Assembly: GCF_026210795.1 (NCBI RefSeq)
Contig: NC_089459.1
Span: forward strand, 2,542,001 to 2,606,000
Length of the DNA stretch: 64,000 nucleotides
Source of the DNA: Rhizophagus irregularis
Lineage: Eukaryota > Glomeromycota > Glomeromycetes > Glomerales > Glomeraceae
Direction: 5' to 3'
In this document: positions 1 through 64,000 of the stretch, piece by piece
How positions within the stretch are numbered: position 1 is the stretch's first letter
How the letters are laid out: every line of letters starts with the position of its first letter
Made by a program: the position numbers and the translations under genes
The notes under the pieces: model-generated
Told to the model about the DNA's origin: nothing
Database searches by the model: none
The model's input: the letters and a program-made list of their open reading frames with translations, nothing else

Positions 1-1200
1 AGAAGTGGTTATCTGAAAAAGTGTACTAGGATCACCAACAAAATTAGACGTGAATAAGATAATTCCTTGCATATATATTTACCTTTTCATTGTCTTAGAC
101 ACCATTATAACGTAACCAACAACTGATGTTCCAAATGTCCCGAAAGCTTGTGACTTACTTCCTTTTAGTTCTACCAATATCGAATATTTTTTCACTGCAC
201 TTCGGTACAGCTTATGAACCTTTCACTACTAAGACCATTAAAAAACTTATTCCTGCATTCTGTATAATGACTTTTCAATAAGATGATCATAAAATAGATT
301 CATGATCCATTAAAAGTAGACAATAGCTGGGAAAAGGGTTTTTCAATTTAGATTTCTCATTATCATCAAAAATGATATTGAGCATAGCCATAGCATAAAA
401 AATAATCGAATGCCCAAAAATCCATGAAAACTGAAATTTTCAATTAAAAATAGTAGTGTACGAAATTTTTAACTGTTAAACTTTACTTATAATGTTTTAT
501 TAATTATAATATAAATAGTTAAACATCCTAAAACATGGTAATCTGAAATTTAACCTTAAAATTTAAATCATAACTACCTTAATTTTATACATTAATAATA
601 AGTTTTATAATATAATTAGCTAATCTTTTTTTTCCAGTAAATAATTGTTATTTTAAATTAGAAATTCTTTTTTATCAAAAATTTTTTGGTAAAACAATTC
701 AAGAATTTACTAAAATAAAAAGTTTTTTAATATAAATTTATATATGATAATGCTATTACTATTTTATTTTTTTAGTTAAATTTAGTAATTATTTAACATA
801 AATTTTACAATTATAGGTAATTATAAAAATTATCTATTATTTTTACACACTTTACAAAGCCACTTGCATTTTAAATGGAAGAAGAAATTTATGAATATAC
901 TGACTCAATATTTCTGAATCTTCTTCTGAATCTTCTTTTGAATCTAAATGTTTATTTTCATTATATAATAATCAAGTTTTGGTTTAAAATTAAAGTACCA
1001 AATATCAATGAAATTATATAATCAATTGTAAATGATCAGATGTATTATTTTAAAATGTAAAATAAGGTTGTATAATAAAGTCATCTTATACTACAAAATA
1101 ATTTTACCTGAAAGTTTATGAGAAGGTTCAGCTTTATCTTTACTATACTGATCCTTAAATAACTTTTTCTAATCCCATTTTAGTATAAATTTTGCCTAAT
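1..1200. other. AT-rich stretch without a clear gene
   Basis: Homopolymer- and AT-rich DNA. No long open frame or recognisable element was found, apart from a weak possible exon at 83-218 on the minus strand (separate entry) and a short direct repeat (tctgaatcttctt) near 914-940. Confidence 0.6.
83..218 (-). pseudogene. possible exon remnant, unknown protein
   Basis: Read on the minus strand this segment gives about 45 uninterrupted residues, including SQAFGTFGTSVVGYVIM. It is followed by a GTAAAT that could be a splice donor (complement of 77-82). The base composition is less AT-extreme than the flanks. No start codon or family was recognised, so it may be a relic of a host gene or of another transposon, or it may be chance. 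Confidence 0.22.
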
Positions 1201-1391
1201 AGTAATGGTAAAGGTAAATTTTCATTAGAATAATAGTCATTATACTGTATGTAATCAGCAAATTTCTGGAAAAAAAATATAGAAAACTGAACAAAAATTT
1301 ATTTGCCAAAGCTATAAAAAGTTCTGCCACTCAACAACTTACTTTTGAATTTAAACTTAATGACCAATTATGTTAGTTTTATTATAATAAT

Positions 1392-1589
1392 TTGTTTGTT
1401 TATAATCAAAAAATAGCTAAAATACAAAATAAAAAAAATTCAGATTTATTATATTATCCAAAAGATACAGAGCAAGTTTTTTTATCACAAAAAGTATATA
1501 ATGAACTTATACATCAAATAGAAGATTTAGAATTTCAATTAAATCAGATGGAAAAAGCAAAAGAATTAGGTAATTTTACTTTTTCTTAA
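1392..1589 (+). CDS. hypothetical 65-aa ORF in repeat A
   Basis: This is a short lysine- and glutamine-rich frame with a likely coiled-coil tail (ELIHQIEDLEFQLNQMEKAK). The first half recurs at about 20490-20566 and the second half at about 52690-52790, where the copy was split by a transposon and carries a frame-destroying change. The frame is therefore older than that insertion. No family was recognised, and the start codon shown is TTG rather than ATG, so it could be a fragment of a longer gene or non-coding. Confidence 0.25.
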   Translation: MFVYNQKIAKIQNKKNSDLLYYPKDTEQVFLSQKVYNELIHQIEDLEFQLNQMEKAKELGNFTFS

Positions 1590-1615
1590 ATCCAAATTGA
1601 TTTAATTTTTATTTA

Positions 1616-1944
1616 AGAATAAATGTATTCGTAACAGCCTGTTATATATCTTATTTGTAACATCTTTTTTTTATTTTTTTTTAATAATAAATTTAGTATG
1701 TGGTTTACAAATAAAATTTTTATATGTAAAATTTAATTTGGAAAACTTTTACTTAATGTAATTAAGACAGTTTCATAGACAAAATTTCAGTTTCTTGAAA
1801 TTTTTTAAAAAATTCTTTTGTCTTGGTTACACAACTGATCTTTTGTTTTTGTTTACATTACGCCTGATCTTAAATTTTAATTGGATAAAATTGGGGTTGT
1901 TACAAATAAGACGCGTAACAGGCTGTTACAATTAGATTTATCCT
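1616..1944. mobile_element. 329-bp MITE with GTAACAGCCTGTTA in its termini
   Basis: The ends are inverted repeats of about 48 bp. The left begins AGAATAAATGTATTC; the right, complemented, begins AGGATAAATCTAATT. Both then read GTAACAGCCTGTTA and, a little further in, CTTATTTGTAACA. It is flanked by TTATTTA on both sides (1609-1615 and 1945-1951), a 7-bp target duplication. The empty site is seen in repeat A copy 2 near 52815. It has no coding capacity. Confidence 0.75.
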
Positions 1945-2919
1945 TTATTTAATACAATATTATTGTTAAATTTAAATTAGAATTGAATGATTTTTCAGAG
2001 TTTTTTTCAGATTAAATTAGACAGATTGCAATTCACAAATATTTTATATAGATATTTTTATAGAAAAAATTTGCCTGTATGGAATGTAATGGAATTTGAA
2101 AAATTGATTGAGAATCATGATGTATAAGTTAAAGGATTTTTTAATATGATTTTTCAATTCATGAACCTCTAAAGTAAAAATTTACAAATATAACAATTAT
2201 TAAAGCAACAGATAATGCTGCTTTGTTATCAAATTGTAACAATGCAAAATAAACAAATTAGTGATATTAAAACAGCAATTGGACTATTTTTAATTAATTT
2301 AGATGCATTGATAATTTGTATAAATACTTTAGCAAATATAGAAGTTTATTTAACATATCAAACTTATATAATAAACTAGAAAATATTACAAATAATCATC
2401 AGTTGGCATTCAAAAATATATATATAGACAAATAAGTTAAAACAAATTTATATTTTTTTGTATAAATACTACTGATTACTACTAAAATAATTATTATATA
2501 TAATTTATTTAGTATAATAAACTTATAATAGGCTTGTATTAATAATTATCATAATTTGCATAGTACAGTCAACTCTCTCTAAGCGCATCTTTAGAACCAA
2601 ACATGAACGTGCAGTTATGATAGAAGAAGACTTATATAATTTTATAAAATTTCATGTGATATTTAAAAAAAATTATACTTTATTATTGTTTATTATATTA
2701 TTGTTTATTTTATTATATTTAAAAATTATTATTATTAAGATATAATCATTATACTAAAATTAGTTATACCAAAATTATATTGATTTATAATAGTTTGCTA
2801 CATTGAATTTCTTTCTTTTTTTCTGATAAATTTTTCAATTGTATTTACCAATTTTAAATGTCATATACATATTCTTGCTGAAGTAAAAATATATTCACTT
2901 TTTTCAAGTTTTTTAATGC

Positions 2920-4305
2920 AACACTAAAATTAATAACTTCTTCTTTGATATTATTATTAATTTCATCTAAATCATCATTAATATTTTTCTCATTTGGTTT
3001 TTTTTTAAAATTGTCTACAATTTCTGTAATAATTTCATCATCATCAACTGAAGAATTTCATATACCATATTCTCTTCAGGAATATTGAAAAACTCTTTCA
3101 ATTCCATCATATCAGAAAAATTAAGAGTTTTAAGAGCATTGGCAAGCTCATCAGACACTTCGTGATCATCCAAAGGAAAATCTAGGTTAACATTAATGTC
3201 AATAGGAAGGATCTTTGTATGCTACCAGCAATTGTAAATAGTTTTAGCTGTAACATTATTCTAACCTTGAATAATATATTGAATTGCTTGTAAAATACTC
3301 ATCTTTAAATCTTGTGTACGCTCACCAGCTTCAACTTGCTTCAACATCCAGCTAAAATCATAATGTTAAATTTAATGTAATAAATAAAATAAAATAATTT
3401 TATAACTTACTGAATATGAAAATAACGGTAATGTTTCTTAAAAGACATGATAATTTCAGCATCTATTGGCTAAATCTTTGAAGTTGTGTTTGGAGGTAAA
3501 AAGCAAACTTCAACATGTGGGAAAACCAGACTTTCTAGCTTGTGACTTGTACAATTATCAAGAAGTAGTAAAACACGTTGACTTCCATGCTTTTAAGCGA
3601 CCTGATAATCAAATTCTTTAAGCCACTTTTAAAAAAGAGTAATAGTCATCCAAGCCTTATTATTGTTTCAATACATCATTGGTAAATTATTAAGATTAAC
3701 ATTTTTAAAACATCATGGCTTTGCAAATTTTCCAATTATTAAAAGATCCAGTTTATGCGATCTATTAGCATTTGCACATAAAGCAATTGAGAGACGCTTC
3801 TTATTTTTTTTTCGTTCAGAAATACGTTTTGTAGCTAGTGTTCAATCTGGTTCTAGCCTACAAAAAAAAATATTCCTTAATTTAATTATTGCTAATATAA
3901 TATTAGATAAAATATAAAAATATACTGATAAAAAAGTCCTGTTTCGTCCATATTGTAAATTCGTTCAAGGGGATAACTTGCACATTTAATACGTAATAAT
4001 GGTTAAGGTTGCTTGCCAAACCTAGGGGTTTAGACAAGATGGCATTTCGCTAAAAAGTGAAATTCTGCCAAAACTATATTAAAGTTATATTAAAAAACTG
4101 GCGAAACTTTGGAGAAAGGCGAAACTGCTAAAACTTATTATAAATGCCGAAACTGCAAAAACTCTGCCAAATCTATAGTAAAATTTTGACAAAACTAATC
4201 GTAGGATTTTGAAGAGATTTAGACAAGCAACCTTAATAATGGTAAAACTTTATCAATAGCAGTTTGATCAGAAGATGCTGCTTCTCCATGAAGCTTTTCT
4301 TAGGG
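2920..4305 (-). pseudogene. Tigger/pogo DDE transposase relic
   Basis: Read from 4305 leftwards, the minus strand shows LHGEAASSD, then (after the MITE at 4004-4235) YNMDETGLFY near 3930-3970. The segment LLLDNCTSHK near 3540-3575 is followed by a VCFLPPNTTSKI-like stretch. These are hallmarks of the DDE_1 domain of CENP-B/Tigger transposases: the first and second catalytic Asp regions and the proline-rich stretch before the third. Frames shift and stops interrupt throughout. The N-terminal DNA-binding domains are missing because the element is cut at about 4308. It encoded a nuclear cut-and-paste transposase and is certainly inactive. Confidence 0.7.
4004..4235. mobile_element. hAT-like MITE, TAAGGTTGCTTG family, copy 1
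   Basis: A 232-bp element with inverted ends: TAAGGTTGCTTGCC at the left and the complement of TAAGGTTGCTTGTC at the right. It is flanked by an 8-bp duplication ATAATGGT (3996-4003, 4236-4243). It is inserted in the Tigger transposase relic. It is non-coding and related to the copies at 15654-15875 and 30054-30298. Confidence 0.85.
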
Positions 4306-4307
4306 CT

Positions 4308-4358
4308 CTGATTAGTTCAGTTTGATAAGGTTTTTGCCAAAACCGAAACTGAACTGAA
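4308..4358. other. junction fragment, possible MITE end
   Basis: About 50 bp containing TAGGGCTCTGATTAG and a short inverted repeat (gttcagttt and aaactgaac). It resembles the terminus of the TAGAGCTC MITE at 7634 but is too short to prove. It marks the abrupt switch from the Tigger relic to the gypsy coding region, which has no 5' LTR here. Confidence 0.3.
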
Positions 4359-6839
4359 TTGATTGGTCATATAAGATTTCTTAAATTTGAAGAATGGTTA
4401 GAAGAATCAGAATTAACAACAATAAAGGATAAAAAATATAATACTATGAGATATTTTAAAGAAATATTACATTTAGAAGAAAATATAATTAAAGACGAAA
4501 ATAGAGATAAAGTAAGAAAATTTCAGAAAAATATAAATTATCAATGGAGTAATAATTATGTGAAACCATGGAAAGATAATGATTTAACTGATAAAATAAT
4601 AGGAAAATTAATTGAAACAAAAGGATTTATTAAAGAATATGATAATATAGAAGAATTAGTAAGTTCAAACGAAGAGGATAATATATCAGAAAATCTAAAT
4701 GAAAAAGACGAAATTTTTGAAATGATAATAAGAAATTATTGGTTAGAAAATGACTATGAAATTGATATTGAAGAAATAAAAAGAATAATAAGTTTTGGAG
4801 TAAATAATGAGATAATAAAAACTAAAGAATTTATGAGTTTTTATAAGACTATTGAAGAATTAGATGATAAAGGAATAGAAGAAGAATTAAGAATATGGCA
4901 TTATATGTATACAATAGAATGTCCAATATGTAACAAAATAATATTAAAGAAAGAAGCAATAGAAGTGGTAGAATACAATAAAGAATTTATAGAAAAGATA
5001 TGTAAAAGCTGTTATGAAAAAGAATTAGAAAATTCAAAAAATGAAAATGAATTAAATAATGAAACGGAAATAGAAAAAAGATTAGAACAATTGAAAAACT
5101 TAATTAAAGTTTTAGAAATTGAAGTTTCTGATGGAGAATTATTAAAATTAATAAGTATGGAATATAGAGATGTTGACATTGTAAGTGCAGACTTTATAAA
5201 ATTATTTCAAGAATATAAGAATAAATTAGAAAAGGAAATAAAAAGAATATTAGATGAATATTTAAAGAGATTTAGAATTGAAGAAAGTGAAGAAGAAGTT
5301 GAAGAAGAAAATAATGATACAGATGATTCAGAAAAGATTGAAGAAATATTAGATCCAGAAGAACATGAGATTTGGAAAGAAAATACTGAAGGTTTTGATG
5401 AGAATGAATTTGAGAGCGAAAATAAAAATATTATAAATACAGAAGGTTTTGGTTTAAGTCAAAACTCAAATTCGAATAATAAAGATTCTGATAATGAAAG
5501 TGAAATATCTGATTACAATTTACAAGATTTATTTCAAGAGAATATATTGTTAAATATGGCAAACCAAGATCAAATAAAGAGAATAATAGAAAATGCTTTA
5601 GAATTCACACCTAATGCATTAGATAATGCATTAGGAGCAGGACAAACTTTAGCAAACAGAATTCAAACTGCAGGAATGGGAGGAATAGTAGGTATGCCAA
5701 CTTTTAGTGAAAAAGAAGATGAAAATGTTAATGATTGGATTAGATAGTTTGAAGTAGCATTTACAGTAAGTGGAAGACCAGAAGGAAATGTTGGAGCAGG
5801 TGCATGTAGACAAAATAAAGCAAATATAGCAATAACATGTTTAAGAGGAATCGCATTACAATGGTATAATAAAGAAAAAGAAAGAATAGCAGCTAATTTA
5901 GTAAATTGGTATGACCATGATGATGATAGAAATTTGAGAAGCAAATTAATTAATAGATTCACTAGAGAAGATGTTAAAAGAAGAAAAATGATAGAATTAA
6001 CAAGGATTAAACAAGAAAAAAATGAAAGTATTGAAGAGTATACTAGAAGGTTTAGGTCAATATTAAGAATTGCAACTAGAGGTCAAGCATTACACGATAT
6101 GTATCAAGTAAATTATTATATCCAAGGATTAGAACCTACATTAGGATACCAAGTTAGAAGAAGTAGTCCAACGAATTTAAATGACGCAATTAATATAGCA
6201 AGAAGAGAAGAAGAAGCTAGGAGTGAATTAGTAATGAAAACAATGGGTTTAAATATAGGACAAGTAGGACAAGAAAAGAATATGGAAGAAATTTTGAAAG
6301 AAGAAACGAATAAATATAGAAAAGAAAATGAAATACATAAAAAAATGTAAAAGCCAGTTAATGAAAAAGATGTTGATAATATAAGTACTAAAATGTTGGA
6401 ACAATTTAAAGCAGAAATGCTAAAAAAAGTAAGAACAAGTCAACCAAGAAGAAATGAAAATAGAAATATAAATACAGGAAATGCAAGAATTATGAGATGT
6501 TTTGAATGCAATGAAGAAATTCATATAAAACCAGAATGTTCACAATTAAGACAAAGAAATAATTATAGAACGCAAAATAATTTTAATAGGAATAATAATA
6601 ATAAAAGAAGAAATAATAATAATAATAGAAATATAAACTTAATGGATTATGAAAGATATTACGATAATAATAGATATAATGATAATGAATATTATAATGA
6701 TTATGAAATATATAATTACGAAAAAGAAATATATCCAACTTTAAGAAGTGGTAAAACATATAATAGAAATCTAAATGATGACTATAATGAAATGGAAATT
6801 GAAAATGTTCCAATATCACCAAAAGAGAATATGACATGA
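4359..6839 (+). pseudogene. gypsy Gag polyprotein, two nonsense codons
   Basis: Gag forms the virus-like particle and binds RNA. One frame runs through the whole interval, interrupted by TAG at 5745-5747 and TAA at 6348-6350, both explicable as C-to-T changes of Gln codons. An acidic, Lys/Glu-rich N-terminal region with a C-P-x-C...C-x-x-C pair (about residues 188-220) precedes the core capsid region (NDWIR stop FEVAFTVSG, then RFTREDV and the FRSILRIATRG stretch). A CCHC zinc knuckle, C-F-E-C-x4-H-x4-C, lies near 6500 with the usual glycine replaced by Glu. An Asn-rich tail follows. A second knuckle sits in another frame in the next ORF, so a frameshift near 6836 is likely. The start shown is the first codon of the open frame; the true start may lie in the lost 5' part. 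Confidence 0.8.
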
Positions 6840-7633
6840 AAATGGATATTGATGGTGAAAGAAAAGGAGGATTTTCTAATAAAGAAGATAGAGATAAAGC
6901 ATATCAAGCAAGAAGAAGATATAATCAATGTGAAAGATGTGGATTAAAAGGTCATTTTATAAGAGAATGTCCAAATTCAGGAATGAAAAGAGGAAATAAA
7001 AATATTAGAGTACAAGTTAATGTACCACCAGAAAAATATGTAATGGATATGTTTAATGAAAAAGCAAATATAACATATGGACAAATTTACAATGAAAATC
7101 CAAAATTTAAAAGAATAGCTAGAGATTATGATGGAAATAATAGTGCATGACTACATTCAGACCAACCAATAAAAAATACAGATAATAAAAGTAAAACTAG
7201 AGCAATGAGAAGTAAAGTTATAATAAAAGGAAAATTAGGATCAATAATAATAGATTCAGGAGCATCAGTTAGCTTAATATCAGATAAATTGAGAAAAAAA
7301 TTAAATATTCCAATAATAGAAAAGAGTGATATTAGATTTATAATGGCTAATGGAATAAGAGTTGCATCAAAAGGAAAAATAGAAATAACAATAGAAATAA
7401 ATGAAAATACAGAAATGAAAATAATTATGGATGTAATTGAATCAGTAGAAAAAGAATTAATATTAGGAAATGATGTATTAAGAGAAAAGAAAGGAATAAT
7501 AGATTATAATGAAAAGACATTAATATTAAGAGAAGATGGAAAAGATATTGAAATACCAATAGAATATGAAAATAATGATGAAAATAATGATGATGATAAT
7601 GATAGTGATGATAGTGAAGATGAAGATAGTAAA
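6836..7633 (+). pseudogene. gypsy second zinc knuckle and retropepsin
   Basis: This frame carries CERCGLKGHFIREC (canonical CCHC knuckle, about residues 32-45). After an in-frame TGA (7148-7150, likely from CGA) it has a retroviral-type aspartic protease with IIIDSGASVSLI (active-site DSGA) and a second hydrophobic LILGNDVL element. An acidic Asp/Asn run follows at 7565-7633. The frame ends artificially in the TAGAGCTC MITE inserted at 7634 and resumes at 9141. The protease would cleave Gag-Pol inside the particle. The copy is dead because of the stop and the insertion. Confidence 0.8.
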
Positions 7634-7744
7634 TAGAGCTCCAAACGGTTCCGGTTTGAACTGGGAACCGATCCAAAACTGACCAAAAATTCAGTTCGGT
7701 TCTCGGTTCGGTTTTGGAACTGGAACCGTTCGGTTCGGTTCAGT

Positions 7745-8040
7745 AGGACCCCGGATATCTAATATAAAGGTCATAATGGACTTTTGGCCAAAAACACCCC
7801 TTTTTGCTGAAACTCAAAAAATCGTTTTTTGTAAATATCTCAGCATCCAGTAATTCAATTTTAATGAACTTTTTTTTATTTTGTAGCCCTCATTTAGCTC
7901 TACAATTTAAAAAAAGTTCATCAAAATTGGACCACTGGATGCCGAGATATTTACAAAAAACGATTTTTTGGGCCCCTGAAAAATGGGCCAATCTGCCGAA
8001 AGTGTGACTTATGACCTGTTTTGGAGATATCCGGGGTCCT
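7745..8040. mobile_element. AGGACCCCGGATATC foldback MITE, copy 1
   Basis: Termini are AGGACCCCGGATATCT and its complement, with an 8-bp duplication GGTTCAGT (7737-7744, 8041-8048). Internally the element is itself a near-perfect inverted repeat around about 7890 (atctcagcatccag against ctggatgccgagat). It shares the AGGACCCCGGA end with the autonomous element at 10638-15608. It is non-coding. Confidence 0.85.
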
Positions 8041-8056
8041 GGTTCAGTTCTATTTT

Positions 8057-9025
8057 ATTTTAAGAAAAAATGCGAAAATCGAAATAACTCAGCAACCAGT
8101 GATCGTATAAAGACGTACAATAGCTCATTAGAATCGTCTCATCGAGACGCGTCGAATGGTGGTAAGATCATCGCTCTAGCCTCGATATATCACGAGATAA
8201 TCAACGCTAAACATTTTTATAAAACTAGTGATAGAATCGTATCTATTGATCCTAGAGACATGATCTTGGCATCATTTGATAGGTCTTAATGAGACAAATC
8301 TAATGAGCCTTTTTTCATTTTTTTATTATTACTACATAACGAGTTATCTTAATTTTCGCATTTTTTTAAATTTTCAAACGTCAAAAAATAAAAATTCCGA
8401 TCTAAGATATAACCCATCATCTACTGATTGTATTAGAACGATCTATGGCTCATTAGAACCGTCTCATTGAGACGAGTTGAATGACAGTAAGATCATGTCT
8501 CTAGCATTGATAGATACCTTTCTAATACTGATTTTCTAAAATTGCTTAGCATGATTTATCTCATTATATCCCGATGCTAGAGATATGATCTTACCGTCAT
8601 TCAACTCGTCTCAATGAGACGGTTCTAATGAGCCATAGATCATTCTAATACAATCAGTAGATGATGGGTTATATCTTAGATCGGAATTTTTATTTTTTGA
8701 CGTTTGAAAATTTAAAAAAATGCGAAAATTAAGATAACTCGTTATGTAGTGATCATAAAAAAATAAAAAAAATCTCATTAGATTCGTCTCATTAAGACCT
8801 ATCAAATGATGCCAAGATCATGTCTCTAGAATGAGTAGATACGATTCTATCGCTAGTTTTATAAAAAATGTTTAGCATTGATTATCTCGTGATATATCGA
8901 GTCTAGAGAGCTTATCTTACCACCATTCGACGCGTCTCGATGAGACGATTCTAATGAGCTATTGTACGTCTTTATACGATCACTGGTTGCTGAGTTATTT
9001 CAATTTTCGCATTTTTTCTTAAAAT
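8057..9025. repeat. 0.97-kb palindrome with CGTCTCAT..GAGACG motifs
   Basis: The left arm 8057-8530 is matched by the reverse complement of the right arm 8550-9025, centred near 8541. Each arm contains a motif of the form CGTCTCATyGAGACG followed by a TCGAATGG-like and a GTAAGATCAT-like block (for example 8138-8175 and 8460-8497, and mirrored at about 8585-8625 and 8925-8955). The same motif occurs at 54400-54440 and 62440-62790. It could fold as a long hairpin or form small RNA. Confidence 0.8.
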
Positions 9026-9140
9026 CGGATAGAACTGAACTGAACTGGATGGTTCCGGTTCGGTTTTCATTCGGTTTCAGTTCCAATCCGAACCAGAAAA
9101 AACCACACCGAACCGACCCATTCAGAGCTTTAATAGTAAA

Positions 9141-10629
9141 AATGAATATGAAGAAATAAGTAAACGAGAAATATATTTAATAAATAATGAAGAAAAAGGA
9201 CATATCATAGAGGAAAACTATTAGGTTTTGGCCATAATGATGGAGAGACATTAAAGATGCATAAAGACTGGACAGACGAAATAAAATATAAAGATTTAGA
9301 AAAATTACAAGAAAAAGAATTAAAAGATTTAGTTAAAGAATATGAAGATATTTGTATATATGGAAATAAGAAAATAAGTAAAACAAATATAGTAAAATGT
9401 AATATAAGGTTAAAAGATGAAACGCCAATAAATCAAAAAGCATATAGAGAAAGTACAGAAAATAGAGAAATAATAAAAAGAGAAATAGATAAAATGTTAA
9501 AAGAAGGAATAATACAAGAATTGTGTAGTCCATGATCGTCACCAGTAGTAATAGTAAATAAGAAAACAGGAGATAAAAGATTTTGTATAGATTTTAAAAA
9601 AATAAATCAAATGACGATAACAGATGCATATCCTTTACCAAGAATAGATGACTTATTAGAAAAATTTAGAATAGCAAAATGGTTTACAACAATTGATTTA
9701 ACAAGTGGATATTGGCAAATAGAGGTGAAAAAAGAAGATAAAGAAAAGACAGTATTTATTTGTAATCAAGGATTATATGAATTTAATGTTATACCATTTG
9801 GATTAAAAAATGCACCAGCAATATTTCAAAGAATAATAAATAAAATATTTAAAGAATATTTAGATAAATTTATAAATGTATATATAGATGATATTATAAT
9901 ATATTCGAAAAATTGGGATGAACATTTACAACATATAAAAATAGTATTAGAAGAATTAAAAAAAGCGAATATGATGTTAAAGTTAAAAAAATGTGAATGG
10001 GCGAAAAGAATGTAAAACATTTGGGATATATAGTAGGAACAGATGGATTAAAACCAGATGATAAAAAAATAGAAAGATTAAAAATTTAAACCCGCCAAAA
10101 AACATCAAATAAATAAGAGAAATAAATGGATTATGTTTATATTATAGAAAATTTGTAAAAGGATATTTAAAGATAGTAAAACCAATAATGGAATTAACGA
10201 GAAAGAATGTTCCTTTTGTATGGACAGACAAACAACAAAAAGCATTAGAAGAATTAAAAGAAAAATTAATAAATTATCTGATATTACAACATCCGAATTT
10301 TGAAAAAGAATTTATATTAATAACAGATACATCAGGAGAAGGATTACTAGAAGCTATATTAGAACAATTAGATGAAAATAATAGAGAAATAGTTATTAGT
10401 TATGCAAGTAGAAGTTTAGTAAATGCAGAAAAGAATTACCCAATAACAGAATTAAAATGTTTAGCAGTATTTTGGGGAATAAAATATTTTCATAAATATC
10501 TATTTGGAAGAAATTTAAAGTAATAACAGATCATACAGCATTAAAAGGATTTATGAGTACATCAAAAGTACCTAAAGGAAAAAGAGGATGATGGATGATG
10601 GAATTACAACAATATGATTTTGAAATAAT
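9141..10629 (+). pseudogene. gypsy reverse transcriptase and RNase H
   Basis: This is the continuation of the Pol frame after the MITE. RT motifs: KRFCIDFKKIN, TTIDLTSGYWQIEV, LYEFNVIPFGLKNAPAIFQR and the catalytic VYIDDIIIYSK (YIDD intact). The connection and RNase H follow: LITDTSGEGLLEAIL, SYASRSL and LKCLAVFWGI. Lesions: TGA at 9533-9535 in the ELCSP stop SSPVV segment (a Trp is usual there), a 1-bp shift near 10005, TAA near 10112, a 1-bp shift near 10517 and TGA near 10588. The frame then runs into the DNA transposon inserted after 10637. This enzyme would copy the element RNA to DNA. Confidence 0.85.
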
Positions 10630-10637
10630 ACACAGAT

Positions 10638-13600
10638 AGGACCCCGGAAACTTATATTAGATGTGACCGGCGCATAGACTAGGTAAAGTTAATATAAAAA
10701 TTTTCCTAGAGTTACCGGCTAAACTATAGGTAAATTTTATAGTACCTTAAAAATTGGTCAAGTTTTTATAGGGTAAAGTTTTTTTTTACTTTCCGTTTAA
10801 TAAAAGGGTAAAATTAATGGATTGTAAAATGTTTCTATTAGTAGTATGAGTAAAAAGATATATACATGCCCTATACATCGATAAATATAGAAATGATACG
10901 GCAAAATCTTTTTTGATTAAATGTTGATCATATAAATATTAAGTGCTGATCATATGAATTGTTAATTATTTGTATTTCGTAATCATTTCTGATATTTTTA
11001 CCGTGCTGATATTTTCACCGCAAAATTCCAAGACAGGCTGAATCACGGTAATCAAATATGACGATTATAGTATCGCGTGAGATAAATATTACATAATTAT
11101 CCAGGTAAACGCAAGTAAAAAAAATCAGTTTCAATTTTTTCATGATGGAAAATAACGGAGAGTGTTCACAGAAAAGAGTATCGCAACAAACAACACTTAA
11201 TTTTCCTGTATTATCTTATACACATTTTGATTCAAGTAATAAAAAGGGTAAAAATAAGCTTGTAGACCATATAGACCATGGAGAAGTTGCAAACAATGAA
11301 AAAGAAACTACACCTCTTAAACCGATAAAGCAACTAAAACAAATAACCCTAAATTTTCCTTCAATCACTAATAATATTCGTAAAAAACGTTTTTTTAGTG
11401 ATATTGATACTGATGATAATGGTACAGATATTGATGAAGAATCCGATGATGATGAATGTAGCGATGATGAATATAATGCAGTTCCGCGTGATGGAGAACC
11501 TCATATGTGTCACAGGAAAAGAAATTACGCCAACATAAATATTTTTCACGATTAATTAATCCAAAACATATTCGATGCATATGTGGAAAAGATTTAAAAT
11601 TGGATAAAAGATACTCAGTAAAAAACTTAAAAATGTAAGTAAAACTATTTATATTTGATTATTTATTAAAATTATATTAATTGATTATTTTTTTTCAAAG
11701 TCATGTACGTAGCAAAAAAGCATGTAATGCCAAAATACAAGGTCAACATAGTGTTGAGAAATATTTCAAATCCAGCAGTGATGAAATACCATTATCAATG
11801 CAGTTTCCTTGTCAAGGATTATCAAATGATCAAATTAAACACTATATACTTCATTGTCCATCTGACTTTGGTGGGTCAAAACGTGAAACAGAACTTGCTT
11901 GTCAGCTATTTCCACAAAAATTTAAAGATGGGCATCTAGTTTATAGCAAATTAAACTCTGATGAACGACAAGAGCTTTATAGTTTACAAAGAGCACATGC
12001 GACTTGGTTTTTAGATCGGGGAAATTTATCAGTAACAAGTGCTAAATGTAAAAAATTTACTGCCCGTGAATCTAAAATATGCGAAGAGTGTGATAAATTA
12101 AGAAATAATTCCCGTTTTCGTGATGCAATCAGTATGCAACGTGCAACAGAAAAAACATTTAAATATATTCCAAAACGGCAGCATTCAAGATAATAGATTA
12201 GTTCAACTTTTAGGTGATGATAAATTAAAAACTTTATATGGAAATGCAATTGATGAGGAATCAGATAAATGTAATATGTGGACAAAATTGGCTGAATATG
12301 GGAAAAAAGGCGCATTTAAAACAAATAAAACTTTTAGTGAGTTAGTAGAGTTGATGCTTCAAATTAAAAAAATTCAAGAACAGGGTAAAAGTAAAAGAGC
12401 AGTGCGATATTCTGAGCACCTTCATCATTTTTTCAGTTTGTTATCGGATAGTAGTAGAGAATATGGTATATTTCGCAAAATGTTAGTAGGAATGGATCCA
12501 CGATCTATAAGGTAATAAATATATTGTAAATGACAAATAATTTAAATTAAAATTTAATATAATAGTTTTAAAAATGTAGATATTTACGTGTTCGGAATGG
12601 TGATTATTTAACTAATCCTAACCTTATGTATGAAAATTTGGCTCGATTTGCTCGTGCTATGGAGGCTTTAAAATGGACAGGACCTGTGGTTGCCATGACG
12701 GATTGTACCAAAATTCGCACTAAATTAACCTATTCACAAGAGCTGGGATGCATAGTTGGATCAACTTTAAGCTTTGACAGTACAAATGTAATAACATATG
12801 ATGATATTCATTTAAAAATTAAAGAAATTCAAGATAATAAAGCCATTGCATCACAAGTAAGATGTGTTGTTCTAAAGGTAACTTAAACTATTATAATTAT
12901 AAATTATAAATTTAAATAGTTTAAATTAATAATATTTTTTAATAGATTCCTATCAGCAGGATTCCTCCAGTTGTCATCGCATTATTACCGACAAAGGGTG
13001 ATTCCAAAACTCAAGAAATTTATGCAATTTTAAAGAAAATTGTTGATATGTCAATTCAAGCAAACATTAACCTAATTAGTATTGGCGCAGACGGCGCAAT
13101 TACAGAATATAATGCACAAGTTTTACTTATGCAAGGCAACGATACGCAAGAATTTCTTACATATGATAATGAAATTTATAATGTACATTTTCGAGCTCCT
13201 ATTTATTCTGGAAAACCTATAATTCGTATCCAGGATCCGAAGCATGCCAAAAAGAATGGAAGAAACGCAATACATAGTGGAGCTCGTTTTTTAGTTCTAG
13301 GAAATCATACTGTGCGATATGACCAAATATATCAACTTGCACAAGAAGAAAATTCTGCGTTATATATGCGAGATGTTATAAATGTGGATAAATAAGACGA
13401 TGGGGCTGCGTATAGGGTTTTTTGTTCAACATTTTTGGCACAATGTCAAAATAATGGGCATCTGGATCATGATAAAGCAGCTTTATTCGTATATCTTTTT
13501 ATATTTGGTAATTAACCAATTTCTTTATCTTTTATTGTAAATACTAGTACATAAAATTATATATTAATTAATCTAAAATTTGAATTTAAAATAGGCGAAC

Positions 13601-15608
13601 TGTTTGATTCATTTTTAAATAGAGATATTTCTCATAAAACTAGGATTATAATGGCAATGCGTGCATATTTCTTTTTAAGCACATGGAAAAATTATATTGA
13701 ACAATGCGCCATATTACATTCAGCAAAGTGGTATAACATGAACAAAAGTTGTATTTCACCACAAAGCTTTAATATATTTTGTAGTTTAGCAGAATCTTTA
13801 GTTTTACTTATTTTGGCCCATAGGAATTATTATTCAAATTATCCTTTTTTTCTTTGGGAATATGGTACAGAAGCGCTTGAGCATTTATTTGGAATTGCTA
13901 GACAATTAATACCGGATTTTACTTATTATGAACTATATAAAGTAATAAGCCGGGTACAGCATAGGGATAATATTTTACGCAGTGAAAACATATCGGATAT
14001 TCAAGAAAAAAAATCTGCAGCAGGTAAAATTATATAATTTTAATTTTATGTTTATATATTATTGAATATTTATATTTTATTTATTAATTATAGGTTATAT
14101 TTTTGATTTTGATACTTGTATTTCGGATATTAATATTGAAATTTTGCGAAGTTGGCCATCAGATGATGATATAAATGATGCTATAAGAATTGCATCTGAA
14201 AATGCAAAGGAATTTTCAAATTTTCTTCAAATGAAAAAGCAATCAAAAAATACTAGCTATACCGATCCTTTAATTCCTGAACTCTCTGAAACTAATACAA
14301 ATAATCTATTGACCAATGAAGTAGTACCTCAAAATATAACTATTGATCAAGTTGCAGATGAATTGAATAGAATTTCGCAACTGGAAAATGTTTTCGATGA
14401 CTATTTTGAAAACAATGATATTTCAGATAATTCACGTCATGAATATTCAGAAGATTTGTTAGAAATTAATACTGCTGATGCTGATAATTTTATAATGAAA
14501 ACAGAAATTAATTACATAATTAATAATCCAAAAACTACTGTTTTACAGGAGTTAAATCATGAACCTGAAGAGAAAATATTTGAAAAGGAAGGAAGTTGTG
14601 ATATATTTTTAATGTTGGAATTGCGAAGATCTCATGAGGCTTTTTCTCGTTCTGATCATCCTCGTGGAATACAAACTCGAATAAGTGTTAATTTAAATCA
14701 AGAATCTCAGGATAAAATTGACCGAAACTTGGCTAATCATTTGGTAAATCAATTAAGCAATAATCAAGATCATCAAATTATGAGAAGCAGAACACAACGT
14801 TGGAAAGGTCGTAATCAGCTACAGTCACTCGTTAATTCTAATAAAATGCAAGGTAAAAATATTTAATTTTTAATTTTACTTTATTTACTTTTAATATTAA
14901 ATAACTTCATGTTTACATTTATTTATTATAGTAACAAATATAGGTTGTGCTAATGTTTCTCAGGCTCATCCATTAAAAAAAGATGGCTATTTGCTTGTAT
15001 TTACCGATGGAAGATTATGTATAGCAAAAGTTATTGCGATGTATCAAATGATAGGTGGAAAACATAGTTTCGTAACAGGAACTATTGATAATATTGATTT
15101 ATTATCTTATATTTCAGTTTCATTATTCATTAACATATATGGAGATTCATTATTTTCAAATGAATGCATAGCGGGGGGTAGATTATATGCGCATTTAAAA
15201 TCTAAAGATATTGTTTATTATTTTGGAGTGAATGTTCCTTTTATGTTACATTCAAATTCTCTCCTTACACTTGATGATAATTCGTTAGAAATTTATTCTT
15301 TTTTTAAAAAGGAAGAAACACAATTGCATTTAGCTTCTATTTTTGATAACAGAGATATAAATTGTAACGATTAACTAATCAATAACAGATAAATAATATC
15401 AAATTTGTAAATAAATGCAATACTGACCTATTAATAAAAAATGATTTTTATATTTAATGTTACCGGCTAATAAAAGGGTAAAATTTATAGGTAATGAAAA
15501 TGTTTCTATTAGTAACTAGGTAAAGTTAATAGTCAAAATGCTGAGTAAAAAAATGATAAAATTGGCCCATTTTTGCCGGTCACATCAAATATAAGTTTCC
15601 GGGGTCCT
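10638..15608 (+). mobile_element. 5-kb autonomous-type DNA transposon (AGGACCCCGGAAAC termini)
   Basis: The terminal inverted repeats of at least 30 bp begin AGGACCCCGGAAACTTATAT and end in the complement. The flanking 8-bp duplication is ACACAGAT (10630-10637, 15609-15616), inside the gypsy RNase H region. It contains one multi-exon gene on the plus strand. The 8-bp duplication fits P- or hAT-type superfamilies; assignment is open. MITEs sharing the first 11 bp of the terminus lie at 7745, 16714 and (decayed) 18951. Confidence 0.88.
11142..15374 (+). pseudogene. putative DDE transposase, 7 exons, nearly intact
   Basis: Exons inferred from GT/AG borders with continuous phase: 11142-11634, 11701-12511, 12580-12877, 12946-13507, 13595-14023, 14094-14852 and 14932-15374, giving roughly 1,250 residues. 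The N-terminus has two TTLNFP-type motifs, an acidic stretch and a C-x-C-G-K...H-x5-C zinc-finger-like unit that spans the first intron. The core shows AMTDCTKI, ISIGADGA, DPKHAKKNGRN with SGARFLVLG, and GTEALEHLFG, candidates for the D, D and E catalytic positions. The D-K-H/R-N and E-x-L-F-G layout recalls P-element-like transposases, but I cannot assign the family. Lesions: 1-bp shifts near 11510 and 12175, and TAA at 13393-13395 (probably from CAA). It would excise and insert the element and its MITE relatives. Confidence 0.65.
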
Positions 15609-15653
15609 ACACAGATCAGGAAAAGAAAATAAAAACGCTAATGCAATGTCAAG

Positions 15654-15875
15654 TAAGGTTGCTTGCCAAAACCTCTCCAAAATCCTGCGATAAATTTCAG
15701 CAAGATTTTACTATATGTTTACTATAGTTTCGGCAGGGTTTCGGCAGTTTTGGCAAATGGGGGTTTTGGCATTTCGGCAAAGTTTCGGCAGGATTTTTAA
15801 TATGATTTAATATAGTTTCGGCATTTTCCGTATAGGTTTCGGCAGTTATTAAAAAGGTTTCGGCAAGCAACCTTA
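15654..15875. mobile_element. hAT-like MITE, TAAGGTTGCTTG family, copy 2
   Basis: 222 bp with perfect 14-bp inverted ends (TAAGGTTGCTTGCC) and an 8-bp duplication ATGTCAAG (15646-15653, 15876-15883). The interior is made of alternating tttcggcag and ccgaaa-type blocks. It is inserted in gypsy pol between RNase H and integrase. Confidence 0.9.
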
Positions 15876-16088
15876 ATGTCAAGGTTAATATGAGAAGAAT
15901 AAAAGTTAAAAATAATAAATAATAATGAATAATGAGATAAATAAAATTAAAAATGGTTGAAAGAATAGGATTAGAAATATATGTATTCATAATTCATACA
16001 AATATAAATTATCATTGCATATTATTTGAAGATAAAGAAATAAAATTTATTTTACCATTTGAAGACGAAATAGAAAATTTATTAACAA

Positions 16089-17609
16089 ATGGATGAAAAA
16101 GATTATGATAAAATTTTGAAAAATATAGAAAAAGAAGAAAATTATGTACAAGAAAATGGAGTTTTATATAAAATTAAAGATGAAAATAAGTTTAGAGTAA
16201 TAAGAAGATTCGAATTAAAAGGAATAATGTATATGATGCATGATCATGAATTATCAGCACATTTTGGAATTCAAGCTACATATGAAAAAGTAAAAGAAAA
16301 ATATTGGTGGAAAAATATAAAACGAGATGTAGAAAGATATGTAAAAAGTTATGATAATTGTCAAAGAAGAAATAATCCACAAGGACTACATGAATTACAT
16401 CTAATAGAAGTAAAAGAACCTTTTCATATGATTGGAATAAATGTAATAGGACCATTACTAAAAACAGAAAAAGGAAATAAATATATAGTAGTAGCAATAG
16501 ATTTCTTTACAAAATGGCCAGAAGCAAAAGCAATAAAAGAAGCGAATGCAAAAGAAATATCAAAATTTATTTATGAAGAAATAATTTGTTGACATGGATG
16601 TTCAAAAAAATACTTACAGATAATGGATCAGAATTTAATAATCAATTAACTAAAAATCTTACTGGAAAATTTAATATTCAGCATAAATTCTCAACTCTTT
16701 ATCACCCTAAAACAGGACCCCGGATATCTCCAAAACAGGTCATAAGTCACACTTTTGGCAGATTGGCCCATTTTGAAATTCAAAAATCGTTTTTTGTAAA
16801 TATCTCGGCATCCAGTAGTCCAATTTTGATGAACTTTTTTTTAAATTGTAGAGCTAAATGAGGGCTACAAATAAAAAAAAGTTCATTAAAATTGAATTAC
16901 TGGATGCTGAGATATTTACAAAAAACGATTTTTTGAGTTTCAGCAAAAAGGGGTGTTTTTGGCCAAAAGTCCATTATGACCTTTATATTAGATATCCGGG
17001 GTCCTCCTAAAACAAATAGATTAGTAGAACGATTTAATAAAACATTAATAGAATCATTAGCGAAATTAGTAAAAGAAAAATTAACGATATATAGAAATAG
17101 AGAATATGAAGATAAAAATTGGAATCAAAGAATAGCACCAATATTGTTTGCATATAGGAGTAAAATACAAAAATCAAGTAAAATGACACCATTTTATTTG
17201 ACTTATGGAAGAAAAGTAATATTACCAGATGACAAAGAAGTTAAAGGAATTACAATGATTAAAAGAATAGAATATATAATAGAATTACCGAAGTAAAGAC
17301 GTAGGCTTAAAGAAGAATATTGAAAAAGCACAAGAACAACAAAAGAAATATCATGACAAAATTGGAAAACGAAAACAAAACTTTCAAATAGGAGATAAAG
17401 TATTATACTTTGATGCGGCAAAATACAAAACACATACAGGAAAACTAGAAGAAAAATGGAAAGAACCATATTATATACATGAAGTAATAGTAGATGGATC
17501 ATATAAAATTAAAGAATTAAATGGAAGAATTTTAAGAAGACCTGTAAATGGAGAATTATTAAAAGAATACTTTGATAGGGAAATATTTGAACCATATATA
17601 ATAATATAA
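16089..17609 (+). pseudogene. gypsy integrase, catalytic Asp changed
   Basis: The integrase would join retrotransposon DNA to the genome. The zinc-binding HHCC domain reads HDHELSAHFG...SYDNCQRR; the first Cys of the C-x-x-C pair is Tyr (TGT to TAT). The core has MIGINVIGPL, where the catalytic Asp normally found in this position is Asn (GAT to AAT). It also has AIDFFTKWPEAKAI, LTDNGSEFNN and, beyond the MITE at 16714-17005, TNRLVERFNKTLIESL with the third catalytic Glu. The C-terminal part after 17298 has a GDKVLYFD...GKLEEKWKEPYYIHEV stretch and ends at about 17609. Lesions: TGA at about 16591 (from CGA), a frameshift near 16600 and another at about 17296. Confidence 0.85.
16714..17005. mobile_element. 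AGGACCCCGGATATC foldback MITE, copy 2
   Basis: 292 bp, same termini as the copy at 7745 but in the opposite internal orientation. The 8-bp duplication is CCTAAAAC (16706-16713, 17006-17013). It interrupts the gypsy integrase between the second Asp and the Glu. The interior is again a large inverted repeat. Confidence 0.9.
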
Positions 17610-17659
17610 TATGTTTGAGACCCGGGTTCGATTCTTAATTTATGGGACATAAATTTTTC

Positions 17660-17673
17660 AAGAGGAGGATAAA
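17660..17673 (+). promoter_or_regulatory. gypsy polypurine tract
   Basis: AAGAGGAGGATAAA lies directly in front of TGTAATAACC. This is the purine run that would prime plus-strand DNA synthesis at the 3' LTR. Confidence 0.65.
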
Positions 17674-18230
17674 TGTAATAACCGAAAATATAATAAAATA
17701 GAATAAGGATAAATAAAATGTAATAACCGAAAATATAATAAAATAGAATAAGGATAAATAATTAGTCGATAGATAAATAATTAACCGATAGGTAAATAAT
17801 TAGCCGATAAAATTATATTTATAGTTTAGTTTAGTGTAACAAAATAGTCATATGATAATAGATCTTTTATTTTCTTAAATTTTTTTAAATTTTTATTAGA
17901 AAAAGATAAGTAGATATTAGAAATGATTTTCTTAAAATGTATGAAGGGGTGTGGATTTCGATAGGAATTCCACAGTTCAAGTCCGCAGTTCGATTTAAGT
18001 AAAAAAATAAAATTTTAGTTCGCCCTTAATAGAAACTAACACACTGTTTAGCCTTTTCTTATGAGAAAAGTGACTCATTAATTATTTTAATTAATGATTT
18101 AATATGAAAATTAATAAATTTAGGAAAATTATCGCAATTTAAAATTTTAGTAAGAAATTATGTTTTGTAACTAATTTTTATAATTTTTATTTTGAACTAA
18201 GCAGAAATATTATTTGAACTCAACACTTCA
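17674..18230 (+). repeat. putative gypsy 3' LTR
   Basis: It begins TGTAATAACCG just after the purine tract and may end at ...CACTTCA (18230), but the end is a guess because no second LTR exists here for comparison. The first 45 bp (17674-17718) are directly repeated at 17719-17763, and a 19-bp unit (gataaataattarycgat) recurs three times at about 17753-17811. LTRs carry the promoter and polyadenylation signals of the element. Confidence 0.5.
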
Positions 18231-18478
18231 GTGGCAACATACGATATTTTATTAATATCCTATGGGCGGCGTATTACAACGTGTAAAATAATTAAGTAAT
18301 TTATATTAAATTTTAGTAGTTCAAAGTAAAAATTTATCAGCCAAAAGAACTTGAGATGAAAATACAGAACAAAAGATAGTAGAAGATTTTCAAAATCTTG
18401 TTCTATCGGGAAAATTTTTATTTAAAAAGATTTTAGAGGATAAATCCTACGATTTATTAGTAATAATAAGCATGTTTA

Positions 18479-18739
18479 TTGTTAAAGTTGTCAAAAATTA
18501 ATAACTCTGCACTGTTTAGTGATGGAACCAGATTAAAGGAACATATTATTACACCAATACATATCGAAAATTCCCAAAAAATAACACAAGAAATTGAATT
18601 AAAAAGAATGCGCACCACCTTTTTGACATCATTTTTTAATGATAATTATAATACGCCAACAATGAATACTGGTATCATTGATTTGACTGGGGATCAACCA
18701 ACTAAAATTCTTTTGACGAATCAAATCAAATACCCTTAA
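18479..18739 (+). CDS. hypothetical 86-aa ORF
   Basis: An open frame of unknown relation. It has a polar, Thr/Ile-rich composition, including TMNTGIIDLTGDQPTKILL. The start shown is not ATG-supported by context. On the opposite strand an ATG at 18853 opens a Lys/Asn-rich stretch (MTGKRNNKAGSNPNGTLL) that resembles the beginning of a LINE ORF1. I cannot tell which strand, if either, was coding. The surrounding 18231-18950 has nothing else recognisable. Confidence 0.2.
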   Translation: MLKLSKINNSALFSDGTRLKEHIITPIHIENSQKITQEIELKRMRTTFLTSFFNDNYNTPTMNTGIIDLTGDQPTKILLTNQIKYP

Positions 18740-18950
18740 AGATAACAATTGAAACATCAGAGCCAGAGTTTTTATTTTTGTTTCATTTTTCTTGTCACTT
18801 AGCAGGGTTCCGTTAGGATTACTGCCAGCCTTGTTATTACGTTTACCGGTCATTTTAGTTGAGAAAATATGAGTTGTGTTAGTATGAAAAGTAAAAATTT
18901 CTTTCGCAAAATTTTTGACCAAGAATCTACAAGAAAGAGTTTAACAGATT

Positions 18951-19220
18951 AGGATCTAAGTTACACTTTTAGCAAATTAACCCATTTTTTGAGAGCTCAA
19001 AAAATTATTTTTTGTAAATATTTTGGCATCCAGTGGTCCGATTTTAATAAACTTTTTTTTAAATTGTTGAGCTAAATGTGGGCTACAAAATAAAAAATTC
19101 TTCAAAATTGAATTACTAGATGCTGAGATATTTATAAAATACGATTTTTGAGTTTTAGCGAAAAGTGGTATTTTTGGCCAAAAGTCAGTTATAACTTGTT
19201 TTAGAAATGTTCAGGGTCCT
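18951..19220. mobile_element. AGGACCC foldback MITE, copy 3 (decayed)
   Basis: About 270 bp with ends AGGATCTAAG and CAGGGTCCT and an interior alignable to the copies at 7745 and 16714 (atttttggcatccagtggtc; ctagatgctgagatattta). No clean 8-bp duplication remains. It is inserted in LINE ORF1-like debris. Confidence 0.7.
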
Positions 19221-20287
19221 GGTGAGTTACTGAATTTCATAAAGTTCATAAGTTTATCTAATTTGTTTAACATATTAGATATTGATCTATTGATAGTAAA
19301 TTGTTCTTTGATAATATCATCATTATTAGAATCAGAATTGGAAAATTTGATATCAGTGTAGATACGTTTAGTAAATAAGGTCGTATTACTAAAATTTATC
19401 TGAGAAGTAGGAGCAGGTTGTTTTTGTTTTGGTTAAATAATTGGAGTAAAAGTGGAAGCAGAAGTAGCAGTATTTGGAATAATGGGAAAGTATGATGGAA
19501 TAGATTTTTGTTTAATCCTATCATCAACCTTTCTATTAAGAATAAACATTTCAGTTTAAAGACCTTTGAACATAAATTGAAGTTCAGTCATCATTTGATA
19601 AACTTGATAAAGTTAAGAGTTAACCATTATTATCATATATGGAACCACTTTTGGCAGTACCATTTTTAGGATTGAGATTAGAAGAAGAATTATTCCCATT
19701 ATTGTTATCAGGATAATTATTATTATTTTTTTATTTGACCACTTCAGCAAAGGATTTTTGTTTGTTTTGTTATCAGCTATCACAGTGTTGAGCAGGTTTA
19801 AAGTGATTGTAGATATTTTTGCATTGCTTATTTTGATTAACTTGTTGAAAATGATTGTTACAACTTTTAGCCAAGTGTTTAGGATGTCTACAGAAATTAC
19901 AACATTGGGTATTAAGAGATATCCAATATAAGGGTTTTCCTTTATAAAAGTGATGAGTTTGAGCCACTTTAATCATATCATCTTCAGTCAAAAAATTGAT
20001 ATAAGTATAATTGAAAGATAATTGAAAGTACAGTAGTTCTTGGCATTTCTAGGAAGAAAGCAAGAATGTGTATTGATTGATTTGAGGTATTCAATTAAAT
20101 CTCTAGTATTAGTATTCCTAGGTAAACCAGTTAATTTAAAACAATGCTGTTGTCTAGTGTTACATGATTCTTTTGACAAAGTAAGAGGAAGAACCCTGAT
20201 TGCGTCTTCATAAATAAAGTGAAACCATGTATTATTAGCAAAGTAAAATGAAACTGTAGGTGAATCAAATTGAATGTATGCATTCTA
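19221..20287 (-). pseudogene. LINE ORF1-like relic (RRM-like, zinc knuckle)
   Basis: Reading leftwards from about 20287, the minus strand gives an RRM-like segment (HCFKLTGLPRNTNTRDLIEYLKSI, split over frames, 20080-20150). EEDMI-type and KGKPLYWISL stretches come next, then a zinc knuckle C-C-N-F-C-R-H-P-K-H-L-A-K-S-C (19855-19905). A low-complexity Asn/Ser tail near 19640-19760 (KSFAEVVK, NNNNYPDNNNGNN) follows. Such proteins bind the element RNA and accompany the LINE reverse transcriptase. No RT follows. Numerous stops. Confidence 0.5.
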
Positions 20288-20290
20288 ATA

Positions 20291-20570
20291 TAGTAGTAAA
20301 GGTAAATTTTCATTAGAATAATAGTCTTTATACTGTATATAATTAGCAAATTTCTGGAAAAGATTATAGAAAACTGAGCAAAAATTTATTTTCTAAAGCT
20401 ATAAAAAGTTCTACTGTTCAATGACTTACTTTTGAATTTAAACTTAATGACTAATTGTATTAGCTTTATTATAATAATTTTATTGTTTATAATCAAAAAA
20501 TAGCTAAAATACAAAATAAAAAAAATTCAGATTTATCATATTATCCAAAAAATACAGAGCAAGTTTCTTT
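20291..20570 (+). repeat. repeat A, copy 2, left block
   Basis: Matches 1205-1487 of copy 1. It ends in ...AAGTTTCTTT, after which the transposon at 20571 begins. The sequence resumes at 52685 with CTTTATCACAAAAAG, so CTTT (20567-20570 and 52685-52688) is the 4-bp target duplication. Confidence 0.85.
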
Positions 20571-20770
20571 CCTATAAAAAGTATTTATATTTAAAATATA
20601 ATTAAAAACTTTTTAAAATATATTTAAAATATACTTAAAATATATTTAATTTAAAAATTGCGAAATACTTATAATATACTTAAAATGTATTTAAAATTAT
20701 CTTAAAATATATTTCTAATATATTTAATTTTTGCCTAAATACTTAAAATATACTTAAATTATATTTAAGT
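20571..20770 (+). repeat. left TIR of the outer DDE transposon
   Basis: About 200 bp, composed mainly of aaaatatacttaaaatatattt-type words. It pairs with the complement of 52480-52684, including the shared atatatttaatttttgcc block (about 20717-20735) and aattgcgaaatacttataat. Confidence 0.8.
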
Positions 20771-21175
20771 GACAGTTCGGTACCCAATAGGTGAAATTTA
20801 ATAATAACGGTTTACGCAAATCATTGCCGAAAATGGCTAAAACCCGATTTTTGTTAGATCGACGTCTTCTCACGTGATATTTAATGAAAATTTTGAATAC
20901 GGCAATAAATAGTGTCAATCCTAGCCAAGCCACTTGCAAAGTTTGAAATCGCTAAAGTTCATCGTCATCGACTTTACTATGGAGGAACACGACATTCCGA
21001 CCGCAAATTTCCAGCCGATTCAAATATTGAGTGAAATATTTTTGAATAATTTTAACCACAACCGAATTGTATTTGGTTTTTATTTGGTTTTAAAGCCTTT
21101 ATTTAGTTTTATTTATTAGTTTTTGCGTATAATTTCTTGTATTTCGTTCTAATATACAATTTACATTTCTGCTTA

Positions 21176-23765
21176 TTATAAAGAACTCTCATCACGAATA
21201 TCTTTTATCATGTTTTCTGTAGCTTGTTCTTTGAAGGTTCGTGCATAAGTTGAAATCCAATTTTGTATTGTTGTTATCTTAGGGACATCTTCAGCTTCTA
21301 ATTCTCCGGATTCAACAAATTTCATCAATTCATTATACATATCCTTTGCTAACATCTTATCTTTTTGGTTGAGATTTCCATTCAAGAAAAAACTTTTTAA
21401 CAACTCCTTTACTTTCTTTTTCATCCTTTTTCCTTTTCCTTTTCCTCCAAATTTTTGATTGCTTTTTAGCGCCCATCCCATAGGAAATTGAAATTTTACG
21501 TCAATAGAACTAATTCAATACAAAACATGTAAGAAATTAATTTGAATTATATTTGTTTTAAGCTTCACATTATTTACCTTGCAACTTCTAATTCATCATT
21601 TTCATTATTATTATCCATAAATTCTGGTACAATAGGATCAACCGTATCTGTATCTATAGAATGCATTAGCCAAAGGCTTTTAACGAACCTAAAAAAAATA
21701 TTTTTTACAATTGATCACTTGGCAGAGTTGAAATTGGAATTGTCCAAGCTGATTCAGGTTCAGTTTGTTCAGAAATTTTTGGATGGGGACGAACAATTGG
21801 TTTGGTGCAAAGTTTGGCAATTGTAGAAGGAGGGAAATTGTTCCATGGTCCAAAATGTGGGAGTGATCGTGCACATATGTATAAACCTATCATTTCACCA
21901 GAAACTGGCCATTTCCAATAAAACAAGTTTGAAATGCCCTTTATCGTTTTGACATTTGATCCCAATTGATCTCGATCTGGTTCTAAATTTGCCAATGATG
22001 TACCAGATAAATGTTTAGCCGCCTCCACTATATCTTTTCCTTCACGAACATCATATCCAATTCGAACATATCTTCTAATTGAATGGGCAATCTAAAGGTA
22101 AATATGATTTTAATGTGTAATTTATTATACAGCAATAAGCAATAGAATACTTACTGCAGCATGATGGGAATCAATAGTTGTTTTAGCTTCGCCTGGTTCA
22201 AGAAACTGCCAATCACGAACTTCAATTTGGTACCATTCATTCCAATGTGCAATTATAGCTATAAGTTCTGATGAATGATAATGTGCTCCATTGTCTGACA
22301 TTATTCTGATCCATTTTGGTTTATGTTTTATTGTTTCAAAAACAGCTTCAAATGAAGAGGCGGTAAACCAAGCATCTTGCTTAGTATCAGTTGACCAGCG
22401 ATCATAAGCTCTTATCTCTAATTCCTCACAATTTTCTTTTTTTCTAAACATTAAGATCGTATGAAGGGTCCATCCTCTTTTACCAAAAAACTCTGCCTTT
22501 GTTTCTCGAGCAGATCTTGGCAAAATTCTCATCTTGTAATCAGCAACAAATAATGCACCATCCTCATCAAGACTTGCCAAAGTAGCTTTAAATTGAGAAT
22601 TCAAATATATCTTTCGTGTTGAATGGGCCAAATAATACTGTAAGTGTTCTTTAGTTTCTTCTAAAGTAGCTATTTGATCTTCTTTTATATGTAGATGCAT
22701 GAATTCAAAAAATTCAAAAAATTGGTCACATTCTGAGCATCGTGAGTTATGATTTTCAAGACAATTTCCAAAAGCATATGGCAAACAATAAGAAATACAA
22801 GAATCATGTTTTGTTGTACCATCAGCATTAACCACTAATTTTCTTTCATAACCACGACGCAGATGACGTTTCAAAGCATCAATTTTTTGTAATACACTAT
22901 TCTAATGATGTGATAAATAGGTAAATTACGATTATTATGTATTTTATTACAATAATATATTTATCAAAGAATATTTTTTTACTTACTAGTTGATCCTTTT
23001 GTAAAAATGTATTGCGTGCAATAGCTATTAAGGATTCAAATGGAATATAGCCATAATCATTACAGGTAAGACAAAGTCCACCTATATCATCTCGATATTT
23101 AATATTACTGCAGTTTGCTAATCAACCCATAAATGATGTTTTTTTCATTCCATTAGGAAAAGTTTCTTCAAATTTTTTCCACAATTTAATTTTTTGATCA
23201 CGCATATATAATATTGGTAATTCATTTTTATCAACCCGGTAAGAACTTTGTGTAATTATACTTCGATCTTGAAAAAACATTAAAAATTGTTTTTCTTTAA
23301 CTTCTGACATACGTTTAACAGTTCTTTTTGTTTTTACTAAGGTTGGTACTCCTGGACCATATAGTCTTGTGTGTTTTCGTGCAGAATTGACTATATCATT
23401 TCCTACCTGATGAAAATAAAGAATTGAAAATCAATGATGAAGAATTGGGATTGATGACAAAGAAAAATTAGTGATTGGTGATGATGAAGAAATTGGAGAT
23501 TGGTGACAAAGAAAATTTGGAGATTGGTAACGTGACAAAGAAGAATTGGTGATGAAGAAGAAATTGGAGATTGGTGACGAAGAAGAATTGAAGGTTGGTG
23601 ACGAAGAAGAAATTGAAGATTTGTGACAAAAAAGAATTGAAGGTTGGTGACGAAGAAGAAATTGGAAATTGATGGTAAAAAGGTTTTACCTTAAGCTTTT
23701 CTTTGAGTTTTTTATATGTAAAATTTTCAGCAATAATTGAAAGAATTCTTATTTTTCCATCAATT
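21176..23765 (-). pseudogene. outer transposon transposase, C-terminal two thirds
   Basis: Downstream part of the gene that starts at 52228 and is split by the Polinton. Exons on the minus strand, approximate: 23691-23765 (RGIDGKIRILS, joining in frame to the other side); about 23000-23403, containing LYGPGVPTL and a D-D-I-G-G-L-C-x-x-C zinc-like element; 22140-22905; about 21700-22090; and 21176-21500. The 22140-22905 exon has GALFVADYKMRILPR, FFGKRGWTLH, RIMSDNGAHYHSSE and EPGEAKTTIDSHHA, which look like the D, D and E/D catalytic positions of a DDE enzyme. The last exon is basic (GGKGKGKRMKKKVKELL) with a helical C-terminus. TGA near 23127 (FMG stop LANC) is probably from CGA. The family is unknown to me. 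Confidence 0.6.
23425..23685 (-). repeat. minisatellite, ~24-bp unit, in an intron
   Basis: About ten imperfect units of gaagaagaaattggagattggtgac type lie between the exon ending at 23691 and the one starting at 23403. The splice-like GTAAAACC sits just beyond the exon end on the minus strand. All units keep gaag/attgg spacing, so expansion by slippage is likely. Confidence 0.75.
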
Positions 23766-23770
23766 CCTCT

Positions 23771-24262
23771 GTCGTCGGGCTGGTAGTGTAGTCACTACGT
23801 TCCTCCACCTTGGCCACGGCCTCGCAGTACCTACATCCCCCCTCCGTGAGGCAGGTTTACCTGCCACAGTACCATGGTCTGCCACGGTATTTTTCCACTT
23901 ATTTTTTTTTCTACATTTTTTCTTATATATAACTTACTATGACAACTATGGCAACTATGGCAGACTACTTAAAAATGGAATAAAAACGTGAATAAAGCCG
24001 AAATCAAACAGAATCTCCTGCCATAGTATCTGCCATAGTACGAAAAATCTTATAATAATACTGGGTGGCAGCCTTAGTCAGCCCCTCAGACCCCAAAACC
24101 CGATTCACGCTACGTATTACCCTTTACATACTCACCCCAGACCCTCCAAGTATGATTCCCTAGTCCCCGAACCTATGGCACCCGAACTATGGCACCCGAA
24201 CTATGACCACTTACCCCCGTCAGAAAAAATATATTCGGCAATTGAAGATTAGGTAACTATAA
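23771..24262 (+). repeat. Polinton left TIR
   Basis: 492 bp beginning GTCGTCGGGCTGG. It is about 97% identical by eye to the right TIR once the hAT is removed; most differences are C/T or G/A. It contains about ten CTATGGCA/TGCCATAG words, often in pairs, and ends in the gene-proximal TTGAAGAT motif. Confidence 0.92.
24242..24249 (+). promoter_or_regulatory. TTGAAGAT promoter-like motif, helicase gene
   Basis: TTGAAGAT lies 41 bp before the ATG of the helicase gene, at the inner edge of the left TIR. The same word precedes six other genes of this element. Confidence 0.5.
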
Positions 24263-24290
24263 ATTAGTACTCGATTTGATAGAACAAAAA

Positions 24291-26773
24291 ATGGCCGCTC
24301 AAGTTCCAGCAATCTTTAACCCCAACAACCGTTTCTTCTACGATAACCTTCTTAAAAAATGTGTAGGTACACACATGAAAGAAAGCGTCAATTCAGCAAT
24401 CTTGACTTCTGTGGCTTTCATCACCACAAAATCTGGCATGTGGATTAGAAAAAAGAAGGCTTACAATGGAAGCATATACTTCGAGTTCGCCGCAGATCTT
24501 AAGGGGATTTCTACTAAGCACAAGATAATTATTCGGTCAGATACCGGAGAAGACAGCGACGTGACCACATCCACCAAATTAAAGGATCTTCTTCTCCAAG
24601 CATCAATCGCAAAGATCTGTTATACAGATGTAAACTTCATGCCTTATCCCCCAAATGCGCCAAAGTATAATCCTGAATTCTTCAATCTCTTCCTAGGTTT
24701 CAGGGCCCAACCCGCTAAGCGCATCAAACCAAACCTAGTTAATCCAATCATCCGACACGTTCATGAGGTATGGTGTGCAGAGGACAAGCAATTAACTATA
24801 TACATCCTCAACTGGCTCGCATTTCTAATTCAAAATCCAGACAAAAAACCCGGTACAGCAATTAACATGCGCAGTCCCCCCAGATGTGGTAAGAATATCT
24901 TAACCGATTTTATCGGAGAACGTATTCTCGGCCGTGAAAATTTCCTCTCCACTACTCGTCTTGAAGATGTAATGGGAAGGTTCAATGCTAGCTGCTTCAC
25001 GCCAAAAACTTATCATCCTCAATGAATGCGATATGTCAGGTACAATAACGGCAGGGCAAACAACCGACTCAAAAGTTTAATCACCGAGCCTTACATCTCT
25101 ATTGAGGAAAAGGGGATAGATGTGAAGGTTATTGATGACTTTGCTGGCTACATGATCCTCAGTAATCATGCTATGCCAATCCGCATAGAAATGGGAGATG
25201 AAAGATTTGTAGCTCTCAACGTCTCAGCCAAATATAAGGGCAATAGAGAATACTTCGGTTCTCTCGTAAAAGTATTAGAAAATCCGGATACAGCCAGTTC
25301 CTTCATGTCCTATCTACTTAGCCGAGACTTAACTGGCTTCAATCCCCGATCTATTCCTGATACTCAAATGAAACGGAAGTTAATTGAAGCAAGTATCCCG
25401 AATCCCCAGCGTTTTATACAATATTACCTTGAAATGATGTGGCCCGACAATTGCGACACACTTGAAATCCCGTGTACAAATTTCTATAGCACTTACCAGA
25501 ATTGGTGCAGTGAGAAGGGTGAAAACAAAACACTAAGTGACAATAAATTCGGTATGGATATTAAACAATTCGCCCCTAAAATGCGTGTAAGCCGCTCAGG
25601 TACCCGAATAAACTATTACATACTAGATAAAGCAAAAATCGTGGAGAATTTTAGTAAAGTAATCCAAGATGTACAAGACGTACAGGAAGCACCAGTAGAG
25701 GGAGTAGAGTTAGTTGCCGAGAAACCCGCCGAGGAAAAACCCGCTGAGAAAAAACCCGGACCCGCTGAAGAAAAACCCACTGAGAAAAAACCCGAACCCG
25801 CCTGAGGAAAAACCCGCTGAGAAAAAACCCGAACCCGCTGAGGAAAAACCTGCACCTGTAATTCGCAAGACTCCTCCACCGCTTCCACCCAAGCCTGACC
25901 ACTTAAAAGAACGTCCACAAGAGTTAAGAAAAGAACAACCAGATCCCGATGAAGATACTAATGAGTCAAACACCGATAAATCTATAGATAACTTTTCAGA
26001 TTGTTATCTATCTGACGAGGAACCCGACCAAGAAGAACCTATCCCCGAGCCAGATAACTACGACGTTTTAGATGACTTGCTATCTGACTCAGATTTTACA
26101 ACTGTGAACCCAGCTCCTGAACAACAACCCGAGTATCCCGCAGAATCTTCTGCATCTGTCACTAAGCCTGCAATAGACCGGAAGGCTTCTGAAGAAGCAA
26201 TTTATCCCTGAACCCGACACAGAACCAGAAGTTGACCGGGATCCTGAACCAAAGGAAGGCACTCGAGCGCACTGGGCTTGGCAAGAAAGATACCGATGGG
26301 ATCGCAAACCATGGGTTAAAAATTTAAAGGACCAGGTCTTCAATGATCTCTACAATACAGGTAAGGAATTATGGGCCAAGTACCAAGATGCGTCAGACGA
26401 ATATGACTGGGAAATACTCGCGTTTGAAATAGAGGAATGTCCCACAACGCGTATTGAGGACGAGTACCAGTACTACCTTATGGAGGTAGTAGACCGCTTC
26501 AAGGACTGGATTGAATATAATGGATACTTACCTAAAATACCTAGCCGTAAAGAACTCGCAGATTTAATAAGAATATACAAGGAGAATCGTAATGCCGAGA
26601 TTATTCCCACCCCCTCTGGTTATGAAACTATGAGGGCAGATAAGGGTAAAGCGCAAGAGATCCCACGAGAACGTCCAAAAACTGATATGGAACGTGAATG
26701 GGAGGCCGCCAATGGAATCATCGATGACTGGGACGAAGAGGATACTGAGGGCGCTATCAACGACATATTGTAA
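24291..26773 (+). pseudogene. D5-like SF3 helicase/primase-type protein
   Basis: Likely the replicative helicase of the Polinton. The start is the ATG at 24291 (MAAQVPAIFNPN), not the TTG 15 bp upstream. A region FFNLFLGF...NWLAFLIQNPDKKPG, typical of D5/DUF5906 ATPases, leads to the Walker A-like RSPPRCGKN (about residue 203). A Walker B-like KLIILNECDMS sits in a shifted frame at about 24995-25035 between two compensating indels, so TGA at 25023-25025 is a by-product. Next come NRLKSLITEPYISIEEKG and ILSNHAMPIRIEMGDERFV, conserved features after the ATPase core. A Pro/Glu/Lys tandem repeat (25720-25850) causes a frame change; the C-terminal acidic part ends at 26773 after a further shift near 26205. 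The family call is good; the separate primase domain is not evident. Confidence 0.75.
25716..25852 (+). repeat. 36-bp coding tandem repeat (EEKPAEKKPxPA)
   Basis: About four units of gaggaaaaacccgctgagaaaaaacccgaacccgct encode a Pro/Lys/Glu-rich linker in the helicase C-terminal part. A unit-internal length difference changes the frame near 25800, consistent with slippage. Confidence 0.85.
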
Positions 26774-26832
26774 GCGCTATTTGAGATTATTTCTTTTTTT
26801 TTCGTATATATATAGAAAGATATTATTTATAG

Positions 26833-26840
26833 TTGAAGAC
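26833..26840 (+). promoter_or_regulatory. TTGAAGAC promoter-like motif, polymerase gene
   Basis: TTGAAGAC sits 17 bp upstream of the polymerase ATG at 26858 in a very AT-rich 80-bp spacer. Confidence 0.45.
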
Positions 26841-26857
26841 AAATCATATACATAAAA

Positions 26858-28712
26858 ATGCAATACTCAAGAATTGCCCGCACTTTACCAACACGACCTG
26901 ACATCAAGGAACTTCAGTATTCCGGTGCTCGCTTTTCCAGAGGAGCTATCGCCAGACTCGGTCAGACTCTCCAGACGCGATTTCCAGATAGAAAGTTCCA
27001 GATCCTACTTCCCTATGAAAACTGGAAACCCGGTGGATGGACATCAGGAAACCAACCAGCCAGCCTCTTTTCACTATTAGACCATTATGATAAAGCACAA
27101 CTACCGGATGACGCAGACCCTGATTATTTTGAACGATTCATAATTTATGCAAGAGATAGTCCACCGGCCGCAGGAGGATGCAATGGGGAGCTAAATGATT
27201 GCCTGTATGAATGCCTAAAAAATATTTACGGCACATTCTCTAAAATGCCAAAGTCAATCGAAAAGCCCGAGTATATCAAAAAGGCATTAGGTCTCAATCG
27301 CGATGCTCCCATCCCAGTTTCATGCATGGACAAGGTTGAACAACTCGCAGGAAGTCTCGCAATTAATATTGTGGGGGACATTACCCGAATCTCTAAGAGT
27401 AAGTCCGATAGACATGCGACTCTCATCCTATCAGAAGGCCATTACTCCCTCACGTTAAATCCTGGAAGACTCCACCCCAGTAAAATAGATAAAAAGCGTA
27501 ATTTACCCATTGTATACCATGAAGATGGGACCAATAATGTAGTCACAATATACAACGGCAAAACAGTTAAGTCTTGCACAATTGCGCAGTTTCAAAAAAC
27601 TAAGAATTCCAAAAGTTCTTTCATCCCCGTCGAGAAAAACCGTAAGACTGGAGTATATGAAACTCTTGAAGAAGCATATCAGAGAATCCACGAGGAGCGG
27701 AATTCCTTTCTACAGGAGACAAAGAAGTTCGGTTTAGGAATCGACTTATCATACCATAACTGGTCTTACAAAAGAACGGCTCTCTGGTTATTCGAACGAT
27801 TAAGTGTAGGAATTCCAGCCAATGATCCTCTTGACCCGATAGAAGCGGAGTGGTTAAGTGATGCAATGATGGGAGGATTAATCTGGGCAGATAACGAGTG
27901 GAAGGGCTATGGAAGACAGTATGACGCAACAAGTTTATACCCGAGTATTCAACAATCAAACGCGAACTTTCCAATCAGACGGGGTAAATTCCAGACACTT
28001 AATGACTTTGTCGACCACAGGGGTTATGCCTTGTATGGATTATTCCGTGCCAAAATAAGTGGGAATAATATTCTCTTCCGACAGAATAAAAGGGGAATCT
28101 ATACATTCATCGACTTACAACGAGCAAAAAAACTTGGTCTCAATATACAGTTAATACAGGATGGGAAGCCAAATGCATTGATATACGATAGAGAAGCGAG
28201 AATCCCTGGAACTGTAATATTCAGGTGAGTACGTACACTTCCTCTTCAAAATTAAAAACCAGGGTGGCATAGCTGGCCGCGTGGCAAAGCGAGTCCTCAA
28301 CACATTATGGGGAGCATTATGCCAGAGGAAGCGTAATTACAAGACACTCACCACAGATCAAACAGACCCATTTACATTTCCAGAGGGCCATACACTCGAC
28401 TCTATCATACCAGTAGGATCTGACCAGTGGCGATTCCAGTTTACAAACCCGGGTAATCCCTTCAAAGGTGAGTATCCCAGGATCGCCCCATTCTTATTAG
28501 CACGTGGTCGCAAAATCACATCTGAGGCAATTCAACCATACAAGGATAAAGTACGACGTATCCATACAGACGGATTTATTTTAGAAGAACAGCCAGATAG
28601 CCCCGCGCTTTTCACTTGTTCAGAGAATGCAGATACGACTCTAAAGACTTTCAAGTTTGAAACCGCGGGATACTGCCATGTGAAAAATGCGAACAAGGTT
28701 ATCTGGACATGA
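26858..28712 (+). pseudogene. Polinton family-B DNA polymerase with OTU-like N-terminal region
   Basis: Replicates the element, presumably by protein priming as known for Polintons. Palm motif A is YDATSLYPSIQQ (about residue 366). Motif B is AKRVLNTLWGALCQ, about 28281-28325. The catalytic motif C appears as RRIHTDGFIL (28557-28586), an H-T-D-G-F form instead of the usual D-T-D. A GIYTFIDLQRAKKLGL stretch lies between A and B. A 1-bp shift at about 28227 separates two open parts (GTVIF then GEYVHFLFKIKNQ). No F-D-x-E-T exonuclease motif is seen. Instead, residues 105-200 contain CNGELNDCLYECL and ATLILSEGHYSL, reminiscent of the Cys and His boxes of OTU-type cysteine proteases (inference). 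The end at GYCHVKNANKVIW looks natural. Confidence 0.82.
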
Positions 28713-28763
28713 TTGCTAGGGACCGGTATGTATATTTTTTACTGACATATCGTGATGGCATAA

Positions 28764-29093
28764 TTGAATAAACCTATGGGATATGTAATCTTACGAGATA
28801 CCCAAATGCAAAACACCGACGGATTAGGTAGACAAGACGACGAAAGTTTCCACGCGTGGGCTAAGCGCATTCAGAATGCTGTGCAATATTATGAGACTTG
28901 TAGTAGAATAGGTTTTCATAGGCGGCTACCTTATCCAAGGTCTCGTCAAGCTGTATATGCTTATATTGTGCACATTAGGAGAATAGTATCACGACTACCA
29001 AATAGGTGGTACTGTACCTACTGTAAATCTTTTATTGATCGCGGATGGGGAGCTGACGCTTTCGGATCAAGCGGTGCGACTACATTTATATAG
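28764..29093 (+). CDS. hypothetical 109-aa Polinton protein
   Basis: An open frame just after the polymerase, with no recognised family. The first ATG in context would be MGYVILRDTQMQNTDG. A Cys pair (WYCTYCKSF) near residue 85 could be half of a zinc site. Its stop overlaps the 3' end of the opposite-strand membrane ORF (29086-29247) by 8 bp, the tight packing seen elsewhere in the element. Confidence 0.4.
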   Translation: MNKPMGYVILRDTQMQNTDGLGRQDDESFHAWAKRIQNAVQYYETCSRIGFHRRLPYPRSRQAVYAYIVHIRRIVSRLPNRWYCTYCKSFIDRGWGADAFGSSGATTFI

Positions 29094-29247
29094 TTGCCCA
29101 AAGCATTTTAATTTCGACTATTATACTCATCATGCCGAAATGATCCGTAACGTCCTTTAGGAGATATATAGAAAGAAGGAACAATAAAGCGGCTAGGATA
29201 ATCCAGAAAGTCGCTATCCCCCTGGTTATATAGACCAGGCTCTCCAT
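29086..29247 (-). CDS. 53-aa single-span membrane protein
   Basis: An intact ATG-to-TAA frame on the minus strand with one strongly hydrophobic helix, TFWIILAALLFLLSIYLL (about residues 13-30). The N-terminal part is short and polar with one Arg, and an amphipathic C-terminal tail ends in MLWATI. It is tail-to-tail with the preceding ORF and stands alone in an otherwise empty 290-bp spacer. Small membrane proteins occur in many virus-like elements, but no homology is claimed. Confidence 0.5.
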   Translation of the reverse strand: MESLVYITRGIATFWIILAALLFLLSIYLLKDVTDHFGMMSIIVEIKMLWATI

Positions 29248-29346
29248 TGATGCAAAAGGCCGAGCGACGCTTCTACTGTCTTGCAGTATCCCAAGTGTAA
29301 ACCCCGAGGTTCATATTTATTTTTTCTCATTCGAATGAACAGGTAA

Positions 29347-29354
29347 CTGAAGAT
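29347..29354 (+). promoter_or_regulatory. CTGAAGAT promoter-like motif
   Basis: A one-base variant of TTGAAGAT, 28 bp before the ATG at 29383 and followed by a TATATTTTTT run. Confidence 0.4.
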
Positions 29355-29382
29355 TTATATTTTTTACAAAGTACAAAGAATC

Positions 29383-29766
29383 ATGTCAACATATACCGAA
29401 TTCGCAAGCATTGTTAACAGCACTGACAGCACTAGTGAGGAGGTTATTTACGAGGCATCGCGCATTCAGCCTAATGTTGTCTCTGACGAAACTGTCCCCA
29501 AGATTATCCGCGCATTAAAAGATACTATAGTAATCGCATTAGTATCTGGGTTTAGCAAAACCAGTTACCTCGTCCAGGACCACGTGAAGTATATCAAGCG
29601 AATCCAAACGGCAAATTCTCCTGTATCATATGTGAAGTTCGTGGCCAGAAAACTCTTCCCAGATAATGCGGCATATACTGCTAAAATAGCAAAAATCCGC
29701 GAATCATACAAGAATAAACAAGCTCTCCTAGATAAGCTTCGGCGCCCTCTTCGAATTGTATTATAA
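29383..29766 (+). CDS. hypothetical 127-aa Polinton protein
   Basis: An intact frame with a good ATG context, predicted mainly helical, with a basic C-terminal half (KLFPDNAAYTAKIAKIRESYKNKQALLDKLRRPL). No family was recognised. The stop overlaps an ATG (TAATG, 29764-29768) opening a 28-codon frame to 29852 (ends TLTELLA). That frame is probably the original C-terminus displaced by a 1-bp shift, or a tiny coupled ORF. The motif at 29347 supports expression as an element gene. Confidence 0.5.
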   Translation: MSTYTEFASIVNSTDSTSEEVIYEASRIQPNVVSDETVPKIIRALKDTIVIALVSGFSKTSYLVQDHVKYIKRIQTANSPVSYVKFVARKLFPDNAAYTAKIAKIRESYKNKQALLDKLRRPLRIVL

Positions 29767-29927
29767 TGCGACGAGACTCATCAACCGGTCCCCCAAAGCG
29801 AGTTATTACTAAAAACGAGGCTGAGAAAACCTTAACAGAACTTCTTGCATAAGCGGCTCCTGTGGTCCTACGATTCTGTACGAATTTAGTCTATATTTTT
29901 TATCCATGTGTAATAGGCATACAGTAA

Positions 29928-29935
29928 TTGAAGAT
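29928..29935 (+). promoter_or_regulatory. TTGAAGAT promoter-like motif, F-box-like gene
   Basis: Perfect TTGAAGAT 26 bp before the ATG at 29962. Confidence 0.5.
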
Positions 29936-29961
29936 AGCTATAGTATAAGTAACATAACATC

Positions 29962-30634
29962 ATGTTGGACCGATTACCAGTAGAAATAGTCGAACGCATT
30001 GTCGCAAAGATCCCGGATACTGACCTTATTGCAGCGAGTAAGGTAGATAGAGTTAAGGTTGCTTGTCTAAACCTCTTCAAAATCCTACGATTAGTTTCGT
30101 CAAAATTTTACTATAGATTTATTATAGTTTCGGCAGAGTTTCGGCAGTTTCGGCATTTATAATAAGTTTCGGCAGTTTCGCCTTTCTCCAAAGTTTCGCT
30201 CATTTTTTAATATAACTTTAATATAGTTTCGGCAGAATTTCGCTTTTCGGCAAAACGCCATCTAGCCTAAACCCCTAGGTTTCGGCAAGAACGCGCTAGA
30301 TAGAGTGTGGTGGCGGAAGTTCGTCGAGAGCGCTATAAGAGGTGGAAAAATTATGCCACTACGATCGGGGATGTGTACTGTGAAATCCGAGCTCTCGGAA
30401 AGCATTATATAAAGAGGAAAATTGACTGGATAACGTTTGAAGATGTAAACAACTTCTATAAAAACTGGATAGACCGCCTCCGAGGATCGGCTTTATATTA
30501 TGGAGAAAATGCTTAGGAATGGGATGGTCGTGGGCCCCAAGAGAGGGAAACCATAGAGTATGCATTAAGTGAACAAAGATGGGGAGGCGATCCTTGGGGA
30601 CTGGGAGTGGTATGAATGGACTCAACAGGAGTAA
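29962..30634 (+). pseudogene. F-box-like Polinton protein, split by a MITE
   Basis: The N-terminus MLDRLPVEIVERIVAKIP...DLIAASKVDRVWWRK matches the pattern of an F-box (L-P-x-E-I-V, D-L-x-x-A-S-x-V, W-R), the adaptor that links substrates to SCF ubiquitin ligases. After the MITE (30054-30298), removing it with one GATAGAGT copy restores the frame up to WWRKF. A 1-bp shift then leads to ERYKRWKNYATTIGDVYC...YYGENA, and a later frame to a Trp-rich end (GDWEWYEWTQQE) near 30634. An F-box protein in a Polinton would be a host-interaction gene. The family call is tentative because only the box itself is recognisable. Confidence 0.5.
30054..30298. mobile_element. hAT-like MITE, TAAGGTTGCTTG family, copy 3
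   Basis: 245 bp, left end TAAGGTTGCTTGTC, right end degenerate (GGCAAGAACGCGCTA). The 8-bp duplication is GATAGAGT (30046-30053, 30299-30306). It is in the same orientation class as copy 1 but complemented. It disrupts the F-box-like gene. Confidence 0.85.
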
Positions 30635-31042
30635 GCATTTTGTACTTGACTTTCGTAGGAATTACCCTGCAGAGTCATATTTTTTAGATCCGGCCGGCAT
30701 TACCGCGTAATCCCGAATTACCGAAAAAGGAAATTTATGTTACACAAGGTTCCAAACGCATTTTTACCAAAATCGATTTTTTGTGGAACGGGTATCGCCC
30801 AAAAAGGAAATGATCTACGTACCGCATGAAATCACGTGACACTCTACACATTTGTTCAGGGTATCACGTGACATGAACTCCGTTCACATTTTCTGTAATA
30901 TAATCCATAGTTTTTCCATGAATGCTTTTTAGGCCAATAATCCAATAACTTATTCATCAGGTATCCTCGTGTTTTGCGACAAGGACTGATGACCATGTAA
31001 CCTCATCATCAGGCATCCTCGCATTTTTTGACAAGGACTGAT
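30635..31042. other. Polinton spacer with a ~49-bp tandem duplication
   Basis: No gene. Two copies of a block reading tcatcaggtatcctcg...gacaaggactgatgac lie at about 30955-31000 and 31004-31042. The second is cut by the LINE and completed at 39211. Two cacgtgac E-box-like words occur at about 30832-30838 and 30863-30869. Confidence 0.6.
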
Positions 31043-31145
31043 AGATCTCTTCCCGTCGATCTATTGACCAAAAATTTTCAGAAAGAAAATTTATATATCT
31101 TCGTACTAACAACTCTTATATTTTACCCAACTCATACCTTCTAAC

Positions 31146-33300
31146 ATGTCTAGAAACCTTGCTAGAAGAGGTGGCGGCAGCTATAACCCTAACAGTAATA
31201 AGGCTGCTCGTCAAGAAAAGAAAAATAATAAAAAACAACTCTCTGATAACTCTGGTTCCGATAGTGATAATAATTCCCAAAAACGTTCCCGTATACTTAC
31301 AAAAGACTCCATGGATGAAGACTATGAAGATTTCGTTGCCGACGCGCCGGCTGACGGTGGTTTAGTTGGTTCAACTTCGACCGCTATTCCTCAACAAAAT
31401 AATTCCCGCAGCACTGCCCAAGAAAATACCTCGCTTCTACCCCGAAAATTCTGCTGCGCCTACTGCGCCTGGCCAAGACGCGTCTTCTGGAGCCTAACGC
31501 GTCTATTCATGCACCTCGAAACAAAGAAAATAACCCATCCCCTAACGCGTCCCCTAATATGGACGTTAATGATGGTACGTCGCCCGATCAGGCTGTTGAT
31601 CCCTCCCCTACCATTACCATTAATCGTCAAGATTTCCTGGCTGCGGCTGCGCCCAACTCCGCTCCCCAAACTCTTGAGAAACTTAAAACCAATAAGGCAA
31701 TTATAGAAGCCGTTAACAACTTATTTTTAGAAACGTATGAATCATATACCGGTCGTGCACGTATGACTTGGCTCGGGGGACGCTAAACGTCTTATCATAC
31801 ATTTTCATACTGCGGAAGCTCGTGACTTGCGTGTTGGTAGCACACATTCCGACTTTCCGGACCTTCAATTCCACCTGTACGATCCCAAACAGCTCCGGTC
31901 CGATGAAGACCTCCGTGCAATTCAAGTAACAGATATCCCGTTCTTCATTACTAAACCGCAACTCCAATCCTATTTCAAGAAGTTTGGCAACCTCCTTACC
32001 ATCCATCTTTACTCGAGGAAAGGTGCGCATGCAACAAGCCCGCATTGTCTATGATCATGCCGATGCCATTTCCCGTTTCACTACTCAACGGGCAGTTTAC
32101 TGCTTTTCTACCTGCTTGCGTGTTACCCCGTGCCACTACTCCTTAGATCAAAAAGCCGCTCGTAGAGCGTTCGCCGCTGTTCTCTCTGGACTTCCCGCTA
32201 ATACTAAAGATATTCATCTCGCTCCTCCTGGTTAAAGAACATGGAGCAAAAGCAATTAACATTCCCCTTTCCCTGAATTCTTATAAACCTAAACCTTGGG
32301 CTTATGTCACCTTCAACTCGCAGGAAACAATGGATGCCGCTATGGAGCAAACTATTGGTTTTCAAGGTCGTACTCTTCGGTGGGGCTTCATCCAACGATT
32401 CGAAAGCTCTTTGCCATCGTTGTGGTAAACTTGGTTGCGCTCCTACCTCTTGCCCGCTTAATCAACGCCGTGGTCGCTCACGTACACGCGACCCTGCGCT
32501 GCTCTTAAAGAACGTTTCAATATTGGCCAAAAGCCCGTCCAACAAAGAACGCCGCGCAATAATTCACGTTCTCGTTCTCGATCTAAATCTCGGATCGTTC
32601 TGCTTCTCGCTCACCGTTCTAATTCCAATTCCAATAGTTCTAATACTAATGGTAATAACAATAATAATAACAAACCCCCCTCTTCTGGTTCACCTGCCCA
32701 TGGACGCACACCTTCGATTACCCGAAAAGGCAAAGATAGATCTGTTTCTTTTTCGTCCAATGCTCGTGCTCCGCTCTCTGATTCGAATTCTTCTAGTGCC
32801 CTTGAGGCCGCTCTTAACATTCTTAATGTTCTAAAGAACCTTCAACAAGATGTTGCTCGTGTGGAATCCCGCATTTCCTCTCTCTTGAACTAAACAACCA
32901 ACGGCTTTCTGCTATAGAAGCTCATTTAGGCATTAGTCCTCCCTCTGTACCTATCATTAATTCTGAACCTGATCGAATGGAAGAAGATCCTCCCGAAATC
33001 ACTGGCACTTTAATCCAACATCCCAATGCTCCCTCATCATCTTCTGGTTCTATGAAATCCTCTTCCCCTAAATCTATTTCCAACAAGGCTCCCGCACTCG
33101 CTCCCGCTTCTACTTCTAACCCTTCCCCGCAAGACGAATTGAACTCAGTTATTCAAGATCAAAAAGCGATTAAAGATACTTTACAATCGCTCACTGGTTC
33201 CATTCAAGGTTTCATTGCTTCTCTTGGTGGTTCTCCCTCCGATCGAGCCTTCAGCTCCTTCGCAATAACTGACTTCTCACCTTTTTTCCCCGTACTTTAT
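31146..33300 (+). pseudogene. LINE 1 ORF1 (RRM-like, CCHC knuckle)
   Basis: RNA-binding partner of the LINE RT. It starts MSRNLARRGGGSYNPN and is Ser/Asn/Lys-rich. An RRM-like segment reads IQVTDIPFFITKPQLQSYFKKFG at 31920-31986. A knuckle C-H-R-C-G-K-L-G-C-x4-C is at about 32415-32452, followed by an Arg/Ser-rich stretch (SRSRSKSR-like) and a helical C-terminal part (ELNSVIQDQKAIKDTLQSL, 33137-33192). At least five frame changes break it. Layout matches the ORF1 of LINE 2, including a CHRCGHPNCNPDRC knuckle there. Confidence 0.7.
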
Positions 33301-33315
33301 TATCATTGCGCTCTA

Positions 33316-36300
33316 ATGTCAGACAATTTTAATTATGATACATTTGTTCGAAACCCACCCAACCCCGTAGATACTTATATCTTTTCTGAACATGAATCTT
33401 TATTTACTACCCCAAATTCTTCCCCTATCCCTAATTCCTTTAATATTTCATCTTTTAATGTTAATGGTCTTCGCCATAATAGTCAAATTAAATTTGAACA
33501 AATCTCAAACTTTTTTAATCTTAAACATATTACCTTTGGTGGTATCGTTGATACCCATTTAACCCCTAAACAAATTCATTTCTTATCTAAACGCCTCCCT
33601 AATTATACTGTCTTTTCATCTGATATAGATAAAACCAAACAGGTCAATTCTACTGGTGGCGTTTCCCTTTTCATTGAAAAATCCCTTGCTTCCCATGTAC
33701 AAGATTTTGTTTCACATTCCTCACGAATTTTATCTGTTGACCTTTATTTTAAAGCGGCAACGTTAAATTTCGTATTTTTGTGATCTATATTCCCCCTATT
33801 TCTGATTCTAAATTACGATCAGAAACTATTGATCTTCTTTTACAACTTTTGGTGCAAACTAAACAACAAAATTTTTATCATGCCATTTGTGGTGATTTTA
33901 ATATGCACCTAGATACCTATTACCCTATTTATTTTAATCGCCCTGCTACCGCTTCGCAACGATCATATCGTTTGCTACATCATCTTTTATCTCATGGCTA
34001 TGAAGAAACTATTCCTGTTAACGCTTCTGACTCCTTAGGCACCTTTCACCGCGATGACCAAGTTACTCGTATAGATTATGCGGTCATTCGCCCAATGCTA
34101 AAAGGCTTCGCTCTCACTTCTTATATCTTTGACGCCCAAGACACCTGCTCTTCGGACCACAATCCTATCATCACGTATTTTGATGATTCACTCTTGGTTG
34201 CGTCTATCAAGGTTGCTCGTGCTAAACAACTTCAACGACAGACTCGTCGCATTTTTAAATTTGATTCCGTCACTACTCAGCAATGGGAATCCTTTTCTAC
34301 TTGTACTGACTCCTTATGCAACGTTTCTCCTTCCACCTTTTCAACATGGCACATCAATCAACAATGTGAATATTTACATTCCCGTATCGTGAAAGCTGCT
34401 AATGCCTCTCTTCCGTCTGTCACGGTTGGCAACCAATTTACACCTACGATGCCTAAGGATTTGGAAGCTTTAACTCAACATTATCGTTTCCTCAGCCGTC
34501 TTCTGCATTCGATACGTTTATTGCGAAAATATCCTTCCACATATTATAATAGATATGAACGTACTTGGTCCGCCCATTTCATTCGACTTCAAAAGATTCT
34601 TCATCTTTATAAGAAGGTTATTCCTTCTCCCCCTATTTTACCTACTTCTTTCTCCACATGTAGGCAAGACGATTTTAAATGTTTATTGGAATCTTTAAAG
34701 TCTATCTCCAATACCCTCCATGGTTTCCTTCTTCTCAAAGAAAAAGACTTTCAAGACTCTTCCATTCGTGCCAAATTGGACGATCGGGACAACAATTTTG
34801 AAACTGATATTTCTTCCTTTATTAATTCTGCTCTTTCAAGAACTCGACGCCGTATCACTTTGGATCGTGTCTTTATCGACCACCCTACACAACCAAAACT
34901 TTTAACGGACCCGCATGATATTGATAACGCTGTTATCAACCATTTCCAAAATTCCGTACCTATCAAATCGACTCCTCCTATTAACATTTCTGCTTTACCG
35001 GAAAGATGGTCTTCCGCTTATCGCCCTATGGACGATGTGGATTCCTCCATTTATAATTCTTTATTGGATCCTCCTACTCTGGACGAATGGTTGTCTACGG
35101 TCTCTATGCCTAATGACAAAGCTCCTGGTCCCTCTATGATCACTTATGAGATGCAAGCATCTGGGCCCTAACACTTCCGCTTTGATCTTAATCCCTGGTC
35201 CAATCATGTCTTCGTACTGCAGATATTCCTGATTTATGGCGTCAAGCTATGGTTTTCCCTATCCCTAAACCTCACGAATGGAAATGTCAACTCAAGAACA
35301 CAAGACCTATTACTTTACTTGAAGTAATTAGGAAATCTTTGGTTAAACTTTTTTACAATCGTCTCGCTTCCATTTTGGCTTCAAATGAAGTGCTCAGAGG
35401 AGGAAACTTCGCTGGTCTGCCTGGTGGTTCTTGTCGCGACCCTATTGTCGTTCTTGAATCTATTATCCATGATGCTCATGTCAACAAATCGCCGCTTTAG
35501 ATCCTTTCGCAAGATATTTCGAAGGCTTTCGACTCGGTTGATCTCAAGATGTTGCGTTTCGCTTCTTGAACGCATTAAACTTCCTGCTTCTGCTACAAAA
35601 TTTATTTTATCCCTTTTCATGAATCGCTCCAATCGCGTTTTTACTGCTCATGGAACTACTCCTTCATACCGTGTTCGAATTGGTATAGATCAAGGCGAAG
35701 TTATCTCTCCCTTACTTTGGGTTATATATATAGACCCTTTGTTAACTGTTCTTAAGAATGAAATGATGGATCCGTATACGCTTCATGCTCCTTTATTATC
35801 TAATCCCTTGGCTATGACAAATTCTGATGGATTACGTATCAATAACTTGGTCTTTATGGATGATTCCACTTTAATTTCATCATCCAAATCCGGAATGGAA
35901 TCGATGCTCTCTATTACGGAAGAATTTTATCAAATTAATAATACTTCCGCTAATCACAACAAATATGTTTTAATTACTAATTCGTTGCCTTCCACTTCAG
36001 TTTCTTCACCTTCTCCTGTCGTGTTTGACTTACATTTATCTGGATTGAACAAAGTTCCTTCCATTTCTATTGTGCCCATCTCCATGAATAGCTCTTTCCG
36101 CTTCCTGGGCGTCTGGTTCAATGTCGCTGGTTCTCGCGATTTTGTTAAAAAGCAAGTTGCTAGAGAATGCAACTCTTTCGCTGCTACCGTTCGTCCTGCC
36201 AAATTATCTGCTAAACAAGTAGTCTATTTGCACAACACCGTCCTTATTCCAAAATTGGAATATCGCATGCAAGTCACTCACCTCTCCGAATCTGAATGTG

Positions 36301-38940
36301 CCTCGGCAACCAGTAGTATTCGTTCCATGGTTAAACATAAGGCCAATTTTTCACGTGTACTCCCAGATTCTATTTTGTTTTTATCTCAAGGCTTGGGATT
36401 GATTAATTTATTTTTTCACCAATCACAAACACATTTAACTAATTTATTTTTATTAGCTAATTCTTCTTCTTCTTTTATGAAAAATTTATTTTTCTATAGA
36501 TTACGTTTAATTCAATTTTCTTTTTTGATTCCTATTTCTCCGTTGTTAGTTAAAGATTGGACTATATGGTCTAAACTTTTTGCTTTTAAGCAGGATTATA
36601 TCGCTTGCACTATTGCTCTCCTGACTGCCACTCCTTTCAAGTTGTCATGTTCTCCACTTTCAACTTTGCCTAACCTTATTGTATCCGATGGTCATACGCC
36701 TTTATTTGAAATAATGACCCCAAAGATTTTTATCTCTTACTTCCGACGTCTAAGAAGTCTGCAACTCTATTACCTATCTCAATTTATCACGCCTCAAGGA
36801 ACCCATATGATCACTTGGAATGTTTATCTTTCCAGCTTATCAAGTAGGAAAGGTCATCGAGTCCTCCCTCATAAGTGGTTCAATGACATTCATCAAAATG
36901 TCACCGTTCCAAATTCCAATTCTCTACTCTTGGATCAATTCTCTTCCGAAGCCGTTCCTTCAGGCGTTGATTTGGTTCCTGCCTTTGGTTCCTCTAGAAA
37001 ATCCATGAAATGGATCGTGTCTTTGGACGAAGATGGTTCCCCTTTATTTGGAAAACAGCTCAGCAAACAACAATATTCTTGCAAGATTGTCCATTGGACT
37101 TCTGATTGTGTGACTCGACCTAATGATGTTATCACGCTCACTCCTTGTCCTGGTTGTTCTAAACATATACCGGTTACCTATACTAAAAGTAATCCTACAG
37201 ATGTTACTCCTTTATGTATCATCCCAAAACTTTCTCCTCTTAGATCTTTAATTCTCCCGACAACGCAGGAGCGTATTAGCATACGATACCACTACTATTA
37301 CTTCTCCTTTCACTTGGGCGGACCTTGATGAAACTGTAAGATCATATTATGGTCGTTTGGACACTCAACCTAATTTTTCACAAGTAGAGATGGTTACTCT
37401 CCCTACTCCTTCTCTTTCTTCCTCTTTGGGCTCGGCTGCTTCTCTCGCTTTTGCTGCCTCACCATTAGCGACTCCTCCTAATAACCATTATTGTTTTTAT
37501 ACTGATGGTTCTTTAATTAACCTTGGCACTCCTGATGTTTCTATGGGTTGGTCTTGGGTTCAAGTCCTCGATGGCGCTGGTTTTTTCCAATCTATCGCTG
37601 CTTACGCTCATGGAATTATTCATAACTGGCCTTCCTCTACAAGAGCTGAAATTGCCGCTATACATGCTGCTCTTACAGTCACTCCTCCCTTCTCAACGGT
37701 CACTATTTATACTGACTCTCAATCTGCCATAGATGGTCTTCGTCTATGTGCTACCTTTTCTTATTCCAATAGTAGGCTCTATTACAAGACCACCAATTTT
37801 GAACTTTGGGCTATTATTGAACGTCTCATTTTCTCTAAATCTTTATCTGTCACGGCTGTTAAAGTGAAAGGTCACTCTGGTAATTTCTACAATGACTACG
37901 CGGACTCATTGGCCAATTCTGCGCATACTTCCTCTTCAGCAGTTCTTCTTTCTGATTTGGATCAAGTATCTCCTCACGATTTCTTATTAAAATATGATGA
38001 TATTTTATGCGAATCCAACCCACGACGCCTATTCAAGCAATATTCGCAAATGCTGTGGATGCATAGACTAACGCGTTTATCACGTTTTAATTTCACCATT
38101 GATTTATCTTTTACTTCAGATTTCGTGATTGATTGGGATCTTACCTGGTTTTCGCTCAATTCTGAACCTCAACATGATGCCTCTTTTACTCGAGCTCATG
38201 CTTCCTCTCATCGCACCTTCAAATTCAAACTCTTTTTGGAAGATTTGCCTACTTTGGAACATCTTAAAAGAATTCGCCCGGACTTGTATATCGACATTTT
38301 ATCATGTCGTTCATGTCTCGACTCCAAGGAAGATTTCATGCACCTTTTTATGTGCAAATGTAGACGAATCGCTATGGAACAGATTCTCCTCTCCTACCAA
38401 CATCATTTTATCAACAAACTTCAAGAAGCTGGTGATCTCGTTAAGAAAGATCCCTCTTTACTTATTAACAAATTTAAATCTCTTCCTTGTTGGTCCTTTT
38501 CTTCTTCAAATTGGACTTCATATAGCCTTGTCCGTGGCTGCCTTCCGAAATCCTTTGTTGAAATTTTTGAAGAACTTTCTATTCCACGTAATTCTGCGAT
38601 GAAGGTTATCTCTGCCATCCACAATCACTTTATCCAAAAGATCAGAAAACGAATTTGGCTACCGCGTTCCTATGACAAATCTAAATGGGAAAATGCGATG
38701 AACATCACTCAAAAACTTAAACTTTCTCGGCCTTCAAATTTGCCAAAGTCTACGTACTTACCTTTCCTCTCAACTTTACCTCCTCCGACCCTTTCCGACG
38801 CCGCACGTGACTCCGACGTTGATTATTTAAAGAACTCGATGAAATATGGTTTGCCTTGGTTTAATCACTATTCGGGGTTTATGGGTCGTCTAACGGTGCA
38901 ACTTACTAACAGCTTTAGCAGGGTGGTGTGTCGATTTTAA
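33316..38940 (+). pseudogene. LINE 1 ORF2: endonuclease, RT, RNase H, zinc finger
   Basis: About 1,870 codons if repaired. The EEP endonuclease has SSFNVNGLRH, ICGDFNMHLD, TRIDYAVI and SSDHNPI (33450-34165). RT: ITLLEVIRKSL, GLPGGS, QDISKAFDSVDL, RVRIGIDQGEVISPLLW and the catalytic FMDDSTLI at 35855. RNase H: FYTDGSL, TRAEIAAIHAAL, IYTDSQSAID and VKGHSGNFYNDYADSLA (37495-37915). The C-terminal zinc element is C-R-S-C-x9-H-x3-C (about 38307-38355). Lesions: 1-bp shift near 33765, shifts around 35160 and 35240, TAG at 35498-35500, and shifts near 35565 and 37300. The start is the ATG at 33316, just beyond the ORF1 end. Confidence 0.85.
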
Positions 38941-39250
38941 TAATGGGCGCATTGTTCGTTGGTTTGCTTGCATAGTTGCTTCTTCTTAGGTTGGAATATA
39001 TCTAGGCGGGGATCGGGATAGTTTTAGTGTTATGCGATTTTTTTCCTTTTTGAATTAATTTTATAGCTTTATTACTGTTTTGGAGACTATATAGTTTTGT
39101 TTTTAGTTAATTTTATTTTTCTTTTTTGTACTTTGAAAATTTTATTTTATTTTTTTGTAAGTTCGTTAAATAATTTTAATAAAGATAAAGGCTACTATGC
39201 CATATTTGTCTTGACAAGGACTGATGACGATGTCACTTGGTTATTGTAAA

Positions 39251-39258
39251 TTGAAGAT
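39251..39258 (+). promoter_or_regulatory. TTGAAGAT promoter-like motif
   Basis: Perfect TTGAAGAT 36 bp before the ATG at 39295, just outside the LINE. Confidence 0.5.
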
Positions 39259-39294
39259 AACAATTAGGTATGTAGACACGTACAGAAAAAAGAC

Positions 39295-39812
39295 ATGTCA
39301 TACCCTTATATAACTAATCCTATAACCGGACGTCCAATCCGTGTTGGTGGAGATACCTTTAATCGAATAGTTATGGAATCCCATGATTATATCGATGGAA
39401 GGCTTGTCCGTAGACAAACCGTACCGCCTCCACCCCAGGAACAACCTGTATATTTAAATACAGATACAGGACGCTATATTCAACACGGTACTAGAACGTA
39501 TCATAGACTGGTTGAGAGTGACTATGAGGTAGTTGAGGACTACTACCTTGTTCATTCTGAAGAGGAGGAGCTTATGAGGAAATCATCAATGAAACACGCT
39601 ATAATGAGGAAAATCTTGATGGCCAGCGGTTAACTTTCAATAATATACAACAAATCAGAGCCGCTATTCAAGCTGACCAAGATGAATATGATGATTTTAT
39701 CTTACAGCAGAATACGACTAACGGGACACCTTCCTCCGGTCCTTCCGGTCGTCCACGAACTTTGGAGGACCATGCCCCGAGACTTGCAGAGCTTAATATT
39801 GAGCTTGTGTAG
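39295..39812 (+). pseudogene. Polinton protein with two N-P-x-T-G-R adaptor-like repeats
   Basis: Two similar units: YITNPITGRPIRVGGDTFNRIV (residues 5-26) and VYLNTDTGRYIQHGTRTYHRLV (about 49-70). The pattern N-P-x-T-G-R-x-I-x-x-x-G-x-T-Y/F-x-x-L/I recalls the two-cysteine adaptor domain found in proteins of large DNA viruses, here without the cysteines (family knowledge, tentative). A 1-bp shift near 39575 separates the last part (FNNIQQIRAAIQADQDEYDDF...LAELNIELV), which ends at TAG 39810-39812. The role could be structural or linking in a particle. Confidence 0.5.
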
Positions 39813-40035
39813 GGAATGTCTCAGCGCCTGTAAGCAGTGACTTAACGGACAAGCCATGAGCGACTGCGCTTCCTAATGGTCAGTCCTCCGGTCCTCCGGT
39901 CTTCCGGTCTTTCCAACGGTTGATCCCTTAATGCCAGTTATTTTTTTTATACAAATGACAGGTATTTAAAGATAACAATATATAAAAAAGATTGTGAAGG
40001 ATACTAAGTGAGCGAATAATCAAAGAAAGATAGCC
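39813..40035 (+). promoter_or_regulatory. spacer with ccggtc repeats and a TTAAAGAT motif
   Basis: No gene. Four short ccggtcytcc/ttccggtc repeats lie at 39890-39920. A weak variant of the promoter-like word (TTAAAGAT, 39966-39973) lies 62 bp before the next ATG. Confidence 0.35.
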
Positions 40036-40500
40036 ATGTCAACATCAATCATAATAAACCAGTGTCAGAACTGTGGAGTATTCTCTGCAAAAGCGGCATA
40101 TAGAGGATTATCCAGCGTGTTGTATAGACAGATTATAAAGAAGATTGGTGACGAGAGTGAACCTTTACAAGCCTTGGGACTTGCCAGGGATAAGTTGGTC
40201 CAGATTATCCGTCGGGCAAGTAATGCGGATTTTACGCAATTATTCACACAAAGACTAGATATGAAAATTATGGACGGAGATTCATACGAGGATACTAGGA
40301 AGTGGCTTCTTGAACAGCTTATAGCCATTGGATGTGACAGTGGGGAAATTGCCTTATATCAGTTCTTACGGAATACATACCCGGATGGTATTGACGAACC
40401 CTTTACTACATTCTATGAGAACTATGTAAATCATGTAAGAAATCCGATGACTAAGAACTTTGCTTCTCGAGCCTTAGGAGGCTATTGGATTAAAAGCTAG
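40036..40500 (+). CDS. hypothetical 154-aa Polinton protein
   Basis: An intact frame with ATG in good context. It begins with a C-x-x-C pair (NQCQNCGVFSAKAAYRG) and is otherwise helical and soluble (IIKKIGDESEPLQALGLARDKLVQIIRR). It ends ASRALGGYWIKS. No family was recognised. A further 28-codon ATG frame (40502-40588, MLRIDFEGRKKSAMILRA) follows at once and may be a displaced C-terminus. It lies tail-to-tail with the ATPase gene. Confidence 0.5.
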   Translation: MSTSIIINQCQNCGVFSAKAAYRGLSSVLYRQIIKKIGDESEPLQALGLARDKLVQIIRRASNADFTQLFTQRLDMKIMDGDSYEDTRKWLLEQLIAIGCDSGEIALYQFLRNTYPDGIDEPFTTFYENYVNHVRNPMTKNFASRALGGYWIKS

Positions 40501-40601
40501 GATGCTACGGATTGACTTCGAAGGACGTAAAAAAAGTGCCATGATTCTTAGGGCTTCTGCGGAAGAACTTCGCGAGATGGGTTGCTAAAGCAGCCAGATT
40601 C

Positions 40602-41825
40602 TTACAAAATACTATTGATCCCTACTCGTAATGCTCGACGGTCCATATGACCCTTAGAAAAGATCTGTAAAAGGACCCCGATGCCTTCTATTAATTTTTT
40701 ATTATCCAAAGGGTGACTAGACTTCAGGACTTCATATCGGGAGAATAACTCCTTTACGGTCTCAGGTTTTGGAATTTCAGTCTTCGTGGTCCTATCCCGT
40801 ACTTTCGCTAAGAAGTTTTGGAAGTCTGATCCCAAGGTCTTACCAGATAGTCCGTAGGCTTCCCGAAAGACGTACTTAATCCAGGTATCTGCGTTCTTAG
40901 CTATAACACCAGATACGAGAAGGTGTTTTCTCTCTTTAGGCGATGGATATTCCTGAGCAAACTCGATTAGCTGGGAGGACTTTTTTGCTTCAGCTACGGC
41001 TTTCTGGCCATAGGAACTAAACTTTGATCGAACTGGGTTCAAACTCGGATTGAACTTTGATCGAACTGGGTTCAAACTCGGATCGAACGGGGATTGAACT
41101 GAGATCGAACTAGGATCAAACTGAGATTGATCGGTGATCGAACGCGAGACTAGTATCCCATCAACCCCGAATAGATAACGGATCGCTCTTGGATCTTCTA
41201 AGATCAAATACTATAAATTCGCGTTGTAGAGTAAGGTCATCGATTACTGGAGCTAGTGACTCCAGTGCTTCTGTATACTGGCGGATGATCCTCTTAGTAT
41301 CGGTCAAACTTCCGTGACGCCATGTAGGAAAATATAATTCACATTTTCACGAATAGCCTTGGGAATGGTAAAGAATCTTTGGGCCACATAGATACACGAG
41401 ATATTTTTGTGACGCCCGTGTGTAAAAAATCCAGTGATGAGATCCTGGGTTTTTTTAGGCGCATCTATCAAATCCTCGAAGATTACCACAGTAGCCTAGG
41501 TGGAGTTGAAGTCCTTAACATTTGGAATCTCACTATGGGATACTGTGGTAAACGGAATTTCTTCTTCTTTGAAAAAATCACGTACGACTGCCCACTTCGG
41601 TTCATTGAGGTATCTGCCAACTAGAATTACCGCATCACATAATATGTACCTTTCACCATCCTCCTTTGCCTTCTTGTCTCCCATTAACAAATTAATAATC
41701 ATAGTTGTCTTACCCGAGTCAGAACTTCCTGCTACGGCAAGACGGAAAGGCCATGATGGGGCAAACTCATTACCCTGTCTCGAGTCAGTCGTGTACTCGT
41801 CTAAATTGTATACATAAAGATCCAT
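40602..41825 (-). pseudogene. Polinton HerA/FtsK-like packaging ATPase
   Basis: DNA-packaging-type ATPase (A32-like in viruses). The start is ATG at 41825 (MDLYVYNLDEYTTD). Walker A is AVAGSSDSGKTTMI (about residues 31-44). Walker B is [10 protein letters not shown] directly after an in-frame TAG at 41494-41496. Then [26 protein letters not shown], typical of the arginine-finger/sensor region of this family. A 1-bp shift near 41325 leads to TDTKRIIRQYTEALESLA; another leads into the long C-terminal frame (41207-40602) with a duplicated NPSLNPVRSKF-type repeat (about 41035-41105). Whether that C-terminal part belongs to the same protein is inference. Confidence 0.75.
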
Positions 41826-41853
41826 TTGAATTTTATTCTAATTTAGTTTAAAT
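41826..41853. promoter_or_regulatory. 28-bp divergent promoter region
   Basis: Only 28 AT-rich bases separate the ATG codons of the minus-strand ATPase (41825) and the plus-strand Gag-like gene (41854). The TTGAAGAT word is absent here, so these two genes probably use another signal, such as the symmetric attctaatttagttt stretch. Confidence 0.45.
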
Positions 41854-44770
41854 ATGATGTCGACACCAATTGCAATTTATACTCCTTCAGAGCCTACTGG
41901 ACCGCCTCCTAGGGATTTGCGTGATATGAATAATATACCATTAGTTGCGGTAATTAAGGATCTAACAGATTTTTTAACTGTCAGTGATCGCATGGTTGTT
42001 AATCGAGATGTACAAAATGCAAACTATCGTCTTAAACATGCTCTTAATTTATTAATTCATCGCTGTAGAGAAACATACGAAGAACGCGATATATTAAAAG
42101 CGGAACGCGATCGATTTCGAAAAGAACGCGATGAATTACAAGACGAACTCGAGGTTCAAACAGGTTTGTTAGGTCTTACACAAGATGAGCTAAATATCGT
42201 ACAAGATACTATTACTGGTTTAGAAGCTAATTTGGCTGAATTGGAACGTGAGTTTGGTGGTATGCGGACGACTAATCGTCGTCTTCAGCAGCAATATAAT
42301 ATTATGAGAGGAGAACGTAATAGAGCTATAGGTGAACGTAATAGAGCTATAGGCGAGCGTGATGTGGCACGAAATCGGCTTGTATATGCTAATAATCGGG
42401 TTCTTTTTGGAATTCGGACATTGGGACGTCTTAGGAATCGACTTTTCCAACAAATAGCCGCTCTGCGTATCCAAGTACAATGGTTTCGGATCAGACAATT
42501 GAACCTTCCTCCACCTCCTCTCAACCATCCACAAAATACGATATGGCTGCCGTTGGTATAGCTGCCCCTATATTTCATGGTCGGGGAAGATGAAGATCTT
42601 AATCTTTTTATTGATAACTTTTTAGGGTATATTAATACCGTTGGTATTGATCCATTGGACGATGCCGGTGCACCTCCGGGTCGGGTGCGAGCGATGGGGG
42701 TTCTTCGTAGCTGTATGAGAGATGAAGCGGCGAGGTGGTTTGATGCAGAACTTACTGGAAAAAATTGGGAACTCTCGAATATTCGGTTAGTGGCGGCTAC
42801 TGCAAATGGTGGAGCCGGTGCGTACTCGCTGAGCGTTCTTCAGAGCCTTTAGCTGTTCCTGAGGTTGCTAATGGATTACATGTTGGTACTTACTTACCCG
42901 GGTCTGATGTTGATGCATATTCAAGGATTTTAGCTAATGCGGCGAGAACCGTTGGAGAAACATTTTTCCCATCACGCGCTGATATCGTTAGAACGAATTT
43001 TAAAGTTCGAAGAGCAGTGGAGGCGTGCGGGCGGACGTCCTACTCATCAACCCGTTAATGGGTTGGGAAATCATGGAGGTCCATTTAATGCTGCTGTCCA
43101 GAATCAACCAATAGTCTTACAGGGGATTCTCCTGGATCAAGCATTTATGCATATGCGTACAAATTTTCCAACCGTCGTGGAAGAAAGACTTCAAATACGA
43201 TTTAGTAACCTTTACCAGGAACAAGATGAACCTGTTCGATCTTACTATAAGCGAGTTGAGAGGGCTGGGGATATTGTAGGATATAATCGAATTATGGTTA
43301 CCGACCAGTTCTATAGAGGACTTTTGCCGGAAAACGTTATTGAAGCTCCAGAATCGGGCGGCACTCTTAATATATTAATCGATAGATTGAGTGATCTTGA
43401 GCGACGAAAGGGCGAAATGTTCTATGGATTACAAAGGCGTCAGGGTATTGAAAAGGCTAAAAAAGAGGAATTGGCTGGCTATACTCATCCCGTCCCGACT
43501 CCACACGAAGGTGCTGTAATACAAAGGTCGACAGACGTTATTACTCAAGAACGATTACAAGAATTGCTCAAGGCACAAGCCGAGGAACTTACCAAGAATT
43601 TCCAGGCACAATTTAAACAATTACAAGCATCTAAGCCAGTTCATAAACCACCGGTCTATAGACAACAGATTAAACCTGTTCGGCCAAAGCCACGGCCACG
43701 CGTTGTTCAGGATCATCAGGATCCTGATTGGGATGATGGTTATGTAGATCATGATTTTGGTGATGACCCTGGTGACCCTGATGCTCCTGAGTGGACTAGT
43801 GAGGATGATCAACATGTTATTGATCTTATTATGGGATATGAGACGTCTAAAAGATTTCCAAAGAGACTTCAGAAGGCTAAAGATAGACGCGATGATCTGG
43901 AATTAGCCCGAGCAATGAGAAACCTCGATCTTAATGATGATGCTATGGATATTGATACTAATACCGCGAGTTTTGATGACTTGAAAATTGTTCCCGATGA
44001 GGAAGGTGGTTTTCGGATTTGTGCGGTTCGAAGTACAAAAAAAAAAGTAAACTCGGATAAGGGTGTAAGTATCTCGAAACTTCTTAAATCTGTTCCAAAA
44101 AAATCAGTTAAAATGACTCCTATTAAGATTCCTGTGAAGGTTACTAGTAGTAAGCCCACACTTATAAAAGCCGTCACCAAAAATGATTCATTAAGTTTAT
44201 TAAGGTCTGCAGATTTTAGAAAATTACTCCGCGAGATTCTTCGGGAAGAATTAAAGTCTGCTCGTAAAAGTATGGAGATTCCAGAAGACCTAGTTGAGGA
44301 AAAACAAGAAGAGGATATCAGGGGAAGATGACCCGATGGATATTGACATAGCTCGTTTGGAGAATACTAAAGATCTTTTAGCGCTGGATGGGGAGGTCAA
44401 TGGGATAGCAATTCAGTGTTTAGCAGACACTTGTGCTAACGCGTCTTTTATTCAGAGGGAAGCCGCTGAAGAATTAGGGTTGGATATCGACAAGAGTATT
44501 ACACATAACATATCCGGCGCTCCGGGTTCTGGTAGGACATTCGGCATGGTAAAAGGTGTGTCAATCAAACTAACCCCTGATTGCGTAATCACTGAGAATC
44601 TCGCGGTTTTAAGCGATTACAAGCATAGGGAGATTGGATTGAGCCGGACGTGTCTGAAACGTTACAATTATGATGTCCATGAATCACGTGAACATATCGC
44701 CCTTACTTGTAATGAGAAGAATGTTTTTATCCCGATAGTTTCTGACGTGAATCGAGGAGACAAAAAATAG
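41854..44770 (+). pseudogene. Gag-like protein with retropepsin-like domain in the Polinton
   Basis: About 970 codons over several frames. N-terminus: acidic/neutral head, then a long coiled coil (about 75-220) with a duplicated RNRAIGE motif. Capsid-like region from 42555: AAPIFHGRG, DEDLNLFIDNFLGYINT, RSCMRDEAARWFDAELTGKNWEL. Next comes MRTNFPTVVEERLQIRFSNLYQEQDEPVRSYYKRV, as in retroelement Gag. A Pro/Lys linker and acidic stretch follow. A retropepsin-like end has IQCLADTCANASFIQREAAEEL (D-T-C-A-N in place of D-S/T-G-A, 44413-44478) and HREIGLSR. Shifts near 42545, 42585, 42830, 42990 and 44325. No RT, RNase H or LTR accompanies it; it abuts the ATPase start and ends 14 bp from the integrase gene, so it reads as a resident gene. 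Confidence 0.65.
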
Positions 44771-44784
44771 GGAATATTTATTTT

Positions 44785-45895
44785 TTATTCCCAAAACTTG
44801 CGGATTAAGGCAGGGACATCCTCCTCCAACCGGTCAGCGGGTTCCCAAGTGGCTTCGGTATCTGGGTATCGTTCCCACTTGACTAGATACTGGTCTTGAC
44901 CCTTCCTGATGCGATGCCGGAGTATCCGCTCAGGTACAAATCTTTCGGGTTGCCCTCTTATCACGGAGTCAGGTGGGGGATGTTCATTTTCTGGAACAAT
45001 CTGCAACTCTTTTCAGGTGTACGCACATTTGGATACACCTAGACGCCCGTGTGGTCCATCAAGAAGATACGTAGGAGGCTGTTCGGGTGAGAGGATCATT
45101 TTTTTGATGACACGGATATTGGGATTCCATCTTATGTCACCTGTACGAAATTTTCCATGGAGTTTATTCCCGAGTACTGAAATAGGTTCGTCTAACTTGA
45201 CTCGGACATGTGTTCCTTCAGAGAGAAGTTCCGTCTTTTTTGACACTTTGGGTGACCCTGTCGGAATGTCTGGGGGATTTCTCTGCCAGATTTCATCTAT
45301 TTTATTAACTACATCACGGAAATCTTCTAACCATTCCACGGATGTCACCCCGGTCTTCAACTCCTGTGCCACCATTCGTTTTAGGAGAGGTTCCTGGATT
45401 GCTTGGATGGCTCGTTCAGCGTATGATTGCTGTTTGTGTCTTCCTGGTTCGCCGAACCTCATCATCACCCTAGGCTGTTCAGGAAAAAATCACGTACCTG
45501 ATCATTGGTGAATTCTGATCCGGAGTCTGTCTCTATTCGATGTGTTGGTGGCTTAATGCGATTTCTTCTGTAGATTTTAACAAATCCATTGAGAACCTTA
45601 TTTGCGGTTTTATCCTTTAGGGGCTCTGCATCGACTTGTTTACCCGCGACTTCCACCACTACGAGGAAATAGTGGAATCCTTTGGGGTCGACTGGCATCT
45701 CTGCAAGATCTGCCTGATGTGTTGCATTTGGTTTCCATACAACTACTCGTGGACGCTCTGATGACTTCTCCTTTAGGGGCTTTTTATATAGGTTGTAGTG
45801 CTCCTCACCTTTTAGAATTCGTGCCGGTCTCTGGAGAGATTGTAGTATTTGTAGTAATTCTCTAAATGCGACATATTACGACAAATTAAAGGAAA
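44785..45895 (-). pseudogene. Polinton integrase with C-terminal chromodomain
   Basis: Retroviral-type DDE integrase that inserts the element. Reading leftwards from about 45895: LYKKPLKEK, ADLAEMPVD (first Asp), IETDSGSEFTNDQ (second Asp) and SYAERAIQAI (Glu), then a C-terminal part with HVRVKLDEP. The final chromodomain is RILRHRIRKGQDQYLVKWERYPDTEATWEPADRL (44820-44925), expected to bind methylated histone and guide integration. Lesions: 1-bp shift near 45467 and in-frame TGA 45010-45012 (CAYT stop KELQ, likely from CGA). No ATG is in frame at the N-terminus; an ATG in another frame at 45880-45882 (MSHLENYYKYYN) may be the original start before an indel. The H-H-C-C zinc domain is not visible. 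Confidence 0.85.
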
Positions 45896-45918
45896 GATTT
45901 CGGACTTCAAATCTTAAG

Positions 45919-46239
45919 ATGACATGATTTTACTGCCTAAAGTGTAAGAAGGAAACCGAGACTGCTAGTGAAATACAAGATATGACCACAAATGGCCGCT
46001 ATCGTTTACATGGCGACTGTGTAGTTTGTGGGATGCATAAGAATACTTTTACTGGGATAGACTGGGTTATCAAAAAGAAAACCAAGGAGAAGAAAAAAGA
46101 AACTGCGGCTAAAAGACATCAGACGGCGTACAATCGGCAATGCAAAAAACTCGGGCAGAAAATCTTAGATTCTGATGACACGTGTAAGCAGTGTATTGAT
46201 AAATGCCTTAAGGAGGCAAAAAAGAGGAAGACGGATTAG
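45919..46239 (+). pseudogene. zinc-ribbon protein (DUF5679-like), TGA at codon 3
   Basis: From the ATG at 45919 the frame reads M-T-stop-F-Y-C-L-K-C-K-K-E-T-E, then TTNGRYRLHGDCVVCGMHKNTF. The two C-x-x-C pairs about 35 residues apart and the N-G-R between them match the small zinc ribbon found in many DNA viruses and Polinton-type elements. TGA at 45925-45927 is probably a mutated CGA. Without it, translation could restart only at 45982, which lacks the first C-x-x-C. A very basic tail (KKKTKEKKKETAAKRH) and two more Cys pairs (CKQCIDKC) follow. A nucleic-acid-binding or structural role is inferred. Confidence 0.65.
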
Positions 46240-46248
46240 TACCGCCTT

Positions 46249-46764
46249 CTAAAAGTATTCCTCATCATCTGAGTCATCGAGAGATACCTCTCCATCATCT
46301 GATTCATCATCCGAGTCATCAGGAGTGCGACCTTCCTTAAGCAATTGGATGTCGTACGTTATTTGAGTCCATTTCTCCCAGTCAGACTCTTGCGTTATAA
46401 AGCCGCATCTGAGGAGTGCTCTTTCTATTACTACCATCCCTGCAAACCTGGTGTATTTTTTCTGATCGGCTTCATTGAAATTGTCAATGGCTTCTTTGTA
46501 GTAGTCTACTGCCTGTTTGTATACCTCTTCGGCTTCTTTATGCCGCTTCCACAACTCGGCTTTACAACAGTTATACCAGAGTCTGTTAATCTTGAGATGT
46601 TTTCCGAATTCTTTAACCGGAAGGTTTCTGACCATCTCTGCTACTATGTCCGAGTCATTGAGGGGTGATGCCTGAATTTGGATCCATTTACGGATTCCAT
46701 AGATGTCTACAAGATCAAGCCCGAGGTCTTCGGCAAGAGAAGTGGCGGCGTGTAAGTTTATCAT
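46249..46764 (-). CDS. hypothetical 171-aa acidic-tail Polinton protein
   Basis: An intact frame starting at 46764 (MINLHAATSLAEDLGLDL), the last gene before the right TIR and convergent with the zinc-ribbon gene (10-bp gap). The helical centre (KAELWKRHKEAEEVYKQAVDYYKEAIDNFNEADQ) looks TPR-like. The last 30 residues are mostly Asp/Glu/Ser (DDSDDESDDGEVSLDDSDDEEYF). No family was recognised. It is driven by the TIR-edge motif. Confidence 0.55.
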   Translation of the reverse strand: MINLHAATSLAEDLGLDLVDIYGIRKWIQIQASPLNDSDIVAEMVRNLPVKEFGKHLKINRLWYNCCKAELWKRHKEAEEVYKQAVDYYKEAIDNFNEADQKKYTRFAGMVVIERALLRCGFITQESDWEKWTQITYDIQLLKEGRTPDDSDDESDDGEVSLDDSDDEEYF

Positions 46765-46787
46765 TGTATGTTACTTATAGTTACCTA

Positions 46788-46795
46788 ATCTTCAA
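46788..46795 (-). promoter_or_regulatory. TTGAAGAT promoter-like motif at right TIR edge
   Basis: On the minus strand TTGAAGAT lies 23 bp before the ATG at 46764. It is the mirror copy of the motif at 24242. Confidence 0.5.
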
Positions 46796-46823
46796 TTGCC
46801 GAATATATTTTTTCTGACGGGGG

Positions 46824-49800
46824 TAGTGATCCCGGGCGAAACCGAAATATTTAGTCATGTGACGAAACCGAAATTGTTTCGTCAATGCATTTCAAATTAC
46901 GAAATTCCGAAATATTTCGTCACATGACTAAACCGAAATTATGACTAAACTGAAAAATATATTTTTAGTTTTTTTTTTTATTTTACAAATATATCGACAC
47001 GTTTTCAAACACAATTTAGTAAAATTTATTAAATATTATACATACAATATGCTAAAATATTAACAAATAAACACAGCTTTATAACAATATTATTATATTA
47101 TACACCATAAAATAATCCCTCTCACGATAGTGACGATACCATAATCTTTCATCCCATATGAATAAAATTGTACCAATCCTTTTATAGATTTCTATATACC
47201 AACACGATGCATTCTATATCTAACTTACCAAACTTACCATCCCTCATAAATCAACTAATCCATCAAATCTAACTATAATCTTTACAAGTCACAATTTCGG
47301 CCCTCGGCGTACTTTAATGTCCTCGTAACTAAATCTATAATTACTCTAACTACAAAACCTTCCCGAGTCACAATTTCTGCCTTCAGCATACTTTGAACGT
47401 CCTAAAGTTAAACTGTTGTTTAGTAACCGACTACTACTATATCTGCGAAATTGTCAGATTACTCTAACTTCCAAGTTAGATTAGACGAAGACGAATTTTG
47501 AGTTGAAAAAAATTGATCATCTGATCAATATTATATTGGATTATCATGTAGCACAGTTTTGATTACGGACTGTGAAACTTTAATTATCGTTATGATCAAA
47601 TCAACGATAATCAATAACTGTTAAAATAGAAAAAAAACCCACGAGGCACGACCGCACGAGATACCAAATGACTTTATATATTGCCAAAAGTCACGTCAAT
47701 GTATTACTTTCGCTGTTTTGCTATATTCATAAACGTTCAATATTCTATAAAAAATGGACACTCCAACTGAACAACAAAAGAAGAAAGGTGGTCGTCCTCA
47801 AAGAAGTATGGGAGACACATGGTAAGAAACCGCTCAAGCTGCGGTACTATTTTTCGGCCAAATGTAATTATTGTAGGACATATTGGCCTCGTGGTCATCC
47901 AAATGAGCTAGAAGATCACCTAGCAAACAACTGTAGAGAAGTTCCAGAACTTGTTCATTCGTTCTACTTAGGTGTAGTTTCTGCGCGGGATTTTGGAAGG
48001 GAAGATACCTTTTCTTCGCCAGAAAATAGTAAAAAAAGAAAAACTCAGGTGGACCAGCGGGAGTTGACTGATTGGTTTGAGTCAACTAACATAAATTCTC
48101 AAAAAAAGGCTTCTATTACTCGTGCTCTTGTGCGCGCATTTATATGTTGTGGTATTCCGTTCTCAATTATTGAGAATCCATTTTTTATTGAATTTCTTCA
48201 CGAAATGAGACCAGGATATGAGCCTCCAACAAGCGAATTGCTAAGTGGTAGGCTTTTAAATCAAGAAACAGCAAGAATTAATGACAAGATTAAGGAGATC
48301 ATTAAAAATTCTGAGAATTTAACACTTGGTAAGTTTTGTTATCAAATGAATTTACAAAAATTTTTAAAATTTTAAATTCTAACTGTTTAACTCTTTAACT
48401 CTTTAAGCACTTGATGGCTGGACAAATCCGAATGGTGTTTCTGTTTATAACTATGTAATCCTAACTCCTGATCGAGAACAATACCTTTATGCTCTTCATG
48501 ACTACTCAGGCGATCATCATACAGGAGATTTTCTTGCAGGCCAAATTACGGATATTATCAAAAAAATTGGCCCTGAAAAAGTTTCTGCATTAGTTACTGA
48601 TAATGCCGCGAATTGCGTTAAAGCAAGGGAAATTGTTACGAACCAATTTCCAAACATTATTGATCTTCGGTGCATTGCTCATTTCGTCAATTTAGTAACC
48701 AAACAGATTATGGGTATGTTTCAAATTCTATAAAATAATTATGAATTATTGTTAAAAATTCATCTTTTTAACCTTTTTTTTTAATTTTAGAACATGATTT
48801 GGCTAAAATAACGATCAGTGGCTGTAATCAGATTACATCATTCTTTAAACGTTCTCATATAGTAGGAAAATTGTTGACCGATGCTACTACTACATTACAA
48901 ATCGTAGGAGGAGGGCTTAAAACATACTGTGAAACAAGATGGACTTCCATGTATGAAGCTGTAAGTTCCGTATCTCGTTTACGAATGGCACTAGAACATG
49001 TGAGTTTATTTCAATATCTATAAATTCTTATTTTGTTATTGTAATATTACTGATTATTAATAATATTTTGTAAAATATTTATAGGTTTTGAAGAATAATC
49101 CTAATGAAATCACAAATAAAAGTGTTAGACGAAATATTCGAAGCTCGGAATTTTTCTCAAACGTTGATAAATTAACCAAAGTTCTAAAGCCGATTAAAAC
49201 TGCAATTACCTTACTTGAAAGTGCTAATGCAAACCTTGCCGATTGCTTTCTTCAATTGATTTTAATAGCAAATACTATTAAAAAATTACCTTCTCGAGGA
49301 ATGGTAGAATTTCATCAACATTGTATCGAATCATTTAACAAATATTGGGACAAGTTTGATCCAAAAATCTATATTTTGGCATATTTTTTACATCCTGCCT
49401 ATCGCGGTTAGTAAAATCCTAATTTTTTAATGAAATTATTTATTAAAAGAAAATAAATTGATTTTTTTATAAATATTTAATAGCACGTGGGTTAAAAGCA
49501 GTATATTGGAAAACTATCACTACTACCGCGGCTCAGATTTGGCAAAATAATGGTGGTGACAGGAGGTCATGTAATCGTCTTTTGGCACAAATGCGTAATT
49601 ATGAATTGCGAAAGAGTCCATATAATCAAGAGTTTGATAGCCATCTTGAAACACCAATGAGTTGGTGGCTTACAATCAAAGACAAGTATGATTATCTTCC
49701 TGCATTGGCTATAATGGTGTTTTCTATCACTCCACATAGTGCAGGATGCGAAAGAATTTTTTCCACTCTTGGCTGGTTATATGGTACACGACGGCAACGA

Positions 49801-50559
49801 TTAGGACTTTTAAAGGGTTGAGGCTATGGCAAAAATTCGGTCGTTTTACGTATCTAATATTAAAAATGAGCTTGCTTATGTTAGTCAACAATATACAGAG
49901 GATGAAGTGCATGAAATGATTAATGATTCAACATTTTTACAATTTGAAGAGGAGGAAGATGAAATTGATAATAGAAGAAATATTCCTATTTCAGAAATTC
50001 CTAATCATGAAGTACGGGTTTTGATTATTGAAGAAATGTTTAATTTAAAAAATGCAGTAAAATGTTTGAATAATGATGGTGAAAATTCGGATGACAGTGA
50101 TATTAATGATGATGTTAATGAAACTGATGGTAAAGATGAACTAGACGATAGTGATGAAAATGTAGAAATGGAAAGTAATTATGATGTTGAAGAATTAATT
50201 CAACAATATTCAATTGATAATGAATTAGAAGGAGACACTTTATAATCAATTTTATATTAGAAATCGTATTTTTTTCACATGCTTATAACTTTTTTGATAA
50301 TAATATGTTGAAAATTGTGTTACATTTTCTTTGAAATTTATTAAAATTATACATATACTAAACGTAAAATAAAATAATTATATTATAATTGGCTAGTTTA
50401 CTAAACCTTAAATACTATGTTGTACTATAAATATATTTCGTCATTTCGGATATACATTTAAGTTTCGGAATAAGTTTAGGTTTCGGAATTAATTTATCCT
50501 TCAAAAAAAAAAGACGAAATATTTCGGATTGAAAAAAATAGTTTCGCCCGGTATCACTA
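46824..50559 (+). mobile_element. hAT transposon, 3.7 kb, nearly complete
   Basis: Termini TAGTGATCCCGGGCGAAAC and the complement of TAGTGATACCGGGCGAAAC, with an 8-bp duplication GACGGGGG (46816-46823, 50560-50567) inside the Polinton TIR. Subterminal blocks of gacgaaaccgaaat and gaaatatttcgtcacatgac form inverted repeats at 46840-46930. One multi-exon transposase gene is present. The 46932-47750 leader is AT-rich without another gene. Confidence 0.92.
47754..50245 (+). pseudogene. hAT transposase, 5 exons, 1-bp lesions
   Basis: Cut-and-paste transposase. Exons with consistent phase: 47754-48328, 48409-48713, 48791-48999, 49085-49406 and 49484-50245. BED-type zinc finger: C-N-Y-C...H-L-A-N-N-C near 47865-47935. 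Catalytic-core landmarks: ALDGWTNPNG (Asp), LVTDNAANC (Asp) and RCIAHFVNLV. The hAT C-terminal dimerisation domain is SWWLTIKDKYDYLPALAIMV...SAGCERIFSTLGWLYGTRR. An acidic tail ends EGDTL. Start ATG 47754 (MDTPTEQQKKKGGRPQ) needs a 1-bp shift near 47812 to join the zinc-finger frame. A second shift lies near 49815 (LGLLK to VEAMAKIRS). Two small repairs would give a full protein, so this is a young copy. Confidence 0.85.
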
Positions 50560-51013
50560 GACGGGGGTAAGTGGTCATGGAGTTCGGGTGCCATAGTTCG
50601 GGTGCCATAGTTCGGACATAGGGAATCATACTTGGAGGGTCTAGGTGAAAGATATAAAGGGTAATCATAGCGCGAATCGGGTTTTGGGGTCTGAGGGGCT
50701 TGACTAAGGCTGCCATAGTATTATTATAAGATTTTTCGTACTATGGCAGATACTATGGCAGGAGATTCTGTTTGATTTCGGCTTTATTCGCGTTTTTATT
50801 CCATTTTTAAGTAGTCTGCCATAGTTGCCATAGTTGTCATAGTAAGTTATATATAAGAAAAAATGTAGAAAAAAAAATAAGTGGAAAAATACCGTGGCAG
50901 ACCATGGTACTGTGGCAGGTAAACCTGCCCCACGGAAGGGGGATGTAGGTACTGCGAGGCCGTGGCCGAGGTGGAGGAACGTAGTGACTACACTACCAGC
51001 CCGACGACCCTCT

Positions 51014-52228
51014 TTTATTTGCCTTTAAAGCTTCTTGCAGACTTTTCCAAAGTATTTCACCTTCACTATCAGGCTGAAAAGAAGATTTCTTTTCTACCAA
51101 CAATAACATTCCTGATTTATAAAGATTTGCTAAATTGTCTCTATCAGATAAAGGATCTGGTGCTTTTGTCCAAAATTCGATCATATGTTGTTTTTTTGTA
51201 AATGGAGTAATATTAATACAACCAGAGGCACGAAACATTGCTGCCGTACATGCACCTAATTCTTTTTCTTGAAACTGATAATTAGCTGAATAGATTTGAA
51301 ATAAAATATTAGGAAATTGAATTATTGTATTATTTTGTTCGTACCAATTCTTAAATAATTTTGACCAATCTGAAAATGGACTGGCAATTTTACGAGTTTT
51401 TATTTGTTGTCTAAATATAATATTCAACTTATCAATATCATTCCAATCATTGCTCGTACATGTGATTGAATTATTTCTTAACTTGTCCAATTCTTGTTGA
51501 ACATATGAATTGGTAATTCCAAATAAAGCTGCCCCGTCAAACTTGTTAAGAATATTAATAGACTTCCAAATTTCGTCGGGAGTAATTCCTTCGTTATGGT
51601 ATTGATTAATATCGCCATCATAAACATCTAAATTACAATTATCTTCTATAGATTGTACAAAAAGTGATTGTTTGCCCTTATATTTTGTTATAAGTGTAGA
51701 AAGAAATCCTGGACCAGCACCGTAACAACCTTTATGAGATGAAATACCAATTTGACTAACCACAATTAAAATTCGATCTATACGAATAAAAATTGGAATA
51801 AATAAAATATCAGACAATAATTCATTAATAATTATTTCATCATCAAATCCCATAACAACCATTCCCGAATACTCTGTCTTATTCTTTCTAAAAACTTGTT
51901 TATACGTGTTGTTAATAGCTGCAGAAGCCGATTGTTGAATTCCAGAATCTTTGCCATTACAAAGACAACGAAAACTTAGCTTGTGTGTTTGTTTATTATC
52001 AAGAATTGTTATTGCAAAGTTCTCATCATTTAAACAGCAATTAATAAACATAAACATTCGATAGGGTATTGCTTTAATGCAGATTTGATTAGACTTAACG
52101 CTAGTTTCGCTAGTTTGGTCAAATTTGCGTGGTTTCCACCAATATCGTGCATGAATACCATAATGTAAGTCTTGTATAATATCTCCCTTGGCTAGAAGAG
52201 TTATTGTATACTGTTTTTTTTTACTCAT
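51014..52228 (-). pseudogene. outer transposon transposase, N-terminal part
   Basis: A single open exon of about 405 residues, starting at ATG 52228 (MSKKKQYTITLLAKGDI); an in-frame ATG 36 bp further upstream is also possible. It has no recognised domain. A C-x-C pair (FRCLCNGKDSG), a Gly-rich GCYGAGPGFLS stretch and a long helical end (DREGEILWKSLQEALKANKRG-like) are visible. The frame runs into the Polinton at 51008; removing it with one CCTCT copy continues into RGIDGKIRILSIIAEN at 23765. It is the 5' half of the gene at 21176-23765. Many such long N-terminal regions bind termini, but that is inference. Confidence 0.6.
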
Positions 52229-52479
52229 TAGAAAAATTTTAATATAAAGAACGGAACATTCCAAAAAACGGTTTTTTTATTAATACAAAGCCCGTAAAAT
52301 TAATTATAGATTGCCGATCATTTTATCCTAATGAGTGACGATTTATCCCTTAAATTAAAATTTAAGTATATTATAGATATATTTTTTATATACTTAAAAT
52401 ATTCTTATAATATATTTCATAATATATTTTAAGTATATTTTAAGTATGTAAAAAATATACTTATAATAATCTTATAATA

Positions 52480-52684
52480 TACTTAAATTTTAATTTAAAT
52501 ATAATTTAAATATATTTTAAGTATATGGGCAAAAATTAAATATATTAGACATATATTTTAAGATAATTTTAAGTATATTTTAGATATATTAAAAATATAT
52601 TATAAGTATTTTGCAATTTTTAATAAATTAAGTATATTTTAAATATATTTTAAGTATATTTTAAGTATAATACTTTTTATAGGG
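52480..52684 (-). repeat. right TIR of the outer DDE transposon
   Basis: Complement of the left TIR (20571-20770), ending ATACTTTTTATAGGG. The 52265-52480 stretch between the gene and this TIR is AT-rich and extends the tacttaaaatat-type repetition further than on the left. Confidence 0.8.
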
Positions 52685-53298
52685 CTTTATCACAAAAAGT
52701 ATATAATAAACTTACTATACATCAAATAAAAGACTTAGAATTTCAATTAAATTAAATGGAAAAAGTAAAAAAACAAGGTAATTTTACTTTTTTTTAAATT
52801 CAAATTGATTTAATTTTTGTTTAATACAGTATTATTGTTTAATTTAAATTAAAATTGAATGATTTTTTAGAGTTTCTTTCAGATTAAATTGAATAGATTG
52901 CAATTTACAAACATTTTATATAGATATTTTATGCAAAAAATTTGCTTATATGGAATGTAATGGAATTTGAAAATTGATTAAAAATCATAATATACAAGTT
53001 AAAGGATTTTTTAATATGATTTTTCAATCCATGAATCTTTAAAGTAAAAATTCACAAAATACAATAATTATTAAAGCAAAAGATAATACTGCTTTATTAT
53101 CAAATTGCAGCAATGCAAAACAAACAAATTAGTGATACCAAAATAGCAATTGGATTATTTTTAATTATTCAGGCGTATTGGTAACTTGTATAAATACTTT
53201 AGTAAATATGAAAGTTTGTTTAACATATCAAACTTTATATGATAAATTAGAAAATATTACAAATAATCATCAGTTAGCATTCAAAAATATATATATAG
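52685..53298 (+). repeat. repeat A, copy 2, middle block
   Basis: Matches 1484-2423 of copy 1 but lacks the 1616-1944 MITE. It starts with the CTTT duplication and ends in ATATATAG (53291-53298), the target of the next MITE. Confidence 0.85.
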
Positions 53299-54156
53299 TA
53301 AAGATGCTGCCTGAAACTATTTTTTGATTTCCAAAACTAAAACTAAAATTAAAACTAAAAACTGCAATTTACTTAAAACTCTGAAACTATTCCAAAACTC
53401 CCAAAACTAATTCAAATTTCCAAAATTAATCTGAAACTCCCATACTGAAGAAATAAACCAGTTTTTAACATTTTTGCAATATTTTTTTAATAAAACATGA
53501 CAAAAATGTTTTTTTATAAAAATATTAACAAATGAACATTTTCGTAAATGTTATCTATTAAAATATTCAAAAAATATTGCAAAATATTTTTTCTATTAAA
53601 CTACTTAATAAAAGTGAAAAATATTTTTATATTAAATTTATTAATAAAAAATGTTTTTGCAACGTTTTCTATTAAAACAATTGAAAAAATATTATGAAAA
53701 ATATTTTTTACATTGAATTTATTAATAAAAAATGTTTTTGCAATATTTTTTATTAAAACAATTGAAAAATATTGCGAAAAATATTTTTATATGAATTTAT
53801 TAATAAAAAACAGGTTTGAAATACTTTTTACTTATTTTAAACTTTTAATAGAAATATTGGAAGAACATTTTTATTAAGTGATTTTTATATAAAAAAATAT
53901 TTTTTGCAAATGTTCTTATATGGTAAATGGTAATTATTGAAACTGATCAAACCCTAAATTTTACTAATTTCAGATTGGTTTTATTAGTTTCAGATTAGTT
54001 TTACTAGTTTTGGATTAACTTTACTAGTTTCAGATTAGTTTTACCAGTTTCAGATAGTTTTACCAATTTTACCAAATAAAAAAATTTCAGAAATAGTTTT
54101 ACAAAGTTTCAGTTTTGATAGTTTTAGAAATTATTAAATTTCAGGTAGTATCTTTA
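53299..54156. mobile_element. 858-bp MITE, TAAAGATGCTGCCTGAAA termini
   Basis: Ends TAAAGATGCTGCCTGAAA and the complement of TAAAGATACTACCTGAAA. The 8-bp duplication ATATATAG lies at 53291-53298; its right copy was later split by the pogo-like element (ATA at 54157-54159, TATATAG at 62968-62974). The interior is made of repeated ccaaaactaa/tagttttag and aaaaatattttttaaataaaac-like blocks, several pairing as inverted repeats. No coding. Confidence 0.78.
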
Positions 54157-54708
54157 ATACAGTCAACTCCCTCTATAGTCACTCCCGTTATAGTCACATT
54201 CTACTATATAGTCACACCAGTTGAATCTTCAAAACACTTTATTATTAAAAACTATCCTATATAGTCACAATCTATCTATAGTCACTATCACACCTATCCT
54301 CAAAAATCTTATATTAAAAAGAACCGTTTATAATCACAGTTATATAAAGAATATATTAAATAACTTGGCATCTAATAATCGTACAAAGATGTATCATAGC
54401 TTGTTAGAATCGTCTCACTGAGACGAATCGAATGGTGGTAGTTTTATCCTTTTCCTGTGCAAACAGTCTTATGACTTTATCTTTTATTTATATTTCAATA
54501 TCGAAGGTATGATCGAACAATATTACAAAAATAAGAAAATAAACTAATAAAAAATAAAAAGAGTAGCTTCACGACTCATACAAGTAAAGAAATCTGAACT
54601 AAAATAAAATTAAAGCAAAGAAAAACTAAACTATTACAGAATCGCATACCCCAACTTTACCCGAAGGCCAGTGTGAGTCAACTATCCAACATCCAAAAAT
54701 CCAGTCCG

Positions 54709-57700
54709 TTACCAGAAAAAAATCCTAAGAGGTTGAACTGTTAAGCGGCGCAGAAAATCCAAGTGCGAGATCCATGATCCACCCCGAATTATAGAAGAGG
54801 ATATCCAAGAAATCCAGGAATCCTGAGAGACTGACGCCAAAGGAGAGCTGTGTTGGTGTGGAGAAGTAGCAATAGGAGAAGAATTTGTAGATGGGCCATG
54901 TAATTTGGAAGCAGCCGAGATACCCTGCGACTCTTCCCAAGCATGGAAAAGAACATTCCGACACAGCCAAATTTCACCATATAATTCGACTTGGAAGTCA
55001 TTAAGAAGGGGAGAAATGATCTTGTATATAACAGAGAGAGGAAAGTGTTGATTCAAAAATGCCGTTAAATGCGCAGGCAACAATCCTCTAGTGAGCCAAA
55101 GACAGGATGGAGAAGGAGTTTCATAGTTCCAACAATCCAAAGCAAAGAATTCGGTATGAAAGGAAATATCCAAAGATTTCAAGGATAGGAGAGAAGATAA
55201 ACAAGAATCTCTAAATTTAATGACTGCAGAGCGGTGTGTTAAACAGGGATTTAAATCCGGTAAAATATAAGGACATGTCCAAAGATGATTCAAATCTTCA
55301 GGAGCAGAATTACACTGCGGACAGAGCCAGTCAGGAAAATATAAGTAAGGTTTGCGTTGTTGAAGAGTAGTTAAGGTAGGCAACATATCCAAAAGAAGTT
55401 TAATGCGGAAGATCCAAAATTCAGGACGACCATTCCTATGTGAAGCAAAACCTTTAATTTGTGAAAGGCAAAAATATATACCAGCCCAATCAAAAAGTGA
55501 AGGAGAACCAAGAGCAGTAAAACGCGCTAGTGAACAGAAAGATAGAAAAGCACGAGCATCTGCTATAGAGCGGAGAAAATGACGAATATTCACGTCAATA
55601 GGCAAAGAATTAAAAGTCAACAAGCATGGAGCATAACAAAATGCTGAAGGTAGAGCAATGGGTTGTGAAGACGAATGAGCATCTTTTGCCAGAGAATCCG
55701 CTTGGATATTATAAATATCATCGCTATGAGCAGGGACTTTAATCAAATCGACATTAAGATTGCGGTCCATGATAAGTTGTCGAATAGAAAGCCAAAGAAA
55801 ATGATTAGGTTCTCGGAGCAGCTTCGGTGAGAAAGGAGCATCAACAAACCGTGTCCATAGTGAAATTAATTGACTACAATCAGTATGAATAGAGATTGAA
55901 GAATCACGGGAAAGGGCGCTCAATCCTAATAAAACAGCAGAAATTTCAGAACGCAAAGCTGAAGGGAAGTAGGAAGGGAGATGCATAGAGGAAGATTCTA
56001 GGACAAATCCATCATCATCGAGAGCAATCCAAGCAGAAGTCATGGAAGAAGGCGAAGAATCATTGGTAGGATGGAACGAACCATCTGTGTACAAAGATTG
56101 CACAGAAAGCGGCAAGATATTATCTTCGATTCTGTCCTTAAAGGAAGGAGAAAGAGCAGGAGACGCGTTCGAAAGATGAACAAGAGCCAAGGAAGTGGCA
56201 TAACTCCATGAAGTAGATAGAGTAATGGGAAGGTAGGCCGCGAAAACTTTGGCATTTCTGGTAGGATAGCCCACAGTATCCGATAGAGTTACATTAAAAA
56301 AACATTTCTCGCTATTACAGCGTTGTCTGATGGCAGATTTCATGGATAAGGCGGGAATGTTAAGAGCACAACCGGGACAAGGGTCATAGGATCGTTCATC
56401 AGCCGACGTAGATACAGGAAGCCAATGAGACATAATAGCCGAGTTTTGTTTCTTATAAGTGATACACACACGACCAACAGATAAAGTTTGAGTAGCAGAG
56501 TCAAAATTAATAGCCCATTGAGGATAAAAAGAATAATCTTTAACAGTATGATCTAATAAACAAGGAGAAGCTAAAGTAAGAGAAGAATTAATAAAATATG
56601 AAGGTAAAAGTAAAGTAGAAGAGAAAGAAGAAAGAAAATTATTATTAATAAAGGTAAACCAATTAGGGATCCGTCCTTTACGACCAACGATACCAAGATA
56701 ACGAAGGTCAGGCCAATTCATAAGATAACGTACACAAGGAGAAACCAATTGAGCAAGCACAAATATATTCAAGTTTTTCCAAAGTTTCCAACTCGATCGA
56801 AAAATGGAATGAGGTAGAATAGATCGAAGTGGCAAAGCAGGTTGTAGATCATGCCTCGGAGGTCGGAAGGAAAGAGACCACGTGATATTCAAACGCGAAG
56901 AAAACAATAGCGAATTAAACAAAGTGTGCGTTCGCAAAGAAATGATCTGTGACCATGGTTCTAAGTTAATAGTAGTCGGGCAACTTTCAGCACCCAAATA
57001 TCCTTGAAGATAGGAGATAGCATAAAGGGCAAAATCTTTGAAATCAGGATGAGTGAAAATTTTTTGCCAAGATGCTATATGGGAAGAAAGAAAGCGATAA
57101 AAAGCATTCTGAATCGAAAAGGGAAGTTTGAGAAATAACAAGGGCAACGGAGTAGTCGTAGCAAGACCAGCTTTTCTTCGAAGTACTGAAAACAGAGGCT
57201 TGACAATTGATTGAATAGTACTTTCAGAGAAAAGGGTAGTTTGAAGACGAAATTCCAATCGCGGAAGAAGGACAGCATTATAGAGATAGGCCACATGTTG
57301 TGCTAATAATTTCTTCGGTCCCAGGAGAGCAGCCATATCTTTAACCATGGAGCGCGCTTGTTTGAGAACAAAATCAGAAGAGGCGGATAAAGAAAACCAA
57401 ACACCTAAAAAGCGAAATGAAGTATTAAGAGATAAAGAAGAAAGGGAAAGAGAAGTATCGGAAACTAAAGAAGAGGGTAAAAGTTCAAAAATAATTTTTG
57501 AAGAAGGCGAAGAGGATGAAAGAAGGACATATTTTGCTGAATTGGCTTGAACATTATTTAAAGTATAAAATTCAGCAGTAATAGAAAGACGATCTTCTAT
57601 TCTGGACTTTGAAGAGGCAATAAGTGTAGAATCATCCATAAACGTTAAATGTGAAATTGGTAAGGAATGTTATTCAAATTCAAGTGGAGAATAATTTAAA

Positions 57701-60087
57701 AGAGCTGAAGATTTTAAATTAAAAGGATCTCGTGCTTCTTGATTCAATACAGTAAGTAAAGGATCCAAATAAATAACCCAAAGAAGAGGGGAAATGATTT
57801 CTCCTTGATCGATACCAACACGTACTCTATAAGTAGCTATATCGCCATGACAAGTAATAATCTTATTATTTCGTCGTGTAAAAAGATTCAAAATAAATCG
57901 CACCAAAAGTGCAGGGATATGTAATCTATCTAAAGCTAATTTGAGCATATTTAAATCCATAGAATCAAAAGCTTTAGAGATATCTTGAGAAACGATCCAT
58001 AGTTCCTGATCATCAGTAGAGTCATGCTTATGTTGATGGATAATCGCATCAAGCATTTTGATAGGGACATCAGTAGAACCACCAGGTAAACCAGCAAAGT
58101 TACCACCTTGGAGAACTTTATTATCAGCAAGAATGTTGGAGAGACGATTCGTGACGACTTTAACTACACATTTTCGAACCGTTTCCAAAAGAGTAATAGG
58201 TCGAGTGTTCTTAAGTTGAGCATCAAATTCGTGAGGTTTAGGAATAGGATAAACCACAGCTTCACGCCAGTCAGCAGGAATATCACCGCGAGAAAGGCAG
58301 GTATTGGCCAGTAAAAGAGAGAAATCCAAGGCTTCACCGGACAGATGTTTAATCATCTCATAAGAAATTTTTGAAGGGCCGGAAGCTTTGTTATTTGGCA
58401 TGGAGGAAGTCACAGTAGACCATTCATGTAGCGAAATAGGCGCCAAAACAGGATCATATAGTGAAGCAGACACATTAGCAAGGGGAGTGTAAGCTTGTTG
58501 CCATCGGGCGGAAAATGAAGTGATGGAAGAATAGCGGACCAACGGGGGAGAAACAATCGATTGAAAATGAGAAATAGCAGCTTGTTTAATGTCCGAAGGA
58601 TCCGTTAATAAAGTAGGAGTTGAGTCCAAAACGACCAGAACACGGTCAAGAACAATTGAACGTTTTTCTACTGATAAGGCAGAATCTATAAAGGTGCCCA
58701 GCGAGTTCGAAAAGTGTTCGTCACGTAGTGCAGTATAATATTCCACTGAGTCCGTAAGGTGTTGGGCGAATTTAGTAGATAAAAAGGCAGAAACTAAATT
58801 CTTCTGTGATCGTAAAAACGATTTAAATACTGATGCAGGGTTTGTAGAATAGGTAGGGACTGAGTAATCAGGGAGTAAGGATGCAAGATTATCAAGATGG
58901 GAGGGCAAAGCGGCAGTCATTTGCGCAATCTGAGTAGGCCGATTAGAATGTCGAGTAGTAAGGCGATATAAGAATCGATCTAAAAACTTGTTAATAGCAA
59001 TAAGTTTAGTTAAATCAGGAGAGTACGAATGTCGGTGTGTATTGGAGACTTTATGAAAGGGTAAAGTTTCAATTGCAGCACTAATTATGGCAGCTTTCAA
59101 AGCATGCCACATACGATCAAGAGAAAGAGAGGAGAAATCAAAATTAGGGTGATATTGTCTATCTAAATAAACTCCAAGAGAATCATCCACTTCAGCAGTA
59201 AAATTATTCCATTGTTCAGTTGAAGTGGAAGTATAAGAGAAAATAGTACGCATTTCTTTTTTCTGTTTGAGTCGAGATTTAGCCAAGATAGCCAGGCAAG
59301 AACTGAAGTCAAAAACAGTTGTAAGCACTTTATGATCGGTAAAAGGACGATCAAGGAGACCCGGGCAAGTAATCACTTGTGAAAAAAGACCAGGAGCAGG
59401 AAAACCAGGTGAAGACCAGATATAATCCAGTCTCGAAGATCCGTTATCATAAAAGAAGGTCGGATCAGGACCATTTGTAGAGGAGTGAGCTTGATGATCG
59501 GTAAAAAACTGAGAAGAAAGCAAGCGAAGAAGCTTAAAATGATTAGGTGAATAATTAGAATGAGCGATTATATCAGCATTGAAGTCGCCAAGAATAATTA
59601 CAAAATAATTATTAGCACGGGCGTAATCGAGCCAAGAAAGAAGTTTGGCAATAAGATCATTGCAAATAGATTGATGAACAGAACCAGAAGGGGGATAATA
59701 TACAGAAATAATAGAAAGTTTTGTTTGATGAAAAAACAAATCTAATTTAAGAAGTCGACCATTCCAAGGATCAATTGTTTGAACATGTTTATGAAGGGGA
59801 TTACGTAACAAAATACCAACACCATCATGAGGGCGAGAAGAAGAAGATGAACAAGCCCAATAAGACTTAAAGTGATGTTGGGAGTGTTCATTTTTAAAAA
59901 TAAATTTAGCATTTGAAGGGGAAAGACGCGTATCATTAATAGATAAAGCACCAAAAGAGGAGTGAAGAAAAAAATTAAGCAAATGTTGTTGTCGAACTGA
60001 TGAACATAAACCATTAACATTTAATTGACCAAATTTAATAAGGGGAGAGGGGTGAGGAGAAAAATTATGTTTATTGTTGTCCGTCAT
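54709..60087 (-). pseudogene. LINE 2 ORF2, one stop codon from intact
   Basis: A 1,792-codon frame interrupted only by TAA at 57667-57669, ten codons before the RT active site. Endonuclease: GQLNVNGLCSS, INDTRLSP, ILGDFNADI, SRLDYIWSS and TDHKVLTT. RT: RPITLLETVRKC, GLPGGSTDVPI, SQDISKAFDSMDL, RVRVGIDQGEIISPLLW and FMDDSTLIASS (catalytic D-D). RNase H: LYTDGSFHP, LRSEISAVLLGL, IHTDCSQLIS and VPAHSDDIYNIQADSLAKDA. Zinc element C-P-Q-C-x8-H-x3-C near 55290-55340. The start ATG at 60087 (MTDNNKHNFSP) is 62 bp after ORF1. This enzyme nicks DNA and reverse transcribes the LINE RNA at the target. Confidence 0.9.
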
Positions 60088-60148
60088 TATTACACACTGA
60101 TAAATCGGTAATAAAGAAGGGGGAGAAAAAAAAAAAAAAAAGGAACAA

Positions 60149-62165
60149 TTATTGATTAGCTTGGCCTTGTTGCCGAGCTAAGATGAGGTTGTTTTGTTGG
60201 ATTCCTTCTTTAATCGAGCCAGCTAAAGAGGCAACAGTATCGGAAAGAGAGGAGAGACGCTGTTCCATATCAATAGGGGAGGAAGGAGCGACGTTGGAAG
60301 GTGGAATGGGAGCAAAATGAGGAATCGGGGAAAAACCACTTGTTGATTGCAAAGGGGGAGAATTAACATCAACGAGGATATTATTATCAGTTCGATTCAC
60401 TGTATCATCCCATCCTTGCATAGAGGAAGGGATGTAGGAAGGAGGTTTAGTGACAAAAGGACCAGGAATAGGAGTACGAGCAGCCATAACAGATTCCAAA
60501 TTAGTGATGCGGCTGTTCATAGAAGCAAATTGTGTGGTAAGAAGGGCTAATTCTTCAACTACTTTTTCAAGAGCAGCACCAATAGATTTCCAATCAGTAA
60601 GCACAGTAGGAGGAGCGGGGTATGTAACATCCATGCCACCGTCGGAGATAGTGATCGAGTTCATTTGCATCAGGAATACGACGACGTTGATTATTATTAT
60701 TGTTGTTAAGATTGTCACGATTCCATGGTTGATGTTGAGAACGAGAACGAGATTGTTGTCGGTTATTAGGTCTGGATTTAGAGCGATGGCGAGAAGCATT
60801 GGTACGGCTTTGTCTATCATTGTTGTTATCAGGGCGGGCAAAACGGTTATGTCGCTTAGCGGGATGAGAAGGAGGTAAATGCTTGTTATATAAAGCACGT
60901 AATTTATCATTAGATTGCCAAGGGTGAGAAGAGCGATTAGGTCTAGATGAAGAACCACATCGATCAGGGTTACAATTAGGGTGACCACATCGATGACAAA
61001 GAGAAGTGACTTCATCTGGAGAATGCCAGGTAAGGCCAACTTTCTTAAGGGCACATGAAATAGATTTAGCATTTTCCATAGCAGTTTCAGAGGCAAAATG
61101 GCAATAGGCGTAGGGTTTGGGATTGTAAGAATTCATAGAGAAGGGAACGTTGATAGATTTAACGGAAATTTCATCGGCAATTTCAGTAAGATCGACCGCT
61201 ATAGTACCACGCGGAAGACCGGCAAGTAAAGCAACATAAGCGCGTCTTTCAGCGTGTTGGTCAGGAGAGAAAGTAGCGGGGCAGATACGCAAACAATGTC
61301 CTTCACAAAGGATGCCCCAGGTAGAGTCGAGGTTCTGTAAAGCACCAGTAGATTCAAAGGTAATGTATGCAGTACGATAAAGTTTAGATAAACGGGTATG
61401 GCAACGAGTAATATTGCCGTAACGAGAAAAGGTACCACGCGAGCGTCAGTTAGAAAAAGGGGGATATCAGTAACCACCAGGGTACGCGCGTGTTCATCAG
61501 CTTATAGCCTGGGGGTGTCATGCATGCATTAAATGCCAAACAAAGAATCCATATAGGAGGCTGTGGCGTTATCAAGATCTTCCTTTTTTCGGAAGTGGAC
61601 GATGATCCTCTTCAAATCGTTGGATCCACTACACGTGGCACGACTACCATAAGAGGAGAACAAAGAAGTTGTCGATCAACCGCGTCGCACGCGTCGCGGT
61701 TCGAAGCGAAGTGATTCCAAAAGCCATCGACGTCATTAGGAGCAGCCGAGGCGTAGAAAAGTGTAGGTTGAGATTGTACTGCAGCTTGGGACGCGTCCGG
61801 AGAGGCAGCACGTTCAGGGAAAGAGACTGCAGGAGTAATTTCAGGGCTTTTGCCTTTATCGTTGTTGTTAGCAGGGGGCATGTTGCGAAGCTTCGAGAGG
61901 AGGTATCGGGTTGAGAAGGTATCTCAGCGGAAGTTGTCTCAACAGGGCCAGGAGGCGTGAGAGGTTTATCAACATCCATGACAGAGTCATCAGCACTGAC
62001 TCTGGTACGTTTATTAGTAGAGGTGGTCAAAGGTGGAGTGTTCGAAGGGCCAGACATAGAGGAACCTTGACCAGAAACGTTGCCAGTTGGAGAACTAGAG
62101 GCAGGACGTTTAGATGTAGTATCTTTGTTAGACTGGTTATTTTTCTTTTTGTTATCTTTACCCAT
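60149..62165 (-). pseudogene. LINE 2 ORF1 (RRM-like, CCHC knuckle)
   Basis: Starts at 62165 (MGKDNKKKNNQSNKD), Ser/Thr/Pro-rich head with a DDSVMDVDKP acidic patch. An RRM-like part, TLVVTDIPLFLTDARV, is near 61430-61490. A second domain has RRAYVALLAGLPRGTIAVDLTEIADE and YAYCHFASETAMENAKSI. The knuckle C-H-R-C-G-H-P-N-C-x4-C is near 60960-61000. An Arg/Ser/Asn-rich stretch follows, then a helical C-terminus (LEKVVEELALLTTQFASMNSRITNLESVM) that would trimerise. Shifts near 61890, 61610, 61440, 61200 and 60640 break it. It would coat the LINE RNA. Confidence 0.75.
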
Positions 62166-62304
62166 TTGTAAAGTGTTGTAGTAGTTATCTAAAATAAAGA
62201 AATTATAAAGAAAAAGTAATAAAAAACTCCGAAAAAATTTTTTATTTTTTCGTAAATATTGTCAAGTGAGCAGAACGGGAGAGAGTTCAGTTTTATCCTT
62301 TTCC

Positions 62305-62820
62305 GATCACTGACCGACGAGTTATTCAACAAAATGTTAAACATCGGCATTATAATATTTTTTGATTTACGTTTACTGCGCCATTTAACATTTTGCTAGA
62401 TTTCTCGGTACCTAGTGATTGTAAAAAGACGATTTATAGCTCGTTGGAATCGCCTCATCGAGACGAATCGAATGGTGGTAAGCTCATCTCTTTGTGATCA
62501 ATATTGACGGAGTTATTACTTAAAAACCATTTAATATTTTTTAATTTCGGAAATTGATCTAGTGATTGGATTTCGATGTATCTTATACCATTAGATTCGT
62601 CTCATCAAGACGAATCGAATGGTAGTAAGATCGTCTTTCTAGGATCAATATTGGCAGAGTTATTACACAAAACCATTAATATTTTTTTAATTTCGGAAAT
62701 TAATCTAGTGATTGGATTTCGACGTATTTTATACCATTAGAACCGTCTCATCAAGACGAATCGAATGGCGGTAAGATCATCTCTCTACGATTAATATTGG
62801 CGAAGTTACGATACAATAAA
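62305..62820 (+). repeat. ~150-bp tandem array with CGTCTCAT..GAGACGAATCGAATGG
   Basis: Three consecutive units, centred at about 62455, 62598 and 62748, plus a fourth on the far side of the LINE at 54365-54439. Each has a palindromic core (cgtctcatcaagacg type), tcgaatggyggtaag, a tcaatattggcagagttat block and ttaatttcggaaattgatctagtgattgg. The same core is found in the unrelated foldback at 8057-9025. Confidence 0.8.
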
Positions 62821-62969
62821 GTTTTAAGTATAATTCTGGCTAAAATTATGTTAATTTTTAGCCGGAATTATGATATACAAATATAAGAAATTTTTATATA
62901 GTCACATCTCTTTATAATCACCAAATATGGACTGTCCCAAATGTGTGACTATAAAGAGAGTTGACTGTA

Positions 62970-63078
62970 TATAGATAAGTAAGTTAAAACAAATTTATAT
63001 TTTTTTGTATAGATGCTATTGATTGCTACTAAAATAATTATTATATATAATTTATTTAGCATAATAAACTTATAATAG
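62970..63078 (+). repeat. repeat A, copy 2, right block
   Basis: Matches 2424-2531 of copy 1 (aagttaaaacaaatttatat ... aacttataatag), completing the second copy after the two large insertions. Confidence 0.85.
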
Positions 63079-64000
63079 ATAATAATGTATTTTTCTGAAA
63101 AAAAAAATCTGAATTTTTTAAAATTCTACATTTCTGAAATAAAAAATTTACTACTATTGAGAATTACCTTTTTAGGTTGATCTGTGACTTGTGTTTAAAC
63201 TATAATTATGTATTTTTTCAAAAGAATATTCTGAATTTTACATTTCAAAAATTTACACCTGAGATTATTTTTTTTTTTTCTGCAGCGCATTTGCAGTTTT
63301 ATTAAAGTAAAAAATAAAGAAAATATATAAAAATTTGAGTGTAACAAATTAAGATCTACAAAGTAAAATTCCCTAATAACTACTCTAATATAATTAAACT
63401 ACAAACCACTCGTCATATCGGTAGTATCTTTAGTAACAGGTCATCTTAGCCATAAAGGTCCTATCTTCAATGTCTGGTGATCACAGGACCCAAGTGATTA
63501 TCTTTTTAACTATAACGTGTTAGATAATAAATCAACTATAAATTTTTATCAAATATTTCATAAAAAAATACTGTATATTATATAATAACAAGAAAAATGT
63601 CAGTTATTTTATAAGAATCTGATATTATATATAATAACTAATAAGAGAATGATTAAAAAATAATTAATATTTTTTCAATTAAATTTTTTTTGTAAAACTA
63701 TTATTAATGCAAGTAATTTGATAATTTAATCGTTCAAAAAATAGATCGTAAGAAAAGATAATAATATTTGGAGAAATATAACAAAATGAAATAACAAATT
63801 AACTTTTTTAATATTTTAAAGCATATTAAAATAACAAATTTAACAATTTTATCCATTGTTTATAAATCAAATAATACTTAAATAAATTAAATAAACAATA
63901 AGAACATGAGTTTTTACAAGCAAAGAATCAAAGAATTAAAATAATTTTAGATTATAGAAAAACCCTTGATGTTCCAAGTCAAAATAGAATAGCTTGAGAA
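63079..64000. other. AT-rich stretch without a recognised feature
   Basis: Homopolymer-rich DNA. A slightly less AT-rich patch at 63395-63500 (cactcgtcatatcgg ... tctggtgatcacaggaccc) could be a relic of a gene or transposon, but no frame longer than about 30 codons runs through it. Confidence 0.55.

What the first reader, a model, noticed from the sequence alone, without database searches (positions are those of the whole stretch)
41854..44770. A Polinton whose particle gene appears to be Gag plus an aspartic protease
Seen: inside an element with Polinton polymerase, ATPase, integrase and TIRs, a 2.9-kb gene has a coiled coil, Gag-like capsid signatures and a retropepsin-like D-T-C-A-N domain. 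It begins 28 bp from the ATPase start and ends 14 bp from the integrase end, with no RT, RNase H, LTR or target duplication. Known: Polintons normally carry jelly-roll capsid proteins and an adenovirus-type cysteine protease; I recognise neither here. Inference: the element replaced or supplemented its morphogenesis module with retroelement Gag-protease, a hybrid of the DNA-virus-like and retroviral worlds.
Basis: partly seen in the sequence, partly recalled or inferred. Interest (0 to 1): 0.88.

Follow-up and report, generated by a model that had tools for sequence, protein, structure and literature searches.

The report
Fungal Polintons carrying retrovirus-type Gag-protease
In the genome of a mycorrhizal fungus, large virus-like DNA transposons carry a retrovirus-style shell protein and protease, apparently joined by a retrovirus-style frame slip, where other such elements carry a different kind of virus shell, so elements long thought to have lost their capsid may have swapped it.

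Summary
The window element (23771-51008; terminal inverted repeats of about 490 bp, 5-bp target duplication, a LINE and a hAT-like element nested in it) is a degraded copy of a high-copy Polinton family of Rhizophagus irregularis. Its coiled-coil/Gag/retropepsin region is not a stray insert: of 115 protease loci of the two close families, 94 have both the packaging ATPase divergent upstream and the integrase convergent downstream; 104 of 108 integrase loci and 101 of 103 ATPase loci have the protease nearby. No empty-site version was found. In most copies Gag ends right after an A9-G run and the protease follows in the -1 frame; the run recurs in very divergent families with unrelated flanks. 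A predicted model of a homologous Gag shows a retroviral-type capsid domain and a retropepsin. Unexpectedly, Gag-protease also sits in other integrase-bearing elements of this genome, one with a different Polinton-like polymerase and one, in 26 of 31 protease loci, with an asfarvirus-like polymerase. No jelly-roll capsid was found, but small ORFs were not folded. That Gag builds the particle is inferred, not shown.

The parts
23771..24262 (+). left terminal inverted repeat, outer end GTCGTCGGGC; direct duplication CCTCT at 23766-23770
24246..26773 (+). SF3 helicase / primase-like gene (DUF5906, Pox_D5), broken here; copy L025 has one 841-aa ORF, 85-90% identical in its last third but only 26% in the middle
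26837..28712 (+). family B DNA polymerase, Polinton-type, in pieces
   Evidence: DNA_pol_B_2 E 4.2e-5 in copy L025, below its cut-off; motifs read
28764..29093 (+). 109-aa ORF, unassigned
29347..29766 (+). ORF, 168 aa in copies L021-L024, unassigned
31043..39210 (+). nested LINE (not part of the element); 15-bp duplication 31028-31042 / 39211-39225
39268..39633 (+). ORF, 203 aa in copies L021-L024, weak 2-cysteine adaptor match
40012..40500 (+). ORF, 191 aa in copies L021-L024, unassigned, dN/dS 0.10 between families
40602..41837 (-). A32-type packaging ATPase, broken here; start codon at 41823-41825
   Evidence: (Pox_A32 1.5e-8 in copy L022)
41854..42561 (+). coiled-coil ORF, overlaps the gag start by 19 nt
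42543..44050 (+). Gag-like gene (Gag ORFs of 492-534 aa in copies L022, L023, L027, L029), frame-broken here
44037..44046 (+). slippery A run at the Gag/protease junction (A10 in this copy, A9 in most)
44047..44770 (+). retropepsin-type aspartic protease with N-terminal linker; one frame break in the linker here
44785..45913 (-). rve integrase with chromodomain (376 aa in copy L022), broken here
45928..46239 (+). small ORF with DUF5679 domain
   Evidence: 4.5e-18
46249..46770 (-). 173-aa ORF, unassigned
46775..46823 (-). inner part of right TIR
46824..50559 (.). nested hAT-like element (not part of the element), 8-bp duplication
50568..51008 (-). outer part of right TIR; duplication CCTCT at 51009-51013

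Best explanation
These are Polintons (DNA transposons or integrated viruses with family B DNA polymerase, rve-chromo integrase, A32-type ATPase and TIRs) whose particle-forming module is a retroelement-type Gag-protease. The element copies itself as DNA. Gag is translated alone; at an A9-G run just before the Gag stop a minority of ribosomes slip -1 (or the transcript gains one A), giving Gag-protease. Gag assembles through its capsid domain and coiled coil into a shell, the protease matures it, the ATPase may load DNA and the integrase inserts the copy. Shown: gene content, order, inheritance, constraint, the conserved slip site, the protease fold and a capsid-type fold in a homologous family. 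Inferred: that slippage happens, that a particle forms, that it holds the element's DNA, and that it took over from a jelly-roll capsid.
Confidence: 0.68

Rival explanations
1. A fragment of an LTR retrotransposon jumped into one Polinton between ATPase and integrase and was amplified with it as a passenger.
For: Gag and retropepsin are of retroelement type; an ORF that looks like another gag lies in this window near 5.7 kb (impression only).
Against: Same module in families A/B, C and D whose proteases are 24-37% identical and whose gene orders and polymerases differ; purifying constraint; frameshift site kept; no LTR-like repeat in the window; nearly every A/B ATPase and integrase locus has it.
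Confidence: 0.06
2. Gag-protease is functional but is not the capsid: it coats or transports the element's nucleic acid inside the cell, or interferes with rival elements, as some domesticated Gag proteins do, and the element is now a pure transposon.
For: No envelope or penton gene seen; family D/E loci show no ATPase (0 of 50); a hyphal fungus needs no extracellular stage to spread DNA (general knowledge).
Against: A/B keep a constrained A32-type ATPase (dN/dS 0.10) and 25 of 31 C loci have one, expected to be lost without packaging; the protease and slip site are what a maturing particle needs.
Confidence: 0.22
3. A jelly-roll capsid exists in these elements but is too divergent or too short to be seen, and Gag-protease is an accessory.
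For: Missing MCPs were later found in Trichomonas and Phytophthora elements (passages of PMC10120064 and PMC7805220).
Against: In the A/B copies listed no unassigned ORF exceeds 203 aa, apart from ORFs antisense to the integrase and flanking ones; that is short for a double jelly-roll protein (recalled size). MCP searches of R. irregularis by others were negative.
Confidence: 0.1

Closest known systems
Polinton/Maverick (polintovirus) elements
   Same: Family B polymerase, rve integrase with chromodomain, A32/FtsK-type ATPase, TIRs, short target duplication, about 15 kb without nested inserts.
   Different: No jelly-roll MCP, penton or adenovirus-type protease found; Gag-retropepsin instead. 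Krupovic et al. report intact or split MCP genes in over 80% of Polintons and read absence as concerted loss of capsid genes (PMC4028283, passages).
Ty3/Ty1-type LTR retrotransposons and retroviruses
   Same: Gag with capsid-type domain and (families C/D) CCHC knuckle, retropepsin, -1 slip site between gag and protease.
   Different: No RT, RNase H or LTR found with it; integrase on the opposite strand; DNA polymerase present.
Adintoviruses and 'meldviruses' with capsid-like accessory proteins
   Same: DNA elements of the Polinton group; a handful of accessory proteins have remote HHpred similarity to retroviral capsid (PMC11071296, passage).
   Different: A great majority of those encode a clear penton gene (same passages); no Gag-protease unit is described in the passages read, and the find result counts the word gag 0 times.
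Asfarvirus-like PolB genes dispersed in R. irregularis
   Same: Family C elements carry such a polymerase (7e-86 to the best PDB polymerase).
   Different: Zhao et al. took the 15-33 dispersed copies per genome as a sign of widespread, ongoing infection (PMC10640383, passages); here 27 of 41 such loci lie near a family C Gag-protease.

Membership tests
Polinton/Maverick | family B DNA polymerase | tested here: met
   DNA_pol_B_2 E 4.2e-5 in copy L025, 23.1 bits against a cut-off of 25.8; motifs DATSLYP, NTLWG, HTDG read (meaning of motifs recalled). The legend of a protein-primed polymerase tree in PMC4409740 lists R. irregularis.
Polinton/Maverick | protein priming of that polymerase | not testable with these tools
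   biochemical property
Polinton/Maverick | rve integrase | tested here: met
   rve 7.2e-8 and Chromo 4e-17 in L022
Polinton/Maverick | terminal inverted repeats and target duplication | tested here: met
   TIR about 490 bp; 5-bp duplication in 2 of 2 elements whose two ends were read; 6 bp is the usual length (recalled), 5-7 bp reported for related elements
Polinton/Maverick | packaging ATPase | tested here: met
   Pox_A32 1.5e-8
Polinton/Maverick (polintovirus) | double jelly-roll MCP and penton | tested here: inconclusive
   no Pfam match in the ORFs scanned; no unassigned sense ORF over 203 aa in the copies; small ORFs not folded
Polinton/Maverick (polintovirus) | adenovirus-type cysteine protease | tested here: inconclusive
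   no Pfam match; whole-genome search with PF00770 found nothing but its control rang nowhere either
LTR retrotransposon | reverse transcriptase and RNase H with gag | tested here: not met
   no such ORF recognised between the genes in the window or the A-D copies listed, apart from nested LINEs; read from ORF lists and Pfam scans of selected ORFs
LTR retrotransposon | long terminal direct repeats | tested here: not met
   window 24000-50000 only: two direct-repeat families of 57 and 51 nt, neither flanking the gene; other copies not tested
LTR retrotransposon | integrase downstream on the gag strand | tested here: not met
   integrase on the opposite strand in A, B, C and D
Gag (retroelement capsid protein) | capsid-type domain | tested here: met
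Retropepsin | single-domain aspartic protease fold | tested here: met

The most novel reading that the evidence does not exclude
Glomeromycete fungi host a class of DNA viruses or virus-like elements whose particle is built from retrovirus-type Gag processed by a retropepsin and made by -1 slippage, a capsid module that has been passed among backbones with different DNA polymerases (two Polinton-like ones and one asfarvirus-like): dsDNA elements with a retroviral shell.
Probability: 0.5. Interest if true: 0.94.

Novelty: new variant of a known kind. Interest (0 to 1): 0.86.

Why it matters
The R. irregularis Polintons are a standing case of Polintons without a detectable capsid gene and fed the idea that some turned into plain transposons (PMC7805220, passages). 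A Gag-protease in that place says the capsid may have been swapped, not lost, crossing the line between retroelements and DNA viruses. It also gives another reading of dispersed asfarvirus-like polymerases in this fungus: genes of a mobile Gag-carrying element, not traces of many giant-virus infections. Both are directly testable by looking for Gag particles with element DNA in spores.

Tried and rejected
Introns: database models of 800-920 aa join coiled coil, Gag and protease across supposed introns. I first took these for real and then dropped it: the first 'intron' reads as coding in the coiled-coil frame in A and B, and the models disagree about the second. Recent LTR insertion: rejected. 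A structure for the window's own Gag: model too poor to use. Viral contigs: 73 pattern matches, 0 confirmed, and the tool says records near the window's own genome may be left out; the scan with A3 was not accepted. Hairpin after the slip site: single MFE folds of 74 nt gave -6.3 to -8.8 kcal/mol in 4 of 4 sites, no shuffle control. Adenain by genome search: uninformative. In one search no jelly-roll row was listed, which shows nothing for a helical model. Literature: ten searches (listings only) and passages of twelve papers showed no Gag in Polintons beyond the remote similarity; most subscription papers are not held.

Rows dropped before counts: one search used the family A/B protease matches without short second pieces of split copies and without the roughly 30%-identical set; all 110 integrase matches; ATPase matches without second pieces. 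One search used 41 polymerase loci from the 78 matches (pieces merged, three short matches dropped) and 31 protease loci chosen. One search used 53 non-A/B ATPase loci and 50 protease loci, chosen by reading. Pattern counts see only sites with exact flanks. dN/dS rests on one pair of copies, L022 and L029.

Full report
WHAT IS THERE. The window lies in a 146.7-Mb, 32-contig genome; database proteins up to 100% identical to the Gag of copy L022 are named Rhizophagus irregularis DAOM 181602=DAOM 197198. The element runs from 23771 to 51008. Its TIRs are about 490 bp and begin GTCGTCGGGC; CCTCT lies directly outside both ends. Without them and their duplications the element is about 15.3 kb (arithmetic). 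Genes in order: SF3 helicase-primase, family B polymerase, small ORFs, A32-type ATPase (-), coiled coil, Gag and protease (+), rve-chromo integrase (-), DUF5679 ORF (+), 173-aa ORF (-). This copy is degraded; several others are open.

IS IT A PASSENGER? No. In the same genome the protease has 152 matches, distant ones included, a lower bound. In the two close families A and B, 115 loci after merging: 103 have the integrase convergent within 12 kb (86 within 100 bp), 100 the ATPase divergent within 15 kb, 94 both, 6 neither. Conversely 4 of 108 integrase loci and 2 of 103 ATPase loci lack the protease; these were not read. Families A and B share gene order. Between an A and a B copy (L022, L029) dN/dS is 0.40 for gag, 0.15 for protease, 0.59 for the coiled coil, 0.10 for ATPase and 0.07 for integrase: Gag evolves fast but under constraint. 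I found no empty-site relative.

HOW IT IS EXPRESSED. Better-kept copies have a coiled-coil ORF, a Gag ORF (492-534 codons in L022, L023, L027, L029) whose ATG lies 19 nt inside it (4 of 5 copies tested), and a protease ORF of about 255 codons. The Gag ORF ends in AAA AAA AAG followed by TAA (A) or TAG (B), and the protease is open in the -1 frame. Of 42 family A sites with exact flanks the run is A9 in 30, A8 in 9, A10 in 2 (one is the window) and A11 in 1; of 47 family B sites A9 in 37, A8 in 6, A7 in 3, A6 in 1 (counted in 102). A7 and A10 put both frames in line, as in L030 and L031 with one 737-codon ORF. In the divergent family C, 6 of 7 loci (L034-L038, L040) have A9-G then TGA at the end of Gag; in 4 of the 7 the protease is open in -1 from there, in L035 and L037 the -1 frame closes after 40 and 37 codons and the protease proper lies in another frame, and L039 has no run. 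In family D, L044, an A10 run sits at the junction, protease again -1, the Gag stop 7 codons on. Flanks are unrelated between families. In the A and B coding stretches it is the only A run of 9 or more; the C and D stretches hold one or two more, in L038, L040 and L044 at the protease end. A-AAA-AAG fits the X-XXY-YYZ form of -1 sites (recalled). Whether ribosome or polymerase slips is open, and homopolymer errors of the assembly could blur the counts.

THE WIDER PICTURE. Family C carries ATPase (Pox_A32 2.8e-10), integrase (rve 1.2e-9 in L037; 0.049, below cut-off, in L038), coiled coil, Gag and protease in another order, and usually 4-5 kb further a convergent DNA polymerase of a different kind: DNA_pol_B and exo1 domains in L042, best PDB match E 7e-86. 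The output names those entries (9l8u, 8ywg) only 'DNA polymerase'; that they are the African swine fever virus enzyme is recalled. R. irregularis polymerase sequences branching within Asfarviridae are in print (PMC5294986, passages). 26 of 31 family C protease loci have this polymerase 2.8-9.1 kb downstream on the other strand, and 27 of 41 polymerase loci have the protease; 25 of 31 have the ATPase within 15 kb. I found no TIR for family C (one locus tried). Zhao et al. counted 15-33 polB copies per R. irregularis genome outside their large region and read them as possible ongoing infection; they also report no A32-ATPase in those genomes, which differs from what I find (PMC10640383, passages). 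Family D (L044) has integrase (-, rve E 0.006 below cut-off), Gag and protease (+) and a polymerase (-) with DANNLYG, NSVYGKTMEN and DTDS, motifs of Polinton polymerases (recalled); Pfam, PHROGs, NCBIfam and PDB searches gave that polymerase nothing. Family C Gag relatives are named from R. clarus, Glomus cerebriforme, Entrophospora, Paraglomus, Cetraspora, Diversispora, Gigaspora and Ambispora: the protein is old in Glomeromycotina, though I read no neighbourhood there and some of these could belong to other elements.

WHAT DOES NOT FIT. 28 of 53 non-A/B ATPase loci have no C/D protease within 15 kb, so other Polinton families may lack it or carry another capsid; 0 of 50 D/E protease loci have an ATPase. 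No particle is known. I know of no case of an A32-type ATPase filling a Gag shell (recalled).

WHAT IS KNOWN. Over 80% of Polintons have an intact or split jelly-roll MCP gene (PMC4028283, passages); G. intraradices (R. irregularis) elements were among those without a detectable one, and none was found in 2021 (PMC7805220, passages). TE studies of R. irregularis name Maverick as recently expanded or list the order; the word capsid does not occur in them (PMC8647823, PMC11075540, find results). The nearest hint is remote HHpred similarity of a few adintovirus accessory proteins to retroviral capsid (PMC11071296, passage). Within my ten searches nothing described Gag-protease in Polintons.

VERDICT. 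A real, conserved, unexpected architecture. Integral Gag-protease in these elements: about 0.95. Gag as their particle protein in place of a jelly roll: about 0.65-0.7. New variant of a known kind; if the particle is shown, a new kind of dsDNA virus shell.

Noticed in passing
L037/L042 (C4:4006664-4022663) and 25 further family C protease loci: Asfarvirus-like DNA polymerase genes dispersed in the genome sit mostly 4-5 kb from a Gag-protease in a multi-copy integrase element, another reading of published 'giant virus polB' copies.
   Followed up: partly
L038:7527-7535, L040:7536-7544, L044:5669-5677: A second A9 run lies at the very end of the protease ORF in families C and D; a second slip site or only a lysine-rich end.
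   Followed up: no
28 loci listed, e.g. C9:53873, C22:634382, C2:3488017: A group of A32-type ATPase loci has no Gag-protease nearby in my searches; possibly Polinton families with another or no capsid.
   Followed up: no
window 24246-25805 against L025: The helicase of the window and of copy L025 is 85-90% identical in the last third but 26% in the middle, while family B copy L033 matches the window there at 91% DNA identity: recombination between families.
   Followed up: partly
window 31043-39210: LINE with endonuclease-like ORF nested in the Polinton, 15-bp target duplication TTGACAAGGACTGAT.
   Followed up: partly
window 46824-50559: hAT-like element inserted in the right TIR, 8-bp duplication GACGGGGG, hides the true end of the Polinton.
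   Followed up: partly
window 54709-61445 (-): Second LINE-like set of long ORFs (986 and 835 aa).
   Followed up: no
window 4353-6350 (+): ORFs of 464 and 200 aa that look like a retrotransposon gag (impression, not tested).
   Followed up: no
L036:5777-9998: A/B-type helicase and polymerase genes lie next to a family C protease: nested, adjacent or chimeric element.
   Followed up: no
database entries P0001-P0167: Public gene models of this gene carry introns that look like artefacts of joining overlapping frames.
   Followed up: partly
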